64,000 nucleotides of DNA from Pseudanabaena galeata CCNP1313 (GTDB taxonomy: Bacteria; Cyanobacteriota; Cyanobacteriia; Pseudanabaenales; Pseudanabaenaceae). Where the stretch lies: the NCBI RefSeq assembly GCF_029910235.1, contig NZ_CP112875.1:62001-126000 (forward strand). Direction: 5' to 3'. This document shows positions 1 through 64,000 of this stretch, piece after piece. Position 1 is the stretch's first letter. Every line of letters begins with the position of its first letter. The notes beneath the pieces were generated by a model. The model was not told the DNA's origin. It did not search any database and worked only from the letters and a program-made list of their open reading frames with translations. Made by a program: the position numbers and the translations under genes.

Positions 1-353
1 TGTCTATGCTTTTTTTGTGGACATAAATTGGACATAAATTGGACAAAATGACAATTTTATATGTCAGCTACCTTACATTAAACCTACATTAACCCTATAT
101 TATTCTTCTATTATTCCTAGGTTATTCTTAGGTATCCGCCGACATTTCTGCCGACACCTTGCCGACACAGTAAAGCTTAAAAGTCTTGGCTAGAGAGTGT
201 TTGCAGTTTTTTTATTTTGTCGTTTTTATGTGCCAGTTTTTGTGACAAATTTTGTGACATAGATCGGACAAAATGACGGACATAGCAACGGACACAAAAC
301 GGACAAAATGCATTTTCTTGGGTCAACTACCCCATATAAAACCTAGGTAAAAC
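1..353. repeat. Iteron-like phased GGACA/CCGACA repeats, possible replication origin
   Basis: No gene is seen here, just beyond the 3' end of the replication gene. The core GGACA recurs in three clusters with a spacing of 11-12 bp, about one helical turn. Copies start at 19, 30 and 41; then a CCGACA variant at 138, 150 and 161; then at 266, 278, 290 and 301. Several copies extend to GGACAAAATG (41, 266, 301). Phased short direct repeats beside a rep gene are typical of iterons bound by the initiator. The sequence shows only the repeats; origin function is inferred. AT-rich stretches lie between the clusters (60-130, 180-240). Confidence 0.55.
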
Positions 354-3300
354 CTAGTAACCCGCCGCCGCCTGATATGCCACTTGGCAAAACTCAGTTA
401 GTGGCTCGTTTAACCGTCTGATGCGATCGTATAAGCTCTCATTTTGGTGCGGTTGCGGTGAAACGACCTCATGAAAGAGGGGAATGTTAGGGGCGATCAC
501 CATAGGCTGTAAATCTTCCTTTGGTGTTTGCTGTGCGATCGGACCAGGGGCGATCGCTTCGGTTGGTATATTCATAGATGTGGGATTTACTATTTTTTCT
601 ATAGGCTTAATCTCTTTCTCTATAACGGTTTGAGGTTGGTCACACACCTCTTGTATATCACTATTAACAAGAGGTGTGTGACTGCCATAAAGCCTCTCTA
701 CAAAAGCTTTTTGAGGATCGGCTTTTAACTCGCCATATTTCTCAACATTGCGTTTTAACCTTGCGATTAAATCTGTTTTGGTTAGTTCTAAGTCTTTGGT
801 ATCGAGACGGTAAACGCTGTATTTTTTGCCTGTGGTGCTTTGCAGTTGCGATCGCACTGTCTCAAGTCCAAAGTAGTTTTTAAGCAATGCCCCAAAAACT
901 GCGTTAATGGTGGCATTTTTCCCACAAGTAAGCTTGATATCCATCTTGGCTAAAGCATCACGGCTATCGATGAGTTTTTGGGTGAACGACTCAACCTGTA
1001 CTGTGATAGCGCTCCAAGAGTTGCCAGACAAAATAAAATCCAAAACTTCACCTATGCCAAGTTTATCGAGAGCTTCTACCCGCAAAGCATGGTGACTAAT
1101 ATCCTGATGTGCAATCCCTTCACCGTGCTTAGTTTGTTTCTCGACTGAAGACTTATCGATCGCGACTGCAATTTGTGGAAAAGACTGCATTTCTAAATTA
1201 GATACAGCCTTGCGTTTTTTGCCCTTCCTATCGCGTTGCACTCGTTCTAAGGTCAATTGATCGGGCGTGAGACATGACCAGTCTGCAATCTCAAATTTTG
1301 TGATTGCAAGGCGTTCTCGTTCGCTTAAATTTGGTTCATCCTTTTTAGCTAGATACTGCTCAAGTGTGTAGTTATCACCCTCAAAAACATTTACAGGATA
1401 AGTAGCGCGGTACTCTTTAAGCTTTGCGGTTAGCTCCTTAGTTACCGCTTTGCGCTCCTTTTCGGATAGTTGCGAGCGCATATACTCGACTGTCTCGACA
1501 TCACGCTCTAACCTTGCAAATAGATCGGCTCTGAGATGTGCCAAGCTCCAGTTAGTTTCGGCTTTGTAGTGAAAGTAAGGATCGTCAGGATTAATAAAGC
1601 TTGCTTCACCCTCATTTACCTTTTGGGCTTTTGCCTTTGCCAGTCGAGTCTTAAATAACTCATCACTGGTTAGCCCGTCAAATCTACCTGATGAGTAATC
1701 ACAGTAAATGTGCCTCTCGACATCAGGGCGGTATCGGTTAAGGAATTGGATTAAGCCCTTTGCGGGTATGTTGTCAGCTTTAAACCAGCCGAATACATAA
1801 TCGAAAGCATCAACTTTGATACTAAATCCTGTGCCAAATACGGGGCTAACTGCCATGAGGATCGGCTTATTGTTCGGTAGCCAAGTATTCGGCTTGTCTA
1901 ATAAGTCCTGATAGTCTCCAGAATTATCAGCATGAACTGCTACAGCACCATAGGCATAAGCTAAAAATTTAGCGTCTTCTTTGCGGGTACATAGGACTAA
2001 TATCCTTTTGCCCTGTAATCTTGCCTCATGGAATTTTTGCCAAAAGTCTGCAAACTGTTGGTACATAAAGGCTTTGTAACCTTTTTTGACAGTTTTGACC
2101 TTAATAACAAAGGGTTTGCGCCCCGTCATTTTGTGGAATTGGTTGATCTCGTAATCGGTTAAGTCAGCACTGGTAATTAGGGTTTGCACTGCCATTTTAA
2201 AAATGTCTTCAAAGGTGCGCTGATGCAACCGCCGCCGCCCGTCTTTGCCATGAGTGCTACTCAGTGCCAAGCTCTCTAGCTGTTGATCGAACTCATCACC
2301 AAAGGCAAAAGCCCCTTTACCTAATAAGCCATTGATAGCGCTGATAAGGGAGATTACAGCTTCATTACATAGCCCTAACTTGGTTACATATCCCTCAGTG
2401 GTTATTAAGTCCTTACCGTTGCGATCGCAGTCTGTACGATAGGTTAAGCCCAAATCACCTGATGCACTTTTTGCTAATGCTTTGCGGTGAAATGGGGCGA
2501 TCGCATAGAGATAATTAGCGATGATTTTGGCTGCAAACTCAGTTTTACCCGCACGGGTAAAGGCATTAATAGCGATGTCTCTAGCATTGCCTGTTAGTGC
2601 CTTGAGTGATTCATGAGTAAGGGCTTTAAACTCATCATGGGTTATCTCGATGTCATGGGTTAGTTTGTCGCTAATTTCTAACCTTTGCCTTGCAATCTCG
2701 ACATTTTGCTCAAATAGCCAATCGTCTGCACTCTTAGCAGTGGCGATCGCAGTGGCATAAGCACCCGCGCCGCCGCTTGCTAATAGGTCATCTAGTCCTT
2801 TGTTTTTGCTGTCCCATGTGACAACTTTTACCGATTTTGCAAGTTTAGATAATGGCTTGAGATGCTTGAATAATGCCTGTTTGACAGCTTTAACTGCACT
2901 TGGCTTTGTGTCACTGTCGAAAGCGATTCTGATATCGCGCCCCTTGATATATGGCAATAAATCAGGACTGCCAAGACAGCTACAGCCATAAAGGGCGATC
3001 GCGACAAAGGCATGAGATAGCCCTGCTAATCCTTTACCACCACCCTCAGTGATATCTAGGGGGATCTGTTTGTTTTGCTCGTACCAAGCCCAAAAACTAC
3101 CTTCTAAGGGGACTTTTACCCCGTTGCGCTTGCCTATGGCTTTACGAATATCTCTAGGGACATCAGGTAAAAGGGCTTTGTTACCGATTTTTGCGGGTGC
3201 TAGGTATCTATAGCCCTTTGCGGTTTTTGGAGCTTCTACAATGAATTGCCAAGTCTCACCCGTTTCCTGTTTGTACCTGACAGAGTGACAGTAAACATGG

Positions 3301-3512
3301 CGGCGTACCCCATCCTGTGAGGTTTTGTAGTCGTTGTAGTCGTATAAATCGAACTGGTTAACGATGCTTAGGGCGATCGCACGGTTCTCGACACTAATTC
3401 GGGTGATTAGCTCTAAGAATGCTTTACCACGCTCTAACGTGTGGTTTGTTGCCAGTGGCGCGGGTTTTGCCTCACGGTAGCGATCGCTAAATTCAAATAG
3501 TTCCTTAGCCAT
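354..3512 (-). CDS. Plasmid replication protein, CyRepA1/DUF3854 type
   Basis: A 1052-aa protein that I assign to the CyRepA1 family of cyanobacterial plasmid replication proteins. The N-terminal 250 residues carry the DUF3854 region, a Toprim-like fold. It includes the stretch IAFDSDTKP (residues about 196-204) and KGLDDLLASGG (about 239-249), which resemble the acidic motifs of plasmid primases. A helicase-like P-loop part follows (NAFTRAGKTEFAAK). The C-terminal third is charged and less conserved. The protein probably initiates plasmid replication, using the repeats at 1-353 or the palindrome region near 4.3 kb. The ATG follows directly on the TAG of the 61-aa gene upstream (TAGATG), so the two are probably translationally coupled. 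Family assignment is from recognition of the DUF3854 pattern; the initiator role is known for the family and inferred here. Confidence 0.8.
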   Translation of the reverse strand: MAKELFEFSDRYREAKPAPLATNHTLERGKAFLELITRISVENRAIALSIVNQFDLYDYNDYKTSQDGVRRHVYCHSVRYKQETGETWQFIVEAPKTAKGYRYLAPAKIGNKALLPDVPRDIRKAIGKRNGVKVPLEGSFWAWYEQNKQIPLDITEGGGKGLAGLSHAFVAIALYGCSCLGSPDLLPYIKGRDIRIAFDSDTKPSAVKAVKQALFKHLKPLSKLAKSVKVVTWDSKNKGLDDLLASGGAGAYATAIATAKSADDWLFEQNVEIARQRLEISDKLTHDIEITHDEFKALTHESLKALTGNARDIAINAFTRAGKTEFAAKIIANYLYAIAPFHRKALAKSASGDLGLTYRTDCDRNGKDLITTEGYVTKLGLCNEAVISLISAINGLLGKGAFAFGDEFDQQLESLALSSTHGKDGRRRLHQRTFEDIFKMAVQTLITSADLTDYEINQFHKMTGRKPFVIKVKTVKKGYKAFMYQQFADFWQKFHEARLQGKRILVLCTRKEDAKFLAYAYGAVAVHADNSGDYQDLLDKPNTWLPNNKPILMAVSPVFGTGFSIKVDAFDYVFGWFKADNIPAKGLIQFLNRYRPDVERHIYCDYSSGRFDGLTSDELFKTRLAKAKAQKVNEGEASFINPDDPYFHYKAETNWSLAHLRADLFARLERDVETVEYMRSQLSEKERKAVTKELTAKLKEYRATYPVNVFEGDNYTLEQYLAKKDEPNLSERERLAITKFEIADWSCLTPDQLTLERVQRDRKGKKRKAVSNLEMQSFPQIAVAIDKSSVEKQTKHGEGIAHQDISHHALRVEALDKLGIGEVLDFILSGNSWSAITVQVESFTQKLIDSRDALAKMDIKLTCGKNATINAVFGALLKNYFGLETVRSQLQSTTGKKYSVYRLDTKDLELTKTDLIARLKRNVEKYGELKADPQKAFVERLYGSHTPLVNSDIQEVCDQPQTVIEKEIKPIEKIVNPTSMNIPTEAIAPGPIAQQTPKEDLQPMVIAPNIPLFHEVVSPQPHQNESLYDRIRRLNEPLTEFCQVAYQAAAGY

Positions 3513-3698
3513 CTACTTCGCGCCCCGTTGCTTCACATAGGCGGTGTAGATTTTCTTAAACTCACCAATGCCAAAACCTAGCGCTTTTCGGGTTACAGAG
3601 TATTGAATTGCAAAGTTTAACGACTCGTGGCGATCTAAATAGTAGAGGGTAGAGAGTGCAGTTAATAGCTGTTTTGTGCTAAAATTATGTATATTCAT
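3513..3698 (-). CDS. Small protein coupled to the replication gene
   Basis: A 61-aa protein whose TAG stop abuts the ATG of the replication gene with no gap. It begins MNIHNFSTKQLLTALSTLYY and ends in a basic tail (YVKQRGAK). No family is recognised. Its size, basic C-terminus and position suggest a leader or regulatory partner in the rep operon, for example a copy-control or coupling peptide. That is inference. Confidence 0.5.
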   Translation of the reverse strand: MNIHNFSTKQLLTALSTLYYLDRHESLNFAIQYSVTRKALGFGIGEFKKIYTAYVKQRGAK

Positions 3699-3867
3699 TT
3701 GGCTGTAACTATTGTGGATAGTGGATTACAGCCGCTTTCAGTCTTTTGGAGAGCTTAGAGGATCGATCGCTACTTTAGCCAGCTAGACAAGCAGTTAATA
3801 AATGTGCGATCATGTAATTAATCAGTCAATTAATTCCCTTTCAGCAACTAAGTTTTGTTGAATTTTC

Positions 3868-3899
3868 GATAAATAAAGCCTTCGACCTCTTTATTTATC
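3868..3899. other. AT-rich perfect hairpin in the rep upstream region
   Basis: An 11-bp perfect inverted repeat, gataaataaag / ctttatttatc, around a 10-nt loop. It could be a weak terminator or a structural element of the rep control region. There is no T-run on either side beyond the stem itself. Confidence 0.45.
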
Positions 3900-3914
3900 A
3901 ACCAAATATCACTT

Positions 3915-3950
3915 AGCCGCCTCTAAGCTCTCCTACAAGCTTTAGGCGGC
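3915..3950 (-). terminator. Hairpin overlapping the stop of a small RHH gene
   Basis: AGCCGCCTCTAAGCT (3915-3929) pairs imperfectly with AGCTTTAGGCGGC (3938-3950) around a short loop. The right arm contains the stop codon of the 49-aa gene at 3942-4091. GC-rich stem, no long T-tract; terminator function is tentative. Confidence 0.35.
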
Positions 3951-4091
3951 ATCTTTTTGCGAAAAAATACGAGAACGGACAAATTTAGAAGGGTCTAAAT
4001 TTTCAGATTTTGCCATTTCTTTAAGTTCTTGGACTTCTTCTAAGAGTAATCGAAACTTAAAATACTTGTCGCGTTTATTTTCTTTTTTCAT
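3942..4091 (-). CDS. 49-aa ribbon-helix-helix-like protein
   Basis: A short open frame of 49 residues: a basic start (MKKENKRDKYFKF), then a predicted helix RLLLEEVQELKEMAKSENL and a second helix DPSKFVRSRIF. The pattern (strand, helix, turn with xxPSKFVR, helix) matches the C-terminal half of small RHH/MobC-like DNA-binding proteins and resembles residues 18-40 of the MobC-like protein at 30463-30858 (SSKFVRYAVF). It lies between the rep operon and a palindromic intergenic region, so it may be a plasmid copy-number or transfer repressor. No obvious Shine-Dalgarno site precedes the ATG. Confidence 0.5.
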   Translation of the reverse strand: MKKENKRDKYFKFRLLLEEVQELKEMAKSENLDPSKFVRSRIFSQKDAA

Positions 4092-4097
4092 GGGGTC

Positions 4098-4368
4098 TTT
4101 TGTTGCCTCATTTCATAATTGTATTATAAACCGAAAACCTTTACAGCGATCGCTATTTAGTGTCTTTGTTGCCACTTTCTTTTGAAAATATACTAAATGT
4201 ATTACAGTCTGTACTAGTACTTATCATGCTAGTTCACTAAAAATTTAGTTAACAGTTGTTACCCGTCCCTTTGATTTATTAAATCAAAGGGCAAGTATTT
4301 AAGCATTTCATGTTAGTTCACTCCTTTTGCGATCTTCACAGTAGTATGTTTTTTGTTGCCTCATTTCA
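4098..4368. repeat. Direct repeats flanking a palindrome in a gene-free region
   Basis: The 423-bp gap 4092-4514 carries two kinds of direct repeat. The first is TTTTGTTGCCTCATTTCA at 4098-4115 and again, identical, at 4351-4368. The second is CATGNTAGTTCACT at 4225-4238 and 4309-4322. The repeats bracket the perfect palindrome at 4267-4291, an arrangement seen at replication origins and divergent operator regions. No ORF was found in 4092-4514. Confidence 0.5.
4267..4291. promoter_or_regulatory. 25-bp perfect palindrome, operator or origin element
   Basis: CCCTTTGATTTA followed by a single T and its exact reverse complement TAAATCAAAGGG. With a 1-nt centre this cannot form a normal hairpin loop, so it is more likely a binding site for a dimeric protein. 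It is the most symmetrical element between the two minus-strand operons. Confidence 0.5.
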
Positions 4369-4514
4369 GCGTTGAGATTAAGCTATCACCTATCATCAGA
4401 AAAAGTATTAAAAGCTGTGAAATCTGTGGAAAAGTGCCTCAAACCATTGCTATGCAAAGGAATTAGCTGTGGATAAGTGTGTGGAAAAATCAGGACTTTT
4501 CCACAGGTAGTCAT

Positions 4515-5111
4515 TTATTTTTCTCCTTTGCTATTGGCGCGATTGCCACTTGGCAACCCATAAGGATCGATACCACTTTGTTTAAGCAGTGACTCAAAAT
4601 AATCACGCTCACGGCGGATATCGTCATCGATCGCAAAGCCTTCACCCAAATTAGCAAGGTCACTTTCGAGAGCCTTGATTCTTGCTGTAGTGATATCGTT
4701 GCGCTCTTGTTCAGTGCGAACCACACCAAAAGCATTATCAAACCTACGCTCTAGAGATTCAGTAGCAAGGGCAATCAACAGTGAAAAAGCCTGTTTGTTA
4801 CCGCGATAGCACTGGTATACCCAATAGATAACCACGACCTCTAGAGGTAAAGCTCTAAAACGACTTTGCCCTCTAACTTGAGTAGATTCTGACTCAATCT
4901 CGACAAATTTCCCGTCCGTATAACCTTCACCGCTTAAGCGTTTGAAGGTCTTAGACGCTAAAAAATCCCGTGCGTTAAATTCTTCTTTTCCGACAGTTTC
5001 AGCCGCCTGTGTCTGAGACATACGGTAACTACCGTCAGGCAACATATAGCCATCGACATTTAACGCCCCGATCGCCACAGTAGCGCGGGTTGCTTTGATA
5101 GATTCACTCAT
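4515..5111 (-). CDS. Cyanobacterial plasmid protein of unknown function
   Basis: A 198-aa protein of a type often seen on cyanobacterial plasmids and hence recognisable, but without an assigned function. The first 60 residues contain a conserved stretch (VDGYMLPDGSYRMSQTQAAE) reminiscent of the start of phage antirepressor or KilA-N-like proteins. A second conserved block follows (RGQSRFRALPLEVVVIYW, then RGNKQAFSLLIALATESLERRFDNAF). The C-terminus (about 130-198) is predicted coiled coil and charged. It overlaps the preceding RHH gene by ATGA, so the two form an operon. A role in plasmid gene regulation is a guess. Confidence 0.65.
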   Translation of the reverse strand: MSESIKATRATVAIGALNVDGYMLPDGSYRMSQTQAAETVGKEEFNARDFLASKTFKRLSGEGYTDGKFVEIESESTQVRGQSRFRALPLEVVVIYWVYQCYRGNKQAFSLLIALATESLERRFDNAFGVVRTEQERNDITTARIKALESDLANLGEGFAIDDDIRRERDYFESLLKQSGIDPYGLPSGNRANSKGEK

Positions 5112-5269
5112 GACTTCTTGCCTTTAGTGCGATCTTTTTGATACTCCTCTAACCAATCACTAACAATTTTGGCAAGTTGACCAGAAAGCGATCTCTTTTC
5201 TTTATCAGCAATCTCCTCTAATAATTTGTGCTGTTTGTCATCAACCGTGACAGCTAATCGTTTTGGCAT
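5108..5269 (-). CDS. Ribbon-helix-helix DNA-binding protein
   Basis: From the internal ATG at 5269 this encodes 53 aa beginning MPKRLAVTVDDKQHKLLEEI, the usual start of CopG/Arc-type proteins. It has one strand (KRLAVTVD) and two helices (KQHKLLEEIADKEKRS and LSGQLAKIVSDWLEEYQ). An upstream ATG at 5299 would add ten residues that do not fit the family. The stop overlaps the ATG of the next gene (ATGA), giving a two-gene minus-strand operon. It probably binds its own promoter region and may regulate the downstream gene. Confidence 0.7.
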   Translation of the reverse strand: MPKRLAVTVDDKQHKLLEEIADKEKRSLSGQLAKIVSDWLEEYQKDRTKGKKS

Positions 5270-5436
5270 TTCTAAACATTTTGTAGCAGTTTGAAACATA
5301 TTAAACCCTTTACTGTGTAGTAGTTTGCTGCATTTTGCTACACATAGGTTATCATCAAAAACAGCAAAAGCGATCGCACTGCCTCGAAAACACAGCGATC
5401 GCCTTTGTACCCATTGTTCAAATAGGTAAATTAATT

Positions 5437-5709
5437 ATGGCAGCAAAACCAGCTAAACAGGCTACAGCACCCGATCTAGTAGTGCAAAGCGCCGCCCCTC
5501 TCATCACTGACATAAATCTCGAAGATGCGATCGCCGATCAACTTTTAGATTCAGTGGACTGGCAGAAGGTCAAACAGGCATTACTCAAAAAAGCACCCGC
5601 ACGGCTTTTTAAATGGTTTCAATCTCAGATATTGCCTACCGATGGCTCTCCCATGATTACCAATGAGATCGAAGCAATGGCAGTCAGTGAGGGTGCTACC
5701 GATGCTTAA
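5437..5709 (+). CDS. Small hypothetical protein, first gene of a plus-strand operon
   Basis: A 90-aa protein. The ATG at 5437 (MAAKPAKQ) is chosen over an upstream ATG at 5335, because the extra 34 residues run through HIP1 sites and look non-coding. The body is helical (EDAIADQLLDSVDWQKVKQALLKKAPARLFKWFQSQI). No family is recognised. Its 3' end overlaps the next gene, and the four plus-strand genes 5437-7608 look like one transcription unit ending with the ATPase. Confidence 0.55.
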   Translation: MAAKPAKQATAPDLVVQSAAPLITDINLEDAIADQLLDSVDWQKVKQALLKKAPARLFKWFQSQILPTDGSPMITNEIEAMAVSEGATDA

Positions 5710-5932
5710 AATCATCAGCACCAAACCCCGCGCCTATCGAGTGAAGCGTAGAGCAGCCAAGCTTAAAAAACGATTTTCAGCCTTTAACAATGTCGTCATA
5801 GCGATCGCTTTCCTATCAGTTGCCATAGCAATACCCTTGCTGTTAATCGCATCTCCCTTTGTGCTGTGCGCTGTGGGATTACTCCTAATTGCTAACTCTT
5901 GCAACGAAATGAGGGTTAGTGAATATGATTAA
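5702..5932 (+). CDS. Small two-helix membrane protein
   Basis: A 76-aa protein from ATG 5702 (overlapping the preceding stop), with GAGGG placed about 11 nt upstream. A basic N-terminus (KPRAYRVKRRAAKLKKRF) is followed by two hydrophobic segments (VVIAIAFLSVAIAIPLLL and SPFVLCAVGLLLIAN). It is likely an inner-membrane protein. Position in front of a membrane-anchored DNA translocase suggests a transfer or plasmid-surface role; this is inferred. Confidence 0.55.
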   Translation: MLKIISTKPRAYRVKRRAAKLKKRFSAFNNVVIAIAFLSVAIAIPLLLIASPFVLCAVGLLLIANSCNEMRVSEYD

Positions 5933-6233
5933 AACCTTTATCGCCACTGGGTTTACTTGCCTAGCTATTGGCAGTATCGCGGGTTATTTCATCAGCGAAT
6001 TAACTCGACAACCTCAAAACCTACAAGCTCAAACCACACCCGCCGCCGCCCCTGCTATTCCTAAACCAACTCGCAAGGAACTAGAGGATCGGTACATTAA
6101 GGCTCTAAGCGGGTATCGCCTCACTATCGACACAAAGGAGTTAAAAGTCTTTACGGATAGACAGCTTAACGATGAAGTCTACAGGTTAGAAAGCTTACTG
6201 AGAGCAGGAAAAGCATACACACCGCCCGATTAA
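5925..6233 (+). CDS. Membrane-anchored protein with a helical C-terminus
   Basis: Starting at ATG 5925 (a GTG at 5919 is the alternative; GAGG lies at 5911-5914), 102 aa. One N-terminal membrane segment (FIATGFTCLAIGSIAGYFI), a proline/alanine linker (residues about 35-50), then a charged helical domain (RKELEDRYIKALSGYRL through VYRLESLLRAGKAY). It overlaps the upstream gene by 8 nt and is followed by a terminator. No family recognised. Confidence 0.55.
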   Translation: MIKTFIATGFTCLAIGSIAGYFISELTRQPQNLQAQTTPAAAPAIPKPTRKELEDRYIKALSGYRLTIDTKELKVFTDRQLNDEVYRLESLLRAGKAYTPPD

Positions 6234-6257
6234 CTCTCAATCATTTAACTAACATTA

Positions 6258-6281
6258 ACCGCTAATCTCTAGCGGTTTTTT
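6258..6281 (+). terminator. Rho-independent terminator
   Basis: ACCGCTA and TAGCGGT pair around a 5-nt loop and are followed by a T-run. It lies between the 102-aa gene and the ATPase gene, so the ATPase may have its own promoter or be expressed by read-through. Confidence 0.75.
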
Positions 6282-6297
6282 ACTAACAATAATCATC

Positions 6298-7608
6298 ATG
6301 ACAAACTTTACCCGCGACACCTTCCACAATTCCCAGATACTGCTCTCAGACAAGGTTATACGCTATGCCTCATGGTCAAGTCATATCATTTATGGCTGTG
6401 CGATCGCCTCATGCTTGGCTACCTTCATCCCGTCTCACATATCCCAGAAATTAATTAACGTGGCGATCGCACCCGTACTATTTGCAGTCAGTAATCGACT
6501 AGATCGGCTTGCCTTGTATGCCAGTGGATACGGTTCGATTAGTGAAGCTCAAAGCCATAAAGGTTATGCACAGTGGCTAGATGCAAGTTTACAGCCGCCC
6601 CGTAGAGAAGTAGCGATCGCACAGCCACTAGCACCAATCGACACACCCGCGCCCGTCAAGTTTGCTGATGTGAAGCAAGCCCTATCAAAACCTCACTGTA
6701 TGCTCTTAGGTTCTACAGGAGACGGTAAAAGCACCCTAGCCAAGCATCTTGCAGCAAATTGCACAGCATACACAATCGTTATCGATCCTCACGCCGCCCC
6801 TGATGATTGGGGAAACTTGCCTGTATTTGGTGCATCTCGAAACTATGGTGAAATTGCTGAAATTATGGGAGTAATTCTAGAGTTGATGCAACGCCGCTAT
6901 GATGCAAGGTCAAAGGGTGCTAAGGCTTTTGAGCCAATCGTCATAATTTGTGATGAGTACCCCGCGATTATTGCCAGTTTAGAAGCGGGTAAGGTTGCCT
7001 CTAGTTGGATGAAATTGATATCTAGAGAGGCTCGTAAAGTTTCTTTAAGGCTCGTAGTCCTGACTCAATCACCAGAAGTTAAGGCGATCGGTTTAGAGGG
7101 GGAAGGATCGGTTAGAGATAATTTTTGCTTTATCCGATTAGGTGAGTTTGCGCTGGATCATGCCAAGTCACTGAAGGATGAACAAATTAAATCAGCAATC
7201 GAAAATGCCGATCGCCCCGCAATGCTTGGTAACTTGCCTTGTGTTATCCCACAACTAAGCGATCGCGTAGCTATGCCCGTCCTATCAATGCCAAGTGATT
7301 ACGCATTGCTGACAAATTCTATTGCTGACACTCTACAGCCTAGTTTTGAGGCAATAGACACACCGTCAACCCTTGTCAGCACGTCAGCACAATCGAAATT
7401 GTCAGCACCGCTAGAGGCGATTTTAGAGTATGCCCAAAAGCAAAATGATTTTGTGTCAGCACGAAAAATTCAAAGCTCTATCAGACTTTTTCGCGATACA
7501 CCCGCGCCCGAAATTAGACAATATTTTCAATGGCTTGCAGACAAAGGTTATGGCATTGTGAGAGGTTCTGATGATGCTCTAGAGTTTTATTTTGTGAAAT
7601 GTTTGTGA
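6298..7608 (+). CDS. FtsK/VirD4-like membrane-anchored DNA-translocating ATPase
   Basis: A 436-aa P-loop ATPase. Residues 25-65 hold two hydrophobic segments, giving the N-terminal membrane anchor usual for coupling proteins. Walker A is GSTGDGKST (residues 138-146), Walker B is VIICDE (215-220), and a sensor-like LVVLTQS follows (about residue 253-259). The C-terminal 100 residues resemble a winged-helix region. The layout fits HerA/FtsK-type translocases and small type IV coupling proteins. It sits directly before the oriT-like element at 7681-7830, which supports a role in presenting plasmid DNA for transfer. It is shorter than canonical TraD/VirD4, so the transfer role is inferred. Confidence 0.7.
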   Translation: MTNFTRDTFHNSQILLSDKVIRYASWSSHIIYGCAIASCLATFIPSHISQKLINVAIAPVLFAVSNRLDRLALYASGYGSISEAQSHKGYAQWLDASLQPPRREVAIAQPLAPIDTPAPVKFADVKQALSKPHCMLLGSTGDGKSTLAKHLAANCTAYTIVIDPHAAPDDWGNLPVFGASRNYGEIAEIMGVILELMQRRYDARSKGAKAFEPIVIICDEYPAIIASLEAGKVASSWMKLISREARKVSLRLVVLTQSPEVKAIGLEGEGSVRDNFCFIRLGEFALDHAKSLKDEQIKSAIENADRPAMLGNLPCVIPQLSDRVAMPVLSMPSDYALLTNSIADTLQPSFEAIDTPSTLVSTSAQSKLSAPLEAILEYAQKQNDFVSARKIQSSIRLFRDTPAPEIRQYFQWLADKGYGIVRGSDDALEFYFVKCL

Positions 7609-7680
7609 CGTATTTTTATTTTTGCCATAACAAGTTTGTGCGGTTTTACACTGTTCTTGTATTTTTCGGTAACGCGCTAA

Positions 7681-7830
7681 CAACGAGTTTGCGTCATTTG
7701 AGGTATGTGTAAAAATCTCGGCAAGCTATGTTGCTTGTCGGACAAGAAATCGCACTAACGCTTGATTTTTATCCAACAGCAACATGACGCTTGCCAAAAG
7801 GGGACACCCCCTTTGGATACCCCCGCGCAA
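7681..7830 (-). other. oriT-like element, copy 1 (inverted relative to copy 2)
   Basis: This gene-free stretch (7609-7942) contains a sequence whose reverse complement closely matches 31060-31215 next to the relaxase and mobC genes. The shared core is an imperfect long inverted repeat: arms of about 32 nt beginning GCAAGC and containing ATGTTGCT, around a loop of 10-12 nt. It is flanked on one side by a C/G-rich hairpin and on the other by CCTCAAANGRCGCAAACTCGTT. The C/G-rich flank is less symmetrical here than in copy 2. No relaxase lies nearby. Confidence 0.65.
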
Positions 7831-7942
7831 ACTTGGTAATAACTTGGTACGAATAAAATTATTTTTATTCCAAGCTGATTTTTTTCTGTTAAAAAAGTAC
7901 CAACAAAGTGAGACGATAAGACCAGCTAAACAAATTTAGACA

Positions 7943-9328
7943 ATGGCTAAAAATTACCAAGAGCTTATAAAACGTTGGGAGCAGATCCCAAAAGTTTATC
8001 CAGAAGCATCACTAGAATCCGATCTTATTTCAGTTATTTTTGCGTCATTGGGGCTGAAATTCGATCAAATAGAAACTACACCTCAGATTGGGCAAGGTCT
8101 TAAACCAGACAGATTAGTGTATTCAGACGCTGACAAAACAAAGCCGCCTGTATTGGTTTTTGAAAATAAAAGGCGTGTGCAAAATTTGGCAGATGCGACA
8201 GATGAAGAATTTTTTAAACTCTGTAAACAACATCCTTTGTATCGAGAATCAGTAGGCTATAAAGACAAACCGAATAATAACGGCATTAAACAATATCTTG
8301 ATAAAGATGTAGTCTCTCCCGAAAAACTGGCAACTTTTGGCTTAGTGTTCAATGGTGATTTTTTTCAACTATGGCGGCGTGTCGATGGCTTGGTAATGCC
8401 TCTAAGCGATATCCAAAGATTTAAGGCAGAGAGTATCCCTAAGCTAATGCAACAGCTTGAATACTGCTTAAGAAATCCCCGTAGAGCCTTAGTTACATCA
8501 GTCTGGAACCAAAAGGGCGGCGTATCCAAAACTACTAACACGATAAATTTAGGAGCCGCTTTAGCTGATGCTGGGAAAAAAGTCTTATTAATCGATCTTG
8601 ATGAACAAACTGATTTAACAATCGGAGTCGGTCTAAATCCAGATCACTTTAATCACTGGATAGAAGATTGTGTTGATAATGTTGATAAAAATAAACTTGA
8701 TGAGGCTAAAAAAATCCTCTCAGAAGCTATTCAACATCGAGTCTTTCCCACAACAGAGCGTACACAGTTAAAAATATCTGTACTTCCTATTGGTTCTGAC
8801 TCTCTAGCTAAATTTAGGGATAGAAAAGATATTAAGCAGATCCAAAGTTTTAAGAAAATCATTCAAATACTTGTATCTGAATTTGACTACATCTTTATAG
8901 ACACGTCCCCTGCTGCTGATAGTCTTACTAGATGTGTGTTATATAGCAGTGACACTACTTTGATACCTATAGACTACGGTAAAAAGTCAATCCATCATGG
9001 TGTCAATACTTATCATCAACTTTCTAAAGTTAGGAGTAACAGATCTCAAGTTGAAAAAATCCATTTAGGCACATGGAATTTAGGGCTAGTTTTCAGTAAT
9101 GTCCCTCCAGATAGCGGCGCTACCTTAGATAAATTTATTGATGAAGAGCTTAAAAAGAAAGGCTTTTCAGGTCACAAGTGTACAACTGTAGTCAAAACCT
9201 ATGCACAGACAAAAATTGCAGAATTTAAGCATATGCCCGTTGTTTGTTGGTCAAATTCTCCTGTGACAAAATGCTATAAAAATCTTGCTGAAGAGATTTT
9301 TTTAAAACATAACTTTATAGATGACTAA
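7943..9328 (+). CDS. ParA-type ATPase fused to an N-terminal restriction-nuclease-like domain
   Basis: A 461-aa two-domain protein. Residues 1-165 resemble the N-terminal nuclease domain of type I restriction subunits (HSDR_N). They show an early acidic helix (ASLESDLISVIF), PD at 55-56, FENK at 73-76 (the E-x-K of a PD-(D/E)xK site) and GLVFNGDFFQLWRR at 133-146. Residues 182-461 are a ParA/MinD ATPase with a deviant Walker A (KGGVSKTT, 191-198) and LLIDLDEQ. It is followed after 3 nt by a ParB-like gene, forming a partition-style pair. The nuclease motif looks complete. Whether it cuts DNA, and when, is unknown. The upstream gap holds oriT copy 1 and no clear ribosome site. Confidence 0.7.
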   Translation: MAKNYQELIKRWEQIPKVYPEASLESDLISVIFASLGLKFDQIETTPQIGQGLKPDRLVYSDADKTKPPVLVFENKRRVQNLADATDEEFFKLCKQHPLYRESVGYKDKPNNNGIKQYLDKDVVSPEKLATFGLVFNGDFFQLWRRVDGLVMPLSDIQRFKAESIPKLMQQLEYCLRNPRRALVTSVWNQKGGVSKTTNTINLGAALADAGKKVLLIDLDEQTDLTIGVGLNPDHFNHWIEDCVDNVDKNKLDEAKKILSEAIQHRVFPTTERTQLKISVLPIGSDSLAKFRDRKDIKQIQSFKKIIQILVSEFDYIFIDTSPAADSLTRCVLYSSDTTLIPIDYGKKSIHHGVNTYHQLSKVRSNRSQVEKIHLGTWNLGLVFSNVPPDSGATLDKFIDEELKKKGFSGHKCTTVVKTYAQTKIAEFKHMPVVCWSNSPVTKCYKNLAEEIFLKHNFIDD

Positions 9329-9331
9329 GCT

Positions 9332-9871
9332 ATGCCAATTGTTGAAGAGCTATCACTAAACGAATTAGAGCTAGGGGAGATCCTACGGATTCCCAGTGAA
9401 TTTGTTGAAACAAATTCTAAAGTCAAGTTAAACGCGACTTTAGTAAAAAGTCTTGCAAATAAACTTAAAGCTTCTAACAAAAATATTCTGCCAATCATAG
9501 TTAAGCAGATATCTGAAGATGAATATGAAGCGATATATAACACGCTGATTCTAGAAGCTGCAAAGCAAGCAGGGCTAGATTTTGTTTGGTGTATCGCTGT
9601 CGATGACAAAATGGAGACTCAGATCCTTGCTGAAACTGGAGAGTTATTCCAAGTGTCTCTACTAGACTCATCAGAAAAAGAGATTATCGAAGGTCTAACT
9701 TTTGCCAGAGACACAGAGACAGCGCTCAAAAAACTAGACCCCGCAAAAGTTGCAAAGGTTATTGTGTCTGCTAGAACCCCATCTTGGAAGGATCTAAAGC
9801 CTCTATCAAAACTCAAGTGTGGGGTAGGGGCTAAAGCCGTTCCAGTATTGTCTAAGTATTTTATTTTCTAG
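9332..9871 (+). CDS. Small ParB-like partner protein
   Basis: A 179-aa protein 3 nt after the nuclease-ParA gene. The N-terminal half resembles a ParB/Srx-type domain: LSLNELELGEILRIPSEFV, then ILPIIVKQISEDEYEAIYN and a short strand FVWCIAVDD. The C-terminal half is helical, with TFARDTETALKKLDPAKVAK and a basic region. No HTH of the usual ParB kind is obvious, so its DNA recognition may differ. Spacing and order suggest that it is the CBP/adaptor for the fused ParA upstream. A strong bidirectional terminator follows. Confidence 0.55.
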   Translation: MPIVEELSLNELELGEILRIPSEFVETNSKVKLNATLVKSLANKLKASNKNILPIIVKQISEDEYEAIYNTLILEAAKQAGLDFVWCIAVDDKMETQILAETGELFQVSLLDSSEKEIIEGLTFARDTETALKKLDPAKVAKVIVSARTPSWKDLKPLSKLKCGVGAKAVPVLSKYFIF

Positions 9872-9902
9872 ATAAGCAAGCGCAGCGATCGCTACTGCAA
9901 GC

Positions 9903-9938
9903 AAAAAGCACCCTAACCAATTGGTTAGGGTGCTTTTT
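9903..9938. terminator. Perfect 36-bp palindromic terminator
   Basis: AAAAAGCACCCTAACCAA is followed directly by its exact reverse complement. A-rich and T-rich ends make it usable in both directions. Degenerate relatives sharing AAAAGCACCC lie at 11107-11144 and 12235-12270, so this is a small local repeat family. Confidence 0.8.
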
Positions 9939-10006
9939 GGTTCAGACAAGTATAGTTAGCCCCCTAGGGTACGTTCTTAGCACATAACCCCTATGGCAGT
10001 AACGAT

Positions 10007-10045
10007 CAACTGCAATCGGACTTCTTAGCAGTCCGATTGCAGTTG
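10007..10045. terminator. GC-containing 16-bp hairpin after the RHH partition gene
   Basis: CAACTGCAATCGGACT pairs perfectly with AGTCCGATTGCAGTTG around a 7-nt loop. It lies 9 nt beyond the stop of the minus-strand gene at 10054. There is no T-tract, so it may be a factor-dependent terminator or an mRNA-stabilising hairpin. Confidence 0.55.
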
Positions 10046-10053
10046 CAAGACTT

Positions 10054-10305
10054 TTACAACTTGCCTTTACGTTTTAGCTCGTTGACGGCTGCATCAATTA
10101 ACCAAGTATTGCGACTCGTTTTTTTAAACCCTTCACCCCGATCTATATCGATAATATCTATCAGTTCAGAAGGTATCCTTACCTCAAATTTAACTACCGT
10201 TTTCTCGACTGGTTTAGGCTCAATCGCAGGTGTATCCACAGTAGGAACTACCGCCCCTTGTCCTAAAAATTCATCTTCAGTCTTTGGTTTTGTTCTTAAA
10301 GCCAT
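10054..10305 (-). CDS. RHH-type partition partner (ParG-like)
   Basis: An 83-aa protein. The first 40 residues are flexible and proline-rich. The remainder is a ribbon-helix-helix domain: strand KFEVRIPSE, helix LIDIIDIDRGEGF, turn and helix TSRNTWLIDAAVNELKRKG. An unstructured N-terminus plus an RHH domain behind a short ParA is the type Ib (ParF/ParG-like) partition pattern. The gene follows parA after a 54-nt gap that itself contains AGTACTA/ATACTA motifs. It probably binds those motifs as centromere and operator. Confidence 0.65.
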   Translation of the reverse strand: MALRTKPKTEDEFLGQGAVVPTVDTPAIEPKPVEKTVVKFEVRIPSELIDIIDIDRGEGFKKTSRNTWLIDAAVNELKRKGKL

Positions 10306-10359
10306 AGTACTAATATCCTGTTATCACAATATCGAAACAATACTAAAACAATATAAAAA

Positions 10360-11001
10360 TCATACTAAATAGATACTATTATACAAAGCTTCTATTTCTG
10401 CGATCGCCTTATCATCTCTAGGTTTTAACTCAGTCACAGATAAACCAGACGATGCAGCATTGCGAAAAGCTTTACGGTTGCCTAATGGGGTATCTTGAAA
10501 GGTCAAGTTATCCATACCTGAAACAATTTCGGCTGCATCAGCATTATCTTTACCGCTTGCATCTGCCATATTCAAAATACAAATCGCTTTCAAATTTTCG
10601 TTAAAGCCTTTTGCATCAGCTACCAAAGTATTTGTATCTTCGATCGCCCATAGGTCAAAGCTGCTCGGTCTAAATGGTGCGATATAAACATCAGCGATGA
10701 GCATAGCTGCTCTTTGTGCGACGGTATCTTGTCCACCAACATCGATGATCACATCATCATGTTTTTTACCCAGTCTCTCGACATCAGTTTTTACAGCCTT
10801 ACCAGATAAGCGAATCGTGGTATAGCCCGATCCGCTTGGTAAAGTCTCATCTCTGACAGCACTAAAACTAGAAGCCGTTCCTTGTGCATCAGCATCAACT
10901 AGCAAAACATCCTTACCTGATAGCGATCGCATCACAGCTAAGTTAGTAGCTACAGTGGTTTTACCCACCCCGCCCTTAATACCGCCACAGACTAAAATCA
11001 T
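10360..11001 (-). CDS. parA: ParA-type plasmid partition ATPase (type Ib)
   Basis: A 213-aa Walker-type partition ATPase. Deviant Walker A KGGVGKTT (residues 9-16), then VLLVDADAQGTAS (32-44) and DDVIIDVGGQDT (about 81-92). The short length without an N-terminal HTH is the ParF class. It pairs with the RHH protein downstream on the same strand. The region upstream (11002-11066) carries repeated AGTACTA and ATACT motifs, which are likely the centromere and operator. This is the second ParA on this stretch, beside the nuclease-fused one at 7943. Confidence 0.8.
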   Translation of the reverse strand: MILVCGGIKGGVGKTTVATNLAVMRSLSGKDVLLVDADAQGTASSFSAVRDETLPSGSGYTTIRLSGKAVKTDVERLGKKHDDVIIDVGGQDTVAQRAAMLIADVYIAPFRPSSFDLWAIEDTNTLVADAKGFNENLKAICILNMADASGKDNADAAEIVSGMDNLTFQDTPLGNRKAFRNAASSGLSVTELKPRDDKAIAEIEALYNSIYLV

Positions 11002-11066
11002 ATGTTTTCAGTACTAAAATTGTATTAGAACAGTATCAGAATACTCTGAGAATAGTACTATCATTT
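11002..11066. promoter_or_regulatory. Candidate centromere/operator of the parA operon
   Basis: AGTACTA occurs at 11010-11016 and 11054-11060, with related CAGTATCAGAATACT between. A third AGTACTA lies at 10306-10312 in the gap between parA and its RHH partner. Clustered short motifs on both sides of a type Ib parA are typical binding sites of the RHH protein. Inferred from position and repetition only. Confidence 0.45.
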
Positions 11067-11106
11067 CGGTCAATAAATACTGATTTAATATGAAAATCAT
11101 TTAGAT

Positions 11107-11144
11107 AAAAAGCACCCACCCGAATATAGGTGAAATGCTTTTTT
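11107..11144. terminator. Bidirectional terminator-like hairpin
   Basis: AAAAGCA and CACC pair with GGTG and TGCTTTT around a short loop, with a 1-2 nt interruption. It shares AAAAGCACCC with the palindrome at 9903. Confidence 0.5.
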
Positions 11145-11191
11145 GTTTAAATGATATTGTTGTGATTATAAAAATTTAGTAATAAGCACTT

Positions 11192-11953
11192 ATGGCGATC
11201 ATCTCATGCCCCGAATGTGGTAGACAGGTATCCGATAAAGCTCTCAAATGTCCACAGTGCGCTCATCCTATTGCAAATCTTGAAAATCAAGAAATAACCG
11301 CTTTACAAGTATTACAAGACAAAATTCAGGATGTGGTGAGTGTTAATAGTCTTACGGTAAAGGTTAGCCCTGTTGGAAAATCTCTAAATATTAAGCTGAC
11401 TCGAACAGGGATAAAAATCATCAAACCTGCTTACGATCAACTATGGATAAAGATTAGATTGCAACTCAAACCAGACAATCTAAGAGGTTTTAATAAGTTG
11501 CTAATTGCTTCTAATTTTGAAGGGGATATTAAATCTGAATGGGAGCGTCAAAACGATATTGACTCTACAGGGAAACTAATCCCTAATCAGCAAGATCTGA
11601 TTTTGGCTTATGTCAACGTGGCGATTGTTGTGATTGTCGGTATAGGCGGCACTTTCTACTTCTTTAATCCCTTTCGTAGTGTGCCAAGTAGTTCTAGTTC
11701 ATTTACTAGCCCTATCATCAGTTCTAGCTCTAATCGCTACACAATGGCAAATTACAACCAAATTAATACTGGTATGACCTATTCACAAGTTAAAACGATT
11801 TTGGGTGATAGCGGTAAAGAACTAAGTCGAGTAGATATCAAAGGAGCGCCCCTTACAATTAGCTATCAATGGCAAAACGATGATGGGTCTAACATTATTG
11901 TTATGTTTCAGGATGATGCTGTTACGACTAAAGCACAGGCTTTACTGAAATAG
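11192..11953 (+). CDS. Zinc-ribbon membrane protein with a DUF3862/SmpA-like domain
   Basis: A 253-aa protein in three parts. Residues 1-30 form a zinc ribbon (CPECG and CPQC). A cytoplasmic part of about 115 residues follows. One membrane segment (VNVAIVVIVGIGGTFYFF, about 141-158) leads to a serine-rich linker and a C-terminal domain beginning YNQINTGMTYSQVKTILGDSG. That domain matches the DUF3862/BLIP-like fold, related to the SmpA/OmlA lipoprotein domain. Such proteins are thought to sense or scaffold at the membrane; no specific function is known here. It is transcribed away from parA. Confidence 0.6.
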   Translation: MAIISCPECGRQVSDKALKCPQCAHPIANLENQEITALQVLQDKIQDVVSVNSLTVKVSPVGKSLNIKLTRTGIKIIKPAYDQLWIKIRLQLKPDNLRGFNKLLIASNFEGDIKSEWERQNDIDSTGKLIPNQQDLILAYVNVAIVVIVGIGGTFYFFNPFRSVPSSSSSFTSPIISSSSNRYTMANYNQINTGMTYSQVKTILGDSGKELSRVDIKGAPLTISYQWQNDDGSNIIVMFQDDAVTTKAQALLK

Positions 11954-12014
11954 CGATCGCTACAAATTAAAAAATTCAATCATTTGCGTAATGGTTACTT
12001 ACACCTAAAGATTT

Positions 12015-12194
12015 ATGGGAAAGCAAAAGTCAAAAGTCAGCCCTGCGGCGATCGCATTAGTTGTCATACTTGCATTAGTTTTTGTGGGTATTACTGCAAA
12101 AGTTTTGACAGATAGGTTCGCCCCTAGCTCTGTAACTACAGATTTAGATGAGCTAGAAAAAAAGCTTGACAACATCAAGAAAAGCCCAAAATAG
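12015..12194 (+). CDS. 59-aa single-pass membrane protein
   Basis: Basic start (MGKQKSKVSP), a hydrophobic segment (AAIALVVILALVFVGI), then a short charged tail ending DELEKKLDNIKKSPK. It lies 61 nt after the zinc-ribbon gene on the same strand. No family recognised. Confidence 0.5.
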   Translation: MGKQKSKVSPAAIALVVILALVFVGITAKVLTDRFAPSSVTTDLDELEKKLDNIKKSPK

Positions 12195-12234
12195 AAACAA
12201 GTCACCATAAAACAAGGCGATCGCCACTGGCAAC

Positions 12235-12270
12235 AAAAAAGCACCCTAGCCAATCGGTTAAGGTTGCCTT
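12235..12270. repeat. Degenerate copy of the 9903 palindrome
   Basis: AAAAAAGCACCCTAGCCAAT followed by CGGTTAAGGTTGCCTT keeps the outline of the perfect palindrome at 9903-9938 with several changes. It probably still forms a weak hairpin after the 59-aa gene. Confidence 0.4.
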
Positions 12271-12294
12271 ATGTTTTACATAGTCATACATTTG

Positions 12295-12558
12295 TCAGAC
12301 TTCTATTAATCCATAATCTGACAAAACATCAGCGCTGATATCAGTAGCCAAATTACATATTAAGCAGTTCCTTAAATCAGTTTCTAAACCCTCTAAATAC
12401 TCTCTAGGATTACCATTTAGCCAATAGTCATCTAATGTCTTACAGGATTGTTTTACAAGCATAGGATTTTGAGCGCTGTAGACTTTTGCGCTCTCCCTAT
12501 TCCTTAATGCTTGGCTAACCATCTGCCAGCCAAGCACCTTAACCAGAATCTCGATCAT
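12295..12558 (-). CDS. Hypothetical protein downstream of the resolvase
   Basis: An 87-aa protein, MIEILVKVLGWQMVSQALRN..., with a Cys pair (NCLIC) near the C-terminus. No family recognised. Its ATG overlaps the resolvase stop by one base (TAATG), so it belonged to the resolvase operon and probably lost its original promoter when the transposon inserted upstream. Confidence 0.5.
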   Translation of the reverse strand: MIEILVKVLGWQMVSQALRNRESAKVYSAQNPMLVKQSCKTLDDYWLNGNPREYLEGLETDLRNCLICNLATDISADVLSDYGLIEV

Positions 12559-13200
12559 TAGGCAACCTCACGATTAATAACACGGCTTACCTGTACTGCT
12601 TGCCACTTACCGCCCCGCTTGGTTTTAATGCCTTGTTCATTGAGTTCATTAGCGATCGCAGTCAGTGTAAAACCATCGTCTGACATTTGTTTTACAAATG
12701 CAATAACCTCTAACTCACTGGCAACCTTAACCAATTGCTTGTTAACCATCTCGTAACCGTAAGCGGGTGATCCAACGTGTTCACCTTGCGATTGTTTTTG
12801 ACGTAAAGCTGTAGAAGTTCTTTCACCGATCGCCTCTCTCTCCCATTGTGCTACTGACATCAAAACATTTAGACACAACCGCCCCGCCGCCGTTCTTGTA
12901 TCGATCTGGTCACTGACTGAGAGCAAAGCCTTATCGGTAAAGTAATTTTTAATCAGGTAGTTCCAGTCGGATACATCGCGGGTGAGTCTATCTAACTTGA
13001 AAATAATCACCGCGTCTGCTTCATCACTGTCTAACATTTGTAAAACATTTGTAAGACCATCACGTTTTAAGGACTTGGCAGATACACCCGCGTCAATGAT
13101 TACATCAAGTAAAACAATGTCATACAAATCTGCATAAGCTCTAATCTTGCTTATTTGAGCATCAACACTGTAACCATGATCGGCTTGCTCTTGTGTCGAA
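12558..13200 (-). pseudogene. Serine recombinase (resolvase) truncated at its N-terminus by a transposon
   Basis: The open frame continues in the 5' direction past the TTG at 13127 to the transposon edge at 13200. It reads STQEQADHGYSVDAQ... and then RAYADLYDIVLLDVIIDAGVSAKSLKRDGL, the standard serine-recombinase N-terminal fold. The usual start, including the Arg-Val of RVST, is missing: the Tn3-type inverted repeat begins exactly before the Ser codon. The rest (catalytic helices, FKLDRLTRD, EREAIGERTS, recombinase domain and C-terminal HTH) is intact for about 200 residues. It is probably inactive unless a start is supplied from the transposon. Confidence 0.8.
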
Positions 13201-13239
13201 GGGGTAGCTACAGGATACGTGTAAAAACCTGCAAGATAG
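13201..13239. repeat. Left terminal inverted repeat of Tn 1
   Basis: 39 bp, starting with the GGGG typical of Tn3-family ends, and exactly complementary to the right end. It interrupts the serine resolvase gene. Confidence 0.9.
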
Positions 13240-13250
13240 GCTTAAAAGCG

Positions 13251-13730
13251 TTACCCAGACGAGCTTTGAGAAATCAGTTTAGACTTATAGGGAGAACCAC
13301 AAAAAGGACAGAAGTGATGCTTGAGCGAAGAAATAGTTTGCTGGCAATGAGTACAGCGATCGCCAAGTTTCCCCCCACAGAGAAAGCAAAACTTAGCCCT
13401 GACATCCATCCACATAGGATCAGCAGGATTGCCAGGAGTCCAGCAAGATGGACAGAACTTAAGCATAGAAACAGGCTCAATGGAAGTACCACGAGAAACA
13501 GCCTCTAAATATTCCACGGGAACTTGCAAAGCCGAAGCCAAACCAGTTTTACTATGAGAACTCAGCTTAGCCGTCAGTCCCCGTTCAATCTTGCCCAAAC
13601 TCTGCAAATGAATCGACGAAATCGCCGCCAACTCCCTCTGATTCAAACCGAGGGAAATTCGGATACGTTTGACATAGGCAGCCAAGGTTTCACCAGAGTT
13701 AGGCGATTTATCACCCTGTAAAATATTCAC
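13251..13730 (-). CDS. XRE-family HTH protein with zinc ribbons (transposon-borne)
   Basis: A 159-aa protein. Residues 12-75 form an XRE/Cro HTH (LAAYVKRIRISLGLNQRELA... then HLQSLGKIERGL). The C-terminal half carries four Cys pairs (CPSC, CFLC, CTHC, CPFC) that probably bind zinc. A homologue with the same domain order sits at 39548-40018 in the other Tn3-type element. It is divergently transcribed from the tyrosine recombinase gene, over an 81-bp gap. It likely represses or regulates the transposon genes. Confidence 0.75.
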   Translation of the reverse strand: MNILQGDKSPNSGETLAAYVKRIRISLGLNQRELAAISSIHLQSLGKIERGLTAKLSSHSKTGLASALQVPVEYLEAVSRGTSIEPVSMLKFCPSCWTPGNPADPMWMDVRAKFCFLCGGKLGDRCTHCQQTISSLKHHFCPFCGSPYKSKLISQSSSG

Positions 13731-13811
13731 AAAATAGTGTTTAAAAGTATGTTTATAGAAAACTATACTATCAACAGATTATATAACTCACCGCATTAAC
13801 TAGCTGATAAA

Positions 13812-14720
13812 TTGACTATCACACTAGCTACAGTTACCACTGAATTCCTAGAGCGTACAGGACTAGCCCAAAGCACCGTGCAATCCTACGAACTAAGCCT
13901 AATGCCACTACTCAAAGAATATGGCAGTTATCCCATTGAATTATTGAGTCGAGCAACCCTAACAAAATACCTAGAAGGCTTAACAGATCTCGCCTATACG
14001 ACCCATCACCGTCACCAAGCCATCCTCCAAGCCCTATTCAACTTTGCCGTAGAGCGCGGTTATCTAAAAGCCAACCCCATCGTCCGACTGCATCGGCGCA
14101 AACCAAACCCAGAGAAAGGAGAACATCATGCCGATGGAGTAATTCGATACCTATCGCCCGAACAGATCGTCAGTCTCTACCAAGTCGTAGAACGCGACGG
14201 TCGCATGAAAGCATTGGTCTGCTTGCTGCATCGCACAGGAGCGAGGATCGCGGAAATCCTGAGCTTGCAATTAGCAGAAATCAACCTCAAAGAACGTAAA
14301 TTTCAAGTGATCGGCAAAGGCAATAAAACCCGATGGTGTTTCTACAGCGAAGATGCGGCAACCGGATTAGAAAAATATCTAAAATACTATCGACACAAGG
14401 AATCACCAGCCTTATTCACCACCCAACAGCCTGTGACGGAGAAAGTTACCCCCTTGAGTTATCAGACAGCCCATCGTGACTGGACAAAATTAACTAAGAA
14501 TGACCCAAAACTCCAAGGTATCAGAATGCACGACCTCCGTCACACCTTTGCCACCGAGAGAGTTGGCTTAATGGGTATCGAAGAATTACGCGCCTTAATG
14601 GGACATACAAATATCAACACCACCTTACGCTATCAAAAAGTTACTTCTGAACGAGCAGAGATAACTGCTCACAAAGCTTTAAATCAACTGCTCCAAAACT
14701 CAGAAAACAGCCAAACTTAA
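13812..14720 (+). CDS. tnpI: Tyrosine recombinase of the Tn3-type element (TnpI-like)
   Basis: A 302-aa phage-integrase family protein with a TTG start. An N-terminal SAM-like core-binding domain (residues 1-95) is followed by the catalytic domain: Arg in TGARIAEIL, Lys region in VIGKGNKTRW, HDLRHTFATERVG (His-x-x-Arg), GHTNINTTLRYQ (His and the Tyr nucleophile). All catalytic residues are present. In Tn4430-type elements the cointegrate is resolved by such a recombinase in place of a serine resolvase. The corresponding site is probably the dyad at 14777-14795. Confidence 0.85.
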   Translation: MTITLATVTTEFLERTGLAQSTVQSYELSLMPLLKEYGSYPIELLSRATLTKYLEGLTDLAYTTHHRHQAILQALFNFAVERGYLKANPIVRLHRRKPNPEKGEHHADGVIRYLSPEQIVSLYQVVERDGRMKALVCLLHRTGARIAEILSLQLAEINLKERKFQVIGKGNKTRWCFYSEDAATGLEKYLKYYRHKESPALFTTQQPVTEKVTPLSYQTAHRDWTKLTKNDPKLQGIRMHDLRHTFATERVGLMGIEELRALMGHTNINTTLRYQKVTSERAEITAHKALNQLLQNSENSQT

Positions 14721-14776
14721 ATATTGATTAAATCCCATTCATAGATTGTTTAAAAGGGTGTTTATTCAAAATTGAT

Positions 14777-14795
14777 AGAGTATTGGTTATACTCT
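14777..14795. other. Candidate cointegrate resolution core site of Tn 1
   Basis: AGAGTAT, 5-bp spacer TGGTT, ATACTCT. The same dyad, with a different spacer and one end change, occurs at 38493-38511 at the equivalent place between tnpI and tnpA in the second transposon. Two inverted 7-bp arms around a 5-bp spacer are the expected shape of a tyrosine recombinase core site. Confidence 0.6.
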
Positions 14796-17264
14796 GTCTA
14801 CGCAAACTGAGTGTTCCTACAGCCAGCACTAGCTTACTTGTCCTCTAAACGTCTCTATGACTGCTATTGAACGCACGGCTTATCCTCGATTCAAATCTCA
14901 AGCAACCGTGAAAGAACTTGCTGAACTATATACTCCGTCAGCATCTGAGATAAATCTAGCGAAGGGTCATGTCAAAAGTAAGCGGGGGTTACTGCGATTT
15001 TTAGTCATGCTCAAGTCATTTCAACGATTGGGATATTTCCCACTGTCATCCGATGTACCGCCCACAGTGATCAGTCATATTCGGGCTTGCTTAAACCTCA
15101 GTGCTAATATCTGTGCTATCCCGCCCGAACGTTCTCGTTACTACTATGCTGAGGCGATTCGGGCTTATTTGAGAGTTAGTCCTTTCGACCGCAAGGCGCA
15201 AACGGCGATCGCTACTGTCATTGCTACATCGGCGGAGATCATGGAATATCCTGCTGATTTAATCAATGTTGCGGTTGAAGAGTTGGTGAAAGCGCGTTAT
15301 GAATTACCTGCTTTTAGTACGATTGATCGTTTGGTCGGTCATATCCGTGCTGTTGTGAATAACCGCTTGTTTCAGCGTATTGCTAAGGCGATGAGTCCAA
15401 ATCAACAAGCCTTTGTGGATGAATTGGTCTCTAATTCAACGCCAGAATCGGAATTAACTTTCAGCTTATTGAGAGCAGCACCGAAAAGTGATCGCCTCTC
15501 TCATATTCAGGCTTTACAAACTAAGTTTGACCAAATACTTACTTTTGGTGATGCAAGGCAGTTGCTGCTGAAAATTGCCCCTGCCAAGGTCAAATCTTTT
15601 GCAGCACAAGCAAAAGCCTTGGCAATGACAGATCTCCGAGAGATGAATCTAGCGAAACGTCGCGCTCTGTTGGTATGCCTGCTCTATCGTGTGCAAGTTA
15701 AAACCCGTGACCATTTAGTAGAGATGTTTCTCAAGCGCGTGCAGAAAATGCATCAATGTGCCAAAGATAAATTGGTGGAGTTACGAGAACAGAATTTGAC
15801 CAAAACTGAATCGATGTTGGCAGTGCTAACCGAGATTTTACAGACATCAACTGGGGAGACTGATACGGCGAGTTTGGGTGGACGGGTGCAATCTGTTTTG
15901 GAAACCCATGGGGGAGCTGCCGCTTTATTAGCACAGTGCGAGGAGATTACGGCTTACAATACCGATAATTATTTGCCTTTAATATGGCGGTTTTATAGTC
16001 GCTATCGTTCGGTTTTGTTTCCCTTGGTGCGTGGGTTAGAAATCCAGTCTGCTAGCCAAGATCTTTCCTTGACGGCAGCTTTGACTCTGGTTTTGGCTCA
16101 TGAAAACCGTCGCTCTAAATGGTTGTCTGCGGAAGATCTCGATTTAAGCTTTATGAGCGATCGCTGGCGACGATTAGTGGTGGTTGAATCTGATGGTATT
16201 TCACAGTTAGTCCGTCAGCAATTCGAGGTCTGTGTCTTTACCTATTTGGCAGCCGAGTTGAAAAGTGGTGATGCTTGTGTGGTGGGTTCGGAAAACTATG
16301 CTGACTTCCGCGAACAGTTATTGTCTTGGGATGAGTGTCAGCCAAAATTGGCTGATTACTGCCAACAAACAGGTATGGCGCTTACGGCGGCTAAATTTGT
16401 TGAACAGCTTCAATCTTGTTTGACTCAAACTGCGATTGCTGTAGACCAAATCTGTAAGGATGGTACACAAGTGACGATTAGTGCTGATGCTGTACCTGTA
16501 CTCAAAAGGATTACGGCGGAGCCGCCTCCATCGGGTGCGATAGAGTTGGAGTCGGCAATTTTACAACGGCTCCCTGAACGTAGTGTTTTGGATATTCTCT
16601 GTAATGTGGAACATTGGCTCAATTGGGTGCGCCACTTTGGTCATGTTTCTGGTTCTGAGTCAAAGATTGAGAATCCGTCTGAACGTTATATCTTAACGGT
16701 GTTTGGCTATGGTTGTAATCTTGGTCCTAATCAAACTGCTCGTCATACTCGCGGACAGGTCAGTTCAAGGATGCTGGCTTATGTGAATCGTCAACATATT
16801 TCGATTCCTCAACTTGAGGCGGCGATGCGAGATTTGATTAATGCTTATAATCGCTTGGAGTTACCGAAGTGTTGGGGAACTGGCAAACGGGCGGCGGCTG
16901 ATGGTAGTAAGTTTCAGCTTTATGAGAATAATTTAATGTCTGAGTATCACATTCGTTATGGTGGCTATGGGGGGATTGCTTACCATCATGTATCTGATAC
17001 TTATATTGCTCTGTTTACCCATTTCATCAATTGTGGTGTTTGGGAAGCAGTTTATATTCTTGATGGTTTACTCAAGAATACTTCCGATATCCAACCTGAT
17101 ACTTTGCACGCTGATACCCAAGGACAGTCTACTACTGTGTTTGGCTTGTCTTATCTGTTGGGAATTAAACTCATGCCTCGGATTCGTAACTGGCAGGACT
17201 GTAAGTTCTTTCGTCCCAGTCTGGACTCTGTTTATGAGTATATTGACCCATTGTTTAAAGATGT

Positions 17265-18522
17265 CTGAGATCTTGCACCATTCCTAAAAGAGTTAAGTGG
17301 GAATGGGTTTGAGAATAATTTCAAAGCCATGACGAGCAGCAATATCGGCACTAATTTGAAGATACCTGAGAAGTTTCAACCAAAGGACAGAAGGGAATAA
17401 AACTGAAAGAGTTAAATCACAAGTAGCTTTCCAGTCCAAGATGGGAGGAATCGACCATTGATCAATCCAATGAGCCAAAAGATAAGAAAGCAGAGAGAGG
17501 ATAAGCCAACGATAAACACCAAGTTTTGTCGATTGCCCAAAACAATGCAAGCCAAAGCGATGTTTGATGGTTTTGAAGAATCCCTCAATTGCCCAACGCT
17601 TACGCCCTAACATCACCAGATAAGCACCAGAATAAGGATGAGAAGAGACAACAAAACGTAACTCCCGTTTACTATCGGCTCTTTTGAGCCAGAACCAAGA
17701 GATCGTCAAAGGCTGAGTTAGCCCTTCTAGCAAAATTTGTTGTCCACGTTTGCCATGACGATAAAGTTGTTTGACGGTGCGTCCATCTTGAAGTTTACGA
17801 TTGTTGCGGACACCGACAACGATGCGCCAAGACTTGGCTCGGACTGCATTGAAAAACTTCACTGTACTAAACTCAGTATCGGCAAGGACAATCACAGTCC
17901 TGCCTTGGGTTAGTTGCTTGGGGACTGTCCTCAATAACTTACAAGCTAACTCAGAGGGACTGGGGTATCCTTTACCTCGCCATACTCTAAAACTCCATGG
18001 CACGCGCCACTCTCCATAGACCAGATACAGTACAACCAGATGTAGTCCTCGCTTGCCGTTTAGTATTCTCACCCATGGGTCGGGTTCATCTTTGGTGGGA
18101 TTACTCAAATGTAGAAACTTGCCACATTTTTCTAGGGTCGTCAAGTCTATCAGTATCTTTAATGGCACTTGTTTCGATGGACGATGCTTGGCGATTTGTC
18201 CCAAAATAGCCTGACGTGTCGCTCGAATTAGTCCTCTTGTTGACCAGTTATAGTGGTTGAGAAATCGACTCAACGCACTCGCTGATTTTATCTGTGTATG
18301 TTCTGGATAGGGATGTCCTTGTGCTTCGAGGAATAGTCCCAATATTGCATTGAGACTTGCTTTTTGATACACACTTGGCATCAAACACAGAAGGCTATAA
18401 ACTAGCCCTTGGGCGTGCTTAACGATGCTTTCCATGATCGTTATTTAATTTACTACTACGCCCTTTTTTTCACATTTTTGCTCTTTCTGCAACCCCTTTT
18501 CTTGAATGGTGCAAGATCTCAG
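17265..18522 (-). mobile_element. IS4/IS701-like insertion sequence in tnpA
   Basis: 1258 bp with terminal inverted repeats CTGAGATCTTGCACCATTC at the left and its reverse complement, GAATGGTGCAAGATCTCAG, at the right. It is flanked by a 4-bp direct repeat ATGT (17261-17264, 18523-18526). It carries one transposase gene. A 4-bp duplication fits IS701 better than classical IS4. Confidence 0.85.
17293..18435 (-). CDS. IS4/IS701-like DDE transposase
   Basis: A 380-aa DDE transposase. Likely catalytic residues are Asp97 (LKILIDLT), Asp186 (IVLADTEF) and Glu284 (RWAIEGFFKTIK, a YREK-like motif region). It appears full length with an ATG start just inside the right end of the IS. It cuts and pastes the surrounding 1258-bp IS. 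Exact family between IS4 and IS701 needs comparison with a curated set. Confidence 0.8.
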   Translation of the reverse strand: MESIVKHAQGLVYSLLCLMPSVYQKASLNAILGLFLEAQGHPYPEHTQIKSASALSRFLNHYNWSTRGLIRATRQAILGQIAKHRPSKQVPLKILIDLTTLEKCGKFLHLSNPTKDEPDPWVRILNGKRGLHLVVLYLVYGEWRVPWSFRVWRGKGYPSPSELACKLLRTVPKQLTQGRTVIVLADTEFSTVKFFNAVRAKSWRIVVGVRNNRKLQDGRTVKQLYRHGKRGQQILLEGLTQPLTISWFWLKRADSKRELRFVVSSHPYSGAYLVMLGRKRWAIEGFFKTIKHRFGLHCFGQSTKLGVYRWLILSLLSYLLAHWIDQWSIPPILDWKATCDLTLSVLFPSVLWLKLLRYLQISADIAARHGFEIILKPIPT

Positions 18523-19116
18523 ATGTGGTTGATTGGTCGTTAATTCGTACTCACTGGCAGGATTTGATGCGGGTTGTTTTATCAATTCAATCAGGTAAGT
18601 TGTTGCCTTCGACGCTGTTACGAAAGCTTGGTAGTTACAGTCGCAAAAATCGTCTCTATCAGGCTTTCAGGGAATTAGGACGGGTTGTTCGTACAGTATT
18701 TCTACTGGAATATATTTCTGACCGTGGTTTGCGCCGCGAGATTACGGCTTGTACAAATGTGGTGGAGGGCTACAATCATTTCCTTGATTGGATATTTTTT
18801 GGTAAGGAGGGTGTTATTACGGAAAATGATCCTGAAGAGCAGGAGAAGCGTCTCAAGTATCTCGATCTGGTTGCTAATGCGGTCATTCTTCATAATGCTG
18901 TTGACCTTTCTCTCGTGATTCAGCAACTCAAGGCGGAGGGTTTCAAGTTTGATCGTTCGATGTTGGTGACTCTCAGCCCTTACTTGACGAGGCATTTGAA
19001 GCGCTATGGCGATTTTGTGATTGATTTGCAATCTATTCCATTTCCCTTGGAAGGTGCTATTTTAATCCCTCTTGATTCGGTATAGCTCAAATGTATGACT
19101 GGTCTATATTTGAAGG

Positions 19117-19155
19117 CTATCTTGCAGGTTTTTACACGTATCCTGTAGCTACCCC
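19117..19155. repeat. Right terminal inverted repeat of Tn 1
   Basis: Exact reverse complement of 13201-13239. The sequence immediately outside (TTTTA) does not duplicate the left flank. Confidence 0.9.
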
Positions 19156-19243
19156 TTTTACACCTCCTAAGAGATCTCAAGCGTTTACTAGCTATATATT
19201 ACACCATATAAATCGCCGTTTTATGATGCGATCATCTCAGAGC

Positions 19244-19591
19244 TTATGCCAAAGCATATCCAGTATGCTCTCTCACTTGAGGCGGATGAAAAGCTAGGAC
19301 AATATGATCTTTGGGAACTCCTGCGGCAACCAGTTCATCAGTGATGCCATCTTTGATACCATCATAATGAATCCAGATTTTGTCGTTACGAATTTCGGCA
19401 TGAACAACGCATCCATGTACTCGCCGACTGTTTTCCCATGCTTCGCGCATCAGCATAAAGTGGTTGCGATCGCGGCTAACAACAACGTAAGCGCTCACAT
19501 CTCCATAGCGATAGGGAAGATCGGCATAGTATTGGAGCAAAGTTTCTAGGGTTTTGCGCCATGAGTCTAGGGTGTTATCTGTGGTTGCCAT
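19244..19591 (-). CDS. xisI: XisI family protein (fdxN element excision control factor)
   Basis: A 115-aa XisI-family protein from ATG 19591, with AAGAAGG about 8-12 nt upstream (a TTG at 19603 is possible but less likely). The family pattern is clear: YGDVSAYVVVSRDRNHFML, RRVHGCVVHAEIRNDKIWI, DELVAAGVPKDHIVLAFHPP. In Nostoc, XisH and XisI are needed with XisF for excision of the fdxN element. Elsewhere xisH-xisI pairs are widespread and of unclear role. Here the usual upstream xisH is missing; a toxin-antitoxin pair lies in its place. It is therefore an orphan, perhaps a remnant. Confidence 0.8.
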   Translation of the reverse strand: MATTDNTLDSWRKTLETLLQYYADLPYRYGDVSAYVVVSRDRNHFMLMREAWENSRRVHGCVVHAEIRNDKIWIHYDGIKDGITDELVAAGVPKDHIVLAFHPPQVREHTGYALA

Positions 19592-19631
19592 TGAATTATC
19601 CAACCTTCTTTGATGAGGGCGTTACAGTTGC

Positions 19632-19982
19632 TTATAAGTTGTGTTCATTTTGGGTCAAATAGTGGGCTAGGTTTACGATAAGGCGGTGATACCTCTCTAT
19701 GGAAATATTGCCGATCGCTCCAATTACGTTTTTATTAGGGATGACGGTTAGAAAGCTTAGTCGGATAACGGAAGGACTAGTTAAGCCGCTTAATTCAAAG
19801 TCAGCATCATTAGGAGAAATGATTTCGTCAAAATTAGGGATATATTGTTTTAGTTGGGTGCTTACTCCACAAACTAAAAGGTCTTGATATTTTGGCATTT
19901 TCCTGAGAATTAATGCAGGACGATTTTTAATAGCTCCATTGGATTGTGGAATAGGGGTGAGAATAATTTTACTTTCTTGCAT
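19632..19982 (-). CDS. MazF/PemK-type toxin
   Basis: A 116-aa protein with the start pattern of the MazF/PemK endoribonuclease fold: LTPIPQSNGAIKNRPALIL, then LLVCGVSTQLKQY and SVIRLSFLTVIPNKNVIGAIGNI. Such toxins cut mRNA. The gene overlaps its upstream partner by 14 nt, the usual antitoxin-first arrangement, so the pair is likely translated together. No loss of length is evident. Confidence 0.7.
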   Translation of the reverse strand: MQESKIILTPIPQSNGAIKNRPALILRKMPKYQDLLVCGVSTQLKQYIPNFDEIISPNDADFELSGLTSPSVIRLSFLTVIPNKNVIGAIGNISIERYHRLIVNLAHYLTQNEHNL

Positions 19983-20235
19983 AATTGTTGTTGTGTTCCT
20001 TGATTAGCTCTAATGGGTACTCAGGTTCATCTTCTCCATAACACTGTTCTAAATTCTGTAAAGAGAAGGATTCCAGATTATCTTCTTGTTGAGATAGGTT
20101 GCTATCAATGTTGATGGAATTAATGATTTGTTGCCAAAGTTCAACGGGGACAATTACATCGATTGTTTTGCCTTCAATGTTGGTGACGTAGCGGATACGG
20201 TTATCTGTTAGTGCGTTTGGTGTTGCGATCGCCAT
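19969..20235 (-). CDS. Antitoxin of the MazF/PemK-type toxin
   Basis: An 88-aa protein starting at ATG 20235 (MAIATPNALTDNRIRYVTNI), with AGAGG 9 nt before it. A longer frame to 20391 exists, but its first part lies antisense to an HTH-gene relic and is not believed. Acidic C-terminus (NLEQCYGEDEPEYPLELIKEH), as in many antitoxins. It overlaps the toxin start by 14 nt. It probably neutralises the toxin and represses the operon. Confidence 0.65.
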   Translation of the reverse strand: MAIATPNALTDNRIRYVTNIEGKTIDVIVPVELWQQIINSINIDSNLSQQEDNLESFSLQNLEQCYGEDEPEYPLELIKEHNNNYARK

Positions 20236-20292
20236 GATGATCATCCTCTTATCGTAGTTATATTTTATACCGCCGATCACTAAATCTACAAA

Positions 20293-20469
20293 GCGATCGC
20301 CTCTCATCAAACCCAAACAAAGCCCAATAATCGCGTTGGTACTAAACAATCGGCGATCGCTAGGCTTTAGGATGCTGATTATGATGGTCATTCGCTGTCA
20401 ATGTTACAGAAAATTGCTGGCGCTCTCAATCAGAAGGTTGAAATTAAGTTTTCAGTGATCGCACCTTGA
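20293..20469 (+). pseudogene. Relic of an XRE-type antitoxin gene with an in-frame stop
   Basis: In the frame ending at the TGA 20467-20469 the translation reads RVGTKQSAIARL, a TAG stop, then DADYDGHSLSMLQKIAGALN and QKVEIKFSVIAP. This is the typical second half of HigA-like antitoxins (...AIARLEDADYDGHSL...). The TAG at 20368 stands where GAG (Glu) is expected. The 5' half is degraded and no partner toxin is seen. It is antisense to the spurious upstream extension of the antitoxin gene. Confidence 0.65.
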
Positions 20470-20500
20470 GACGAGTTGGGTGTAATCGCTGTTTTAAGCT

Positions 20501-20845
20501 TTATTCATAGTTAGCCAGAATACGGCGAATTTCTGCGGCTGGGATATTTGACTGCTCTGATTTTGAGTAAATCGTAACTAGAAAAACTGATGTAGCTGTT
20601 TTGACGTAGTAAATGACTCTGTAACCCGCACTTTTACCTTTTTTGTTGTCTCGATTCTTAATCCGCAATTTGAAAACTGTGTAGCCAACGTTAGCAATTT
20701 GATCACCTTGAAAGTTTCCTGCTTGAAGATCGTCAAGAATCGGTTGTAAATCGGCGCGAATGTTACGATATTTTTTCGATAAATTGCGGAGTTTATTTTT
20801 AAACTCTTCTGAGAATTTAAGCTCAACTAATGGATCAATCGACAT
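20501..20845 (-). CDS. RelE/HigB-like toxin
   Basis: A 114-aa protein from ATG 20845 (MSIDPLVELKFSEEFKNKLR). Two further in-frame ATGs upstream lie within the antitoxin gene. The RelE/ParE fold is indicated by LVELKFSEEFKNKLRNLSKKY, GYTVFKLRIKN and AGYRVIYYVKTATSVFLVTIYSKSEQ, which includes the basic, Arg-rich active region. It overlaps the upstream antitoxin by 11 nt. Such toxins cut mRNA on the ribosome or, for ParE, poison gyrase; the sequence alone does not decide. Confidence 0.7.
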   Translation of the reverse strand: MSIDPLVELKFSEEFKNKLRNLSKKYRNIRADLQPILDDLQAGNFQGDQIANVGYTVFKLRIKNRDNKKGKSAGYRVIYYVKTATSVFLVTIYSKSEQSNIPAAEIRRILANYE

Positions 20846-21110
20846 CAATCCCATCCCACAGTTCTGAAATTGGTTTGGTTCTGCCATTCATTACATCATC
20901 CCAACCACGCCGAAAACTTTCTATCGCAGGTTCGAGTTCTTGTGCGGTTTCTTGTAAAGGGAGGTTTTGAGTTTTTTGTTGAGTTACGGCAATATCTCGA
21001 TCTAATAGTTCTCGCAGTTTGATTTTCTCGCGCAGTTCTAGGGAACTCATCATTTCAATGAGAGCTTTAAAAGGAAGAGATAAATTTACTTTTACTTGTG
21101 TACGTTTCAT
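20835..21110 (-). CDS. Antitoxin of the RelE/HigB-like toxin
   Basis: A 91-aa protein. N-terminal part MKRTQVKVNLSLPFKALIEM resembles a short dimerising strand and helix. The acidic C-terminus (ELEPAIESFRRGWDDVMNGR to WDGIDVD) is of the kind that wraps the toxin. Its stop overlaps the start of the toxin gene. It is recognisable by context rather than by a named family. Confidence 0.6.
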   Translation of the reverse strand: MKRTQVKVNLSLPFKALIEMMSSLELREKIKLRELLDRDIAVTQQKTQNLPLQETAQELEPAIESFRRGWDDVMNGRTKPISELWDGIDVD

Positions 21111-21206
21111 ACTTGGTTTAGATTGATGCTGGATGATTTGATCGCAGTTTGATGATGTTTGTAGTTTTGGTATTCATAGGCTGTGCTGTCATTCCCATTT
21201 CTTCCT

Positions 21207-23138
21207 TTAATCAACGAAATATCCTTGTTTATTAATGGTTCGCCATTTTTCATCGCCCCATAACTTTTTGTATTTCACTTTTGTATATCCCTTAGAGAAC
21301 GGCTGAACCTCAAGAAATTTTGGTTTAATAATAATTTTCCCGCATCCGTCGATAAAACCCCATTTTTTATTGGACTCAAAAGCCGCCAAGCCTTCACTGA
21401 AGCTAACGAAACGATTATTAAAAATTACTTGTCGCTTTTCATTGACTAATTCTTTTGAAATGAAGTTGCCCTTCTCATCAATAAATCCGCTAGAATTGCC
21501 TACCATTGCTAATCCATTTATAAAACCACCTATTTCTTGATAAGAAGGTTCAACAATTAGCTCCCCATCTGTATTTATTAAACCACACTTCTTTTGATTA
21601 CCTGATATAATTAGCACCTTTGCTAAACCGTTGTAGAATTGATCTATATGATTGAACTGAGGTTCAACAATTATTTTCCCATACTTATTAATTAGCCCAT
21701 ATAATTCGACTCGATTTATTGAGTCAATAGATACTTTAGCTAAATCATCGCAGAATTCATAAATAGCTTTAAACCGAGGTTCAACAATTATCTTTCCAGA
21801 CTTATCAATTAATCCACACAATCCTCTAGTAGATACTTTTGCTAAACCATCGCAGAATTCATAAATCTTACTAAACCGAGGTTCAACAATTATCTTTCCA
21901 GACTTGTCAATCAGTCCGTAATTTCCATCAAAAAATTTTGCTAATCCATCTTCAAAACTCCAAATACTAGAGCAAGTAAGTTTTGGTGCTATCACAAATT
22001 CTCCTGTTTGATCAATAGCTCCCCATTTGCCTTTAAATTTTACTATCGCCAAGCCTTCTGAAAATGGCAAAGCTTTGTCAAATAACAATTCAGTAATAGC
22101 CTGACCCGATTGATCTTGATAACTAAAGTATCCACTAGGGTAACCATCTTTCCTTTTAACCTCTATAGGTTCAATAAGAGACTGACTTATAATTTCAGAT
22201 ATTACTGAATTTTCCTGTTTTACAACTGGCTTGACTTGGTTATTTGTGACACTTCGATTTTTAGGCTTACCACTAAGTACTTGCAAAATTTCTGAAGCTG
22301 ATTGATAGCGGGAATTTATACCTATTTCCACCATTTTATCTAGCAGAGTTCCCAATGGCTGGCTTATAGGATTTAGCAAATAATCGCGCCATATCCATCT
22401 GTGTTCACCATCATCAAACAAATCAGATGGCTCAATACCTGAAAGAAGATGTAAACAAGTCACTCCTAAAGAATACAGATCGCTATTAAAATTAGTTTTA
22501 CCCTTAAGTTGTTCTGGAGCAGCGTATCCCAACGTACCTACAACCGATATACCAGTTTTAAACAATGTACTGCCAGTAACCAGCTTTACTATCCCAAAAT
22601 CAACCAAAAACAACTTTCCATCATTACGTCTAATAATATTCTCTGGCTTAATATCCCGATGAATCACCTGATTATCATGGATATATTGCAACACAGGCAA
22701 CAACCCCACCAACAACTCCCGAATTTTCGCCTCACTAAAAGCTCCATCTTTCTCCAACTCCTCCGCCAAATTCCCCCCCTTCACATATTCCTGCACCAAA
22801 TACAACCGCCCATCCTGTTCCAAATGCGCCAACAATTCAGGAATCTGCGGATGCTTACCCAAAATATTTAGCTGCACCGCCTCCTGCTCAAAAAGCTCAG
22901 TCGCCTTTTGTAAACCACTAGCACCTTGAATCTGCGGACTAAACTGCTTAATCACACAAGCAGGCTTATTCGGCAAATCTTGATCCACCGCCAAAAACGT
23001 CTTACCAAAACCACCCTGCCCAATTTGACGCACCGCCCGATAACGCTCCCGCAGCAACAACTTAGCCCCACAGGACTGACAAAAAGTTACATCTGGATTT
23101 TGAGGCTGAGAGCAAACAGGATTAAGGCAATAACTCAT
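21207..23138 (-). CDS. Serine/threonine protein kinase with zinc ribbon and WG repeats
   Basis: A 643-aa protein. Residues 4-24 form a double Cys pair (CLNPVC, CQSC). The kinase domain spans about 30-290: glycine loop IGQGGFGKT (39-47), Lys64 in VIKQF, catalytic HRDIKPEN (160-167), DFG (180-182) and APE (207-209). After a linker, residues 335-643 carry about seven WG (KWG) repeats such as GLIDKSGKIIVEPRF, usually substrate- or ligand-binding modules. No membrane segment is seen. This combination is common in cyanobacteria. The target is unknown; it is probably not linked to the neighbouring toxin genes. Confidence 0.85.
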   Translation of the reverse strand: MSYCLNPVCSQPQNPDVTFCQSCGAKLLLRERYRAVRQIGQGGFGKTFLAVDQDLPNKPACVIKQFSPQIQGASGLQKATELFEQEAVQLNILGKHPQIPELLAHLEQDGRLYLVQEYVKGGNLAEELEKDGAFSEAKIRELLVGLLPVLQYIHDNQVIHRDIKPENIIRRNDGKLFLVDFGIVKLVTGSTLFKTGISVVGTLGYAAPEQLKGKTNFNSDLYSLGVTCLHLLSGIEPSDLFDDGEHRWIWRDYLLNPISQPLGTLLDKMVEIGINSRYQSASEILQVLSGKPKNRSVTNNQVKPVVKQENSVISEIISQSLIEPIEVKRKDGYPSGYFSYQDQSGQAITELLFDKALPFSEGLAIVKFKGKWGAIDQTGEFVIAPKLTCSSIWSFEDGLAKFFDGNYGLIDKSGKIIVEPRFSKIYEFCDGLAKVSTRGLCGLIDKSGKIIVEPRFKAIYEFCDDLAKVSIDSINRVELYGLINKYGKIIVEPQFNHIDQFYNGLAKVLIISGNQKKCGLINTDGELIVEPSYQEIGGFINGLAMVGNSSGFIDEKGNFISKELVNEKRQVIFNNRFVSFSEGLAAFESNKKWGFIDGCGKIIIKPKFLEVQPFSKGYTKVKYKKLWGDEKWRTINKQGYFVD

Positions 23139-23260
23139 GATCGCGGCTGATGCTGTTGAGATTTAGAGACAAAATGATTATAACTGAAATAGTCGTTATG
23201 GGGCTGGTTACAAGCATCTTGCTATAATAGCCGCATAACCTAAACTCACCAAAAACTTCT

Positions 23261-23473
23261 ATGCTCTCTCAACAGCTTGAAGACAAATCTCAACATCTGG
23301 AAACTAGAGTAGCCGCATTAGAAACAGAACTCGCGCAAATGCGACAAATACTATCTGTATTTGTTCAGAAAAAAACACCTTGGTGGTTAAAAGTCGCAGG
23401 TAGCTTTGAAAACGATCCTACCTTTGACGAAGCAAATCGCCTCGGTCAAGAATGGCGCAAATCTGCCGAATAG
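23261..23473 (+). CDS. Orphan antitoxin-like small protein
   Basis: A 70-aa protein. Residues 1-35 form a coiled coil (LETRVAALETELAQMRQIL). The C-terminus, PWWLKVAGSFENDPTFDEANRLGQEWRKS, resembles the toxin-binding tail of proteins usually paired with PIN-domain (VapC) toxins in cyanobacteria. No PIN toxin follows; the next gene is another antitoxin-like protein. It may be a remnant or may act in trans. Confidence 0.5.
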   Translation: MLSQQLEDKSQHLETRVAALETELAQMRQILSVFVQKKTPWWLKVAGSFENDPTFDEANRLGQEWRKSAE

Positions 23474-23607
23474 TTCTCTATAGACAACTGGTCATGTGCT
23501 TTGAGATTTGTGATGTGCTGGGATTAGGAACGATCGCTTCACTGGTCTTCATTGGCATGAAATTACGAAGATGTATAATATGACGATATTTATCATCGGT
23601 GAAAAAT

Positions 23608-23793
23608 ATGACTACACTCCTGCAACAAGCGATCGCTGAAATCGAACAACTCCCTCCAGAACAACAAGATGCGATCGCTAGTCGTTTTCTAGATGAGATA
23701 CGAGACGAACAAGAATGGCAAATCCGCTTTGCAAACACCACCAACGATCAATGGGATTTCATGGCAGAAATGGTACGTCAAGAAATTGCTTAA
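23608..23793 (+). CDS. Antitoxin-like protein (DUF2281-like)
   Basis: A 61-aa protein from ATG 23608 (a GTG at 23599 is an alternative). The pattern LLQQAIAEIEQLPPEQQDAIA is typical of small cyanobacterial antitoxins that accompany RelE/ParE-type toxins. No toxin follows directly; the next sequence is a broken copy of the recD2 start. Likely an orphan. Confidence 0.5.
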   Translation: MTTLLQQAIAEIEQLPPEQQDAIASRFLDEIRDEQEWQIRFANTTNDQWDFMAEMVRQEIA

Positions 23794-23803
23794 AAGAATG
23801 TAA

Positions 23804-23995
23804 TTTGGCTTATGCCTGACAACATCGACTACCTCCAAGGCATCATCGAACGCCTCACCTTTCACTCCGAAGAGACAGGCTATACCGTAGCGCGGCTAAA
23901 AGTACCCAAGGCTCAAGACCTAATCACCGTAGTCGGTAACTTTGCCAATATCCAAGCAGGACAGACTTTAGCCCTAGAAGGTACATGGCGATCGC
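23804..23995 (+). pseudogene. Partial duplicate of the recD2 5' end
   Basis: 192 bp nearly identical to 24656-24847, the start of recD2 (including the eight bases before the ATG). It encodes about the first 60 residues and then runs out of similarity exactly at a GCGATCGC site. The copy offset is 852 bp. Differences are a handful of substitutions, so the duplication is fairly recent. Confidence 0.85.
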
Positions 23996-24255
23996 TACCG
24001 ATACACATCTCGTCGATGACCAACCTTAACAACTGTCACAATCAACCGCCGATCCTGTATTTCATAGACAACACGATAGTTACTCAAAACCCGAATTCTA
24101 TATAAATTACTTTCTCCCTTTAGCTTTTTGCAACCATCAGGGCGAGGATTATCCGCAAGCAACTCAACTTCCGAAATAATAGCCTTGCGTGTAACCTCAT
24201 CCAACTTGCGAACTTCTCGCAAAGCAGAAGGCTTAAACCCAACTTCGTATGACAT
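23995..24255 (-). CDS. RelE/ParE family toxin
   Basis: An 86-aa RelE-family protein: YEVGFKPSALREVRKLD, then ...LKGESNLYRIRVLSNYRVVYEI and VVKVGHRRDVYR, the standard core and C-terminal basic residues of RelE mRNA interferases. The ATG follows directly on the antitoxin stop (TAGATG). Its own stop lies at the GCGATCGC where the upstream recD2 duplicate ends, so the toxin-antitoxin pair fills the gap between the two recD2 copies. Confidence 0.85.
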   Translation of the reverse strand: MSYEVGFKPSALREVRKLDEVTRKAIISEVELLADNPRPDGCKKLKGESNLYRIRVLSNYRVVYEIQDRRLIVTVVKVGHRRDVYR

Positions 24256-24483
24256 CTAACTAATTCCTAATTCCCTTTTTACATCCATCAAAGGGATAAA
24301 GCCATCTTCAAGTAAAGCAATTCTAGCATCGGCAAGATCTTCAGCATCTTCCACTTCCTCTAACCAATCGCGTCTCAGCATCAACACCTTGAGAATATAA
24401 TCTGGGAGAGACACATTTAGCCTTGTAGCTTCCAAAGACAACTCTTGATCTAATGGATTAGGTAAATCTAGCTTGATATTCAT
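24256..24483 (-). CDS. Antitoxin of the RelE/ParE toxin
   Basis: A 75-aa protein with MNIKLDLPNPLDQELSLEA at the start and an acidic mid-part (LEEVEDAEDLADARIALLED), ending MDVKRELGIS. It is placed immediately before the toxin with no gap, which is the usual order. It likely binds the toxin with the acidic segment and autoregulates. Confidence 0.7.
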   Translation of the reverse strand: MNIKLDLPNPLDQELSLEATRLNVSLPDYILKVLMLRRDWLEEVEDAEDLADARIALLEDGFIPLMDVKRELGIS

Positions 24484-24655
24484 ACACTTAGAATTTAACT
24501 TAGTATATTTTGCAATACAAATTTAAAATGATTATACCTTGGATTGTCTGTAACATAATCGTTTGCGCTGGGTAATTTGAGCGATCGCCAATCAATTGTA
24601 GCATCACAACATTTTAGCTAATAATGGTAAAGCGATCGCTACATTTATCCGTCCC

Positions 24656-24847
24656 TTTGGCTTATGCCTGACAACACCGACTACCTCCAAGGCATCATCG
24701 AACGCCTCACCTTTCACTCCGAAGATACAGGCTATACCGTGGCGCGGCTAAAAGTACCCAAGGCTCAAGACCTAATCACCGTAGTCGGTAACTTTGCCAA
24801 TATCCAAGCAGGACAGACTCTCGCCCTAGAAGGCACATGGCGATCGC
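24656..24847 (+). repeat. Second copy of the 192-bp direct repeat (recD2 5' end)
   Basis: This is the copy in place, continuing into the recD2 gene. Paired with 23804-23995. The two copies bracket the toxin-antitoxin pair at 23995-24483. Confidence 0.85.
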
Positions 24848-26038
24848 ATCCCAAGTTTGGCGACCAATTCCAAGTCACTCAATACCGTGAAACTAAACCC
24901 GCCACAATTACGGGAATTGAGAAATATCTTGGCAGTGGTCTGATTAAAGGCGTGGGACCAGTCACCGCTAAACGCATCGTCACTCATTTTGGCTTAGATA
25001 CCCTTGACATCATTGAAAATGAGATTGACCGTCTCATTGAAGTTCCTGGTATTGCCAAGAAACGGGTGAAGATGATCAAAACTGCTTGGGAAACCCAAAA
25101 GGCGATTAAGGAGGTGATGGTATTTCTGCAAGGACATGGAGTATCCACCACCTATGCGGTCAAGATTTTCAAGCACTATGGTAATGATTCCATTCAGACA
25201 GTTTCCGAAAATCCCTATCAACTGGCTACGGATATCTATGGCATTGGTTTCTTTACTGCCGATCAGATCGCTCGGAATATCGGCATTGAAGTTAGTTCAG
25301 AGTTTCGCAGCATTGCGGGTATCTTCCACTGTTTAGGGGAAGCTGCTGAAGATGGTCATTGCTACTTACCACGCCCTGAACTAGAAGAGAAAGCAAGCAA
25401 ACTACTTGCCCTCGAAGACTATCAACCAAATCCTGAAACTATCTCTAAAATTGTTCTAAGTCTCTCTATCAATGATCGCTTAGTGATGCAGGGATTAGAA
25501 GGAGAGTTCATCTGCTATAAACCTACTTACTTCCACACGGAACAAAATCTTGCTGAACGGGTTTATCAACTATTGCAACACAAACATCATCCAGATCCTG
25601 AACGGGTCAATGCTTGGATCGATCGCTACACCACCCAAAGAAATATCCAACTCTCGCCCAAACAACGCGAAGCCGTGGAGATGGCGGCAACTTCATCGAT
25701 GTTAATTCTCACAGGTGGACCGGGGACAGGGAAAACTACCACCACCCGCACGATTGTCGCGCTCTGGAAAGCGATGGGGAAGGAGATTTCTCTCGCTTCA
25801 CCAACGGGGCGGGCGGCTCAACGATTACAGGAAGTCACAGGCTGTGAGGCTAAAACAATTCACCGTTTTCTAGAGTTTGACCCGAAATCAATGGGCTTTA
25901 AACGCAATCAGGAATATCCTCTAACGGCTCAAGCGATCGGTATTGATGAAGCATCAATGCTGGATCTGTTTCTTGCCTTTTCTCTGGTGAAGGCGATTCC
26001 CTTGGGCGCTCAACTACTTCTTGTTGGCGATACCGATC

Positions 26039-27416
26039 GGGTGCGACCTCAATACAATACAATTATTAGACAGCAGCAGGAAACCCATACTGATTGAGAT
26101 TGTCCCAGAATTGCTCCCAACGAGTAGAAGTTAAAACTAAAGCTCTTAAACTCAAAATTATGCTCGCCCCCTTGTCCTTCCAACGCATCCCAGAGCAACA
26201 TAATCGTTGCTTTATTAAAGTCTTGCAAGCAGCTTCGGTCACACCAGAGCCAATCGGATAGGTTTTCTGTTGGAATTGAGCATAGTCCATTTGCCACAAA
26301 TGATTGTTAAAGTAAGTAATCGAAGCTTGGAGCTTTTCCCTCATGGTTTCGGTTAGCTTATTTTCAGTCATCGCCAGTACCATCTGGTTGTAGAATTTTT
26401 CGGCACTTCCGATTTCATGTTTGAGTTGATGACAACTATTTTTAAGCCATTCTTTTTGTTCGGGAATTTGCTTAGGATGTAGAACTTCGGCTAGTATTCC
26501 CAAATAACCTGAAGCATGATAAAAATCGAGGATCTGCTCTTCTGTGTGTTCATTTAAGAATTTCCAGTTGGATTCGGCTCCATCAGCAATTCCTACATAG
26601 GTTGCATTAGGATATCGATCTTTTGTTTGTCTGATTTCTCGCTCTAATCGTTCTAAAAATCGCTTCCTACCATATTCTGGTGTTGCTCCCAGATAGATCG
26701 TGTGCTGACGTTCTCCTTCACTATCATATAATGATATCGTCCCTACCATAGCTTCTCGCCAGCCATCTTCACACATCAGCATACAGGTTCCATCTAACCC
26801 TATACCAACCGATTCAATCTTGACATCTATCTCTGGCGGCTCATAATTGTCACTTTCTTCTTTTGCTTGCACAATGCTGCCAACCGCTTCGCTCAATCTC
26901 TGAATATAGGATACTGCTACCTCACGCCCATGATTATCACGCAAATCTCGTTGTACTTCTCTTGCTACCCCATTAGCCATTTTCGATGATATTTGTTTGG
27001 CGAACTTTGGTGTTGATGTCACAACTATTCGTGCGTTTCTTTCCATGGGGCAATAAGTTTTTCCCCCACCCGCACTTTGATATACATGCCTTGCTACTAC
27101 TACCTCGCCGTAAGGAGTTTGATATGCTTTCTCTTCCTCTCCCTTTGTTCGCCATGTTTTCTCTCCTAGCTTTATTGCTGAACCATCTGTATCTAAATGT
27201 TTCATTGCTTCCTTAGCTGCTATACACCCTGCTTCGTTCAATCCTTCTTGAATATTACCTTCACTATCTAACATCGATTCACTCAATTCAATTGTAAGTT
27301 CGATTTTTACTTTTGTGCCTTCTACACTTATTAACTTTGCCGACATTTTCTTTCTTGATCTCCTTCGTTATTCTTTCATTGTTCTACAATCTTCGTATTA
27401 TGTCAAGGTCGCACCC
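26039..27416 (-). mobile_element. ISKra4-like insertion sequence in recD2
   Basis: 1378 bp, ends GGGTGCGACCTC... and ...AAGGTCGCACCC, flanked by the 8-bp direct repeat TACCGATC (26031-26038, 27417-27424). It carries a single transposase on the minus strand. The 8-bp duplication fits the ISKra4 family. Confidence 0.85.
26066..27346 (-). CDS. ISKra4-family transposase
   Basis: A 426-aa transposase. Likely catalytic parts are [11 protein letters not shown] (first Asp), [13 protein letters not shown] (second Asp) and the family signature [21 protein letters not shown] with the Glu. Full length, ATG near the right end of the IS. It moves the 1378-bp element. Confidence 0.85.
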
Positions 27417-28348
27417 TACCGATCAACTTCCCAGTGTCGGCGCGGGCAATGTTCTCCAAGATTTAATTGATTCTCAGCAAGTCCCTATGATTACGCTCAC
27501 TGAGGTATTTCGTCAGGCTCAGGCAAGTCAAATTATTCAGAATGCTCACCGTATCAATACGGGTAAGTTTCCAAACATGGAAAAAGTCTCTAATCAACCT
27601 CAATCTGATTGCCTCTGGCTCGAAATGCCCAATGCTGAAGCGGGTCAGCAAGGTATTTGTGACATTATTACGGAGTTGTTACCGAGTCTGGGCTTTGACC
27701 CTCAGCAGGATATGCAGGTTCTCTGTCCGATGACCAGAGGTGATGTCGGTACGCGCAATCTCAATGTTGTGCTTCAACAACTTCTCAATCCCCCTGATGC
27801 GATGAAGCCCGAAATTAAGTATGGGAATACCATCTTTCGTTTAGGCGATCGCATTATGCAGCAGGTGAATGACTATAACCGTGAGGTTTTTAATGGTGAC
27901 ATTGGCACGATTACGGGTGTCGATTTGGAGGAGCGTGAAGTCACGGTAGTATTTAGCGATCGGCAAGTGGTCTATGATTATGCCGATCTTAATGAGATTG
28001 CCCTCGCTAGAGCGACGACGATCCATAAGGCACAGGGCAGTGAGTATCCTGTGGTAATCATGCCTCTATTTATGCAGCATTTTCTGATGCTTTCTCGTAA
28101 TCTTTTCTACACTGGGTTGACTCGTGCGCGAAAGCTTGCCATTATCGTCGGGGAGTCGAAGGCGATCGGGTTAGCTGTCAGGCAAGTTAGCGATCGGCAG
28201 AGATATACTTATCTCGCGAAACGTTTAGCAAAGTTTGCCGCTCCTCAATCTTAAGTTATGACTCTAGGAAGCTTTTCAGACTTGTTGAATCACAAAATTT
28301 TGCGCTAACCGTCTTACACTATTGGTAAACCTAGCTAGAACTGATTTT

Positions 28349-28657
28349 ATGTCATCCAATAGTTCGACTATGCTATCTACGCAAGCTACGATCTCGAATG
28401 GAGCTTTACGAAGAGTACATCACATTGCTTTGAATGTGCGGGATATGCAAGTCTCTTGTGACTTTTATGGCGGCATTTTGGGACTGCATCAACTCATTGA
28501 TGAAGAGGTTCCCAGTACTCTAATCGATTTAGTAGCAGCAGGCAAAGTAGCTAATTTTAGAACTCCCGATGGCACAGTTCTCGATTTGTTTTGGGAACCA
28601 GAACTTACGCCGCCCGATCTCGATCCGCATCGGCTTTTTCCCATTCCTTCGCCTTGA
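28349..28657 (+). pseudogene. Truncated VOC/glyoxalase-like protein
   Basis: From ATG 28349, 102 aa. GALRRVHHIALNVRDMQVSC, DFYGGILGLHQLIDEEVPST and GKVANFRTPDGTVLDLFWEPEL form the N-terminal half of a vicinal-oxygen-chelate protein. Family members of this type are about 150-160 aa and continue with a second half containing the C-terminal metal-binding Glu. Here the frame ends LFPIPSP just after the first module. The break coincides with a remnant of another gene on the opposite strand. Confidence 0.65.
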
Positions 28658-28760
28658 GATATTCTTCTAACTGCTGATAGCGATCAGCACGTTCTTCATT
28701 CTGCTGATAGCGATCGTCACGTTCTTCATTACACTTATGGATTGGCACCTTCGCTATTTT
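28605..28760 (-). pseudogene. 3' remnant of a gene with a 30-bp tandem repeat
   Basis: A frame ending at TAA (28605-28607) reads HKCNEERDDRYQQ, NEERADRYQQ, then LEEYLKAKEWEKADADRDRA. The 10-residue unit is encoded by two 30-bp tandem repeats (28671-28700 and 28701-28730, three mismatches). Such charged repeats occur at the C-terminus of Uma2-like and near GUN4-like cyanobacterial proteins; which of them cannot be decided. No start is present. Confidence 0.4.
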
Positions 28761-28939
28761 GGGTGGTTACCCATGCGATCGGGCGCGGGACTACCAAATT
28801 TGTTAACAATTTGTAGTTGTCTTGGGAGGATGTTGTGCTGGGATCAATATGCATAGTGAATTTTTGGTTCTCTGGTTGTAGCAAGGGCGATCGCTTTTGT
28901 AACGTACATTGGCAAGATGCAAAACTGTCTCATGGTAGC

Positions 28940-29080
28940 TCATACAATTTTGGCTTGTGAGTCAATATTTTGTTGCTGTGCTTGAGATCGATGCTGCCAA
29001 GCCTGCTCAAATTGTTGGATATCAAATTCGCTCAAATTGGCAAACTCAATTTCCTGCCCCTTAACCTGCAAGATGATCTG
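28940..29080 (-). pseudogene. Displaced C-terminus of the relaxase in another frame
   Basis: 46 codons that continue the relaxase in a shifted frame: QIILQVKGQEIEFANLSEFD, IQQFEQAWQHRSQAQQQNID, SQAKIV, then TGA. The composition and sense are coding. It starts where the current relaxase frame gives way to RRSSCRLRGRKLSLPI. One base missing after GATCG would explain it. Confidence 0.65.
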
Positions 29081-30453
29081 CGATCGCCTCGTAAACTTTC
29101 AACGGTCAGAGCATCTCCACTTCGTTGGATACTGTAAGAATTCTTGCCCGTTTCTCCAAAATTATCAGCACCTAGCTCATTAAGAAGTTGATAGCAGAGC
29201 GCGGCAACCAGATGAGCATTATCCATGCCTTCATGTTCTGCGGTGATTGAGATCTTATTTTCAAGCACATTCTCAGACTGAATTGGGTTGGGTAATTGTA
29301 GCGATCGCAGTCTTTCTAGTTCCAGCGCAAGCTCAGCAAATAAACTATCTGGTAGTCCTTCGGATGCTTGAGGAGATTCTTGACTTGTCGCCTTAGAAAT
29401 AGCTCTCTGCATCTCCAGAATAATTGGCATATCCCGCACTGGATCGTAACTTACCTGCAAATACTTCTGGAGTCCGCCCCAGCTAAACTCTTTTCCTAAT
29501 TCATTACCTTGAATGCTGTTATCTCCAAAACTATAGGAAATACCCTTAACCTTCTTATTGCGGGTGTATTTGACATAAGCATCCACTCCTGATTGTCGAA
29601 GCTGCTCAATAAACTGGGGCATAGCCATTCCTGCTTTTATTTGCTCCATGATTACCTGCGATATATGAGGCTTCAGGTTATAGATATTAGGTTTTACAAT
29701 TTCGCTAGCCGAAATTTCCAATTGTTTCAAAATACGCGGCAATGAGTATGCTTTGCCTATGCTTGAGCCAGAAAGCCTAACTCCCTCGTATTTGTAAGCA
29801 ATGCCTCTGGGCTTGCCCTCGCGATCGCGTTCAACTTTTACGCGAATTTGATCGCGATTTAGCTGCTCTATAAAGTCTGGTAGTGACTTGGTATAAGCCA
29901 AAGCAGCACTAATCTTGTTAGCAAGTTGCTTCTTGACCGTAGGTTTGCCTGATATTCTCTCCTTTTCAATGTGGCGATAGGTTTCCTCTTGGCGATCGCT
30001 TGTCCGACTTGACGGAACTGATGCTAATCCAAAATCCATTTCCAGTTTTCGGATCGATTTTTGGCTGCGCGTCCAATCCCAGCTATCTGAGACAACGGAG
30101 CCATCCATCTTCACTCGACTGGTAACTAAATGAACATGCTCATGATTTGCTGTATCGGTGTGCTTCACAGCGACATACTGATTATTGCTAAAATCCATGT
30201 CTTTGAGATATTGGGCGATCACCTGCTGCCAAGAAGCATTGTTAAGATGTTCGTCAGGACTAAGACTCAGAGAAACATGACAAACTACTTGATTGAGCAT
30301 TGGTCGTAACTGTCGAGATAGGGAAAACTCAGTCGCAAGACTACGAGGGCTATCACCATCCATATTTGTGTCAATAATTTCTGCACCAGTTTTTTCCAGC
30401 ACATAGGACAGGCATCCCCGAAAGCCTCTACCCTTAATGATTTTACCGATCAT
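29032..30453 (-). CDS. MobP-like relaxase with an altered C-terminus
   Basis: A 473-aa relaxase/mobilisation nuclease. A Tyr at 17 (CLSYVLEK) is the likely nucleophile, and the HUH metal site is HTDTANHEHVHLV (His98, His104, His106/108). After the nuclease domain (about 1-200) come repeated segments typical for cyanobacterial relaxases (two AYTKSLPDFIEQLNRDQIRVK / MAMPQFIEQLRQSGVDAYVK-type units). The final 13 residues look out of frame; the true end is at 28940 in another frame. It nicks oriT in transfer. MobC lies 9 nt upstream and the oriT copy 2 beyond it, the normal mobilisation arrangement. The core is intact, so it may still function. Confidence 0.8.
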   Translation of the reverse strand: MIGKIIKGRGFRGCLSYVLEKTGAEIIDTNMDGDSPRSLATEFSLSRQLRPMLNQVVCHVSLSLSPDEHLNNASWQQVIAQYLKDMDFSNNQYVAVKHTDTANHEHVHLVTSRVKMDGSVVSDSWDWTRSQKSIRKLEMDFGLASVPSSRTSDRQEETYRHIEKERISGKPTVKKQLANKISAALAYTKSLPDFIEQLNRDQIRVKVERDREGKPRGIAYKYEGVRLSGSSIGKAYSLPRILKQLEISASEIVKPNIYNLKPHISQVIMEQIKAGMAMPQFIEQLRQSGVDAYVKYTRNKKVKGISYSFGDNSIQGNELGKEFSWGGLQKYLQVSYDPVRDMPIILEMQRAISKATSQESPQASEGLPDSLFAELALELERLRSLQLPNPIQSENVLENKISITAEHEGMDNAHLVAALCYQLLNELGADNFGETGKNSYSIQRSGDALTVESLRGDRRSSCRLRGRKLSLPI

Positions 30454-30462
30454 TCTTCTTTC

Positions 30463-30858
30463 CTACTCCGCCTGTGGAGTTAAACCTGCGGTCGTAGTAA
30501 TTTGAGAGCGAACATCGGACATTAATGAAACAAGTTGATTGAGACAACCAGATAACTTTTGAAATTCATCAAGTTGCGACTGCATAGGGCTACCCATCAT
30601 CACACTTAAATTAGCATCGTGTGTCAACTGGTTAATGTTGGTACCAATTTTATTCAACTCAAATTTCATTTGTCCTAGCAGGTGATATGTGTCCCAATCA
30701 ACGCTAGTCATTGGAGCTAGTGGTGATAGTGGCTGAAACTTAAAAACTGCATAGCGGACAAATTTACTCGATTTAACATTCAGTTTCTTTGCTTTTGCCT
30801 CCAATACAACTTTCTCATTTTTAGTCATGCGTACCGTGAATCTAACGGATAAAGTCAT
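30463..30858 (-). CDS. mobC: MobC-like relaxosome protein
   Basis: A 131-aa protein. An RHH-like N-terminus (SVRFTVRMTKNEKVVLEAKA, then KSSKFVRYAVF) is followed by the MobC signature IGTNINQLTHDAN. MobC-type proteins bind oriT near the nick and help melt DNA for the relaxase. It is the first gene of the mobC-relaxase operon. Upstream (30925-30941) a small GGCGAG/CTCGCC hairpin lies between mobC and oriT. Confidence 0.8.
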   Translation of the reverse strand: MTLSVRFTVRMTKNEKVVLEAKAKKLNVKSSKFVRYAVFKFQPLSPLAPMTSVDWDTYHLLGQMKFELNKIGTNINQLTHDANLSVMMGSPMQSQLDEFQKLSGCLNQLVSLMSDVRSQITTTAGLTPQAE

Positions 30859-31059
30859 TACTGCTATTCCTAAAGTTTGTTCTGCATAAGTGCTGTTGAA
30901 AAAATATTCAAAAACAAGAAATTCGGCGAGATGGACTCGCCAATTACAATCATAGTCTACATTTTTTGTGCAGAACAGAATTTTAAAATATTCTATTTCT
31001 ACAAAAATTTAATTCTTGCAAAATTAATTGCAACTCAGTTTTTTTATTAGGAGCTTTGA

Positions 31060-31215
31060 ATTTATTAAGGGGGAATCCAAAGGGGGAATTCCCCCTTGGC
31101 AAGCGGTCATGTTGCTGTCGAACAAAAATCAAGCGATAGCGCGATTTCTTGTCCGACAAGCAACATAGCTTGCTCCAAACCCCGCACACCCCTCAAACGG
31201 CGCAAACTCGTTCGC
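31060..31215 (+). other. oriT-like element, copy 2, next to mobC and relaxase
   Basis: Parts in order: a perfect 18-bp palindrome AAGGGGGAATTCCCCCTT (31080-31097); a long imperfect inverted repeat with arms 31099-31130 and 31142-31173 (GCAAGC...ATGTTGCT...ATC against GAT...AGCAACAT...GCTTGC); then CCTCAAACGGCGCAAACTCGTT. The whole block recurs in inverse orientation at 7681-7830. An inverted repeat upstream of mobC and the relaxase is the expected position and form of oriT. The nick site itself cannot be named from sequence alone. Confidence 0.7.
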
Positions 31216-31229
31216 AAAAAGTTACAACT

Positions 31230-31910
31230 AATATACAGAGCGCCTACAGGAGAGTATACAGATAGTCTAACCAATCTCTATCAGAAGTCTACAAATAGTC
31301 TACTTAACAGTCTACACAGAGACTACAAGTAATCGACAAATAATCTACAGATGGTCAACCAACAGTTATCACCGCAACTAACTGTAATCTACAGTAATCT
31401 ACAAATAGTCTACTTAACAGTCTACACAGAGACTACAAGTAATCGACAAATAATCTACAGATGGTCAACCAACAGTTATCACCGAAACTAACTGTAACCT
31501 ACAGAAATCTACAGGTAGTCTACTTAACAGTCTACACAGAGACTACAAATAATCCACAGATGGTCAACCAACAGTTATCACCGAAACTAACTGTAATCTA
31601 CAGGCATTCTACACAAAGTCTACAGCAATCTACAGGTAGTCTACTTAACAATCTACATAGAGACTATTCAAAGCCTATAGATAATTAATAAAGAGGCTAC
31701 TAACAGCCTACAAATAGTTATCATAAAGTCTACTAACAGACTACATATTTTTACACAAAGTCTACAGCAATCTACAGAGAATCTACGCAGAGTCTATATG
31801 TAAATCACAAGTATTTTATGTGTGATTTTAAAGGAAATTTAACTATGTTCTAAAAAGGATAAGAGCCTACAGAAAATCTATTCACAGTCTACAAACTGTC
31901 TACTCAAAGC
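31230..31910 (+). repeat. TCTACA iteron array with a 110-bp higher-order unit
   Basis: The hexamer TCTACA (or CTACA) recurs many times, often 10-12 bp apart. A larger unit starting TAGTCTACTTAACA occurs at 31296, 31406, 31516 and 31637 (spacing 110, 110 and 121 bp). Units also share CAGATGGTCAACCAACAGTT. Sparser copies continue to about 31910. Frames that cross the repeats on either strand are not real genes. Location, between oriT and a three-gene operon starting with a HTH protein, suggests a centromere or operator array. The rest of the gap to 32161 is AT-rich; two ATTCTTAAG copies (31935, 31982) are the only other marked feature. Confidence 0.75.
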
Positions 31911-32161
31911 CTAAAAAAATAGACTTAATCAAAAATTCTTAAGATGCAATCTGAGTAAAGGTTTCAGCAATTGCAATCAATATTCTTAAGCAAGATTACT
32001 ATAAAAAAGACTTTTTATTATTGCGTTTATGGCTATGATAAACCCATCAACAAATCCAAATATTTATGGAGTCCCCAAATCAATAAATTCTCTAAATGAT
32101 TTTCATAACAGCATTTGTTGTCTGAGATACCAGCCTTGTAGACAAATAATCAGCTAAAATA

Positions 32162-32752
32162 ATGCCTGAAATCATTGCGTGTTCATCGGTTGTAGAGGTA
32201 GCCACAGAGCAGTTAACAGAGTTGTCTGATCGGTGGTTTGCATCTATTAAAAACAAAGATAAACTGACAAGAAAAGTAGACATCATCTCATACCTTGAGG
32301 AAGATGTCAGAGCATTGCTTGCTTCAGGAAGTACATATAATGAAATTAGCCAAAACCTAAAAGATGAACTTCACGTCGATATCTCTGCTAAAACTATAAA
32401 GCAGTATATATGGCGAATTAACGAAAAACAAAAAAAGGGTGGGACAAAAGCTAAAACCCATACCGCTAGGGCAGAAAGGGCTTTACCGCAACACAAACCA
32501 TCAGGATCTGAGCTAACTCAACAACCAATTACAAGTTTGTCGGATAGTATGGCTAATATCCCCTCTGCAACGGAAACTCTTACCAATGTAGAAAATAGCG
32601 ATCGCTCCGAACCAATCTCAGTAGTAAAGCCAAACAGCAGCAAGGCAACCCCCAAACCACAAAGCATTGTCCCAAAGTCTCTCCCCGTGGACGATGATGA
32701 CTACGATGATGATTTGGCACAACAAAAAATATTGAAGTACTTCAATAGATAA
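32162..32752 (+). CDS. HTH protein, StbA-like first gene of a stability/transfer operon
   Basis: A 196-aa protein. Residues about 42-86 form an HTH of the kind IISYLEEDVRALLASGSTYN, EISQNL..., IKQYIWRINEK. The C-terminal 100 residues are low in order (Ser/Pro/Lys-rich, with DDDDYDDD near the end). In order and size the three genes 32162-34174 recall stbA-stbB-stbC of R388, where StbA binds repeats upstream of its own operon. Here a large repeat array lies directly upstream. The similarity is in arrangement; sequence homology is not established. Confidence 0.5.
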   Translation: MPEIIACSSVVEVATEQLTELSDRWFASIKNKDKLTRKVDIISYLEEDVRALLASGSTYNEISQNLKDELHVDISAKTIKQYIWRINEKQKKGGTKAKTHTARAERALPQHKPSGSELTQQPITSLSDSMANIPSATETLTNVENSDRSEPISVVKPNSSKATPKPQSIVPKSLPVDDDDYDDDLAQQKILKYFNR

Positions 32753-32766
32753 TAGGAGACAACATT

Positions 32767-33486
32767 ATGGCAAATATCAACCTGATCGATGGGGAAAAAG
32801 GTGGTGTAGGCAAAAGCTGGGTCGCTCGCACCATGTTGCAATACCTGACCGATAACAAAATTTCTTTCACCAGTATTGAAACAGATCGCAGTAACCCAAC
32901 TGTCCTCGATATATACAAAGAATCTAAAACTGCTGTTTTCTCAGAAAATGAAAAAATGGCTGATGTCGCTGATGCCATTTTTGAATATGCACTCAAGAAA
33001 ACGGTTGTCGTCAATTTACCCGCTCAGGCTCACCGAGCAGTATCGAAATGGATTGACACCAAAGGATTACTAGATTTGGGCAAGGAACATGACGTGACAT
33101 TTATCAAGTGGTTTGTCAGTGACGGTGAAAGTGACTCAATTAAGCTATTCACTGAGTCGCTAGAACATTATCAAGGCTATATCACCCATGTGTTTATCAA
33201 AAATTGGGGGCGCTGCGATGAATGGGATTACTTCAAAGCTCACGAAGAGATCCAGAAAGCGATCGCTGAATACAATGTTACAGTGATTGACTTTCCCAAG
33301 TTGAGTGATGGTAGGCGGATCGAAATTAATGCTAAGCATCTCACCTTCGAGGATGCATCCAATTACTCTGAATTTGGACTCATTGGCAGGAATCAAATCA
33401 AAACATATTTACGTGAAGCATACAAAGCTTTTGAGTCCACTGGGCTTCTCGCCAAAGCCAAACAGCCCCAGTCATTGAAAGCCTAG
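32767..33486 (+). CDS. ParA-like ATPase, StbB/MobD type
   Basis: A 239-aa P-loop ATPase. Walker A-like start INLIDGEKGGVGKSW (residues 4-18) with Lys11 as the deviant lysine, and TSIETDRSNPTVLD after it, as in the StbB/MobD group of mobilisation-linked ATPases rather than partition ParA. AGGAG lies 8 nt upstream of the ATG. It follows the HTH gene by 14 nt and precedes a membrane protein by 1 nt. It probably positions the plasmid or supports transfer; not tested for this group in cyanobacteria as far as I know. Confidence 0.65.
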   Translation: MANINLIDGEKGGVGKSWVARTMLQYLTDNKISFTSIETDRSNPTVLDIYKESKTAVFSENEKMADVADAIFEYALKKTVVVNLPAQAHRAVSKWIDTKGLLDLGKEHDVTFIKWFVSDGESDSIKLFTESLEHYQGYITHVFIKNWGRCDEWDYFKAHEEIQKAIAEYNVTVIDFPKLSDGRRIEINAKHLTFEDASNYSEFGLIGRNQIKTYLREAYKAFESTGLLAKAKQPQSLKA

Positions 33487-33487
33487 T

Positions 33488-34174
33488 ATGAATAGCAATC
33501 CCCTGCCCAAAACCTATCTGGATATTGCCATTCATGACTACGATCCCGTGGTCAAAGCCAAAATCTACGAGATTGTGGCTAAGTCTGGTATCCCCCAAAA
33601 CGATCCTTACATTGCGATTTTCTTGTCTAATGCCCAAGTTGCGGCAACAGTTGCCACTGCGCCAAATCTACTCCAAAGTGCCTTAGCTAAAGGCTTCGAT
33701 GTTGGTATCCAAAAGTTCAGCGACTTTCTGGCGACTCTACGCGAGACTGCGGTTAAAGAACAGGAGGTGGCGATTAGTCAGGCGATCGCTAATATCATCA
33801 AAAACAAACAGCATCAGGAATCCCAAGGTTATTGGCGGGCGATTAGCTTGCCCTTCATTGGTTTCTGTGCGGGGATGTTGATGATTGGCTTAGCGGCGGG
33901 TCTGGTTTCGGGCTTGGCGATCGCGAAACTGTTTTTACCTACACCCAGTCTAAACGCCCAATCCGCTAGGGATTTGGAGTGGGTGGCAAGTGACAACGGC
34001 AAATTAGCTAGGAATCTCGTGGACTGGAATCAGAGTATTTTAAAAACCTGCCTTCAGGATCAGCAAAACCTCAAGGAAGCTTTAATCATTCTCAATGGTA
34101 AATATGTGACTAAAGGTTTATGCGCCCTATGGGTATTGCCTGAAACCCAGAGAGTCTATGAAGATCGCCGTTGA
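33488..34174 (+). CDS. Membrane protein, third gene of the Stb-like operon (DUF6753-like)
   Basis: A 228-aa protein. The N-terminus KTYLDIAIHDYDPVVKAKIY, EIVAKSGIPQNDPYIAIFLS and a helical region lead to one long hydrophobic stretch (LPFIGFCAGMLMIGLAAGLVSGLAIAKLF region, about 117-150), probably two passes, then an extracytoplasmic or cytoplasmic tail of about 75 residues. It resembles cyanobacterial DUF6753 proteins from memory. In the operon it likely gives the membrane attachment for the ATPase. Confidence 0.5.
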   Translation: MNSNPLPKTYLDIAIHDYDPVVKAKIYEIVAKSGIPQNDPYIAIFLSNAQVAATVATAPNLLQSALAKGFDVGIQKFSDFLATLRETAVKEQEVAISQAIANIIKNKQHQESQGYWRAISLPFIGFCAGMLMIGLAAGLVSGLAIAKLFLPTPSLNAQSARDLEWVASDNGKLARNLVDWNQSILKTCLQDQQNLKEALIILNGKYVTKGLCALWVLPETQRVYEDRR

Positions 34175-34300
34175 TTCGGTTGCGACAATTCATGAATCAA
34201 AAAACACAATAGCTAACTTTTACTGCCCAAAAACGTTCAAAATTTCGTAATATTTACTTTTTAAGTCATCGTTTAAGTAGATTTTTTGACTTTTGTATTA

Positions 34301-35303
34301 ACGTCAGTTCGACAGAGTAGACAAAAGCAAAAGAAAAGCTGAGACTAGGTTTGACAAACTAAAAGCCTCAGCAATATGAACAGTATCGTATCGCACTTGG
34401 ATATCACGCGAATCTTCTGTGAAGTGGATGATTTCTGCGAAAGCTTTGAAAAACACTGGCAAGAGCAACCAATGTTGCCATCAATGCAGGGAGAAAGGAA
34501 AAGTCGCTCAAGAATGAGGTTGAGTGAAGTGATGACCATCGCGATCGCCTTTCATGGGTCAGGATACAAGACCTTCAAAGACTTCTATACCCTAACTGTA
34601 ATACCGTTTTGGCGGAAAGCTTTTCCCCACTTGGTAAGCTACACCCGCTTTGTGGAGCTAATGCCTTGGACAATGATGTTGTTATGTTGCTTTCTGCATA
34701 CACGCAAAGGCGAAGTGACAGGAATATCATTCATCGACTCCACACCGATCAATGTCTGTGTACCATGCCGTGCCCATGCCCATAAAGTATTCAAAGGTAT
34801 GGTCAATTGGGGCAAAAACTCAGTGGGTTGGCACTTTGGCTTCAAGCTACATTTGATTATCAACGACAAAGGGGAATTGCTTGCCTTCAAGCTCACACCA
34901 GCCAATGTTGATGACCGACAACCTGTGCCTGAGATGGCTCAAGACCTCTTTGGTCAATTGTTTGGTGACCGTGGTTATATCTCCCAAAAGTTGTTTGAGA
35001 AGCTCTATGAACAAGGTTTACAACTGATTACTAAGCGCAAGAAAAATATGAAAAACTGTTTGGTCAAGTTGATTGACAAGATTTTGCTGCGTAAGCGCGC
35101 AATTATTGAGTCCGTCAATGACCAACTCAAAAACATTTCTCAGATTGAGCATTCAAGACATCGCAGTTTTTTTAATTTTCTTGTCAACCTTTTAGCTGGG
35201 TTGGTTGCTTATACATATCGAGAGACTAAACCTGCTTTAGATCTTCTCTTCAAAGGCTTGCCTGCTCTTCCTCCTGCCATCTTTTAGTGCGTCGAACTCA
35301 CGT
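34301..35303 (+). mobile_element. IS982-like insertion sequence
   Basis: 1003 bp. Ends ACGTCAGTTCGACAGAGTAG and, at the other end, the reverse complement of ACGTGAGTTCGACGCACTAA, so 13 of the first 14 bases match. Flanked by the 7-bp direct repeat TGTATTA (34294-34300, 35304-35310). Inserted in the 3' end of the five-HTH gene whose main part is at 40083-41129. Confidence 0.8.
34376..35287 (+). CDS. IS982-family transposase
   Basis: A 303-aa transposase of the IS982 type: LSEVMTIAIAFHGSGYKTFK, SFIDSTPINVC, WHFGFKLHLI, LFGDRGYISQKL, and RAIIESVNDQLKN with the final Glu. All three acidic residues seem present and the length is normal. Encodes cut-and-paste of the surrounding IS. Confidence 0.85.
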   Translation: MNSIVSHLDITRIFCEVDDFCESFEKHWQEQPMLPSMQGERKSRSRMRLSEVMTIAIAFHGSGYKTFKDFYTLTVIPFWRKAFPHLVSYTRFVELMPWTMMLLCCFLHTRKGEVTGISFIDSTPINVCVPCRAHAHKVFKGMVNWGKNSVGWHFGFKLHLIINDKGELLAFKLTPANVDDRQPVPEMAQDLFGQLFGDRGYISQKLFEKLYEQGLQLITKRKKNMKNCLVKLIDKILLRKRAIIESVNDQLKNISQIEHSRHRSFFNFLVNLLAGLVAYTYRETKPALDLLFKGLPALPPAIF

Positions 35304-35389
35304 TGTATTAGGCAAATTCGGTGTATTCGGTGCTAAAAAGTCTAAAGCGTTTGAAGTTGCAACGACGCTTTCTTCTGATACTACTACCA
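35304..35389 (-). pseudogene. Displaced C-terminal fragment of the five-HTH gene
   Basis: Read on the minus strand after the Tn3-type target copy TACCA, the frame continues ...VVVVSEESVVATSNALDFLA, PNTPNLPNT. Past the IS982 element it would go on for KVKKST and stop at TAA 34273-34275. Joining 41129-40092, 35384-35304 and 34293-34273 gives the original gene end. The fragment is now cut off by both elements. Confidence 0.7.
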
Positions 35390-35439
35390 GGCATGTATTC
35401 AGGATACGTGTAAAACAGTGCCACGAAACGCTGAAGCGT

Positions 35440-38421
35440 TTACTGAGAAAGCTCTTGAGCGATCTCAATTGGCAAGCTAACTGCCAGATCCAACGGTTCG
35501 GGAATAGTCGTCAGATCGACAACATAGTCGCCATAACGCTTTAAATGTCTAGTCAGATAAGGACTCAAAGTAGAGAGTAACTCGCGGTCAACCTTATGCC
35601 CCTCCTCAACCAAACTCCGTACCGCAGCAGAAATATCCACAGTATTCTGAAAAATCACCGCACTGGCAACTAAGTCGAGATACTTGAGCCGCTTCTCTTG
35701 TTCTTCAGGATCGTGGTCTGTAAGTACCCCCTGCTTACCAAAAAATAACCAGTCCAGAAAATTGTGATAGCCTTCAACAATATTGGTGCAAGCTGTAATC
35801 TCCTGACGTAAAGCGCGGTCGGAAATATATTGCAGCAAAAACAACGTTCTAACAACCTGTCCCAAGGCTTGAAAAGTCTGGTACAGGCGATTCTTGCGAC
35901 TATTACTCCCTAATCTTCGCAAGATCGTTGAAGGCATCAACTTACCCGCCTGAATAGACAAAGTTACACGAATTAAATCCTGCCAATGAGTTTGAATCAA
36001 CTTCCAATCCACCACATCCGTAAATAACGGATCGATGTATTTATACACAGCCTCTGGACTCGGACGAAAGAACGTATAATCCTGCCAGTTCCGAATCCGA
36101 GGCATCAGCTTGATTCCCAATAGATAGGACAAAGCAAAGACAGTCAATGATTGACCTTGAGTATCCGCATGTAAGGTATCTGGTTGAATATCCGAACTGT
36201 TCTTCAGTAACCCATCCAAGATATACACTGCCTCCCATACTCCACAGGTAATAAAGTGGGTGAACAGCGCAATGTAAGTATCTGAGACATGATGGTAAGC
36301 AATCCCACCATAACCGCCATAGCGGATATGGTACTCTGACATCAAACTGTTTTCATGAATCTGAAACTTGCTTCCATCAGCGGCTGCGCGTTTCCCCGTT
36401 CCCCAACACTTGGGCAATGGGAGTAAATTGTAAGCATTAATCAGCTCCCGTATTGCTGCTTCGATTTGGCTGGTTTGAATATGTAGCCGATTGATGCGCG
36501 ACAACATCTGTCCATTGATCAGTCCGCGTGTATGACGTGCTGTTTGATAGGGACCTAGGTTACACCCATAACCAAACACAGCCAGAATATACCGCTCAGT
36601 GGGTTGGTCTATTTTAGCCTCAGAGCCTGAAGCTAATCCAAAATGCCGCGTCCAGTTGAGCCAATATTCCACATTGCACAGGATGTCCAATACGCTCCGC
36701 TCTGGCAAACGTTCCCAAATCTTAGCTTCGAGTTCATCGGCACCAGACGGTTTCACTTCTGCTACCAAACGTTTGAGGACGGGTGCTCCAACTTCGTTAA
36801 TGGTAATTTGACTACCATCTTGACAGATCTGGTCAACTGTCTGTGCCACCTCTGTTAATTGCTGTTTTAAAGCAGCCACAAAGGACTCAGCGGTTACTGG
36901 TAAACCGCTTTGTATTCCATAACTTGCCAAGTCGTGTTCACATTCTTCCCATGAAAGTAACTGTTCGCGAAAGTCGGCGTATTGCTCGGAACCAGCGACA
37001 GAGATATCTCCTGTCTTCAACTCAGCCGCTAAATAGGTGAAGATACATACTTCCAGATGAACTCTCGACAGTACTTGCTCTTCCCCACGCTGTTCTACCA
37101 CCAATCGTCGCCACCGCTCACTGATGAAACTCAAATCGAGATCGTCGCTGGGTAAATATTTACTGCGCCGCTGTTCGTGCTTCAACACAAACGCCAAAGC
37201 TACAGGTAACGATTGATCTTGAGAGGTCGATTGAAGCTCCAAAGATCTGACCAATTCAAATAGCAACGGACGATAACGACCGAAGAAATGCCGAATTAAT
37301 GGTAAATAATTATCGCTGTTGTAAGTCGTAATCGCCTGACAGCGTTCGAGTAGCTCGGCGGAACCACCATGAGACTGTAGTAGGGCTTGCACTTGATTTC
37401 CGAATGTTTGTTCGTCAGGATGATCGACAGATACCTCTAAAATCTCCGCTAACACCCCTAGCATCACTTCAGTTTGCTTGAGATGTTGTTCTCTGAGTTC
37501 TACCAACCGTTGGCGGGCAAGGTAGTGAATTTTCCGCATCCGTTTGAGAAACAGATCGACCAAATAATCTCTGGTTTTAACTTGCGCCCGATAGAGTAAA
37601 CACACCAGTAAAGCGTGTCGTTTATTAGTTTTGATATCTCGAAAATCCGAAATGTCCAGCGCTTTAGCTTGGGCTGCAAAAGATTGAATCTTACCCTTAG
37701 CAATCCCCGCTAACAACCGTTGGGCATTGCCAAAAGACATTAACTTGTCAAATTTAGATTGCAACTGAATGATGTGGGAAAGTCTAACACTCTTGGGCGG
37801 AGATTTGAGTAAATTGAGCGTGACCTGACCTTCGACGGATTGAGATAAGAGTAGCTCGTCTAAAAAGGTCTGCTCCGCAGGAGTTAACTTTGATGCCACC
37901 TGTTGAAATAATCTGTGATTGGTAATCGAACGTACATTGCCAGCTAGTCGATCTAAGGTACTAAACGCTGGTAACTCATAGCTTTCTTTGACCAATTCCT
38001 CAATCGCCACATTAATTAAATCGGCGTTACGATCCATAGTTGTCGCCGCCGTTGCGATAGCAATAGCGATATGTTGACGTGCGCCAGCATCAAAGATTTT
38101 AACTTTTAGAAAAGTCCGAATCGCTGTTTCATAGCGACGTTGTGACCGCAGGGGGGCAATGGCATCAACTGAACTGTTTAAATTCAATAGCTTCCGTAAA
38201 TGCTCAATGAGTGCGGTTGGAATTGATGCCGCATCTGGAAAGTACCCTAGTCGCTGAAAAGCTTTCAGAGATATCAACAAGCGAAATCGACCTTCTTTAC
38301 TGGCAGTTTGGACACGAGCAAAAGCTAGCTCGGATTCAGTTGGGGTATAGAGTTCGGCTAATTCTTTGAGATTCGGGAGAGATTTAAAACGAGGATAGGC
38401 GGTGCGTTCGATTGCGGTCAT
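35440..38421 (-). CDS. tnpA: Tn3-family transposase
   Basis: A 993-aa full-length Tn3 transposase. N-terminal DUF4158-like DNA-binding part (1-170), a long helical middle, and the DDE region: RAAADGSKF (first Asp), HADTQGQSLTVF (second Asp), NIVEGYHNFLDWLFFG (Glu). It is similar over its whole length to the split tnpA of Tn 1, with moderate divergence. Binds the inverted repeats and makes cointegrates; resolution is then done by the tyrosine recombinase. Confidence 0.9.
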   Translation of the reverse strand: MTAIERTAYPRFKSLPNLKELAELYTPTESELAFARVQTASKEGRFRLLISLKAFQRLGYFPDAASIPTALIEHLRKLLNLNSSVDAIAPLRSQRRYETAIRTFLKVKIFDAGARQHIAIAIATAATTMDRNADLINVAIEELVKESYELPAFSTLDRLAGNVRSITNHRLFQQVASKLTPAEQTFLDELLLSQSVEGQVTLNLLKSPPKSVRLSHIIQLQSKFDKLMSFGNAQRLLAGIAKGKIQSFAAQAKALDISDFRDIKTNKRHALLVCLLYRAQVKTRDYLVDLFLKRMRKIHYLARQRLVELREQHLKQTEVMLGVLAEILEVSVDHPDEQTFGNQVQALLQSHGGSAELLERCQAITTYNSDNYLPLIRHFFGRYRPLLFELVRSLELQSTSQDQSLPVALAFVLKHEQRRSKYLPSDDLDLSFISERWRRLVVEQRGEEQVLSRVHLEVCIFTYLAAELKTGDISVAGSEQYADFREQLLSWEECEHDLASYGIQSGLPVTAESFVAALKQQLTEVAQTVDQICQDGSQITINEVGAPVLKRLVAEVKPSGADELEAKIWERLPERSVLDILCNVEYWLNWTRHFGLASGSEAKIDQPTERYILAVFGYGCNLGPYQTARHTRGLINGQMLSRINRLHIQTSQIEAAIRELINAYNLLPLPKCWGTGKRAAADGSKFQIHENSLMSEYHIRYGGYGGIAYHHVSDTYIALFTHFITCGVWEAVYILDGLLKNSSDIQPDTLHADTQGQSLTVFALSYLLGIKLMPRIRNWQDYTFFRPSPEAVYKYIDPLFTDVVDWKLIQTHWQDLIRVTLSIQAGKLMPSTILRRLGSNSRKNRLYQTFQALGQVVRTLFLLQYISDRALRQEITACTNIVEGYHNFLDWLFFGKQGVLTDHDPEEQEKRLKYLDLVASAVIFQNTVDISAAVRSLVEEGHKVDRELLSTLSPYLTRHLKRYGDYVVDLTTIPEPLDLAVSLPIEIAQELSQ

Positions 38422-38492
38422 TAAATTAGGCGATTACCGCCGATTTTCGGTAACACAAACGTTAATTAGCGTTAGGCTCACTTTCCTATTTG

Positions 38493-38511
38493 AGAGTATT
38501 AATTATACTCC
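38493..38511. other. Candidate cointegrate resolution core site of Tn 2
   Basis: AGAGTAT, 5-bp spacer TAATT, ATACTCC; counterpart of 14777-14795 in Tn 1. Located in the 132-bp gap between the recombinase gene and tnpA. Confidence 0.6.
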
Positions 38512-38553
38512 TAGCTCAAACCACTTGTAGATTAATAAGGTGCTTAACAATTC

Positions 38554-39465
38554 TCAGAACGCTCGAAATTCATCATCAAATTTTAGTAACTTATTTAAAG
38601 CTGTTTGAGCAGCAAGTTCAGCCTGCTCGGAAGTAACTTTTTGATATCGCAAAGTGGTCTGAATATTTTGGTGTCCCATCAATGCTCTTAGTTCTTCAAT
38701 CCCGATTAATCCGACTCTTTCTGTCGCAAAAGTATGCCGCAGATCGTGAAGGCGAATACCTGCTATTAAGGGGAAAGGATCTGTCAAGTCTCGCCATCGC
38801 TGATGAATATTTGGATAACTCAATCGCACCACTTTCTTACTGAGTCGGTGTTGAGCTGTCCACAGAGCTGGATGCCCTTGGTGTCGGTAGTATTTGAGGT
38901 ATTTCTCTAGCAATAGTGCTGCATCCTCACTGTAGAAGCACCAGCGGGTCTTATTGCCTTTCCCAACGACCTGAAACCTCTGCCCTTGCAGATCTAGATC
39001 TTCTAGATTTAAAGCTAAGAGTTCGGCAATTCTTGCTCCACTGCGGTGTAAAAGTCGAACTACAGCATTCAGGCGACAATCGGGTGTAATCGCCTCATAC
39101 ATTTGCTGGAGTTGGGTGGTACTCAGATAGCGGATGACGCAATCTGAGGCATGTTCGCCTTTACTAAAATCTGGCTTACGCCGTCGTAAATGAGCAATTG
39201 GATTGACTCTGATATATCCTTGTTCGACAGCAAAGTTTAGGAGGGCTTGAACGATGGATTGATGTCGGTGGTGAGTTGTATAGGCTAGATGGTTCAAGCC
39301 GTTGAGATACTCTTCTATTACTGCACGACCCAGAATCTCAATTGGATATCGTCCATACTTTTGTAGTAGCGGAATCAGTGTCAGTTCGTAAGACTTTTGG
39401 GTGGCGATACTCAGTCCAGGACGCTCTAAAAATTGAGTAGTAACTGTTGCTAAAGTCAGCGACAT
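38554..39465 (-). CDS. tnpI: Tyrosine recombinase of Tn 2 (TnpI-like)
   Basis: A 303-aa integrase-family protein similar over its length to the one at 13812-14720. Catalytic residues: Arg in SGARIAELL, Lys in VVGKGNKTRW, HDLRHTFATERVG, GHQNIQTTLRYQ with the Tyr. ATG start, 132 bp upstream of tnpA on the same strand. Likely resolves cointegrates at 38493-38511. Confidence 0.85.
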   Translation of the reverse strand: MSLTLATVTTQFLERPGLSIATQKSYELTLIPLLQKYGRYPIEILGRAVIEEYLNGLNHLAYTTHHRHQSIVQALLNFAVEQGYIRVNPIAHLRRRKPDFSKGEHASDCVIRYLSTTQLQQMYEAITPDCRLNAVVRLLHRSGARIAELLALNLEDLDLQGQRFQVVGKGNKTRWCFYSEDAALLLEKYLKYYRHQGHPALWTAQHRLSKKVVRLSYPNIHQRWRDLTDPFPLIAGIRLHDLRHTFATERVGLIGIEELRALMGHQNIQTTLRYQKVTSEQAELAAQTALNKLLKFDDEFRAF

Positions 39466-39547
39466 ATACTACCTCCATCAGTCTAAACTTAAGGATAAGA
39501 TTATTTTAAAAGTATATTTCTTTATTGATACTTTAATCTAGACTTAT

Positions 39548-40018
39548 ATGCAGCTTCTTGATTCTTTACTTGCGCCTAAAGCTGATGAATCACTCGGTCA
39601 ATATCTTCGACGGCTCAGACTACACAGAGGTTTGAGTCAAGCCGATGTGGTCGAACTTGCGGGTATTCATTTGCAAAGCTTGGGTAAAATCGAACGAGGG
39701 AGAACGCTTAAACTCAATCACAAAACTTGTAGTGGGTTGGCTTATGCTCTTAATGTTCCGAAAGAGTATCTCGAATCGGTTGGCAGAGGTGTTGCCGTGG
39801 ATGTCCCATCTGCGCTCAAGTTTTGTCCGAGTTGCTGGACTGTAGGAATGGCTCCTGAGTCGATGTGGCTGGATTTAAGAGCGAAGTTTTGTTTTCTCTG
39901 CGGGATGGAGTTACGTCATCGCTGTGTTGGCTGTCAGGAGCCGATTACTTCCCTGAAGCATCGTTTCTGCCCTTTTTGTGGGACATCTTATCAATCTTCT
40001 TCATCTTTAAAAGTTTGA
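39548..40018 (+). CDS. XRE-family HTH protein with zinc ribbons (Tn 2)
   Basis: A 156-aa homologue of the protein at 13251-13730, with HTH at about 15-75 (LGQYLRRLRLHRGLSQADVV, HLQSLGKIERGR) and four Cys pairs (CPSC, CFLC, CVGC, CPFC). Divergent from the recombinase gene over an 82-bp gap. Its conservation with position and domains in two diverged transposons suggests it is a functional part of this element family, probably a repressor. Confidence 0.75.
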   Translation: MQLLDSLLAPKADESLGQYLRRLRLHRGLSQADVVELAGIHLQSLGKIERGRTLKLNHKTCSGLAYALNVPKEYLESVGRGVAVDVPSALKFCPSCWTVGMAPESMWLDLRAKFCFLCGMELRHRCVGCQEPITSLKHRFCPFCGTSYQSSSSLKV

Positions 40019-40082
40019 TAGCTGAAAGCATTTCACAGTAAAGATTTCAGCGCTTCGTGGCACTGTTTTACACGTATCCTGA

Positions 40083-41129
40083 CTATACCCCTACCACCTT
40101 GGACTTTTTCGGGCTTTTCGGTTTCCTTATGGTGGGCGCAGTGTTGAATAATCGTCCGCGTTTACGAATTTCGTAGCCATGCTTGATTAGCACTAGCCTA
40201 ATCGTGGAATCGCTTAAGCCAAACAGATGACCTACATTTTCTAGGCTCATGGGCTGGTTGTACAAATCCCAATATTGTTTGGCGATTACAGCTTCTTCCT
40301 TGAAGGCTTCGGCTTTTTCTTTCCGCGATAGTTCTTTGATGTCAATACCATTGCGCTTAATGATCCGTTCGACGGTTTTGCCTGTGACTCCAAACATCGC
40401 GCCTACTTGGTCAAAGTCTAGCCCTCCCTCACAGACTAGTTGCCAATATTCTTGGGCGCGGGCATAGCCTTCTAGCCGTTTTAGTTTTAGTTTATCTTCT
40501 TGCCTTTGTCTAATTCGCAGCAAAATCTGGCGGCGCTCTCTTTGCCTTGGGGTCAGTTTGGGTACTGCTAATCCTGCGATACCGCCTAATTTATGTTTTA
40601 GTCTTAATTTCAAACGGTTTTTGGAGTCTACGCTTTGGCGGATCGGGTAGCCGTTACGCTTTAGTTCCTGCAATACGATCGGATGCGAGATACCAAACAT
40701 CTCTGCGGTTTCTCGCAGGGTTAAGTTGTAATCGTTATAGGCTTTGTTGTATTGTGCGGCGCGATTGGCTGAGGTAACGGGATCGATGCCCCGACGAATG
40801 GGAATATTATGCTTTTCAAGGATTTTGTTGAGGGTTCTGGCGGCGACATTTAATTTTTGGACGATCGCTGACCTCGTTAGTCCTGATTGGTATAAGGCGA
40901 TCGCCTGTTGCTCCATCGACATTCTCGTATGGCTAGCGCGTGAGTGGCGCGGTCTAAATTCTTTAAAACCTGCGGCGACCATTGCGTTGTATACGGTGGA
41001 GACTGATGTTTTGCATTGTTTAGCGATGTCTCGGATCGGATAGTTCGCTTCGGTATACAGTCGGATATATTCAGCCACTTGTGGTGAAATGCTTGAACTT
41101 TTTTGATTATCTAGATTTTGATTGTTCAT
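40083..41129 (-). CDS. Protein with five HTH modules; C-terminus altered by Tn 2
   Basis: A 348-aa protein made almost entirely of helix-turn-helix units: about 18-55 (TEANYPIRDIAKQCKTSVST), 72-105 (SGLTRSAIVQKLNVAARTLN), 128-168 (LTLRETAEMFGISHPIVLQE), 225-262 (LDFDQVGAMFGVTGKTVERI) and 285-325 (MSLENVGHLFGLSDSTIRLV). The basic linker 169-220 is rich in Arg/Lys. It probably contacts an extended DNA site. The last residues (GV, stop) are encoded by the Tn 2 end; the original tail is at 35304-35389. The promoter region holds a tandem 23-bp repeat at 41147. No named family is recognised beyond the generic HTH. Confidence 0.65.
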   Translation of the reverse strand: MNNQNLDNQKSSSISPQVAEYIRLYTEANYPIRDIAKQCKTSVSTVYNAMVAAGFKEFRPRHSRASHTRMSMEQQAIALYQSGLTRSAIVQKLNVAARTLNKILEKHNIPIRRGIDPVTSANRAAQYNKAYNDYNLTLRETAEMFGISHPIVLQELKRNGYPIRQSVDSKNRLKLRLKHKLGGIAGLAVPKLTPRQRERRQILLRIRQRQEDKLKLKRLEGYARAQEYWQLVCEGGLDFDQVGAMFGVTGKTVERIIKRNGIDIKELSRKEKAEAFKEEAVIAKQYWDLYNQPMSLENVGHLFGLSDSTIRLVLIKHGYEIRKRGRLFNTAPTIRKPKSPKKSKVVGV

Positions 41130-41146
41130 TTGGTAATCCTTACAAA

Positions 41147-41192
41147 GTTGATAGAATCATTAAATTAGAGTTGATAGAATTATTAAATTAGA
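41147..41192. promoter_or_regulatory. Tandem 23-bp operator-like repeat
   Basis: GTTGATAGAATCATTAAATT... repeats directly as GTTGATAGAATTATTAAATT... with one mismatch in 23 bp (41147-41169, 41170-41192). It lies 17 bp upstream of the five-HTH gene. ATAGAA-type motifs recur further on (around 41193, 41277, 41307). The remaining gap to 41633 is AT-rich. TAAACAAATG occurs twice (41558, 41589) shortly before the MerR-like gene and may be its operator. No ORF was found in 41130-41633. Confidence 0.5.
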
Positions 41193-41633
41193 ATAGAACA
41201 TAAAACGGAATTTGGATATTACTTTTCAATATTCTATCCTAAATGTGGCTTTCAATAAATTTATAAACTCACTGTAAAATAGAACTTACTGTGATCTTGA
41301 GATAATAGAATGGAACAATCAGTTAAATGAGATAAAAGGAATCCATTAAAAATTTATTTTTAATTTGGATGTCAGCCAGTTACACCTGCTTTGGTTAAGT
41401 TAGGATTAAGCGCAAATATTAAGGATAATTTAAGATGAGTTTACAATTATAAGCTCTTTGCTATTTTTGGGGATTGTGCCAAAGAATCTAAGAGCCACGC
41501 GCAAACTTTCTTTGGGGGACTACTAGACTTAATAGCATTTACAATTTAGAGTATATGTAAACAAATGTTTAAATTTAGACTCTTAGTTTAAACAAATGAG
41601 TAAAATTCCAGTACTAGAGTATTTAAGCTCAAT

Positions 41634-42107
41634 ATGACAAATGGTTTTACAAGGCAAGAAGCTATTGACCTAACAGGGATTGACTCTGGTAGGCTCAGTT
41701 ACCTTGACCGTACCAAGCTAGTTGTGCCTTTGAAGTTTGGTAATCCCAAACATCCAAAAGTCGTTTATAGCTGGCAACAAGTGCTTGAGATCAAAACTAT
41801 TGAGAGACTCAGAGAAAATCTGACACTTCAGGAGATTCGCAAAGTACTTGTTTTTCTAAAAGAACATGATTATGAGCCTTCCTTTTTTGCACACAAACTT
41901 GTCTTAGTAAATTCACAATTGTATTTAGTTGAAGATCTGAGACATTTTGGTTTGACTGTATTGGAAGCTTCAGGAGTGAATAAAGGGCAAGTTGTGATTC
42001 ATGAAGTTGGTGCGATCGGCGACATTATTACTGAATTATTCAGGGAGGCTGAAAAGCATCATGTACTTGATTTTGAGAAACGTGCAGGGCTTGCATTAGC
42101 AAGTTGA
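41634..42107 (+). CDS. MerR-like regulator, first gene of the methyltransferase operon
   Basis: A 157-aa protein. Residues 1-75 look like a MerR winged HTH (FTRQEAIDLTGIDSGRLSYL, DRTKLVVPLK..., VVYSWQQVLEIKTIERLREN). It continues with LTLQEIRKVLVFLKEH and a C-terminal part without the Cys residues of metal-sensing MerR proteins. The following gene starts within or just after its stop. It is probably the regulator of the operon, and the twin TAAACAAATG motifs upstream may be its site. Confidence 0.65.
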   Translation: MTNGFTRQEAIDLTGIDSGRLSYLDRTKLVVPLKFGNPKHPKVVYSWQQVLEIKTIERLRENLTLQEIRKVLVFLKEHDYEPSFFAHKLVLVNSQLYLVEDLRHFGLTVLEASGVNKGQVVIHEVGAIGDIITELFREAEKHHVLDFEKRAGLALAS

Positions 42108-42115
42108 GAATTCCT

Positions 42116-44920
42116 ATGACTATCCAAGCGCTGTTTAATGAAGCTTTAGATATAACTCAACGTATTTGGATGGATCTTTATCAGATCGAACCAATGCGGA
42201 ATATTCCTATGCCAGAAATTGATGCTAAAGGAATAGTAAAAATTGATGCTTTATGGACAGATGGTGGTTTACGTCCTAATGCTAATATTCTTGCTTTCTT
42301 TGTTCAGCCTGTCTCTAATGAAAATGATCTAGATCGATGGAGACGCAGACTGGAAGAATGGCCAGTTCGGGGAGGTTTACTGGTTGGTTCCGATCATCTA
42401 CATCTTGTAACACCTTCTGATTCTTCTAAAAGGTTAGATGAAAAAATTTTAGATCTTAATGCTTGGCGCGAAACTCTGGTTTCGCCTAAGCCTCATCTTT
42501 TTACGCCAAAAGCTCTTTCACAGTTTCGTCAAGGGCAGTTATCATTTTCAGATTTAGAAGAAACTATTTCTGAAAGGAGTTTTACATTCTTGTTACGTCA
42601 ACAGGAACGGATTGATAAAGCATTCCAAAAAGCTATTGAAGAAGCATTAAAAAAAGTTAAGTCTTCTCAAGGTCTAGGCTCATCAAGGAATGAGATTCAA
42701 GGTCACGTTATTCGAGTAGCGATCGCTTATTTAGCAGCAAGAATTTTACAGGACAAAGGTTTTTTCGGATCTGCTGAATTATCTCAAACAAACGATCCCT
42801 TAGATTTACTTAATCTTATGGTGACTCGTACCAATGGCTTTTTTAAGCGAGCTTTAGAGTCTGCTCAATTTACTAACGAAGTAATTCGACAACAACTTGC
42901 TCTGTATATGGGGCAATCTGTTAGTTTTGCTTTAACTAATCATCGTGATGTGGGCAGTTTATACGAAAAAGCAATTATAGAATTACCTGACGACTTAAAC
43001 GGAAATAATTGGGGTGATTTGAATCGGCATTATACGCCGATCAAAGTCGCCGAAAAAATGCTTGAGTTATTGCCATTAGAACGTATTCGTCCAGAAGAAC
43101 GTTTTATTTTCGATCCTGCGGCTGGTTCGGGAAGTTTGCTTTTAGCAGCTACTGCTCGGCTTGCTCAAATGTCTGACATTCCTACTGATGAACAATCACG
43201 AAGGGATTATTTGGCTAATCATGTTATCGGTAACGATTTAGATAGAGATGTCAATTTAATCACTCAACTTCGCTATTTTCTAGCTAGGGAATCTACTGGT
43301 ATTTCTGATTTTCTACCATCTCCAAAGTTTTATGGTGAAGATTACGAATCATTAAGTAAGGAGAATATTATACAAAAAATTGGCAATAAGCCTCGTATTC
43401 TGATTGCTAATCCTCCTTTTGAGATAAGAGGAGACAAGCAATTAGCCTTTGAGTTTATCAAACAATCTATCAATTGGCTAGATGATGGTTCTCAATTTTC
43501 ATTCATTTTACCAAGCTCTTTTATCCCAGGTAAAAAATATGGTATATCAGATATTCGTAAGACTTTATCTAGTAAATGTAACCTATTTGAGATTTGGCAA
43601 CTACCTGTTGGAACTATTGGAGTTAGTGCTAGACAAGACACTTGCGTAGTCTCTGGTTCTGTGGGTGAGCCTAAAAAATATTATTCTATTTCAAGAAAAG
43701 TTATTTCTAGCGCTGAAATTCCTGAGATCCTTGATGGTGGATACTTAGGAACTTCATGGATTTCAACAATCAATCCTAATGGGGATTGGAATGAGGTTAC
43801 AGAGCCTAAAATCAATCTATCTATTCCAACTATCCAATTATCATCCCTATTCTTTATTTTTACTGGTGTTTTACATCGTAAGGGACATCCTCCTGTTGAA
43901 TATCCGCCAAGTGACAGACCATATAAACCAACATGGCGGATGAGATGGGGCAAAGAAGGTTCTTTTTGGGCTGATCCAGAAAGGGTTGATCCTTTGATGC
44001 AATGGGTCATATATGACTCAATTGATCTGGAAAGCAAAAGAGAACGGTGTGAAAGCCTATTTGCCAAATCTAAAATCCTTGTAGGTCGCATAGCAAATAT
44101 TTCATCTAAAAACAATAAACCTCTCCCTGTCCAGCTTGATACCACAGGACTTTGCCCTAACAATAGTATTTGGTGCATCTTGCCTATTCAAGAAGCTAAC
44201 ATGACGAACAAGGAATATAAACCAGAAGAACCGCCTACAAATTGGGGGGACTTAAGCTTTGAAGAACAAAGATTATGGTTGCTTGGGATTCTTTCATCAG
44301 ATTTAGCAGTAAAACTATCAATGATTGGTCGTGGAACTATTAATTTAACAGAAGATATTCTCCTTCAATTTCCACTTCCTCTATTAGTTGATCGGCAGAT
44401 TATTGATATTACGAGTCAAATGGTTAAGCGAGATCAAAATCGTGAAACTATTCCCAATCGCGATCCTCTAAGAGAACAATTGAATGGTCTAGTAAAGAAA
44501 TCCTATGGAAATCCCACTTGGATTGAACGCCAGCGTACAGGTAAATCCCCAGAATTAAAAGCTTGGAAGTTAGAACAAGAAATCAAAAAGACAAAACAAG
44601 AAATCAAAAAGACAAAAACTGCTATTGGTCAAGTCTTAGAAATTTCTGAGGACAAGAGCCAAGTTCTTATGTATATCAGTAGACTCATGGATGATGATAA
44701 TACTGAAGGCGAATGGATTCCTTTACCTCAAGAGTTACCAGCGTGGGCATTGGACGGTACTGCCTTTGAGGTGCAGTTAAGTCATGATGTGAAAACATTT
44801 GCACAACTTAGAGAACGTCCTTGGGCTTTAAGAAAGTTTTGCCATACTCCACGTCCTTATCTCACTGATGACGAGTTAGATGAGTTTTTAAGGATTCCTG
44901 ATTTGGAGGTTTTATCGTGA
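42116..44920 (+). CDS. Large N6-adenine DNA methyltransferase
   Basis: 934 aa from ATG 42116 (a TTG at 42104 overlapping the previous stop is the other option). Residue numbers below count from the TTG. About 300 residues of unknown fold come first. The class I methyltransferase core follows: HYTP (309-312, motif X), DPAAGSGSLL (337-346, SAM-binding motif I), GNDLD (376-380), and ANPPFE (435-440, the catalytic NPPF of N6-adenine enzymes). The 450-residue C-terminus resembles target-recognition parts of Eco57I/BREX-type enzymes, with a coiled coil (about 825-850). No nuclease motif was spotted. The end overlaps the next gene (GTGA). It likely modifies DNA in a site-specific way for self-marking. 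Confidence 0.75.
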   Translation: MTIQALFNEALDITQRIWMDLYQIEPMRNIPMPEIDAKGIVKIDALWTDGGLRPNANILAFFVQPVSNENDLDRWRRRLEEWPVRGGLLVGSDHLHLVTPSDSSKRLDEKILDLNAWRETLVSPKPHLFTPKALSQFRQGQLSFSDLEETISERSFTFLLRQQERIDKAFQKAIEEALKKVKSSQGLGSSRNEIQGHVIRVAIAYLAARILQDKGFFGSAELSQTNDPLDLLNLMVTRTNGFFKRALESAQFTNEVIRQQLALYMGQSVSFALTNHRDVGSLYEKAIIELPDDLNGNNWGDLNRHYTPIKVAEKMLELLPLERIRPEERFIFDPAAGSGSLLLAATARLAQMSDIPTDEQSRRDYLANHVIGNDLDRDVNLITQLRYFLARESTGISDFLPSPKFYGEDYESLSKENIIQKIGNKPRILIANPPFEIRGDKQLAFEFIKQSINWLDDGSQFSFILPSSFIPGKKYGISDIRKTLSSKCNLFEIWQLPVGTIGVSARQDTCVVSGSVGEPKKYYSISRKVISSAEIPEILDGGYLGTSWISTINPNGDWNEVTEPKINLSIPTIQLSSLFFIFTGVLHRKGHPPVEYPPSDRPYKPTWRMRWGKEGSFWADPERVDPLMQWVIYDSIDLESKRERCESLFAKSKILVGRIANISSKNNKPLPVQLDTTGLCPNNSIWCILPIQEANMTNKEYKPEEPPTNWGDLSFEEQRLWLLGILSSDLAVKLSMIGRGTINLTEDILLQFPLPLLVDRQIIDITSQMVKRDQNRETIPNRDPLREQLNGLVKKSYGNPTWIERQRTGKSPELKAWKLEQEIKKTKQEIKKTKTAIGQVLEISEDKSQVLMYISRLMDDDNTEGEWIPLPQELPAWALDGTAFEVQLSHDVKTFAQLRERPWALRKFCHTPRPYLTDDELDEFLRIPDLEVLS

Positions 44921-45960
44921 CTTGTCAAATCACTTTTCTGCCTGTTGGTAATGCAGATAGTATTGTAATCCAAACTGAGAACTCAACAATAATCGTTGAC
45001 CTTGGCAAACTAGATATATTAGAAGATTGGCTGCGAAAATACGAAATATCTAGGATAGATAGAATTTACATTACTCATGATCATCGAGATCATTTCCCAT
45101 CACTGATTAAATTGGTAGAGTTTCTCGATACTTGGCTTGGTGATGTAAATATCGTAAAGAAGATACATTTTCCTTGTAAAGCCCTTGAAGTTGCTTGGAA
45201 GAAAGTTAAATCTGATAGAGTGAAGAATAAGATTCTTGAGAATGCATTAGTTCGTATTGCAGAATGGAGTAAAAAAAGAGTTGTAATACATTCTCCAATT
45301 TTTCGTGATGAAGAACCGTACTCCGAAGGATTGCTAAAAATAGCGGCTTTGCATCCAAGTGAAGAATTTGCTAGTAGACACTTTGCTTCAAGTGCAAGCA
45401 AATTAAACGAAGTTTCTACCGTCTTACAAGTTACCTATGGCGAATTTTCTGCACAACTTCTTGCCGATATTGAAGGGGCAGGACTTGCGGAATTACTCAG
45501 CTTTTTAAAGACAAACTCAGAAAGTGACGATTTTACAGCGCACGTTGTCAAAATACCTCATCATGGAGCCTACCCTAAAAATGGTGATGAATTGAAAGAG
45601 TTGTTGGCTTTGATTGATGCAGAGCTAGCTGTTTTGTCTGTAGGTAGTAAGAATACTTATGGTCATGTGGAACCTGAGCTTTTTAAGTCTTTAATTGGTT
45701 TGAAGGACAACAAAGATAAGCGTCTTTGGAAATTCATCTGCACAGAAGTTACACGCACTTGTGTATATTCAGCAAGCGATCGATCAACAATGGAAAAATC
45801 AGGATTGTCCTCATCTGAAGCCGACAAATGTGCAGGAGAAATCACGATTGTTGCGGAGACATCAGGTACATGGAAATTGAAAACGGAGATTGATCCTCAC
45901 AAAACTCAAGTGGCAAGTTTCAAATGTGCAGCCTGTGAGGGACGTGGTGATTTTGGATAA
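44917..45960 (+). CDS. ComEC-like metallo-beta-lactamase-fold protein
   Basis: A 347-aa protein with GTG start, a near-perfect GGAGGT 6 nt upstream, and a 4-nt overlap with the methyltransferase gene. MBL motifs: THDHRDH (53-59), LLADIEG (about 190) and IPHHGAYP (about 215), as in the hydrolase part of ComEC/Rec2. The C-terminal 60 residues end with a Cys pair (CAAC). The enzyme probably hydrolyses nucleic acid or a nucleotide. Coupling to a methyltransferase suggests it may be the effector. Its last 55 bp overlap, on the other strand, the truncated PRTRC-A gene. Confidence 0.65.
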   Translation: MTCQITFLPVGNADSIVIQTENSTIIVDLGKLDILEDWLRKYEISRIDRIYITHDHRDHFPSLIKLVEFLDTWLGDVNIVKKIHFPCKALEVAWKKVKSDRVKNKILENALVRIAEWSKKRVVIHSPIFRDEEPYSEGLLKIAALHPSEEFASRHFASSASKLNEVSTVLQVTYGEFSAQLLADIEGAGLAELLSFLKTNSESDDFTAHVVKIPHHGAYPKNGDELKELLALIDAELAVLSVGSKNTYGHVEPELFKSLIGLKDNKDKRLWKFICTEVTRTCVYSASDRSTMEKSGLSSSEADKCAGEITIVAETSGTWKLKTEIDPHKTQVASFKCAACEGRGDFG

Positions 45961-46190
45961 TTATAATTAGCAAATCCTGATTTTTGCGCGATCGCTACCA
46001 ACCCTTCCCGTCTCGCTCTGACAAATGTGCCATTTCCTGCGTAAACGTACTCGTACATTGATGTCGGCGCGATTTCAGGCAGATGCTGATTCGTGGCGAT
46101 GATGTGCTGAATCAGTCCCGCACTATAGGTAATCGGCAATACTGTGTTTGCGGTAACTGAGTGTTTTTGAACGTGTTCTAATAATTTCAT
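45906..46190 (-). pseudogene. Truncated PRTRC-A (JAB-type) protein
   Basis: From ATG 46190 (MKLLEHVQKHSVTANTVLPI) 94 aa. The segment MYEYVYAGNGTFVRARREGL resembles the N-terminal domain of PRTRC system protein A, whose C-terminal JAB deubiquitinase-like domain would follow. After about residue 72 the frame runs into the antisense of the MBL gene and stops. The JAB domain is lost. The start overlaps the E2-like gene by ATGA, so it belongs to that operon. Confidence 0.5.
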
Positions 46191-46894
46191 TGGTTTATAA
46201 TCATATTGATCGCTACCTTCACCGAGGAGCCACATTGGACAAGATCGGCGATTGGATAGCGGTTGGATTTCTGGAGTTGTAATAGCTTCAAACGAATATC
46301 TTGTGGATGGGAAGTTGATTTATCATTCACAAGATGATTGCTGAACGGTGCATTCATAAACATTTGCCATGCTTGAGCTAGTTTCTCTATTCCTTCTAAT
46401 TGACTAGAAAAGCTATTTTCATTACCCATACAGATTCTGCCATCACCGTAGATATTCGGTAATGGCACATGGTAAATAGGAGCCTCTGCATTGAAGATTT
46501 TGAAGTTAGTTGCCCAAACATAACAACTATCACCGCAGAGCATAAACACTAAACCCATCATCGGGATGGTCAAAGCGATCGGCTCTCCGTCCTCAGTCAA
46601 ATTTGTGAAGGTAAATGTCCGTCTTGCAGGTGGTATAAACTGCACGAACCATTGTCCTTGCTTACAGATACCCAATCGCTGTACGCCACTGGGTATCCAT
46701 CCTGAGTCAATTTGTTCATGTTGAAATGCGGCTCTGACAGTTTCGGGTGATAGAAATTTATAGGTTTCTTTTCCTGCATCTCGATATTGAAAGCAGTAAT
46801 GTCCTCCTTTCAGAAATAGCAGTTTTGCATCTGCTTCTATGAGTGGATACCCATCAGGATTGAGGGCATCTTGCATCGGATTTATGGTTAACAT
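46187..46894 (-). CDS. PRTRC system protein B (E2-like)
   Basis: A 235-aa protein of the PRTRC-B type. The region LPNIYGDGRICMGN (about 145-158) contains a Cys in the position of the E2 ubiquitin-conjugating-like active site. The N-terminal part is a beta-rich domain. E2-like proteins of this family are grouped with Ub-like and ThiF proteins in plasmid cassettes; the target of conjugation is unknown. The gene is followed by the truncated PRTRC-A and preceded by a 254-aa protein after 10 nt. Confidence 0.7.
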   Translation of the reverse strand: MLTINPMQDALNPDGYPLIEADAKLLFLKGGHYCFQYRDAGKETYKFLSPETVRAAFQHEQIDSGWIPSGVQRLGICKQGQWFVQFIPPARRTFTFTNLTEDGEPIALTIPMMGLVFMLCGDSCYVWATNFKIFNAEAPIYHVPLPNIYGDGRICMGNENSFSSQLEGIEKLAQAWQMFMNAPFSNHLVNDKSTSHPQDIRLKLLQLQKSNRYPIADLVQCGSSVKVAINMIINQ

Positions 46895-46904
46895 GGTTTC
46901 CTCC

Positions 46905-47669
46905 TTATCCCGCTAATGCATTGATGGGGTGGTGAAAATGTAGTTGGGGAATGGGTTCTTTACACCTGTTCCACAGCCTCACTACTTTGACGCAGTTTTG
47001 GGAGTCCTGATCCAGCCATTCGATAAATTCTCTATATTCCTTCATGATTGTCTGAGCGTCTGTATATGCTTCTCTCAGTATGTCAATCACCTCTATCGTC
47101 CAATTAGCATCGGTGATTTCGCTTTCGTAGGTCATATCCAGCCAGATATTATCCGTTGACTGGGTTAGCATCTCCATCGCCAGTGGCAATCGAGAGATCA
47201 TTCCCCTCGCCTTTTTTGCCTCTTGACGTAGAAGCACATCGGATATGTAATCTACGACTGGGGGTAATTCTTTGCCCAGTTCGCTTTCTACGCCATCCCA
47301 TACTTCACTACTGATGTCATGAATTAGGCACATCAGAAATTTCTCGGTTGCACCTAATCCTTCAAATTCGTCGTAGTACCATGAAGTACCAATTGGGTCT
47401 ATTGGTATATAGGCTGTACGTTCCAAATCTGTCATTACTAAGGGTAAAGGAAAGAACTGCTCGTCCACTAAAGTCAGAAATTCGATTTCTTTCTCGCTAT
47501 AGTCTTCGGGTTTTGCAAAGGCTAGGCTGGCTGTGGTTTGCTGATATTTCTCTGGATAGTAATGCTGATATAGTCTCAACATATTTGCACGTAGCTGCAT
47601 GGATTCAAGGTAATCGGCGGCTCTTTCAGATGTGTGGGAACACATCCACTGAAATTTGGCGTTGTCCAT
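46905..47669 (-). CDS. Hypothetical protein of the PRTRC-like operon
   Basis: A 254-aa, acidic, mostly helical protein (MDNAKFQWMCSHTSERAADY...). No family is assigned with certainty; in position it takes the place of PRTRC-F. It starts 1 nt after the upstream gene's stop. Several Trp and acidic motifs (FIEWLDQDSQN) near the C-terminus. Function unknown; operon membership is clear. Confidence 0.5.
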   Translation of the reverse strand: MDNAKFQWMCSHTSERAADYLESMQLRANMLRLYQHYYPEKYQQTTASLAFAKPEDYSEKEIEFLTLVDEQFFPLPLVMTDLERTAYIPIDPIGTSWYYDEFEGLGATEKFLMCLIHDISSEVWDGVESELGKELPPVVDYISDVLLRQEAKKARGMISRLPLAMEMLTQSTDNIWLDMTYESEITDANWTIEVIDILREAYTDAQTIMKEYREFIEWLDQDSQNCVKVVRLWNRCKEPIPQLHFHHPINALAG

Positions 47670-47670
47670 T

Positions 47671-47922
47671 CTAGAATCCTCTGATTACCGCAGGGGCGGC
47701 GATCGGGTGCGCTTTTTTTAAGTTGTCTAGCGATCGCTGCAATAAACAACTATTTTGCCTAGATAAAATTGTTGCTTCAGTAAAGTTTTCTAGCTCAATT
47801 TCACCGATTTCGATTAGTTGCTGTCCTTGCCGCTCATGCTGATCGATCTCCCATAGTATTTCTAGCAAGGGATTGATAAATTCACTGGCTGTAATCAAAC
47901 TGGTCAGGACTAGCTCGGACAT
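47671..47922 (-). CDS. Small hypothetical protein of the PRTRC-like operon
   Basis: 83 aa, MSELVLTSLITASEFINPLL, helical, acidic. It lies 2 nt after the Ub-like gene and 1 nt before the 254-aa gene; AGAGGA near its end serves as ribosome site for the latter. No family recognised. Confidence 0.5.
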   Translation of the reverse strand: MSELVLTSLITASEFINPLLEILWEIDQHERQGQQLIEIGEIELENFTEATILSRQNSCLLQRSLDNLKKAHPIAAPAVIRGF

Positions 47923-47924
47923 GC

Positions 47925-48134
47925 TTAGCCCTTTGGTCCTGCTTGTTTACAGATATCCACGAGGACATCTCCATTCGATTGAACTGTTCGCCGAATTTGT
48001 GAGTTTTTGATTCCTTCAAAATACTGACTGAGCGTAGCCTTGATTTGCTCGTCACTGCTACCAATTTCAGGTGGCACTGGAATCGTTTGTCCTTCAACTT
48101 TGATGCTGTAGTTAGGTGTAGTGATTGTATTCAT
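47925..48134 (-). CDS. PRTRC system protein C (ubiquitin-like)
   Basis: A 69-aa protein resembling PRTRC-C. A beta-grasp-like pattern (YSIKVEGQTIPVPPEIGSSD, EQIKATLSQYFEGIKNSQIR, RTVQSNGDVLVDI) is followed by a C-terminal tail ending AGPKG, compared with GTKG in typical PRTRC-C. The terminal Gly is the kind of end that can be adenylated by an E1 (ThiF), but no E1 gene is visible here. It overlaps the upstream gene by ATGA. Confidence 0.65.
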   Translation of the reverse strand: MNTITTPNYSIKVEGQTIPVPPEIGSSDEQIKATLSQYFEGIKNSQIRRTVQSNGDVLVDICKQAGPKG

Positions 48135-48481
48135 AGTTGTAAAGTTTGTTGTAGAGCTTTAGAAGATGGATCTGTTTTTCTTGGCAAGATGGAAAATTCG
48201 GGCTTTGCAGGTAGTTTGTGTTCTTCCTCATCTGATGTATCGGGTTGAATTGGACAGGCTAGGTCACTCTCAGCATAGGCTCGGATGATTTCTGCTAGTG
48301 GCTCTGGGATCGGCGTAAGCCCTGATAAGGCGATCGTGCGGATTAGTGGTCTTCCCAAGTCTCGGCAAATGGAAATAATCACCAGCCGTTCTGGTGATTG
48401 TTCGATTTCAGGTAAAATTTCAATGCATAACCGCAGTCGGCTTTGATCTAGGTCTATTGCTTCGTTGGTCATGATTTTCAC
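48131..48481 (-). CDS. Hypothetical protein preceding the Ub-like gene
   Basis: 116 aa (M4 is an alternative start). IEILPEIEQSPERLVIISIC, RDLGRPLIRTIALSGLTPIP and an acidic, disordered tail. Possible PRTRC-E or -D analogue by position; no clear homology seen. Overlaps the Ub-like gene (ATGA). First gene after the terminator at 48568, so a promoter probably lies in 48482-48567. Confidence 0.45.
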   Translation of the reverse strand: MKIMTNEAIDLDQSRLRLCIEILPEIEQSPERLVIISICRDLGRPLIRTIALSGLTPIPEPLAEIIRAYAESDLACPIQPDTSDEEEHKLPAKPEFSILPRKTDPSSKALQQTLQL

Positions 48482-48567
48482 GCTGTTTAACTTATACGCT
48501 TTTACACAAGCACTGGCGCTAGCCTATTTGTTCTAAAAATTCACAGTGTCGGACTTCCCTATTGTAA

Positions 48568-48605
48568 AAAAAAGTAAAACCCTCACAGTGAGGATTTTAC
48601 TTTTT
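48568..48605 (-). terminator. Strong terminator hairpin
   Basis: AAAAGTAAAACCCTCAC pairs with GTGAGGATTTTACTTTT with one mismatch and a very small loop; A-run and T-run on both sides. Marks the end of the minus-strand gene at 48608. Confidence 0.75.
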
Positions 48606-48607
48606 AC

Positions 48608-49036
48608 TTAGGCTGCATTTTCCATCCGTCGTGGTTGGGATTTGATGCCAACGGGGATAGGACTGTGCGAAGGGAAAACTCGCAGACGATCTTCTGTAAA
48701 CACCCGAAACTTCGCTGTATGATTCTTGCCGCTATTATTCGCAACCAGATAAACTCTTGCGTCAACGATCGCTTCAATTGTCGCATCGGGCATTTCTGGT
48801 CGTGGATATAATGGGAACTCAGCGCTGCGCTCCTGTAAGAATAATTCCACAAGACTCGTAAACTTTTGCTTAGCTTGGAGAATGTCGATACCAACAATCA
48901 GCTTGGCTCTAGACCATGTTACAAATGCTTGTTGCTCCACGCTGTCGCTGCTCTTGGGTTTGCAACTCCATTGAGCACCATGCTTCGATACTCGTGGCAA
49001 TAGTAAACATTGATAGCCTTTATGTGAGTAAATCAT
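48608..49036 (-). CDS. Hypothetical protein between SSB and the Ub-like genes
   Basis: 142 aa from ATG 49036, with AAGAAGG about 6 nt upstream (an upstream ATG at 49102 gives a Leu-rich start that is less likely). MIYSHKGYQCLLLPRVSKHG, many basic residues, and VDARVYLVANNSGKNHTAKF. No family recognised. Terminators on both sides make it a separate unit. Confidence 0.5.
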   Translation of the reverse strand: MIYSHKGYQCLLLPRVSKHGAQWSCKPKSSDSVEQQAFVTWSRAKLIVGIDILQAKQKFTSLVELFLQERSAEFPLYPRPEMPDATIEAIVDARVYLVANNSGKNHTAKFRVFTEDRLRVFPSHSPIPVGIKSQPRRMENAA

Positions 49037-49140
49037 CGTAACCTTCTTTTCATCTAGTTGGGCATGAACTTCAAGCGATAGCGATAAAAAAAGAACAAAC
49101 ATTCGCTTGCGGCAAATATTTGTTTTTTTTCAGAGTAGTT

Positions 49141-49181
49141 GTTTCAGAGAGAGGATTAGCAAGGTAAATTCTCTCTGAAAC
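49141..49181 (-). terminator. Hairpin after ssb
   Basis: GTTTCAGAGAGA pairs perfectly with TCTCTCTGAAAC around a 17-nt loop, just after the ssb stop on the minus strand. Confidence 0.5.
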
Positions 49182-49187
49182 AGTTAG

Positions 49188-49601
49188 CTAAAAATCATCA
49201 TCGTATGCAGCAGTTGGCTCATATTCTTCATCAGCAGCATCGGCAATCTTTCGCTCAACATCAATAAAGTTAAGAGATTGGGCGCTGATGACAGTACGTG
49301 CATGATGCTTCTTATCTTTCTTGGATTGATATTCTTCTGGTTGGGATAGTACTCCCACTACTTCCACAAAACGTCCTGACTGAGCACGTTCTTCGGCATA
49401 CTGGGCTGTACCATTCCAGCATACGACTTTCACCCAAAGTGGCTCTTGGTTGATCCAATTACCATCTTTATCTCTGCGAGGTTTGGGTTGTACAGCAAGG
49501 CTAAAGTCCAATACATCCTTACCGCTAGTTCTAGTTTGACGTACTGCGGAGACGTTACCAATATAGCCAGAGAGAACTACGGAATTTGTTGAATTACACA
49601 T
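49188..49601 (-). CDS. ssb: Single-stranded DNA-binding protein
   Basis: A 137-aa SSB. OB-fold pattern VVLSGYIGNVSAVRQTRTSG, FSLAVQPKPRRDKDGNW, LWVKVVCWNGTAQYAEE, GRFVEVVGVLSQPEEYQ. Ends with the acidic tip AYDDDF used to bind partners. Plasmid-borne SSB, typical near recombination and transfer genes. Own terminator downstream. Confidence 0.85.
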   Translation of the reverse strand: MCNSTNSVVLSGYIGNVSAVRQTRTSGKDVLDFSLAVQPKPRRDKDGNWINQEPLWVKVVCWNGTAQYAEERAQSGRFVEVVGVLSQPEEYQSKKDKKHHARTVISAQSLNFIDVERKIADAADEEYEPTAAYDDDF

Positions 49602-49668
49602 CGATTTATACCTGTTTAGGAATCACTTCATGAGCTTCTACGCGATAGCGTTTCCGTTCCCATAAATG

Positions 49669-49706
49669 CCATAACTCTCTAGAAATTATTTACTAGAGAG
49701 TTATGG
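49669..49706 (-). terminator. Hairpin after the RecA-fold ATPase gene
   Basis: CCATAACTCTCTAG pairs perfectly with CTAGAGAGTTATGG around a 10-nt loop. Confidence 0.6.
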
Positions 49707-49718
49707 TTGGCTTTAAAT

Positions 49719-50978
49719 CTAGAATTCAAGCTGAGTGTTAATATCACTGGCAATCAGGGAATATTGTCCTGGGTGTCTAGACGATGAGATGTCGATCAAG
49801 TTTTGAGCAAGTTCAACTGCATATCCTTTTACGCCCAGCCATTCACGCATTAAGGCTTCGCACACTTCCTTAATTTGCAATGCGGTCATGTTTTCACTGT
49901 TAAATTTGGGCTTTTGTCCAGTGGCATCGGCTCCATACAAGTCGATGCTTGCTTCAATCACTTTGCCCGTTGGTTGTTGGGTCACAGCTAAAAGTGCTTT
50001 AAATGCTGCTTTGGCTGGGTTATCTTGTCTGCTGATCGCGGGTTGAGCGGATGGTTGAACATTAGGACTAGGAATATGAGCCTCAATGACTGTGGCGACA
50101 TGACCATTAGTACTGGCGATCGCGGCGATATGACCGTTGGTACTAGCGATCGCGGCGACGTGACCGTTGGTACTAGCAATTGGGGCAACATTGTCGTTGC
50201 TGGCAACTGCGGCGATCGCATAGGCAGGTTGCTCCTGTACTGCATATAGTACTGGTACAACATTAGGTATGACTATATCCCTTGGGGCAACCGTCGCAGC
50301 TTGGCTAGGGGATGATGTGTCATTCAACCAATTCTGAACAATCTCTGCAAATTTCTTGCCTGGCTTGGGATAGATGCCACTGCTGATTTCAGGACATCTA
50401 CTTTTAGAGATCATTAGGGTATTCTGGTCGTCCAATAATCCACAGATGTCTAGTTCGTATTCACTGCCTTCCTTTTGAATTGGGGCTGTGCCGATCTTGC
50501 GAACACTGGTCATTTTCTGTTTGCCTGCAATTTCGGTAGCTCCATATTCATATTCGATTTTTGAACGCATTGTGGCGATGATGTGGCAGCTTGAACTGAT
50601 GATTTTGTCCCATAGTTGGCGTTCTATGGGGCGGATTTTTGCCCAGTTGCGGACATCGCTGCCAACTGAGTCTAGTTCCGCGTACCATGCGTGGGATAGG
50701 GAGTCGATAATCAGGTAATCAAATCCTGATTCTTCGGCACTTTCAATCGCGTTGTAATATTGGCTTGGTCCAAATTTGCTTAGTTCGAGTACATCGAAGT
50801 TAAACAAGTTGCCATACTTGCGGCTTGAACCATGTTCGGTGTCAATCAATCCAATTCTTTTGCCCAAGCATGATGCTAGTTGTAGGGCTGTGTAGGTTTT
50901 GCCGCATCCTGGTGGACCATATAGAGCCATCCGTAGTTTGATGTTTTCTTTGGTCGCTTTCTGAAATGAGTAAGTCAT
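49719..50978 (-). CDS. Sak4/RecA-fold ATPase with internal repeats
   Basis: A 419-aa protein. Residues 15-200 form a RecA-like ATPase close to phage Sak4-type annealing proteins: Walker A GPPGCGKT (21-28), LIDTEHGSSRKYG, Walker B DYLIIDS (87-93), RSKIEYEYG. A linker (about 225-300) holds three tandem 10-residue units, VAPIASTNGH, VAAIASTNGH, IAAIASTNGH (264-293). The C-terminal 100 residues are a helical domain. Together with SSB it suggests a recombination function within the operon. Confidence 0.65.
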   Translation of the reverse strand: MTYSFQKATKENIKLRMALYGPPGCGKTYTALQLASCLGKRIGLIDTEHGSSRKYGNLFNFDVLELSKFGPSQYYNAIESAEESGFDYLIIDSLSHAWYAELDSVGSDVRNWAKIRPIERQLWDKIISSSCHIIATMRSKIEYEYGATEIAGKQKMTSVRKIGTAPIQKEGSEYELDICGLLDDQNTLMISKSRCPEISSGIYPKPGKKFAEIVQNWLNDTSSPSQAATVAPRDIVIPNVVPVLYAVQEQPAYAIAAVASNDNVAPIASTNGHVAAIASTNGHIAAIASTNGHVATVIEAHIPSPNVQPSAQPAISRQDNPAKAAFKALLAVTQQPTGKVIEASIDLYGADATGQKPKFNSENMTALQIKEVCEALMREWLGVKGYAVELAQNLIDISSSRHPGQYSLIASDINTQLEF

Positions 50979-51279
50979 AGGTAATTTTCCTTATATGTAA
51001 ATATCAATGGATTTCTTCTAGAGAGCCTCGCTAGAGGACTGATGAAAGTCTCTATGCGTGACTTTCTAGAATTAGTTAGATCGTGAAGAGGATGTCTATT
51101 TCTGAGTCGTCGTTGAGGTTGTCTATCGTCGTGTAGCGATCGCATAGGTCGCCAATCGTTGCCTCGGCGGTGGAAAGATTGCCACTGGTAATCAGGAGGC
51201 CGTAGCAACTAAATTCATACTTTTTCTTGGCTTGTTGCCACTGTTCTATAAAGTCCTGTGATGGTGTGTCTAGCCTGTA

Positions 51280-52888
51280 TTATTCACGAGATGGGAAAGA
51301 GAAACGAAATCCAAGCAAAAACAGATCGTTAAGTTAAGAATGGAGAGATTTGCATCAATTAAAAGAAGAAAAAGCAACAGAAACAAGAATTAATGGCAAA
51401 AATGGACTTAAATGGCTACAAAGAGATAGATTAATCCTATGAGAGGTCAAAAACTAATCAAAAATACAGAAGTTAGGCTCGGATAAACGCTGAGAAATCA
51501 GACAGAATTCTTTAGCAAAGGGAAAGAAATTTGGCAATTCTACCAGCACCCGCCTAACCGACACTTTGACATGAGCCGCACATTTGAGCAAAGAATCGCG
51601 TAAGCGAATTACTTGAGCTTTGGCTAATGTCGTTGCCGCCGCCGCTTGTCGAATCGTTAACATGAGAATATAGGCAGCCTGAGCCAGAAGCAGCCGAAAC
51701 TGGTTAGCCGTAAAACTATGACAACTGAGGCGACCTGCCTTGATACCCAATTTCAATTCCTTGATACGATGCTCAGAATCCGCCCCTCTATAGACATAAA
51801 ATTTATCGTAAAGTTCTTGGGGTGGTAACGCCAAATTGGTAATCAGAAAACGTGGATTAGCGCCTTTTTCTAGCCATTCCGCTTTCATTACTAAGCGTCG
51901 TGGTTCTGACCATGAACTAGATTGGTAGTAAACATCATCAAACAACCGCGCTTTTTCTCTCGTCTGACAATATTGCAATCTTGCGCGTTCCAGCAAATTA
52001 GCTACCTTGCGCTTTAAAACAGCATTACTAGAAAATCCACAAACATAGCCAACACCCGAACGCTCGCAGACTTTGATGATTTCGGGTAAGGAGAATCCTC
52101 CATCACCCCGCAAAATGATTTCGACTCCTGCCCATTCCCGTTTTAATCGCCAGAATAGCCAACGTAATATTGGTGCGACTCCTTTCCCTGCATGACTATT
52201 CCCTGCTCTCAGTTGCAATACTAGAGGATATCCACTTTTTGCTTCATTGATCAATACGGGATAGTAGATATGATGATCATAGTATCCATGAAAAAAGCTC
52301 ATCTGTTGCTCTCCGTGCGTTGGCGCATCCCACCCATCTATGTCTAGTACGATTTGTTTGGGAGGGGTCTTGTGCTGTTCGATATATTTCTCGATAAATA
52401 ACCGCCTCATGGCTTTGTTCTCTGATTTCGCAATCCGATTCTCTAACCGCGTCATGGTTGACTGACTTGCCAGTAGTTCCTCTTCTTCATCTATTGGCAA
52501 CCGATTGCAGGCAATTTTTAAAATTGGGTCTTTTCTCAGCTGATTGCTATCGATGGCATCTTCATAGCCACCGGCTATTTGCAATACCCTTTGCTGGATT
52601 AACTGTTCCATGCTGTGTCTGATTTTATTCTGGTCTCGCTTATCCTCGATTCTCTCTGCCATCTCTTCGATAATTTTAACTTTCTCTTCTGCTTGTCTCA
52701 CCAGCAGTATTCCACCTTCACTACTCAATTGTTCGCCACTAAACTTTACTTCTAGTCGCTTTTTTTTATAAAATTCGATCTTTGCTTCTTGATTACACTC
52801 TGTCATGAGAAAATACATCTATTATTATTCTGAAGAGCCTAATTCTAATAGCTTTTAGGCTCTTTTTCTTGTTCTCGTTCCCCTTGTC
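51280..52888 (-). mobile_element. IS1380-like insertion sequence (approximate ends)
   Basis: About 1.6 kb, the normal size. Its ends look like CACGAGATGGGAAAGAGAAA (left) and CATGACAAGGGGAACGAGAA (right, reverse complement); 14-15 of 20 align. No clean target duplication could be fixed, perhaps because a few bases of the VWA gene were lost. Confidence 0.7.
51454..52818 (-). CDS. IS1380-family transposase
   Basis: A 454-aa transposase: LDIDGWDAPTHGEQQMSFFH (first Asp), IILRGDGGFSLPEI (second Asp), and the C-terminal GADSEHRIKELKLGIKAGRL (with Glu). M5 at 52806 is a possible start. Family length and all motifs are intact. Acts on the surrounding IS. Confidence 0.85.
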   Translation of the reverse strand: MYFLMTECNQEAKIEFYKKKRLEVKFSGEQLSSEGGILLVRQAEEKVKIIEEMAERIEDKRDQNKIRHSMEQLIQQRVLQIAGGYEDAIDSNQLRKDPILKIACNRLPIDEEEELLASQSTMTRLENRIAKSENKAMRRLFIEKYIEQHKTPPKQIVLDIDGWDAPTHGEQQMSFFHGYYDHHIYYPVLINEAKSGYPLVLQLRAGNSHAGKGVAPILRWLFWRLKREWAGVEIILRGDGGFSLPEIIKVCERSGVGYVCGFSSNAVLKRKVANLLERARLQYCQTREKARLFDDVYYQSSSWSEPRRLVMKAEWLEKGANPRFLITNLALPPQELYDKFYVYRGADSEHRIKELKLGIKAGRLSCHSFTANQFRLLLAQAAYILMLTIRQAAAATTLAKAQVIRLRDSLLKCAAHVKVSVRRVLVELPNFFPFAKEFCLISQRLSEPNFCIFD

Positions 52889-54199
52889 ATGCACGACATC
52901 GGCTTTTCGAGATTTTTCATGCTGTTTAATGGACTCTAATGCTCCTGTCAAGGCGGCGGTAAAACTCGTATCATTACCGTTATAGAATTTTTCGATACAG
53001 TCAAGTACGCGGTTGGGATCTGGTGCGGTTCCTGCAAAATCATCAATCCGTTCAACTCTTCCCGTGAAGTGCAAAATACGGCAATGACGCTTTTGCATTA
53101 CGGCGATACTCAGTAACGCTAGGGCTACGGCTTTACTCCAAATCTCGGCGCTTCCTGCCATTGAGCCACTAGAGTCCAGACAGATGACAATCGGTCCTTT
53201 GGCTAGTGGTTCGCGGCTAATTAGTTCGCGTTGCAGTAGTGAGCGTTCGATGAAACCTTGGGCAAATACTGGAAATAGGGCGGGAATTGTGAGCTTGACT
53301 AGTTCACAGGGTAATAACCTTGTTAAGTCATTGCCAGTAGTTACACCAATCATTTCTGTTCGCCCTTCAATCACTTTGGAGCGCTGCATTTTGGCAGCGA
53401 TCGCGATTTTCTTGCCTGCAAGTTGGGCGATCGCTTGTAATTTCGGTGCTGCTTGCAATCTTTGCGCTAGTTGCAGTTTGTCCGCAACTTTTAGTTTTTC
53501 CTCGGTAGTGCGATCGCCGCCACCACCAAGAGCAGCGAGGCTTTCTTCCATAATTTCTAGATCAGCTTCGGCTCTCGCGATGCCAATGATTAAGGCGGCT
53601 CCTATTTTTGTCTCGGTAATTGAGTCAGCATAGTCTTCACAGGCTTTTCGGGTTGCGATACCTTTTTGCTTCAATCCTTGCACCATTTGCATGAGTTCAG
53701 AGGTGGGCGGTTGCCCTGCTAGCATTTCAAAGATGCCCCTAATTTGTTTTCTGATTAGCTCAGGGTCTTCTAATCGTCGATCTGGCTCTGGTAACATCTC
53801 AGCGATCGCTTTGCAGATTGCGGTTGTACCGATTCCTGCAAGAAATTCATCGCCATTTAGTCGGTTGCTAAATTGCTGAAAAGCTTCTAGCTCGGTCATT
53901 TGTTGGTGAATGGCAATCCAGATTTTGTTTTCTGGCTTGATGTCATTGTCTGTAAGTCGGTTCGGCTGGCGATCGTAGAGGCGGTGATAGGTTTCATCGG
54001 TGAATGCGTCGAAGTTATAGATTTTTGTCTCACCTTCGCTGATTACTTCACATAGTCGCTCTGAGCCTTCTTTGAAATCTCGCGCACAAATCTCTGTCCA
54101 TTTCGGGACTGTATATACTAATTGAGATTGCATATTTTAGTTCTGGTTATTGAATTGGGTTTTAAGGAAGCGTGAATTACGCTCCCTTTAACGTTGTCT

Positions 54200-55414
54200 C
54201 TATGCTCCGTACAAAATCTCGCTGACTTTGGCTAGCAATGGTTTTTTCTTCGATTCGATTTCAAGCACGACTTGCTGGGCTTTCTTAGCTTTGTGTGGAT
54301 ACTGAGTAATCATGCTTTGTAGCCGATCTGTCATATTTCGCAGATCTGACAAGACTCCTGTGCCTTCGGTTGCCCAGTTTTCCTTCTCCTGCTTTGTACC
54401 GAAAGTTGGACAGGTTCCTAGTTGGGCGATCGCTTCAGTGATCGCTATCAAGGTTTCCTGTGCTTGGATGTTTAGGGGATTTCCAACCTTGGCGACGATC
54501 TTGGCGATCGCAGTCTTTTCTCTAGGATGATTCCAGATGACGTGGTTGAGAATCTCAAATGAGTCTTCGCTTACTTCTGTTTCTCCTTGCAAAAAAGCGT
54601 AAGCTCTCAAAATCATCACCATCTGCACATATTTTCTGGTGCTAGCAACAAAGTTTTCTTTCTTGAATTCCCGTTGCAGTTCGACTAATGAATCGACTAC
54701 TTGACTGGTGAATGGCAGTTTCTGCACTTGCGTCTGCATCTGCTCTAGTTCAGCTAAGCTCAGGACGGTTGTGACTTTGGGGGCGATCGCATTACCAGTC
54801 TTGCGTAATAGCAATGTTCTCAGGTCTTCATCGCCTAAGTAATCCACCATATACCGCAAACTCAACCGATCCCAAAATGCTCCGTCTTCTTCACCATCCA
54901 GTAATTCATTGGAGCAGCCAATCATGGTGATCAATGGTGATTGCAGTTTAATTTTACCGTTTAGGAATTCGCGTTCGTTCATCAGTCCTAATGCCGAATT
55001 ACGAACAATGCTGTTAGCTTTGCCAATTTCATCCATTAGGGCTAAGTGCGCTTCAGGCAACATGGCTTCGGTATCGCGCACAAATTTACCTTTCTGTAAT
55101 TCAGCAAGGTCGGGCGCTCCCAATACTTCTTCGGCGACGGTGGTTTTGGTCATCAGGTAATGAAAGAATGTCGTTCCTGATATTGCATCTGAGACGGCTT
55201 TCGCAAGTTCAGTTTTGCCTGTGCCTGGTTGTCCTCCCAAAAAGACGTGCATCTTGGCAAGGAGTCCCACCATAATCAGGTCAATCGCTTCGCTGCGATC
55301 TAAGTACACGACTTTCAATTCTTCACGGAGTTGTTGCAGTTTAACTGTAGGTGCTACTGATGGTGTTATTACTTTGACATTGCCGTTGGTCAGCGCTATA
55401 TCTGTGGCTATCAT
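54200..55414 (-). CDS. MoxR/RavA-type AAA+ ATPase
   Basis: A 404-aa ATPase. Walker A GQPGTGKT (61-68), then LMTKTTVAEEVLG (RavA-like), Walker B LALMDEIGKANS (124-135), sensor 1 IGCSNE, arginine-finger region DRLSLRYMVDY. The remainder is a helical C-terminal domain. MoxR ATPases act as chaperones with VWA partners; the VWA gene lies 66 nt downstream in the same operon. Confidence 0.8.
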   Translation of the reverse strand: MIATDIALTNGNVKVITPSVAPTVKLQQLREELKVVYLDRSEAIDLIMVGLLAKMHVFLGGQPGTGKTELAKAVSDAISGTTFFHYLMTKTTVAEEVLGAPDLAELQKGKFVRDTEAMLPEAHLALMDEIGKANSIVRNSALGLMNEREFLNGKIKLQSPLITMIGCSNELLDGEEDGAFWDRLSLRYMVDYLGDEDLRTLLLRKTGNAIAPKVTTVLSLAELEQMQTQVQKLPFTSQVVDSLVELQREFKKENFVASTRKYVQMVMILRAYAFLQGETEVSEDSFEILNHVIWNHPREKTAIAKIVAKVGNPLNIQAQETLIAITEAIAQLGTCPTFGTKQEKENWATEGTGVLSDLRNMTDRLQSMITQYPHKAKKAQQVVLEIESKKKPLLAKVSEILYGA

Positions 55415-55490
55415 TTTAATTTACTCTCTATTTTTAAAGAATTTTTGTGGTTGCTTAGGAATAGCTGATTGGCTACACCTAAGCTCTTCG

Positions 55491-56546
55491 CTAGAAGCCG
55501 ATATCAAATAGGCTGTCTTCGATCTCGGATATTGGGTCGGGATCTATGCTGGTTTCTTCCTGAAGTGTTTCTACTTCTGGTTGTTGTTCAGGAGGAGGAT
55601 CGGTTGGTTTTACTTCAGTTTTTGTGGAAGCTGTGGTCGCCATTCCATTTAGGGCTTCTACACAACGTTGTTTAAGTTGAGCAAGTTTATCGGTCAGAGT
55701 GTCAGAGCGGAATTGTAATAGCTCTGAGAGCATCTTGGTTTTGTCTTCTACTTCCCGATATACTCGTAGTTGGTTTTGCAGGGTGCTGCCTTTGGTTTCT
55801 GATGCTTTCTGCGGATCTAGCAGGTCGTCTAGGTAGCCTGACATGGCCTGTACTTCTTTTTCTAGGGATTGCCTCGCGATGATGTCCATGTCGCCGATTC
55901 CTGCGATCGGCATCCAGCGCATATAGTTCTCCCTATGGATTAGGGGTAGCAATTCCCGAAAGGCTTTCAGTTCTGTCCTAAACCGACGGGCGACAAAGTA
56001 TGTGCCGCCTTTTTCTCGAAATGGAACTCCAGACTTTTTGACAAATTCAGTCAGCATGGCGCGGATTTCTTTGCTGGTGATCTCTTGACTCCATGCATAC
56101 CATTTGTCAAAGGTGGCTTTGGCAATTGTAATCAGTGATTCATATTCGCTACTCCAGTCTTCTTGTTTCCAATTGATTGACTCGTTGCTTTTGTCAAAAC
56201 TATAGGATGCGAGTTGGCTATAGCGGAGCTTTTTGTCTTTTTCGTTCTTGTTCTCTAGGACAAATCCATAAACCAGTACGCCATTATTCGAGATTTGACG
56301 AATTAACAGATCGTGACTGGTGAGTTGGGGTTGAGTTTTGGAACGGGCATGTTTGAATGCGCTCAGTTTGTTGGGACTTTCAGGCAAATAGCCAAAGTCT
56401 AGGTTGACTTGTTGGGCTGCTTGCTTCAGTGTTTGTTCACTCAGTCGAGTTTCGGCACAAATTGACCATGCAATCAAGTCTCCTAAGTACTCGGCTCCTT
56501 TGTCGATCAAGGCTTGCTGCGTAGCAATCATTGCTGTTGTATTCAT
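55491..56546 (-). CDS. DUF6744-like protein
   Basis: A 351-aa protein of a type found with MoxR/VWA genes on cyanobacterial plasmids. Mostly helical. Motifs: HDLLIRQISNNGVLVYGFVL, KATFDKWYAWSQEITSKEIR, GTYFVARRFRTELKAFRELL. C-terminus Pro/Glu/Asp-rich (residues 310-351). The family name is from memory; function unknown. First large gene of the unit ending with the VWA gene. Confidence 0.5.
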   Translation of the reverse strand: MNTTAMIATQQALIDKGAEYLGDLIAWSICAETRLSEQTLKQAAQQVNLDFGYLPESPNKLSAFKHARSKTQPQLTSHDLLIRQISNNGVLVYGFVLENKNEKDKKLRYSQLASYSFDKSNESINWKQEDWSSEYESLITIAKATFDKWYAWSQEITSKEIRAMLTEFVKKSGVPFREKGGTYFVARRFRTELKAFRELLPLIHRENYMRWMPIAGIGDMDIIARQSLEKEVQAMSGYLDDLLDPQKASETKGSTLQNQLRVYREVEDKTKMLSELLQFRSDTLTDKLAQLKQRCVEALNGMATTASTKTEVKPTDPPPEQQPEVETLQEETSIDPDPISEIEDSLFDIGF

Positions 56547-56560
56547 TGTTTTAAATTTTG

Positions 56561-56682
56561 GCTGTTAGCTGTTAGCTGTTAGCTGTTAGCTGTTAGCTGT
56601 TAGCTGTTGGCTTTTGGTTATTGGTTGGTTTTATTGAATGTTGATTGGCTAAAAGCTAAAAGCTAAAAGCTAAAAGCTAATC
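56561..56682. repeat. Two heptad tandem repeat tracts (STRR-like)
   Basis: GCTGTTA repeated six times plus GCTGTTG (56561-56609), then, after a GGTTA/TTGGTT-rich stretch, GCTAAAA repeated four times plus GCTAATC (56648-56682). The two heptads are related in inverse orientation. Short tandem heptads are a feature of many filamentous cyanobacteria. Between genes; no known function. Confidence 0.85.
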
Positions 56683-56697
56683 GCTAATTTATTTCCA

Positions 56698-56735
56698 TAA
56701 AAAAGTAGCCTCCCGATTGAAATCAGGAGGCTTTT
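56698..56735 (-). terminator. Terminator of the 56760 gene
   Basis: On the minus strand GCCTCC and GATT pair with AATC and GGAGGC with one bulge, followed by TTTTTT. Good rho-independent form. Confidence 0.75.
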
Positions 56736-56759
56736 GGGTGGTTAGAATCGTTGCAAGTT

Positions 56760-57230
56760 TTAGGTGGGTGAATCCACGGCAAACTCGTCTTGCAGCCTTG
56801 ATTTATTGGCTTCGTAAGCTTGTTTTGCGGTTAGAAATGGATGGGCGATTACATAGGAGCTAAATCCGCCATCGGAACGGATGAAACATACTACTACTTG
56901 CTTTTCTGGCTTATATTCGTTGATTTGCCTCTTTTCTTCTCCTTGAAAGGGATTTGGATAGCCTGATTCTGTAGCTATTCTCTTGACAGTGGCGAGACTC
57001 AGATAGCTACCATAGCTCTCCGAGTTTAGCCAACGTTGATAGGGATTTATGCCAATTTGTGATGCTTTGGATAGGCTTACGTCAATGACGATTGCTCCTC
57101 TTCCTTCACTTTCGTAGCCATTCCATGCTACGGCTAGCATTAATTCTAGGTTTACTCGAATAAATTCTACATGGCTCTGCCTTGATTCACTTCCAGTTGG
57201 TAAATCTGACAGATTGTATTTCAAGCTCAT
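56760..57230 (-). CDS. Hypothetical protein at the head of the MoxR/PRTRC-like block
   Basis: 156 aa from ATG 57230 (MSLKYNLSDLPTGSESRQSH; an upstream ATG at 57263 would add a Lys/Arg-rich start). Contains GYESEGRGAIVIDVS, INPYQRWLNSESYGSYLSLA and VVVCFIRSDGGFSSYVIAHP. No family recognised. Own terminator; divergent from the HEAT/WD40 array with a 206-bp gap. Confidence 0.5.
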   Translation of the reverse strand: MSLKYNLSDLPTGSESRQSHVEFIRVNLELMLAVAWNGYESEGRGAIVIDVSLSKASQIGINPYQRWLNSESYGSYLSLATVKRIATESGYPNPFQGEEKRQINEYKPEKQVVVCFIRSDGGFSSYVIAHPFLTAKQAYEANKSRLQDEFAVDSPT

Positions 57231-57404
57231 TGGTTCAATCCTTTTCCTCAATTTAATTTTCATTAAAACTCCTGCTAAGGAATTTTGACAAGCTTTACAT
57301 TGGTAAAATCATATTAGGTGCTGAAAGTTATGTTTATCGGTATAAGTAAGCTGATTAGTCAAAATTATGGTGATTATCTATGAGAAACTTGCTGTTTTTT
57401 CGTT

Positions 57405-57410
57405 TATAAT
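57405..57410 (+). promoter_or_regulatory. Candidate -10 box of the array genes
   Basis: TATAAT within CGTTTATAATCCTAAAAGCT, 26 nt before the start of the first array gene. The same sequence precedes the second (60428-60433) and third (63265-63270) genes at the same distance. A clear -35 could not be assigned. Confidence 0.5.
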
Positions 57411-57436
57411 CCTAAAAGCTATTTGATGTATCACCT

Positions 57437-60334
57437 ATGACTTCGCTAGATTATCAAGTTTTATCGCGCCGCATTTACAGTAATTTTCCTATGATTGGTT
57501 GGTTGTTGCGGCGTTGGGCGGCTTGGCAGTTGGCGAAAGATGATGGATCGGGTGAGGCTGTGGCGATTTTGGCGGAGGTGGTGACGCGGAGTCGGGATCG
57601 GGCGGTGAGGGAGATGGCTCTGGCGGTACTAAATCGGTTGAGGACGCAGGATGCTATTAATGGGTTTTGTCGGGTGTGGGTGGAGACTAGGCATGAGGAT
57701 TTGACGGAGATCTTGAGGAGTCGGCGTTATGTGGCTACGGAACGGAGGTTGCGGGTGTTGTCGGCGTTGAAGGTGGGGGCGTTGGATGTGGTGAAGCGGG
57801 GTGGGGTTGAGGTTTTAGATTTTTTATTGGCAGCGCTTAATGATCGCGATACGCAGGTGGCGACTGTGGCGGCTAGTTGTGTTTCTGCGCTTGAGAATAG
57901 GGTGGTGATTGATGAGTTGTGTAGGCGATGGGTTGAGTCTCGAAGTAGTCAGTTGGATGGGATTATTCGTCAGGGTGTTTATGTTGCGAGTCAACCTGTG
58001 GCGGTGCGGGTGTTGACGGCTTTGAAGTTTAATCAGGTTCAGAAGATTAGGGATGGGGGGATTGAGGTTTTAGATTGTGTGCTGAAGGCTCTTGATGATA
58101 GGGATATGGAGGTTGTGCGATCGGCGAATGTTTGTGCGGTTAGTTTGACAAATAGGGGGGCTATTGATGAGTTATGTAAGCGGTGGGCTGGTTCTCGAAA
58201 TAAAAGATTAGAGGGGATTATTGGTCAGGGTGGTTATATTGCGAGTCAGCCCATAGAAGTTCGAGTATTGACTGCATTGAAGTTTAATCAGATTCAGGAA
58301 TTTGCCAATGCAGACATAGACATTTTAGATTACCTTATAAAGGCACTTGACGATGCAGATTCAAAAATTATAGAAGTTGCAGAGATTTGTATTAGACAGT
58401 TAAGGAACCAACAAACTATTGATTCTCTTTGTAGTCGTTGGGTGCAGAATCGTAATCAGCAATTAGAAAAGATTATTCGACAAGGAAATTATTTACCAAG
58501 TCAGCCTATACGAGTTCGGATTTTGGTTGCATTAAAATTTAATCAGTTTCAAGCAATTGATTTGAAGGAAGCAATGACTGTTGATATCTTACTAGCTGCG
58601 ATGAATGATAAAGATTCTCAAATTGTAAAATTTGCAAATTATTCACTTACTCACTTAAAAGATAAAGCAATAATTGATAGCCTATGTAAACGATGGATAG
58701 AGAATCCAAGCAAATTGCTAGAAAATATAATCCGAGAAGGTGGTTACGAACCTGAAGAAGCAAGTGATAAAGCCTTGTTCTATTTTTTAATGGATGAATG
58801 GCAGAAGTATGAAGATCTTGACTTTGATCAAAGTTTATTATCTAAAGCCTATAGATCTGCAAATCAAGGTATACAAAATCGAATTTCTGATAAATCCAGA
58901 AAGGCAGGTAGATCTGAGTTCATAAAAATTATAACTAACTCTAATCGTAGTTTTGATGATGAGAAAATGACAGATCAGGACTGGGAGACTTTTATTGACA
59001 TTTTGGCAAGTAATCCAGACAGAAAAGTAATATGGAGATTTTTATATAACGCACCTGCTATTCGTAGCAAACAGCTTTTAGATAAATTGTCAAAAGCTTC
59101 TTTTCAGTGGTTCAAAGATGAAGAGAAGAAAATAGTAATAGAATTATTCAACCAATGCCAAAACATAAAAGAGCAAGACTTCACTTTGGGTACACTGACT
59201 AAAACTCTAACAGGTCATAATGACTCAATTTGTAGCTTAGTAATCAGCCCTGATAATCGAGTATTAGCTTCTGGTGGTAGTAGTAGATGTAGAAGTATTA
59301 AATTATGGAGTTTACCAGAAGGAAAATGCATAAAAACGATTGAGACAGGTCATGATTCTGCTATTTACAGCCTAGTAATCAGTCCTGATGGTCAAATTTT
59401 AGTCTCTGGTAGTAAAGATAAAAATATTAAGCTGTGGAGTTTTCCAAATGGTAATCACATAAAAACAATTGAAACAGGTCACACTTTCTTCAGAGACGGA
59501 TTAAGTCTAGCAATAAGTCCTAATGGGCGAATATTATTTTCTACTGGGGGGGACTGTCTTCTAAATTTATGGAGTTTACCAGATGGCAATCACATAAAAA
59601 CTGTCAAACTTCCTTTTCCTGGGGATAGAGGACTAGTAATAAGCCCGAATGGGGAAATGCTAGCTTTTTGCAGTGAAAAAACTAGCATTGGGGTAAATAA
59701 GTTGCCAATTAATATCAACGAGATAACAAATTCATATTGGGAATTTTCCTATGATAACACTAAACGTTTTCGCAGCGATGACGATGATGATAATGATATT
59801 AGCGTTCATGATTTTGTAATAAGTCCCGATAGTAAAATACTATTTTCTGCTAGTTCTAAGATTGATCTATGGAATTTACAAAGCAGTAAACATATGAAAA
59901 GTTTTACACATAAATTCAATATGAGTCTAGCAATTAGCCCAAATCAAAAGATATTAGTGTCTGGAGGTGCGGATAATAATATCTATTTATGGAGTTTGCC
60001 AGATGGTAATCTTATCCGCACTCTTAGTAGCAACAATCCATGGGTTGAGAAATTAGTAGTAAGTCCTAATAGTCGAATATTAGTATCTGGTCATTGGAAC
60101 AATAACATATGCTTATGGGATTTACCTAAAAACATCTCTATTAGTAAACTTAGCACTAAAGATGTTGATGAAATTGAAGCAATGATGAAAGATTCTAATT
60201 TAGAAAGAAGTTATTTTAATGTACTTAAATTTACACTTTTTCTCATTCGTTTAAGACAGCAATTTGATATCGATATTGAAGATGTATCCAGCGATGTTCA
60301 ATTTAGTGAATTTGATATTGAGATTGATGGATAA
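57437..60334 (+). CDS. Helical-repeat/WD40 protein, array copy 1
   Basis: A 965-aa protein. A conserved leader (MTSLDYQVLSRRIYSNFP..., 1-70) is followed by five tandem units of about 85 residues, each with IDxLCxRW, LExIIRxGxY, VRVLxALK and ALxDxD. The last unit passes into GYEPEEASDKALFYFLMDEW QKYEDLDFD. Then a helical region and seven WD40-type blades (about 595-920; e.g. LVISPDGQILVSGSKDKNIK) end with RLRQQFDIDIEDVSSDVQFS. No signal peptide or membrane segment. Units 1-2 are GC-rich and almost identical to the other copies; the rest is AT-rich. Helical repeats plus WD40 propeller suggest a sensor or scaffold. Function unknown. Confidence 0.7.
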   Translation: MTSLDYQVLSRRIYSNFPMIGWLLRRWAAWQLAKDDGSGEAVAILAEVVTRSRDRAVREMALAVLNRLRTQDAINGFCRVWVETRHEDLTEILRSRRYVATERRLRVLSALKVGALDVVKRGGVEVLDFLLAALNDRDTQVATVAASCVSALENRVVIDELCRRWVESRSSQLDGIIRQGVYVASQPVAVRVLTALKFNQVQKIRDGGIEVLDCVLKALDDRDMEVVRSANVCAVSLTNRGAIDELCKRWAGSRNKRLEGIIGQGGYIASQPIEVRVLTALKFNQIQEFANADIDILDYLIKALDDADSKIIEVAEICIRQLRNQQTIDSLCSRWVQNRNQQLEKIIRQGNYLPSQPIRVRILVALKFNQFQAIDLKEAMTVDILLAAMNDKDSQIVKFANYSLTHLKDKAIIDSLCKRWIENPSKLLENIIREGGYEPEEASDKALFYFLMDEWQKYEDLDFDQSLLSKAYRSANQGIQNRISDKSRKAGRSEFIKIITNSNRSFDDEKMTDQDWETFIDILASNPDRKVIWRFLYNAPAIRSKQLLDKLSKASFQWFKDEEKKIVIELFNQCQNIKEQDFTLGTLTKTLTGHNDSICSLVISPDNRVLASGGSSRCRSIKLWSLPEGKCIKTIETGHDSAIYSLVISPDGQILVSGSKDKNIKLWSFPNGNHIKTIETGHTFFRDGLSLAISPNGRILFSTGGDCLLNLWSLPDGNHIKTVKLPFPGDRGLVISPNGEMLAFCSEKTSIGVNKLPININEITNSYWEFSYDNTKRFRSDDDDDNDISVHDFVISPDSKILFSASSKIDLWNLQSSKHMKSFTHKFNMSLAISPNQKILVSGGADNNIYLWSLPDGNLIRTLSSNNPWVEKLVVSPNSRILVSGHWNNNICLWDLPKNISISKLSTKDVDEIEAMMKDSNLERSYFNVLKFTLFLIRLRQQFDIDIEDVSSDVQFSEFDIEIDG

Positions 60335-60459
60335 ACAAATCGCTAGTTATAAACATCTCCCCTAGCCCCAATCGTATATAGCCAAAATTATGGTAATTCC
60401 CGATGAGAGACTTGCTATTCTTTCGTTTATAATCCTAAAAGCTATCTGATGGATTACTT
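60335..60459. repeat. 125-bp spacer repeat A between array genes
   Basis: Starts ACAAATCGCTAGTTATAAAC and ends with the -10 box and leader. It matches 63172-63296 with only three differences. It contains the promoter-like segment but no ORF. Confidence 0.8.
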
Positions 60460-63171
60460 ATGGCTTCGCTAGATTATCAAGTTTTATCGCGTCGTATTTA
60501 CAGTAATTTTCCTGTGATTGGTTGGTTGTTGAGGCGTTGGGCAGCTTGGCAATTGGCGAAAGATGATGGATCGGGTGAGGCTGTGGCAATTTTGGCGGAG
60601 GTGGTGACGCGGAGTCGGGATCGGGCGGTGAGGGAGATGGCGCTGGCGGTGTTGAATCGGTTAAGGACGCAGGATGCTATTAATGGGTTTTGTCGGGTGT
60701 GGGTGGAGACTAGGCATGAGGATTTGACGGAGATCTTGAGGAGTCGGCGTTATGTGGCTACGGAACCGAGGTTGCGGGTGTTGTCGGCGTTGAAGGTGGG
60801 GGCGTTGGATGTGGTGAAGCGGGGTGGGGTTGAGGTTTTAGATTTTTTGTTGGCGGTGCTTAATGATCGCGATACGCAGGTGGCGACTGCGGCGGCTAGT
60901 TGTGTTTCTGCGCTTGAGAATAGGGTGGTTATTGATGAGTTGTGTAGGCGATGGGTGGAGTCTCGAAGTAGTCAGTTGGAGGGGATTATTCGTCAGGGTG
61001 GTTATGTTGCGAGTCAACCTGTGGCGGTGCGGGTGTTGACGGCGTTGAAGCTTAATCAGATTCAGGAGATTAGCGATGGAGGGATAGAGGTTTTAGATTG
61101 TGTGTTGAAGGCTTTTGATGATAGGGATATGGAGGTTGTGCGATCGGCGAATGTTTGTGCGGTTAGTTTGACAAATAGGGGGGCTATTGATGAGTTGTGT
61201 AAGCGGTGGGCTAGTTCTCGGAATAAACAACTAGAACAGATTATTCAGAAAGGGAAGTACATTACAAGTCAATCGGTAGAGACTCAAGTTTTGGTTACAC
61301 TCAAATTCTATCCATCCCAAAAAATAAAGGTAGATAGTACAGAAGTTTTAGATTTTTTGATAGAGGCACTAAGGGATCGGGATAATGAAATTGTTAAATC
61401 TGCGAGTATTTCTATAACTCAAATAAAAGACAAAAATATAATTGATGTCCTTTGTAAAAAATGGATCGATAATCCAACTGATTCATTAGAATATATTATT
61501 CGGCAAGGCGGCTACGAACCATATGAAGCAAGTACTAAAGCTTTGTTTTATTTTTTGTTAGGTGAGTGGCAAAAATATGAGGATCTGGATTTTGATCAAA
61601 GCTTATTATCAAAAGCTTACTATGGTGCAAGTGATAGTATCCAGAAGTTAGTTGCAGACAAGGCAAAGTTGGCAGGAAGAATAGAATGGATAAAAATCCT
61701 AACTAACACAAAAAAAGGTTTTAGTGTTGAGGAAATGACGGATAACGAATGGAGTAATTTTACTGATATTTTAGTAGCTCATCCAGACAGAAAAGAAATA
61801 TGGAGATTTTTGTATCATGCACCTGTAATTTGGAGCAAAAGATTACTCGACAACTTGGCAAAAGCATCTTGTAAATGGTTTAGGCAAGACGAACAAAAAA
61901 CAGTAGAAACTTTGTTAACTTTATCAAGAAAATCTCAAGAACATTATTTTTTATTATCTCAATGTTTGCTTGAAATTCCCATCTCGACCATCCAAGGGAA
62001 TAATCAAAATGGGTTCATGAATCAATCAACTTATTCTTTAGCGATCAGCCCAGACGGAAATGTCTTAGTATCGGGAAATGGTGACAAAACAATAAAGAGG
62101 CAAAAGGAGTTTTCTGGTAAATATGTTGCTATCAAGGGAAACGGGGACAAAGCAAAAAACAGTCAAGAGGAAGTACAGTTACTTTCCCAAAGTTTATGGA
62201 ATTTAACTGATGGTAGACCTCTCAAAAACTTAAGCATAGAGTATGATTTAGCTGCCTCACTGGTAATTAGTCCAGACGGACATATTTTAGCATCAGGCAG
62301 TTGGGATAGCACAATACGTTTATGGAGCTTGCCTAATGGCAATTATCTTAAAACTCTTAAAGGTCATGCGTACTCAGTCTATTCTTTATCAATCACTCCA
62401 GACGGACACACCTTAGTATCAGGTAGCGGGGACAGCACAATACGTTTATGGAGCTTGCCTAATGGCAATTATCTCAAAACCCTCAAAGGTCATACCGATT
62501 CAGTTCTTTCTCTGGCGATCACTCCAGACGGACGCACTTTAGTATCAGGTAGTGGGGACAGCAAAATACGCTTATGGAGCTTGCCTAATGGTAATCATCT
62601 CAAAACTCTCAAAGGTCATATCTCTTCAGTCTATTCTTTGTCAATTACGCCAGATGGACGTATTTTAATATCATCTGGTCATGATGGAACGATACGTTTA
62701 TGGAGTTTGCCTAACGGGGAGCTTTTAAAAAACATCAAAGGTCATACTGATTCAATTCCTACTCTAGCAATTAGTTCAGACGGATTTACTTTAATATCAG
62801 GTAGTGCGGATGGAAAAATATGTCTATGGAGTTTACCTGATGGAAATCATCTCAAAACTATTTCAGGATACAATTTTGTTAACTCTGTAGTAACTAGTCC
62901 CAATGGAAATTTTTTCGCAGCAGCTAGTTGTGATGGGATGATTCGTTTATGGGACGGCATTAATATTAATTCCCCAATTAGTAGGCTCACTAATCAATAT
63001 ATTAAATTACTTGAATCTCAAATCAAAGAATCTACCATAGAAGAAGATGTCCGCAATGCTCTCAAGTTTACCCTTGCTTTGATTCGATTAAGACAACAAT
63101 TTGACATCGATATTGAAGATGTATCGAGTAATGTTCAATTCAGTGAGTTTGATATTGAGATTGACGGATAA
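60460..63171 (+). CDS. Helical-repeat/WD40 protein, array copy 2
   Basis: A 903-aa paralogue. Same leader, then four units (last one entering GYEPYEASTKALFYFLLGEW), the helical region, and seven WD40 blades. Blades 3-6 are near-identical in DNA (126-bp tandem units around 62300-62760), e.g. SLSITPDGHTLVSGSGDSTI. Same terminal segment RLRQQFDIDIEDVSSNVQFS. The first three units are close to copy 1; the C-terminal half differs strongly. Confidence 0.7.
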   Translation: MASLDYQVLSRRIYSNFPVIGWLLRRWAAWQLAKDDGSGEAVAILAEVVTRSRDRAVREMALAVLNRLRTQDAINGFCRVWVETRHEDLTEILRSRRYVATEPRLRVLSALKVGALDVVKRGGVEVLDFLLAVLNDRDTQVATAAASCVSALENRVVIDELCRRWVESRSSQLEGIIRQGGYVASQPVAVRVLTALKLNQIQEISDGGIEVLDCVLKAFDDRDMEVVRSANVCAVSLTNRGAIDELCKRWASSRNKQLEQIIQKGKYITSQSVETQVLVTLKFYPSQKIKVDSTEVLDFLIEALRDRDNEIVKSASISITQIKDKNIIDVLCKKWIDNPTDSLEYIIRQGGYEPYEASTKALFYFLLGEWQKYEDLDFDQSLLSKAYYGASDSIQKLVADKAKLAGRIEWIKILTNTKKGFSVEEMTDNEWSNFTDILVAHPDRKEIWRFLYHAPVIWSKRLLDNLAKASCKWFRQDEQKTVETLLTLSRKSQEHYFLLSQCLLEIPISTIQGNNQNGFMNQSTYSLAISPDGNVLVSGNGDKTIKRQKEFSGKYVAIKGNGDKAKNSQEEVQLLSQSLWNLTDGRPLKNLSIEYDLAASLVISPDGHILASGSWDSTIRLWSLPNGNYLKTLKGHAYSVYSLSITPDGHTLVSGSGDSTIRLWSLPNGNYLKTLKGHTDSVLSLAITPDGRTLVSGSGDSKIRLWSLPNGNHLKTLKGHISSVYSLSITPDGRILISSGHDGTIRLWSLPNGELLKNIKGHTDSIPTLAISSDGFTLISGSADGKICLWSLPDGNHLKTISGYNFVNSVVTSPNGNFFAAASCDGMIRLWDGININSPISRLTNQYIKLLESQIKESTIEEDVRNALKFTLALIRLRQQFDIDIEDVSSNVQFSEFDIEIDG

Positions 63172-63296
63172 ACAAATCGCTAGTTATAAACATCTCCCCT
63201 AGCCCCAATCGTATATAGCCAAAATTATGGTAATTCCCGATGAGAGACTTGCTATTTTTTCGTTTATAATCCTAAAAGCTATCTAATAGATTACTT
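63172..63296. repeat. 125-bp spacer repeat B between array genes
   Basis: Second copy of the spacer, differing from 60335-60459 at three positions. Ends immediately before the ATG of copy 3. Confidence 0.8.
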
Positions 63297-64000
63297 ATGG
63301 CTTCGCTAGATTATCAAGTTTTATCGCGCCGTATTTACAGTGATTTTCCTGTGATTGGTTGGTTGTTGAGGCGTTGGGCGGCTTGGCAGTTGGGTAAGGA
63401 TGATGGGTCGGGTGAGGCGGTGGCGATTTTGGCGGAGGTGGTGACGCGGAGTCGGGATCGGGCGGTGAGGGAGATGGCGATCGCGGTGTTGAATCGTTTG
63501 AAGACGCAGGATGCTATTAATGGGTTTTGTCGGGTGTGGGTGGAGACTAGGCATAAGGATTTGACGGAGATCTTGAGGAGTCGGCGCTATGTGGCTACGG
63601 AACTGAGGTTGCGGGTGTTGTCGGCGTTGAAGGTGGGGGCGTTGGATGTGGTGAAGCGTGGTGGGGTTGAGGTTTTAGATTTTTTGTTGGCAGCGCTTAA
63701 TGATCGCGATACGCAGGTGGCGAATGTGGCGGCTAGTTGTGTTTCTGCGCTTGAGAATAGGGTGGTTATTGATGAGTTGTGTAGGCGATGGGTTGAGAAT
63801 CCCAATCCTGAATTAGAGTCAATTATTCGGAAGGGAAATTATGCACCTGATGAGGTAAGTAGTAGAGCTTTATTTTATTTTTTACTGGGTGAGTGGCAAA
63901 AATACGAGGATCTGGACTTTGATTACAGTCTTTTAGCTAAAGCTTATCAATCAGCAAATAAAGGTGTGCAAGCAAGGTGTAGTGAAAAAGCCAAAATAGG
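63297..64000 (+). CDS. Helical-repeat protein, array copy 3 (cut by the window end)
   Basis: Open at the right edge. The leader MASLDYQVLSRRIYSDFPVI and first unit are almost identical to copies 1 and 2. The second unit is already the terminal type (VENPNPELESIIRKGNY, then DEVSSRALFYFLLGEWQKYE), so this copy has only two units. The sharp change from GC-rich to AT-rich is at about 63795. The WD40 part presumably lies beyond the window. Confidence 0.7.
   Translation, partial: MASLDYQVLSRRIYSDFPVIGWLLRRWAAWQLGKDDGSGEAVAILAEVVTRSRDRAVREMAIAVLNRLKTQDAINGFCRVWVETRHKDLTEILRSRRYVATELRLRVLSALKVGALDVVKRGGVEVLDFLLAALNDRDTQVANVAASCVSALENRVVIDELCRRWVENPNPELESIIRKGNYAPDEVSSRALFYFLLGEWQKYEDLDFDYSLLAKAYQSANKGVQARCSEKAKI

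Follow-up and report, generated by a model that had tools for sequence, protein, structure and literature searches.

A ParA-type ATPase fused to a predicted PD-(D/E)XK nuclease domain and encoded beside a ParB-fold partner in cyanobacteria

ParA ATPases move plasmids, chromosomes and organelles and are not known to cut DNA. What, then, might a restriction-type nuclease domain do at the N-terminus of a ParA protein? The question is raised by two adjacent genes in a stretch of 64,000 nucleotides from Pseudanabaena galeata CCNP1313 (the window). The contig that contains it measures 225,631 bp and appears to be a plasmid; the genome is in six contigs, the largest of 4.93 Mb. The fused ATPase gene is the ORF at 7943..9328 (+ strand, 461 aa) and its partner the ORF at 9332..9871 (+ strand, 179 aa), with 3 bases between them. 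Both are as given in the first-pass annotation, which had read them as a ParA-nuclease fusion and a ParB-like protein. Three sub-families of the fused protein are distinguished below; the window protein belongs to type I. Its closest relative (92% identical) is encoded by plasmid ABRG53g of Pseudanabaena sp. ABRG5-3.

The non-coding stretch immediately upstream of the pair (7875..7942) is a probable operator or leader, being conserved with ABRG53g in a blastn alignment that joins window positions 7875-9737 to 10713-12574 of that plasmid at 89.6% identity. Downstream of the partner gene lies a 44-bp near-perfect palindrome (9899..9942; 22-nt arms, 95% complementary). It looks terminator-like by eye and is not among the matches of a consensus terminator scan; the same scan found no promoter-like site on the + strand.

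A ParA ATPase with a nuclease-fold domain

The 461-residue product is confirmed to combine a domain of predicted PD-(D/E)XK nuclease fold (residues 1-178; 7943..8476, + strand), resembling those of HsdR and type IIG enzymes, with a complete ParA-type Walker A ATPase (residues 179-461; 8477..9328, + strand, including the stop codon). The ParA half matches Pfam AAA_31 over residues 184-364 (E = 6e-30), and its nearest PDB sequences are Soj/ParA proteins (3.3e-13). The translation displays the deviant Walker A motif KGGVSKTT (residues 191-198; 8513..8536, + strand), Walker A' as DLDEQTDLT and Walker B as YIFID. Within the deviant Walker A, residues K191, K196, T197 and T198 are kept in all 26 type I proteins. 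The ATP site is indeed retained, as had been proposed. PADLOC defence models gave no match along the fused protein: the window protein reached 22.7 bits over 35 residues of the ParA part, and the type II and type III proteins of the same genome gave short ParA-part matches to PDC-M28B (30.1 and 31.6 bits over 44-45 residues). The partners did not match any PADLOC model.

The AF2 model of the N-domain, built from 20 window and locus sequences, has a mean pLDDT of 94.7. It starts with a helix (residues 21-35), followed by strands at 43-45, 57-59 and 71-75, further helices and a strand at 132-136. Structural comparison places it closest to BpuSI (Z 11.7 over 142 residues, rmsd 3.4), then to two DrdV entries (Z 11.3) and to an HsdR fragment (VvHsdR, Z 9.3). 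These four top-ranked matches are all nuclease enzymes, matched over their nuclease domain. Since mitoribosomal proteins reach Z 8.5, only these first four rows clearly stand out. With HsdR (EcoR124I, 2w00; V. vulnificus, 3h1t), BpuSI (3s1s) and DrdV (7lo5) taken together, the common fold covers most of residues 4-178 at Z 11.7 to 8.1. Foldseek returned nothing at E<=0.001; BpuSI stood at 0.0024 and the HsdR fragment at 0.0074.

The link to the HSDR_N family is less direct. Pfam finds neither HSDR_N nor HSDR_N_2 in the window N-domain, only MmeI_N at E=0.021, and PDB sequence searches with the N-domain profile gave no credible match. When 65 related N-domains were scanned singly, HSDR_N_2 was found in 39 and HSDR_N in 29 (E<=0.01); the type III N-domain of the window genome matches HSDR_N_2 with 30.3 bits against a cut-off of 25. 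Profile comparisons connect type I to type II (E 2.6e-20) and type II to type III (1.8e-10), while types I and III are more weakly related (7.4e-6, probability 84%); as a control, the N-domain scored a probability of 0.2% against the partner profile. The predicted fold, together with this chain from type I through II and III to HSDR_N_2, makes the window N-domain HSDR_N-like. The original assignment thus holds for fold and profile relationship, but not as a Pfam HSDR_N match of the window protein itself. PD-(D/E)XK families are the subject of PMC1913061.

The predicted active site consists of E21, D56, E74 and K76. E21, a putative metal ligand in the first helix (codon 8003..8005, + strand), is a glutamate in 26/26 type I proteins and in 100% of the 65 N-domains. 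D56, the aspartate of the PD motif (8108..8110, + strand), is present in 24/26 and 97%, respectively. The ExK motif E74-N75-K76 (8162..8170, + strand) keeps both E74 and K76 in 26/26 type I proteins, and in 100% and 98% of the 65 N-domains. All four residues occur together in 24/26 type I, 30/31 type II and 30/30 type III proteins, a count that omits one type II sequence without the N-terminal part (L057) and includes the N-domain of another locus (L032) whose ATPase ORF is broken (360 aa). Made non-redundant at 90%, the figures are 21/22, 26/27 and 28/28, in total 75/77. The exceptions are two Mastigocoleus sequences (L033, L034), in which the aspartate is replaced by N or K, and L067, which has lost both D and K. 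The eight most conserved of the 178 columns in the 65 N-domains are E74, E21, N137, G133, L119, K76, Y118 and D56. G133 and N137 belong to the block GLVFNGDFFQLWRR (residues 133-146 of the fused ATPase), which had been singled out from the window protein alone. D56, E74 and K76 were likewise correctly picked as catalytic residues, and E21 joins the same set. The annotation had named two observations that would speak against a nuclease, namely missing catalytic residues in close homologues and a non-nuclease fold; the residues are present in 24 of the 26 type I proteins and the predicted fold is that of a nuclease.

The PD...ExK motif is common to this domain and those of HsdR and type IIG enzymes. 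In contrast to these enzymes, the nuclease is followed here by ParA and not by a helicase motor or methyltransferase, and the pair includes no modification subunit. A further difference concerns the QxxxY motif: type I proteins have G in place of Q and retain Y, each in 26/26. Comparison of the window and ABRG53g proteins, a single sequence pair, gives dN/dS values of 0.068 (N-domain) and 0.106 (ParA part). We infer from this pattern of residue conservation that the N-domain is a catalytically preserved endonuclease domain, which would cleave DNA.

The ParB-fold partner

The partner gene (9332..9871) encodes a protein with only a marginal Pfam match to ParB_N (E=0.0033, under the curated cut-off). 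Its model, built from 14 sequences, has a pLDDT of 84.3 and a pTM of 0.59, the five models spanning 84.3 to 60.0. Residues 15-106 (9374..9649, + strand) resemble Myxococcus xanthus ParB (7bnk; Z 12.4 over 89 residues) and PadC (6ryk; Z 10.9), and the partner is predicted on this basis to have the ParB CTPase fold. A GERR-like box (G[ED]R[RK], sought in residues 41-130) was detected in none of 57 partners. No HTH family is among the 22 Pfam families that these 57 partners match; the ParB structures align only as far as partner residue 106, and a diverged HTH could escape. The earlier description of a ParB-like partner with no typical HTH is therefore borne out by a predicted ParB fold in a protein with no recognisable HTH.

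Beyond residue 112 the model consists of helices with no firm fold match. This C-terminal helical domain (residues 112-179; 9665..9868, + strand) possibly forms a helix-hairpin-helix-like DNA-binding tail, as read from the alignment and the model helices; the window partner itself matches neither HHH_3 nor HHH_6. Among the 57 partners, Pfam matches at E<=0.01 comprise ParB_N (35), Rho_N (19), SAP (8), HeH (5), HHH_6 (4) and HHH_3 (3). The partner ORF of ABRG53g departs from the window partner frame at about residue 128, so that a dN/dS value for the two partners is not meaningful.

Pairing is the rule in all three sub-families. The partner lies beside the ATPase gene in 22/26 type I loci including that of the window (two of the others are cut by contig ends and two, L033 and L034, have no partner), in 31/32 type II loci (absent in L053) and in 29/30 type III loci, the remaining one being at a contig end; the partner profiles used for these counts derive from the very partners counted.

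Type I ParABS systems likewise have side-by-side genes for a ParA Walker A ATPase and a ParB-fold protein. Unlike in ParABS, ParA carries a nuclease domain here, the partner has no recognisable HTH or GERR box, and no parS-like repeats are seen beside the pair. Iteron-like direct repeats were not found in 7600-7960 or 9860-10120, a scan of the flanks of the pair from which a distant or single centromere site would escape. PadC and other ParB-CTPase-fold fusions offer another parallel, in that they join the ParB fold to non-canonical extra parts. Among ParB-fold fusions, Kaljevic et al. 2025 (PMC12704722) report that with DUF3850 alone as a consistent neighbour of parA; Rho, SAP and helix-hairpin-helix do not occur as whole words in the main text of that paper.

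Three sub-families and their replicons

A search for the fusion in other genomes, which had been proposed as a check, reveals three sub-families in cyanobacterial genomes and plasmids. Type I occurs in 6 of 386 genomes of the phylum (E<=1e-30; in one the gene is split by IS-like genes), type II in 46 (E<=1e-20; some matched only through type I copies) and type III in 76 (E<=1e-20; ParA-only matches included). The window genome itself holds two further pairs on its 4.93-Mb contig, one of type II (L002) and one of type III (L003). A scan of genome contigs yielded 19 type I loci, all from records titled as cyanobacterial, and four non-cyanobacterial loci that match the ParA part only. For types II and III the search was confined to plasmids and to genomes of the window's phylum. 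Among 72,556 plasmid records, matches covering at least 80% of the query were confined to cyanobacterial ones (4 of 1451 type I and 6 of 3165 type II matches), and none of the best 5000 matches of the type III query reached this cover. No relative of the type I profile was detected in viral contigs, and none of 78 matched phage records was covered over 80% of the query. Six partial matches in other bacteria were set aside: judged by eye, L145-L147 start with an HTH-like region and L144 and L148 are ParAs of the plain kind; L143 contains no ORF matching the type II query. The open-licence literature yielded no paper pairing HSDR_N with ParA, and no title or abstract opening among those listed described such an architecture.

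The type II and III counts given above rest on 32 and 30 analysed loci out of the 46 and 76 matched genomes. Removed before counting were L014 (the same protein as L010), L016 and L019 (split by IS-like genes), and L001, L043 and L073 (copies of the window, L002 and L003 loci); the near-duplicates L017/L030, L018/L037 and L012/L050 are kept in the plain counts. Of the loci mapped, with a preference for long contigs, 11/16 of type II and 13/14 of type III lie on contigs above 2 Mb. A plasmid-bound role, as first suggested, is therefore too narrow. Comparison of the type II locus with three genomes of the same genus, in search of an empty site, gave scattered short matches only.

In a ParA tree, types I and II group together (support 99), each as a single clade (97 each), and the base of type III has no resolution; the tree is a quick one without bootstrap, built from 81 selected rows, with a long-branch warning and an outgroup that does not form one group. 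Seven ParAs with no N-domain nest inside type III, which implies five changes, three of them forced by well-supported branches. A tblastn search found no N-domain in the stretch fetched around six of these seven; the seventh (L110) forms a tandem with a fused copy, and the two share one partner. An adjacent partner accompanies five of the seven; no partner was found in the L107 stretch. Most simply, the nuclease has been lost on several occasions and ParA and partner have been retained. Loss of the nuclease thus need not entail loss of the ParA-partner core.

On the window plasmid a second ParA adjoins the pair, as had been noted (10360..11001, - strand; NF041546, 151 bits against a cut-off of 180), accompanied by an 83-aa ORF (10054..10305). 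Together with the locus L005, this makes at least two ParA systems in addition to the fused one. Its replication protein is of the CyRepA1 type (138.6 bits against a curated cut-off of 200); cyanobacterial Rep proteins are treated in PMC10899382. On ABRG53g (12.6 kb) and pLBA (77.8 kb), the fused ParA is the sole ParA, ParB, ParM or ParG match among the ORFs with 23 queries. A terminase annotation on pLBA suggests a possible phage-plasmid. Ordinary ParA, ParB and ParM accompany the type I or II pairs on three plasmids of Nostoc UHCC 0870; some of the 23 queries were taken from these very plasmids. The window plasmid and ABRG53g have a small-gene block 5' of the pair in common. Within the shared block the pair is best conserved (ATPase 92%, other genes 25-83%), and identity between the replication proteins is as low as 25% in the region that matches.

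The type II locus of the window genome is preceded by genes for a Mod-type methyltransferase (EcoP15I Mod, 8.3e-14) and a UvrD/PcrA-like helicase (1.7e-11), neighbours by which a defence role is neither proven nor excluded. Another gene ahead of this locus has no PDB relative and looks PLD-like by eye. The neighbours of types I and II showed no general link to defence genes: of the 174 proteins scanned (type II, 87 of 129 ORFs at 15 loci; type I, 87 of 104 ORFs at 11 loci), most are ordinary; PADLOC matches of the neighbours (E<=1e-10) are scattered, with one to three members per family among the matches listed.

What the module may do

Our best explanation, to which we give somewhat less than an even chance, is that of a ParA-driven DNA-surveillance or replicon-exclusion nuclease module with a dimer switch controlled by the partner. 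ATP-bound ParA would form its usual dimer on DNA and thereby pair the nuclease domains. In contact with both DNA and ParA, the partner would trigger ATP hydrolysis and so set the place and duration of the dimer state; in place of a sequence-reading HTH it appears to have a helical tail that probably binds DNA non-specifically. Cutting would ensue once the complex meets DNA that is not normally cleared. Plasmids would carry the module against rival DNA, and chromosomes would keep it for the same end. Wadjet and type I restriction would be mechanistic analogues, sharing the logic of ATPase-gated cutting of foreign or plasmid DNA; homology is not claimed, ParA being neither an SMC nor an SF2 motor.

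A surveillance or exclusion role is consistent with the nuclease fold, the E-D-E-K site in 75/77 proteins, the purifying selection, the intact ParA motifs and the adjacency of a ParB-fold partner in 22/26, 31/32 and 29/30 loci. It would also accommodate the Rho_N, SAP and HHH-type matches of some related partners, the patchy spread (6, 46 and 76 of 386 genomes), the presence of the pair on plasmids that already have ordinary ParA, ParB and ParM, and the Mod-type methyltransferase and helicase genes ahead of the type II pair. It is less easily reconciled with the seven type III ParAs devoid of nuclease, five of them with an adjacent partner, or with the 174 neighbour proteins and their want of a general defence link. 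The plasmids ABRG53g and pLBA, where the fused protein is the only partition ATPase found, fit plain maintenance. That alternative, which we regard as possible but rather doubtful, holds that the pair works as a ParABS-like partition system and that the nuclease merely assists, for instance by cutting or resolving DNA as replicons segregate or by acting in cis on a centromere. The ParA and ParB-fold pair runs through all three types, exists in forms that lack the nuclease, and is better conserved than the rest of the block common to the window plasmid and ABRG53g. The suggestion that normal segregation may not be its task is weakened by the situation on ABRG53g and pLBA and by the five nuclease-less type III ParAs with a partner. 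However, a partner with no recognisable HTH or GERR box, the failure to find parS-like repeats beside the window pair, the chromosomal location of many type II and III loci, and the ordinary ParA systems on the three Nostoc plasmids and on the window plasmid are not what maintenance predicts.

In type Ia ParA proteins an operator-binding domain occupies the N-terminus, where the N-domain is placed here. A nuclease fold that replaces this HTH domain and serves only in DNA binding or autoregulation is nonetheless improbable, since all four catalytic positions rank among the top eight of 178 columns in the 65 N-domains and retention of E74 and K76 would be needless for pure DNA binding. Post-segregational killing, in which a nuclease toxin is restrained by the ParB-like partner, is less likely than exclusion, surveillance or maintenance, and we consider it distinctly improbable. 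The two Mastigocoleus sequences lack D56 and the partner alike, which would follow if an active nuclease can be tolerated only with the partner present. Yet one type II genome (L053/L139) has an intact site and no partner gene within its 15-kb stretch, a single case that weakens the addiction function envisaged in the first-pass annotation; L067 conversely keeps its partner beside a broken site, and a folded ParB-like protein is unlike the typical labile antitoxin. ParA-family ATPases position many cargos (PMC10241942), and the chromosomal type III loci and nuclease-less forms would suit positioning of a non-DNA cargo, in the manner of McdAB and carboxysomes, with the nuclease incidental. This is the least probable of the readings, and very improbable, given the ParB fold of the partner, the DNA-binding-type matches of its relatives and the active site retained in 75/77.

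If surveillance or exclusion is indeed the task, the pair might represent a new cyanobacterial class of DNA-targeting systems, an extension that we advance with clear reservation. A ParA/ParB-type nucleoid-surfing pair, and not a helicase or SMC motor, would steer a restriction-type nuclease at rival plasmids or phage genomes, and a partition or positioning core would have gained the nuclease arm and sometimes discarded it. With its ParA cycle coupled to a nuclease, such a family would connect restriction to DNA segregation and would show a new way in which plasmid exclusion or defence can work. It would also explain cyanobacterial genes now annotated merely as 'AAA family ATPase' or 'ParA family protein'. 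The question is directly testable with the natural nuclease-bearing and nuclease-less forms that occur within one clade.

Variant ParAs and partners

In one type III ParA (stretch L108, 5774-7345, minus strand), the N-terminal nuclease is replaced by a piece of an Upf1/Dna2-like helicase (phmmer 4e-18), and a partner gene adjoins this fusion. Another arrangement is found in a second stretch with type III ParAs (L110, 3560-6943, minus strand), where a ParA lacking the nuclease domain lies in tandem with one that is fused to it, with a single partner gene. The ParB-fold partner itself varies: in the genes of loci L022, L024 and L038 its C-terminal domain appears to be tandemly duplicated, the proteins being about 265 amino acids long as against 180.

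Broken and interrupted pairs

An additional nuclease-ParA and partner pair, which looks like another sub-type, occupies 9083-11152 of L108 (minus strand); its ATPase is broken into two overlapping ORFs. In a single genome (3.06 Mb contig; L016 and L019), IS-like genes split the type I pair, with insertions within the nuclease part and within the partner. On plasmid ABRG53g (L009, 12170-12574), the partner ORF goes out of frame from about residue 128, close to the end of the record; either the gene is truly broken there or the sequence is misassembled.

Other genes of the window

On the minus strand at 10054-11001, the window carries a second ParA of 213 amino acids (NF041546, 151 bits, below the cut-off), followed downstream by a small ORF of 83 amino acids; the two look like an ordinary partition pair of a plasmid. 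Two similar units (13251-17268 and 35440-40018) were recognized by eye, each comprising a large transposase-like, a tyrosine-recombinase-like and an HTH-like gene. Two very long tandem ORFs on the plus strand (57437-60334 and 60460-63171) have nearly the same N-termini.

Surroundings of related pairs

Elsewhere in the genome to which the window belongs (L123, 512-9983), the type II pair is preceded by genes for a Mod-type methyltransferase, a PLD-like protein (by eye) and a UvrD-like helicase, which together resemble a defence cluster. On plasmid pLBA (NZ_AP014639.1; L011, L149 and L150) there is a gene of the terminase family, and several genes are very long; the plasmid is possibly a phage-plasmid with a nuclease-ParA pair aboard.
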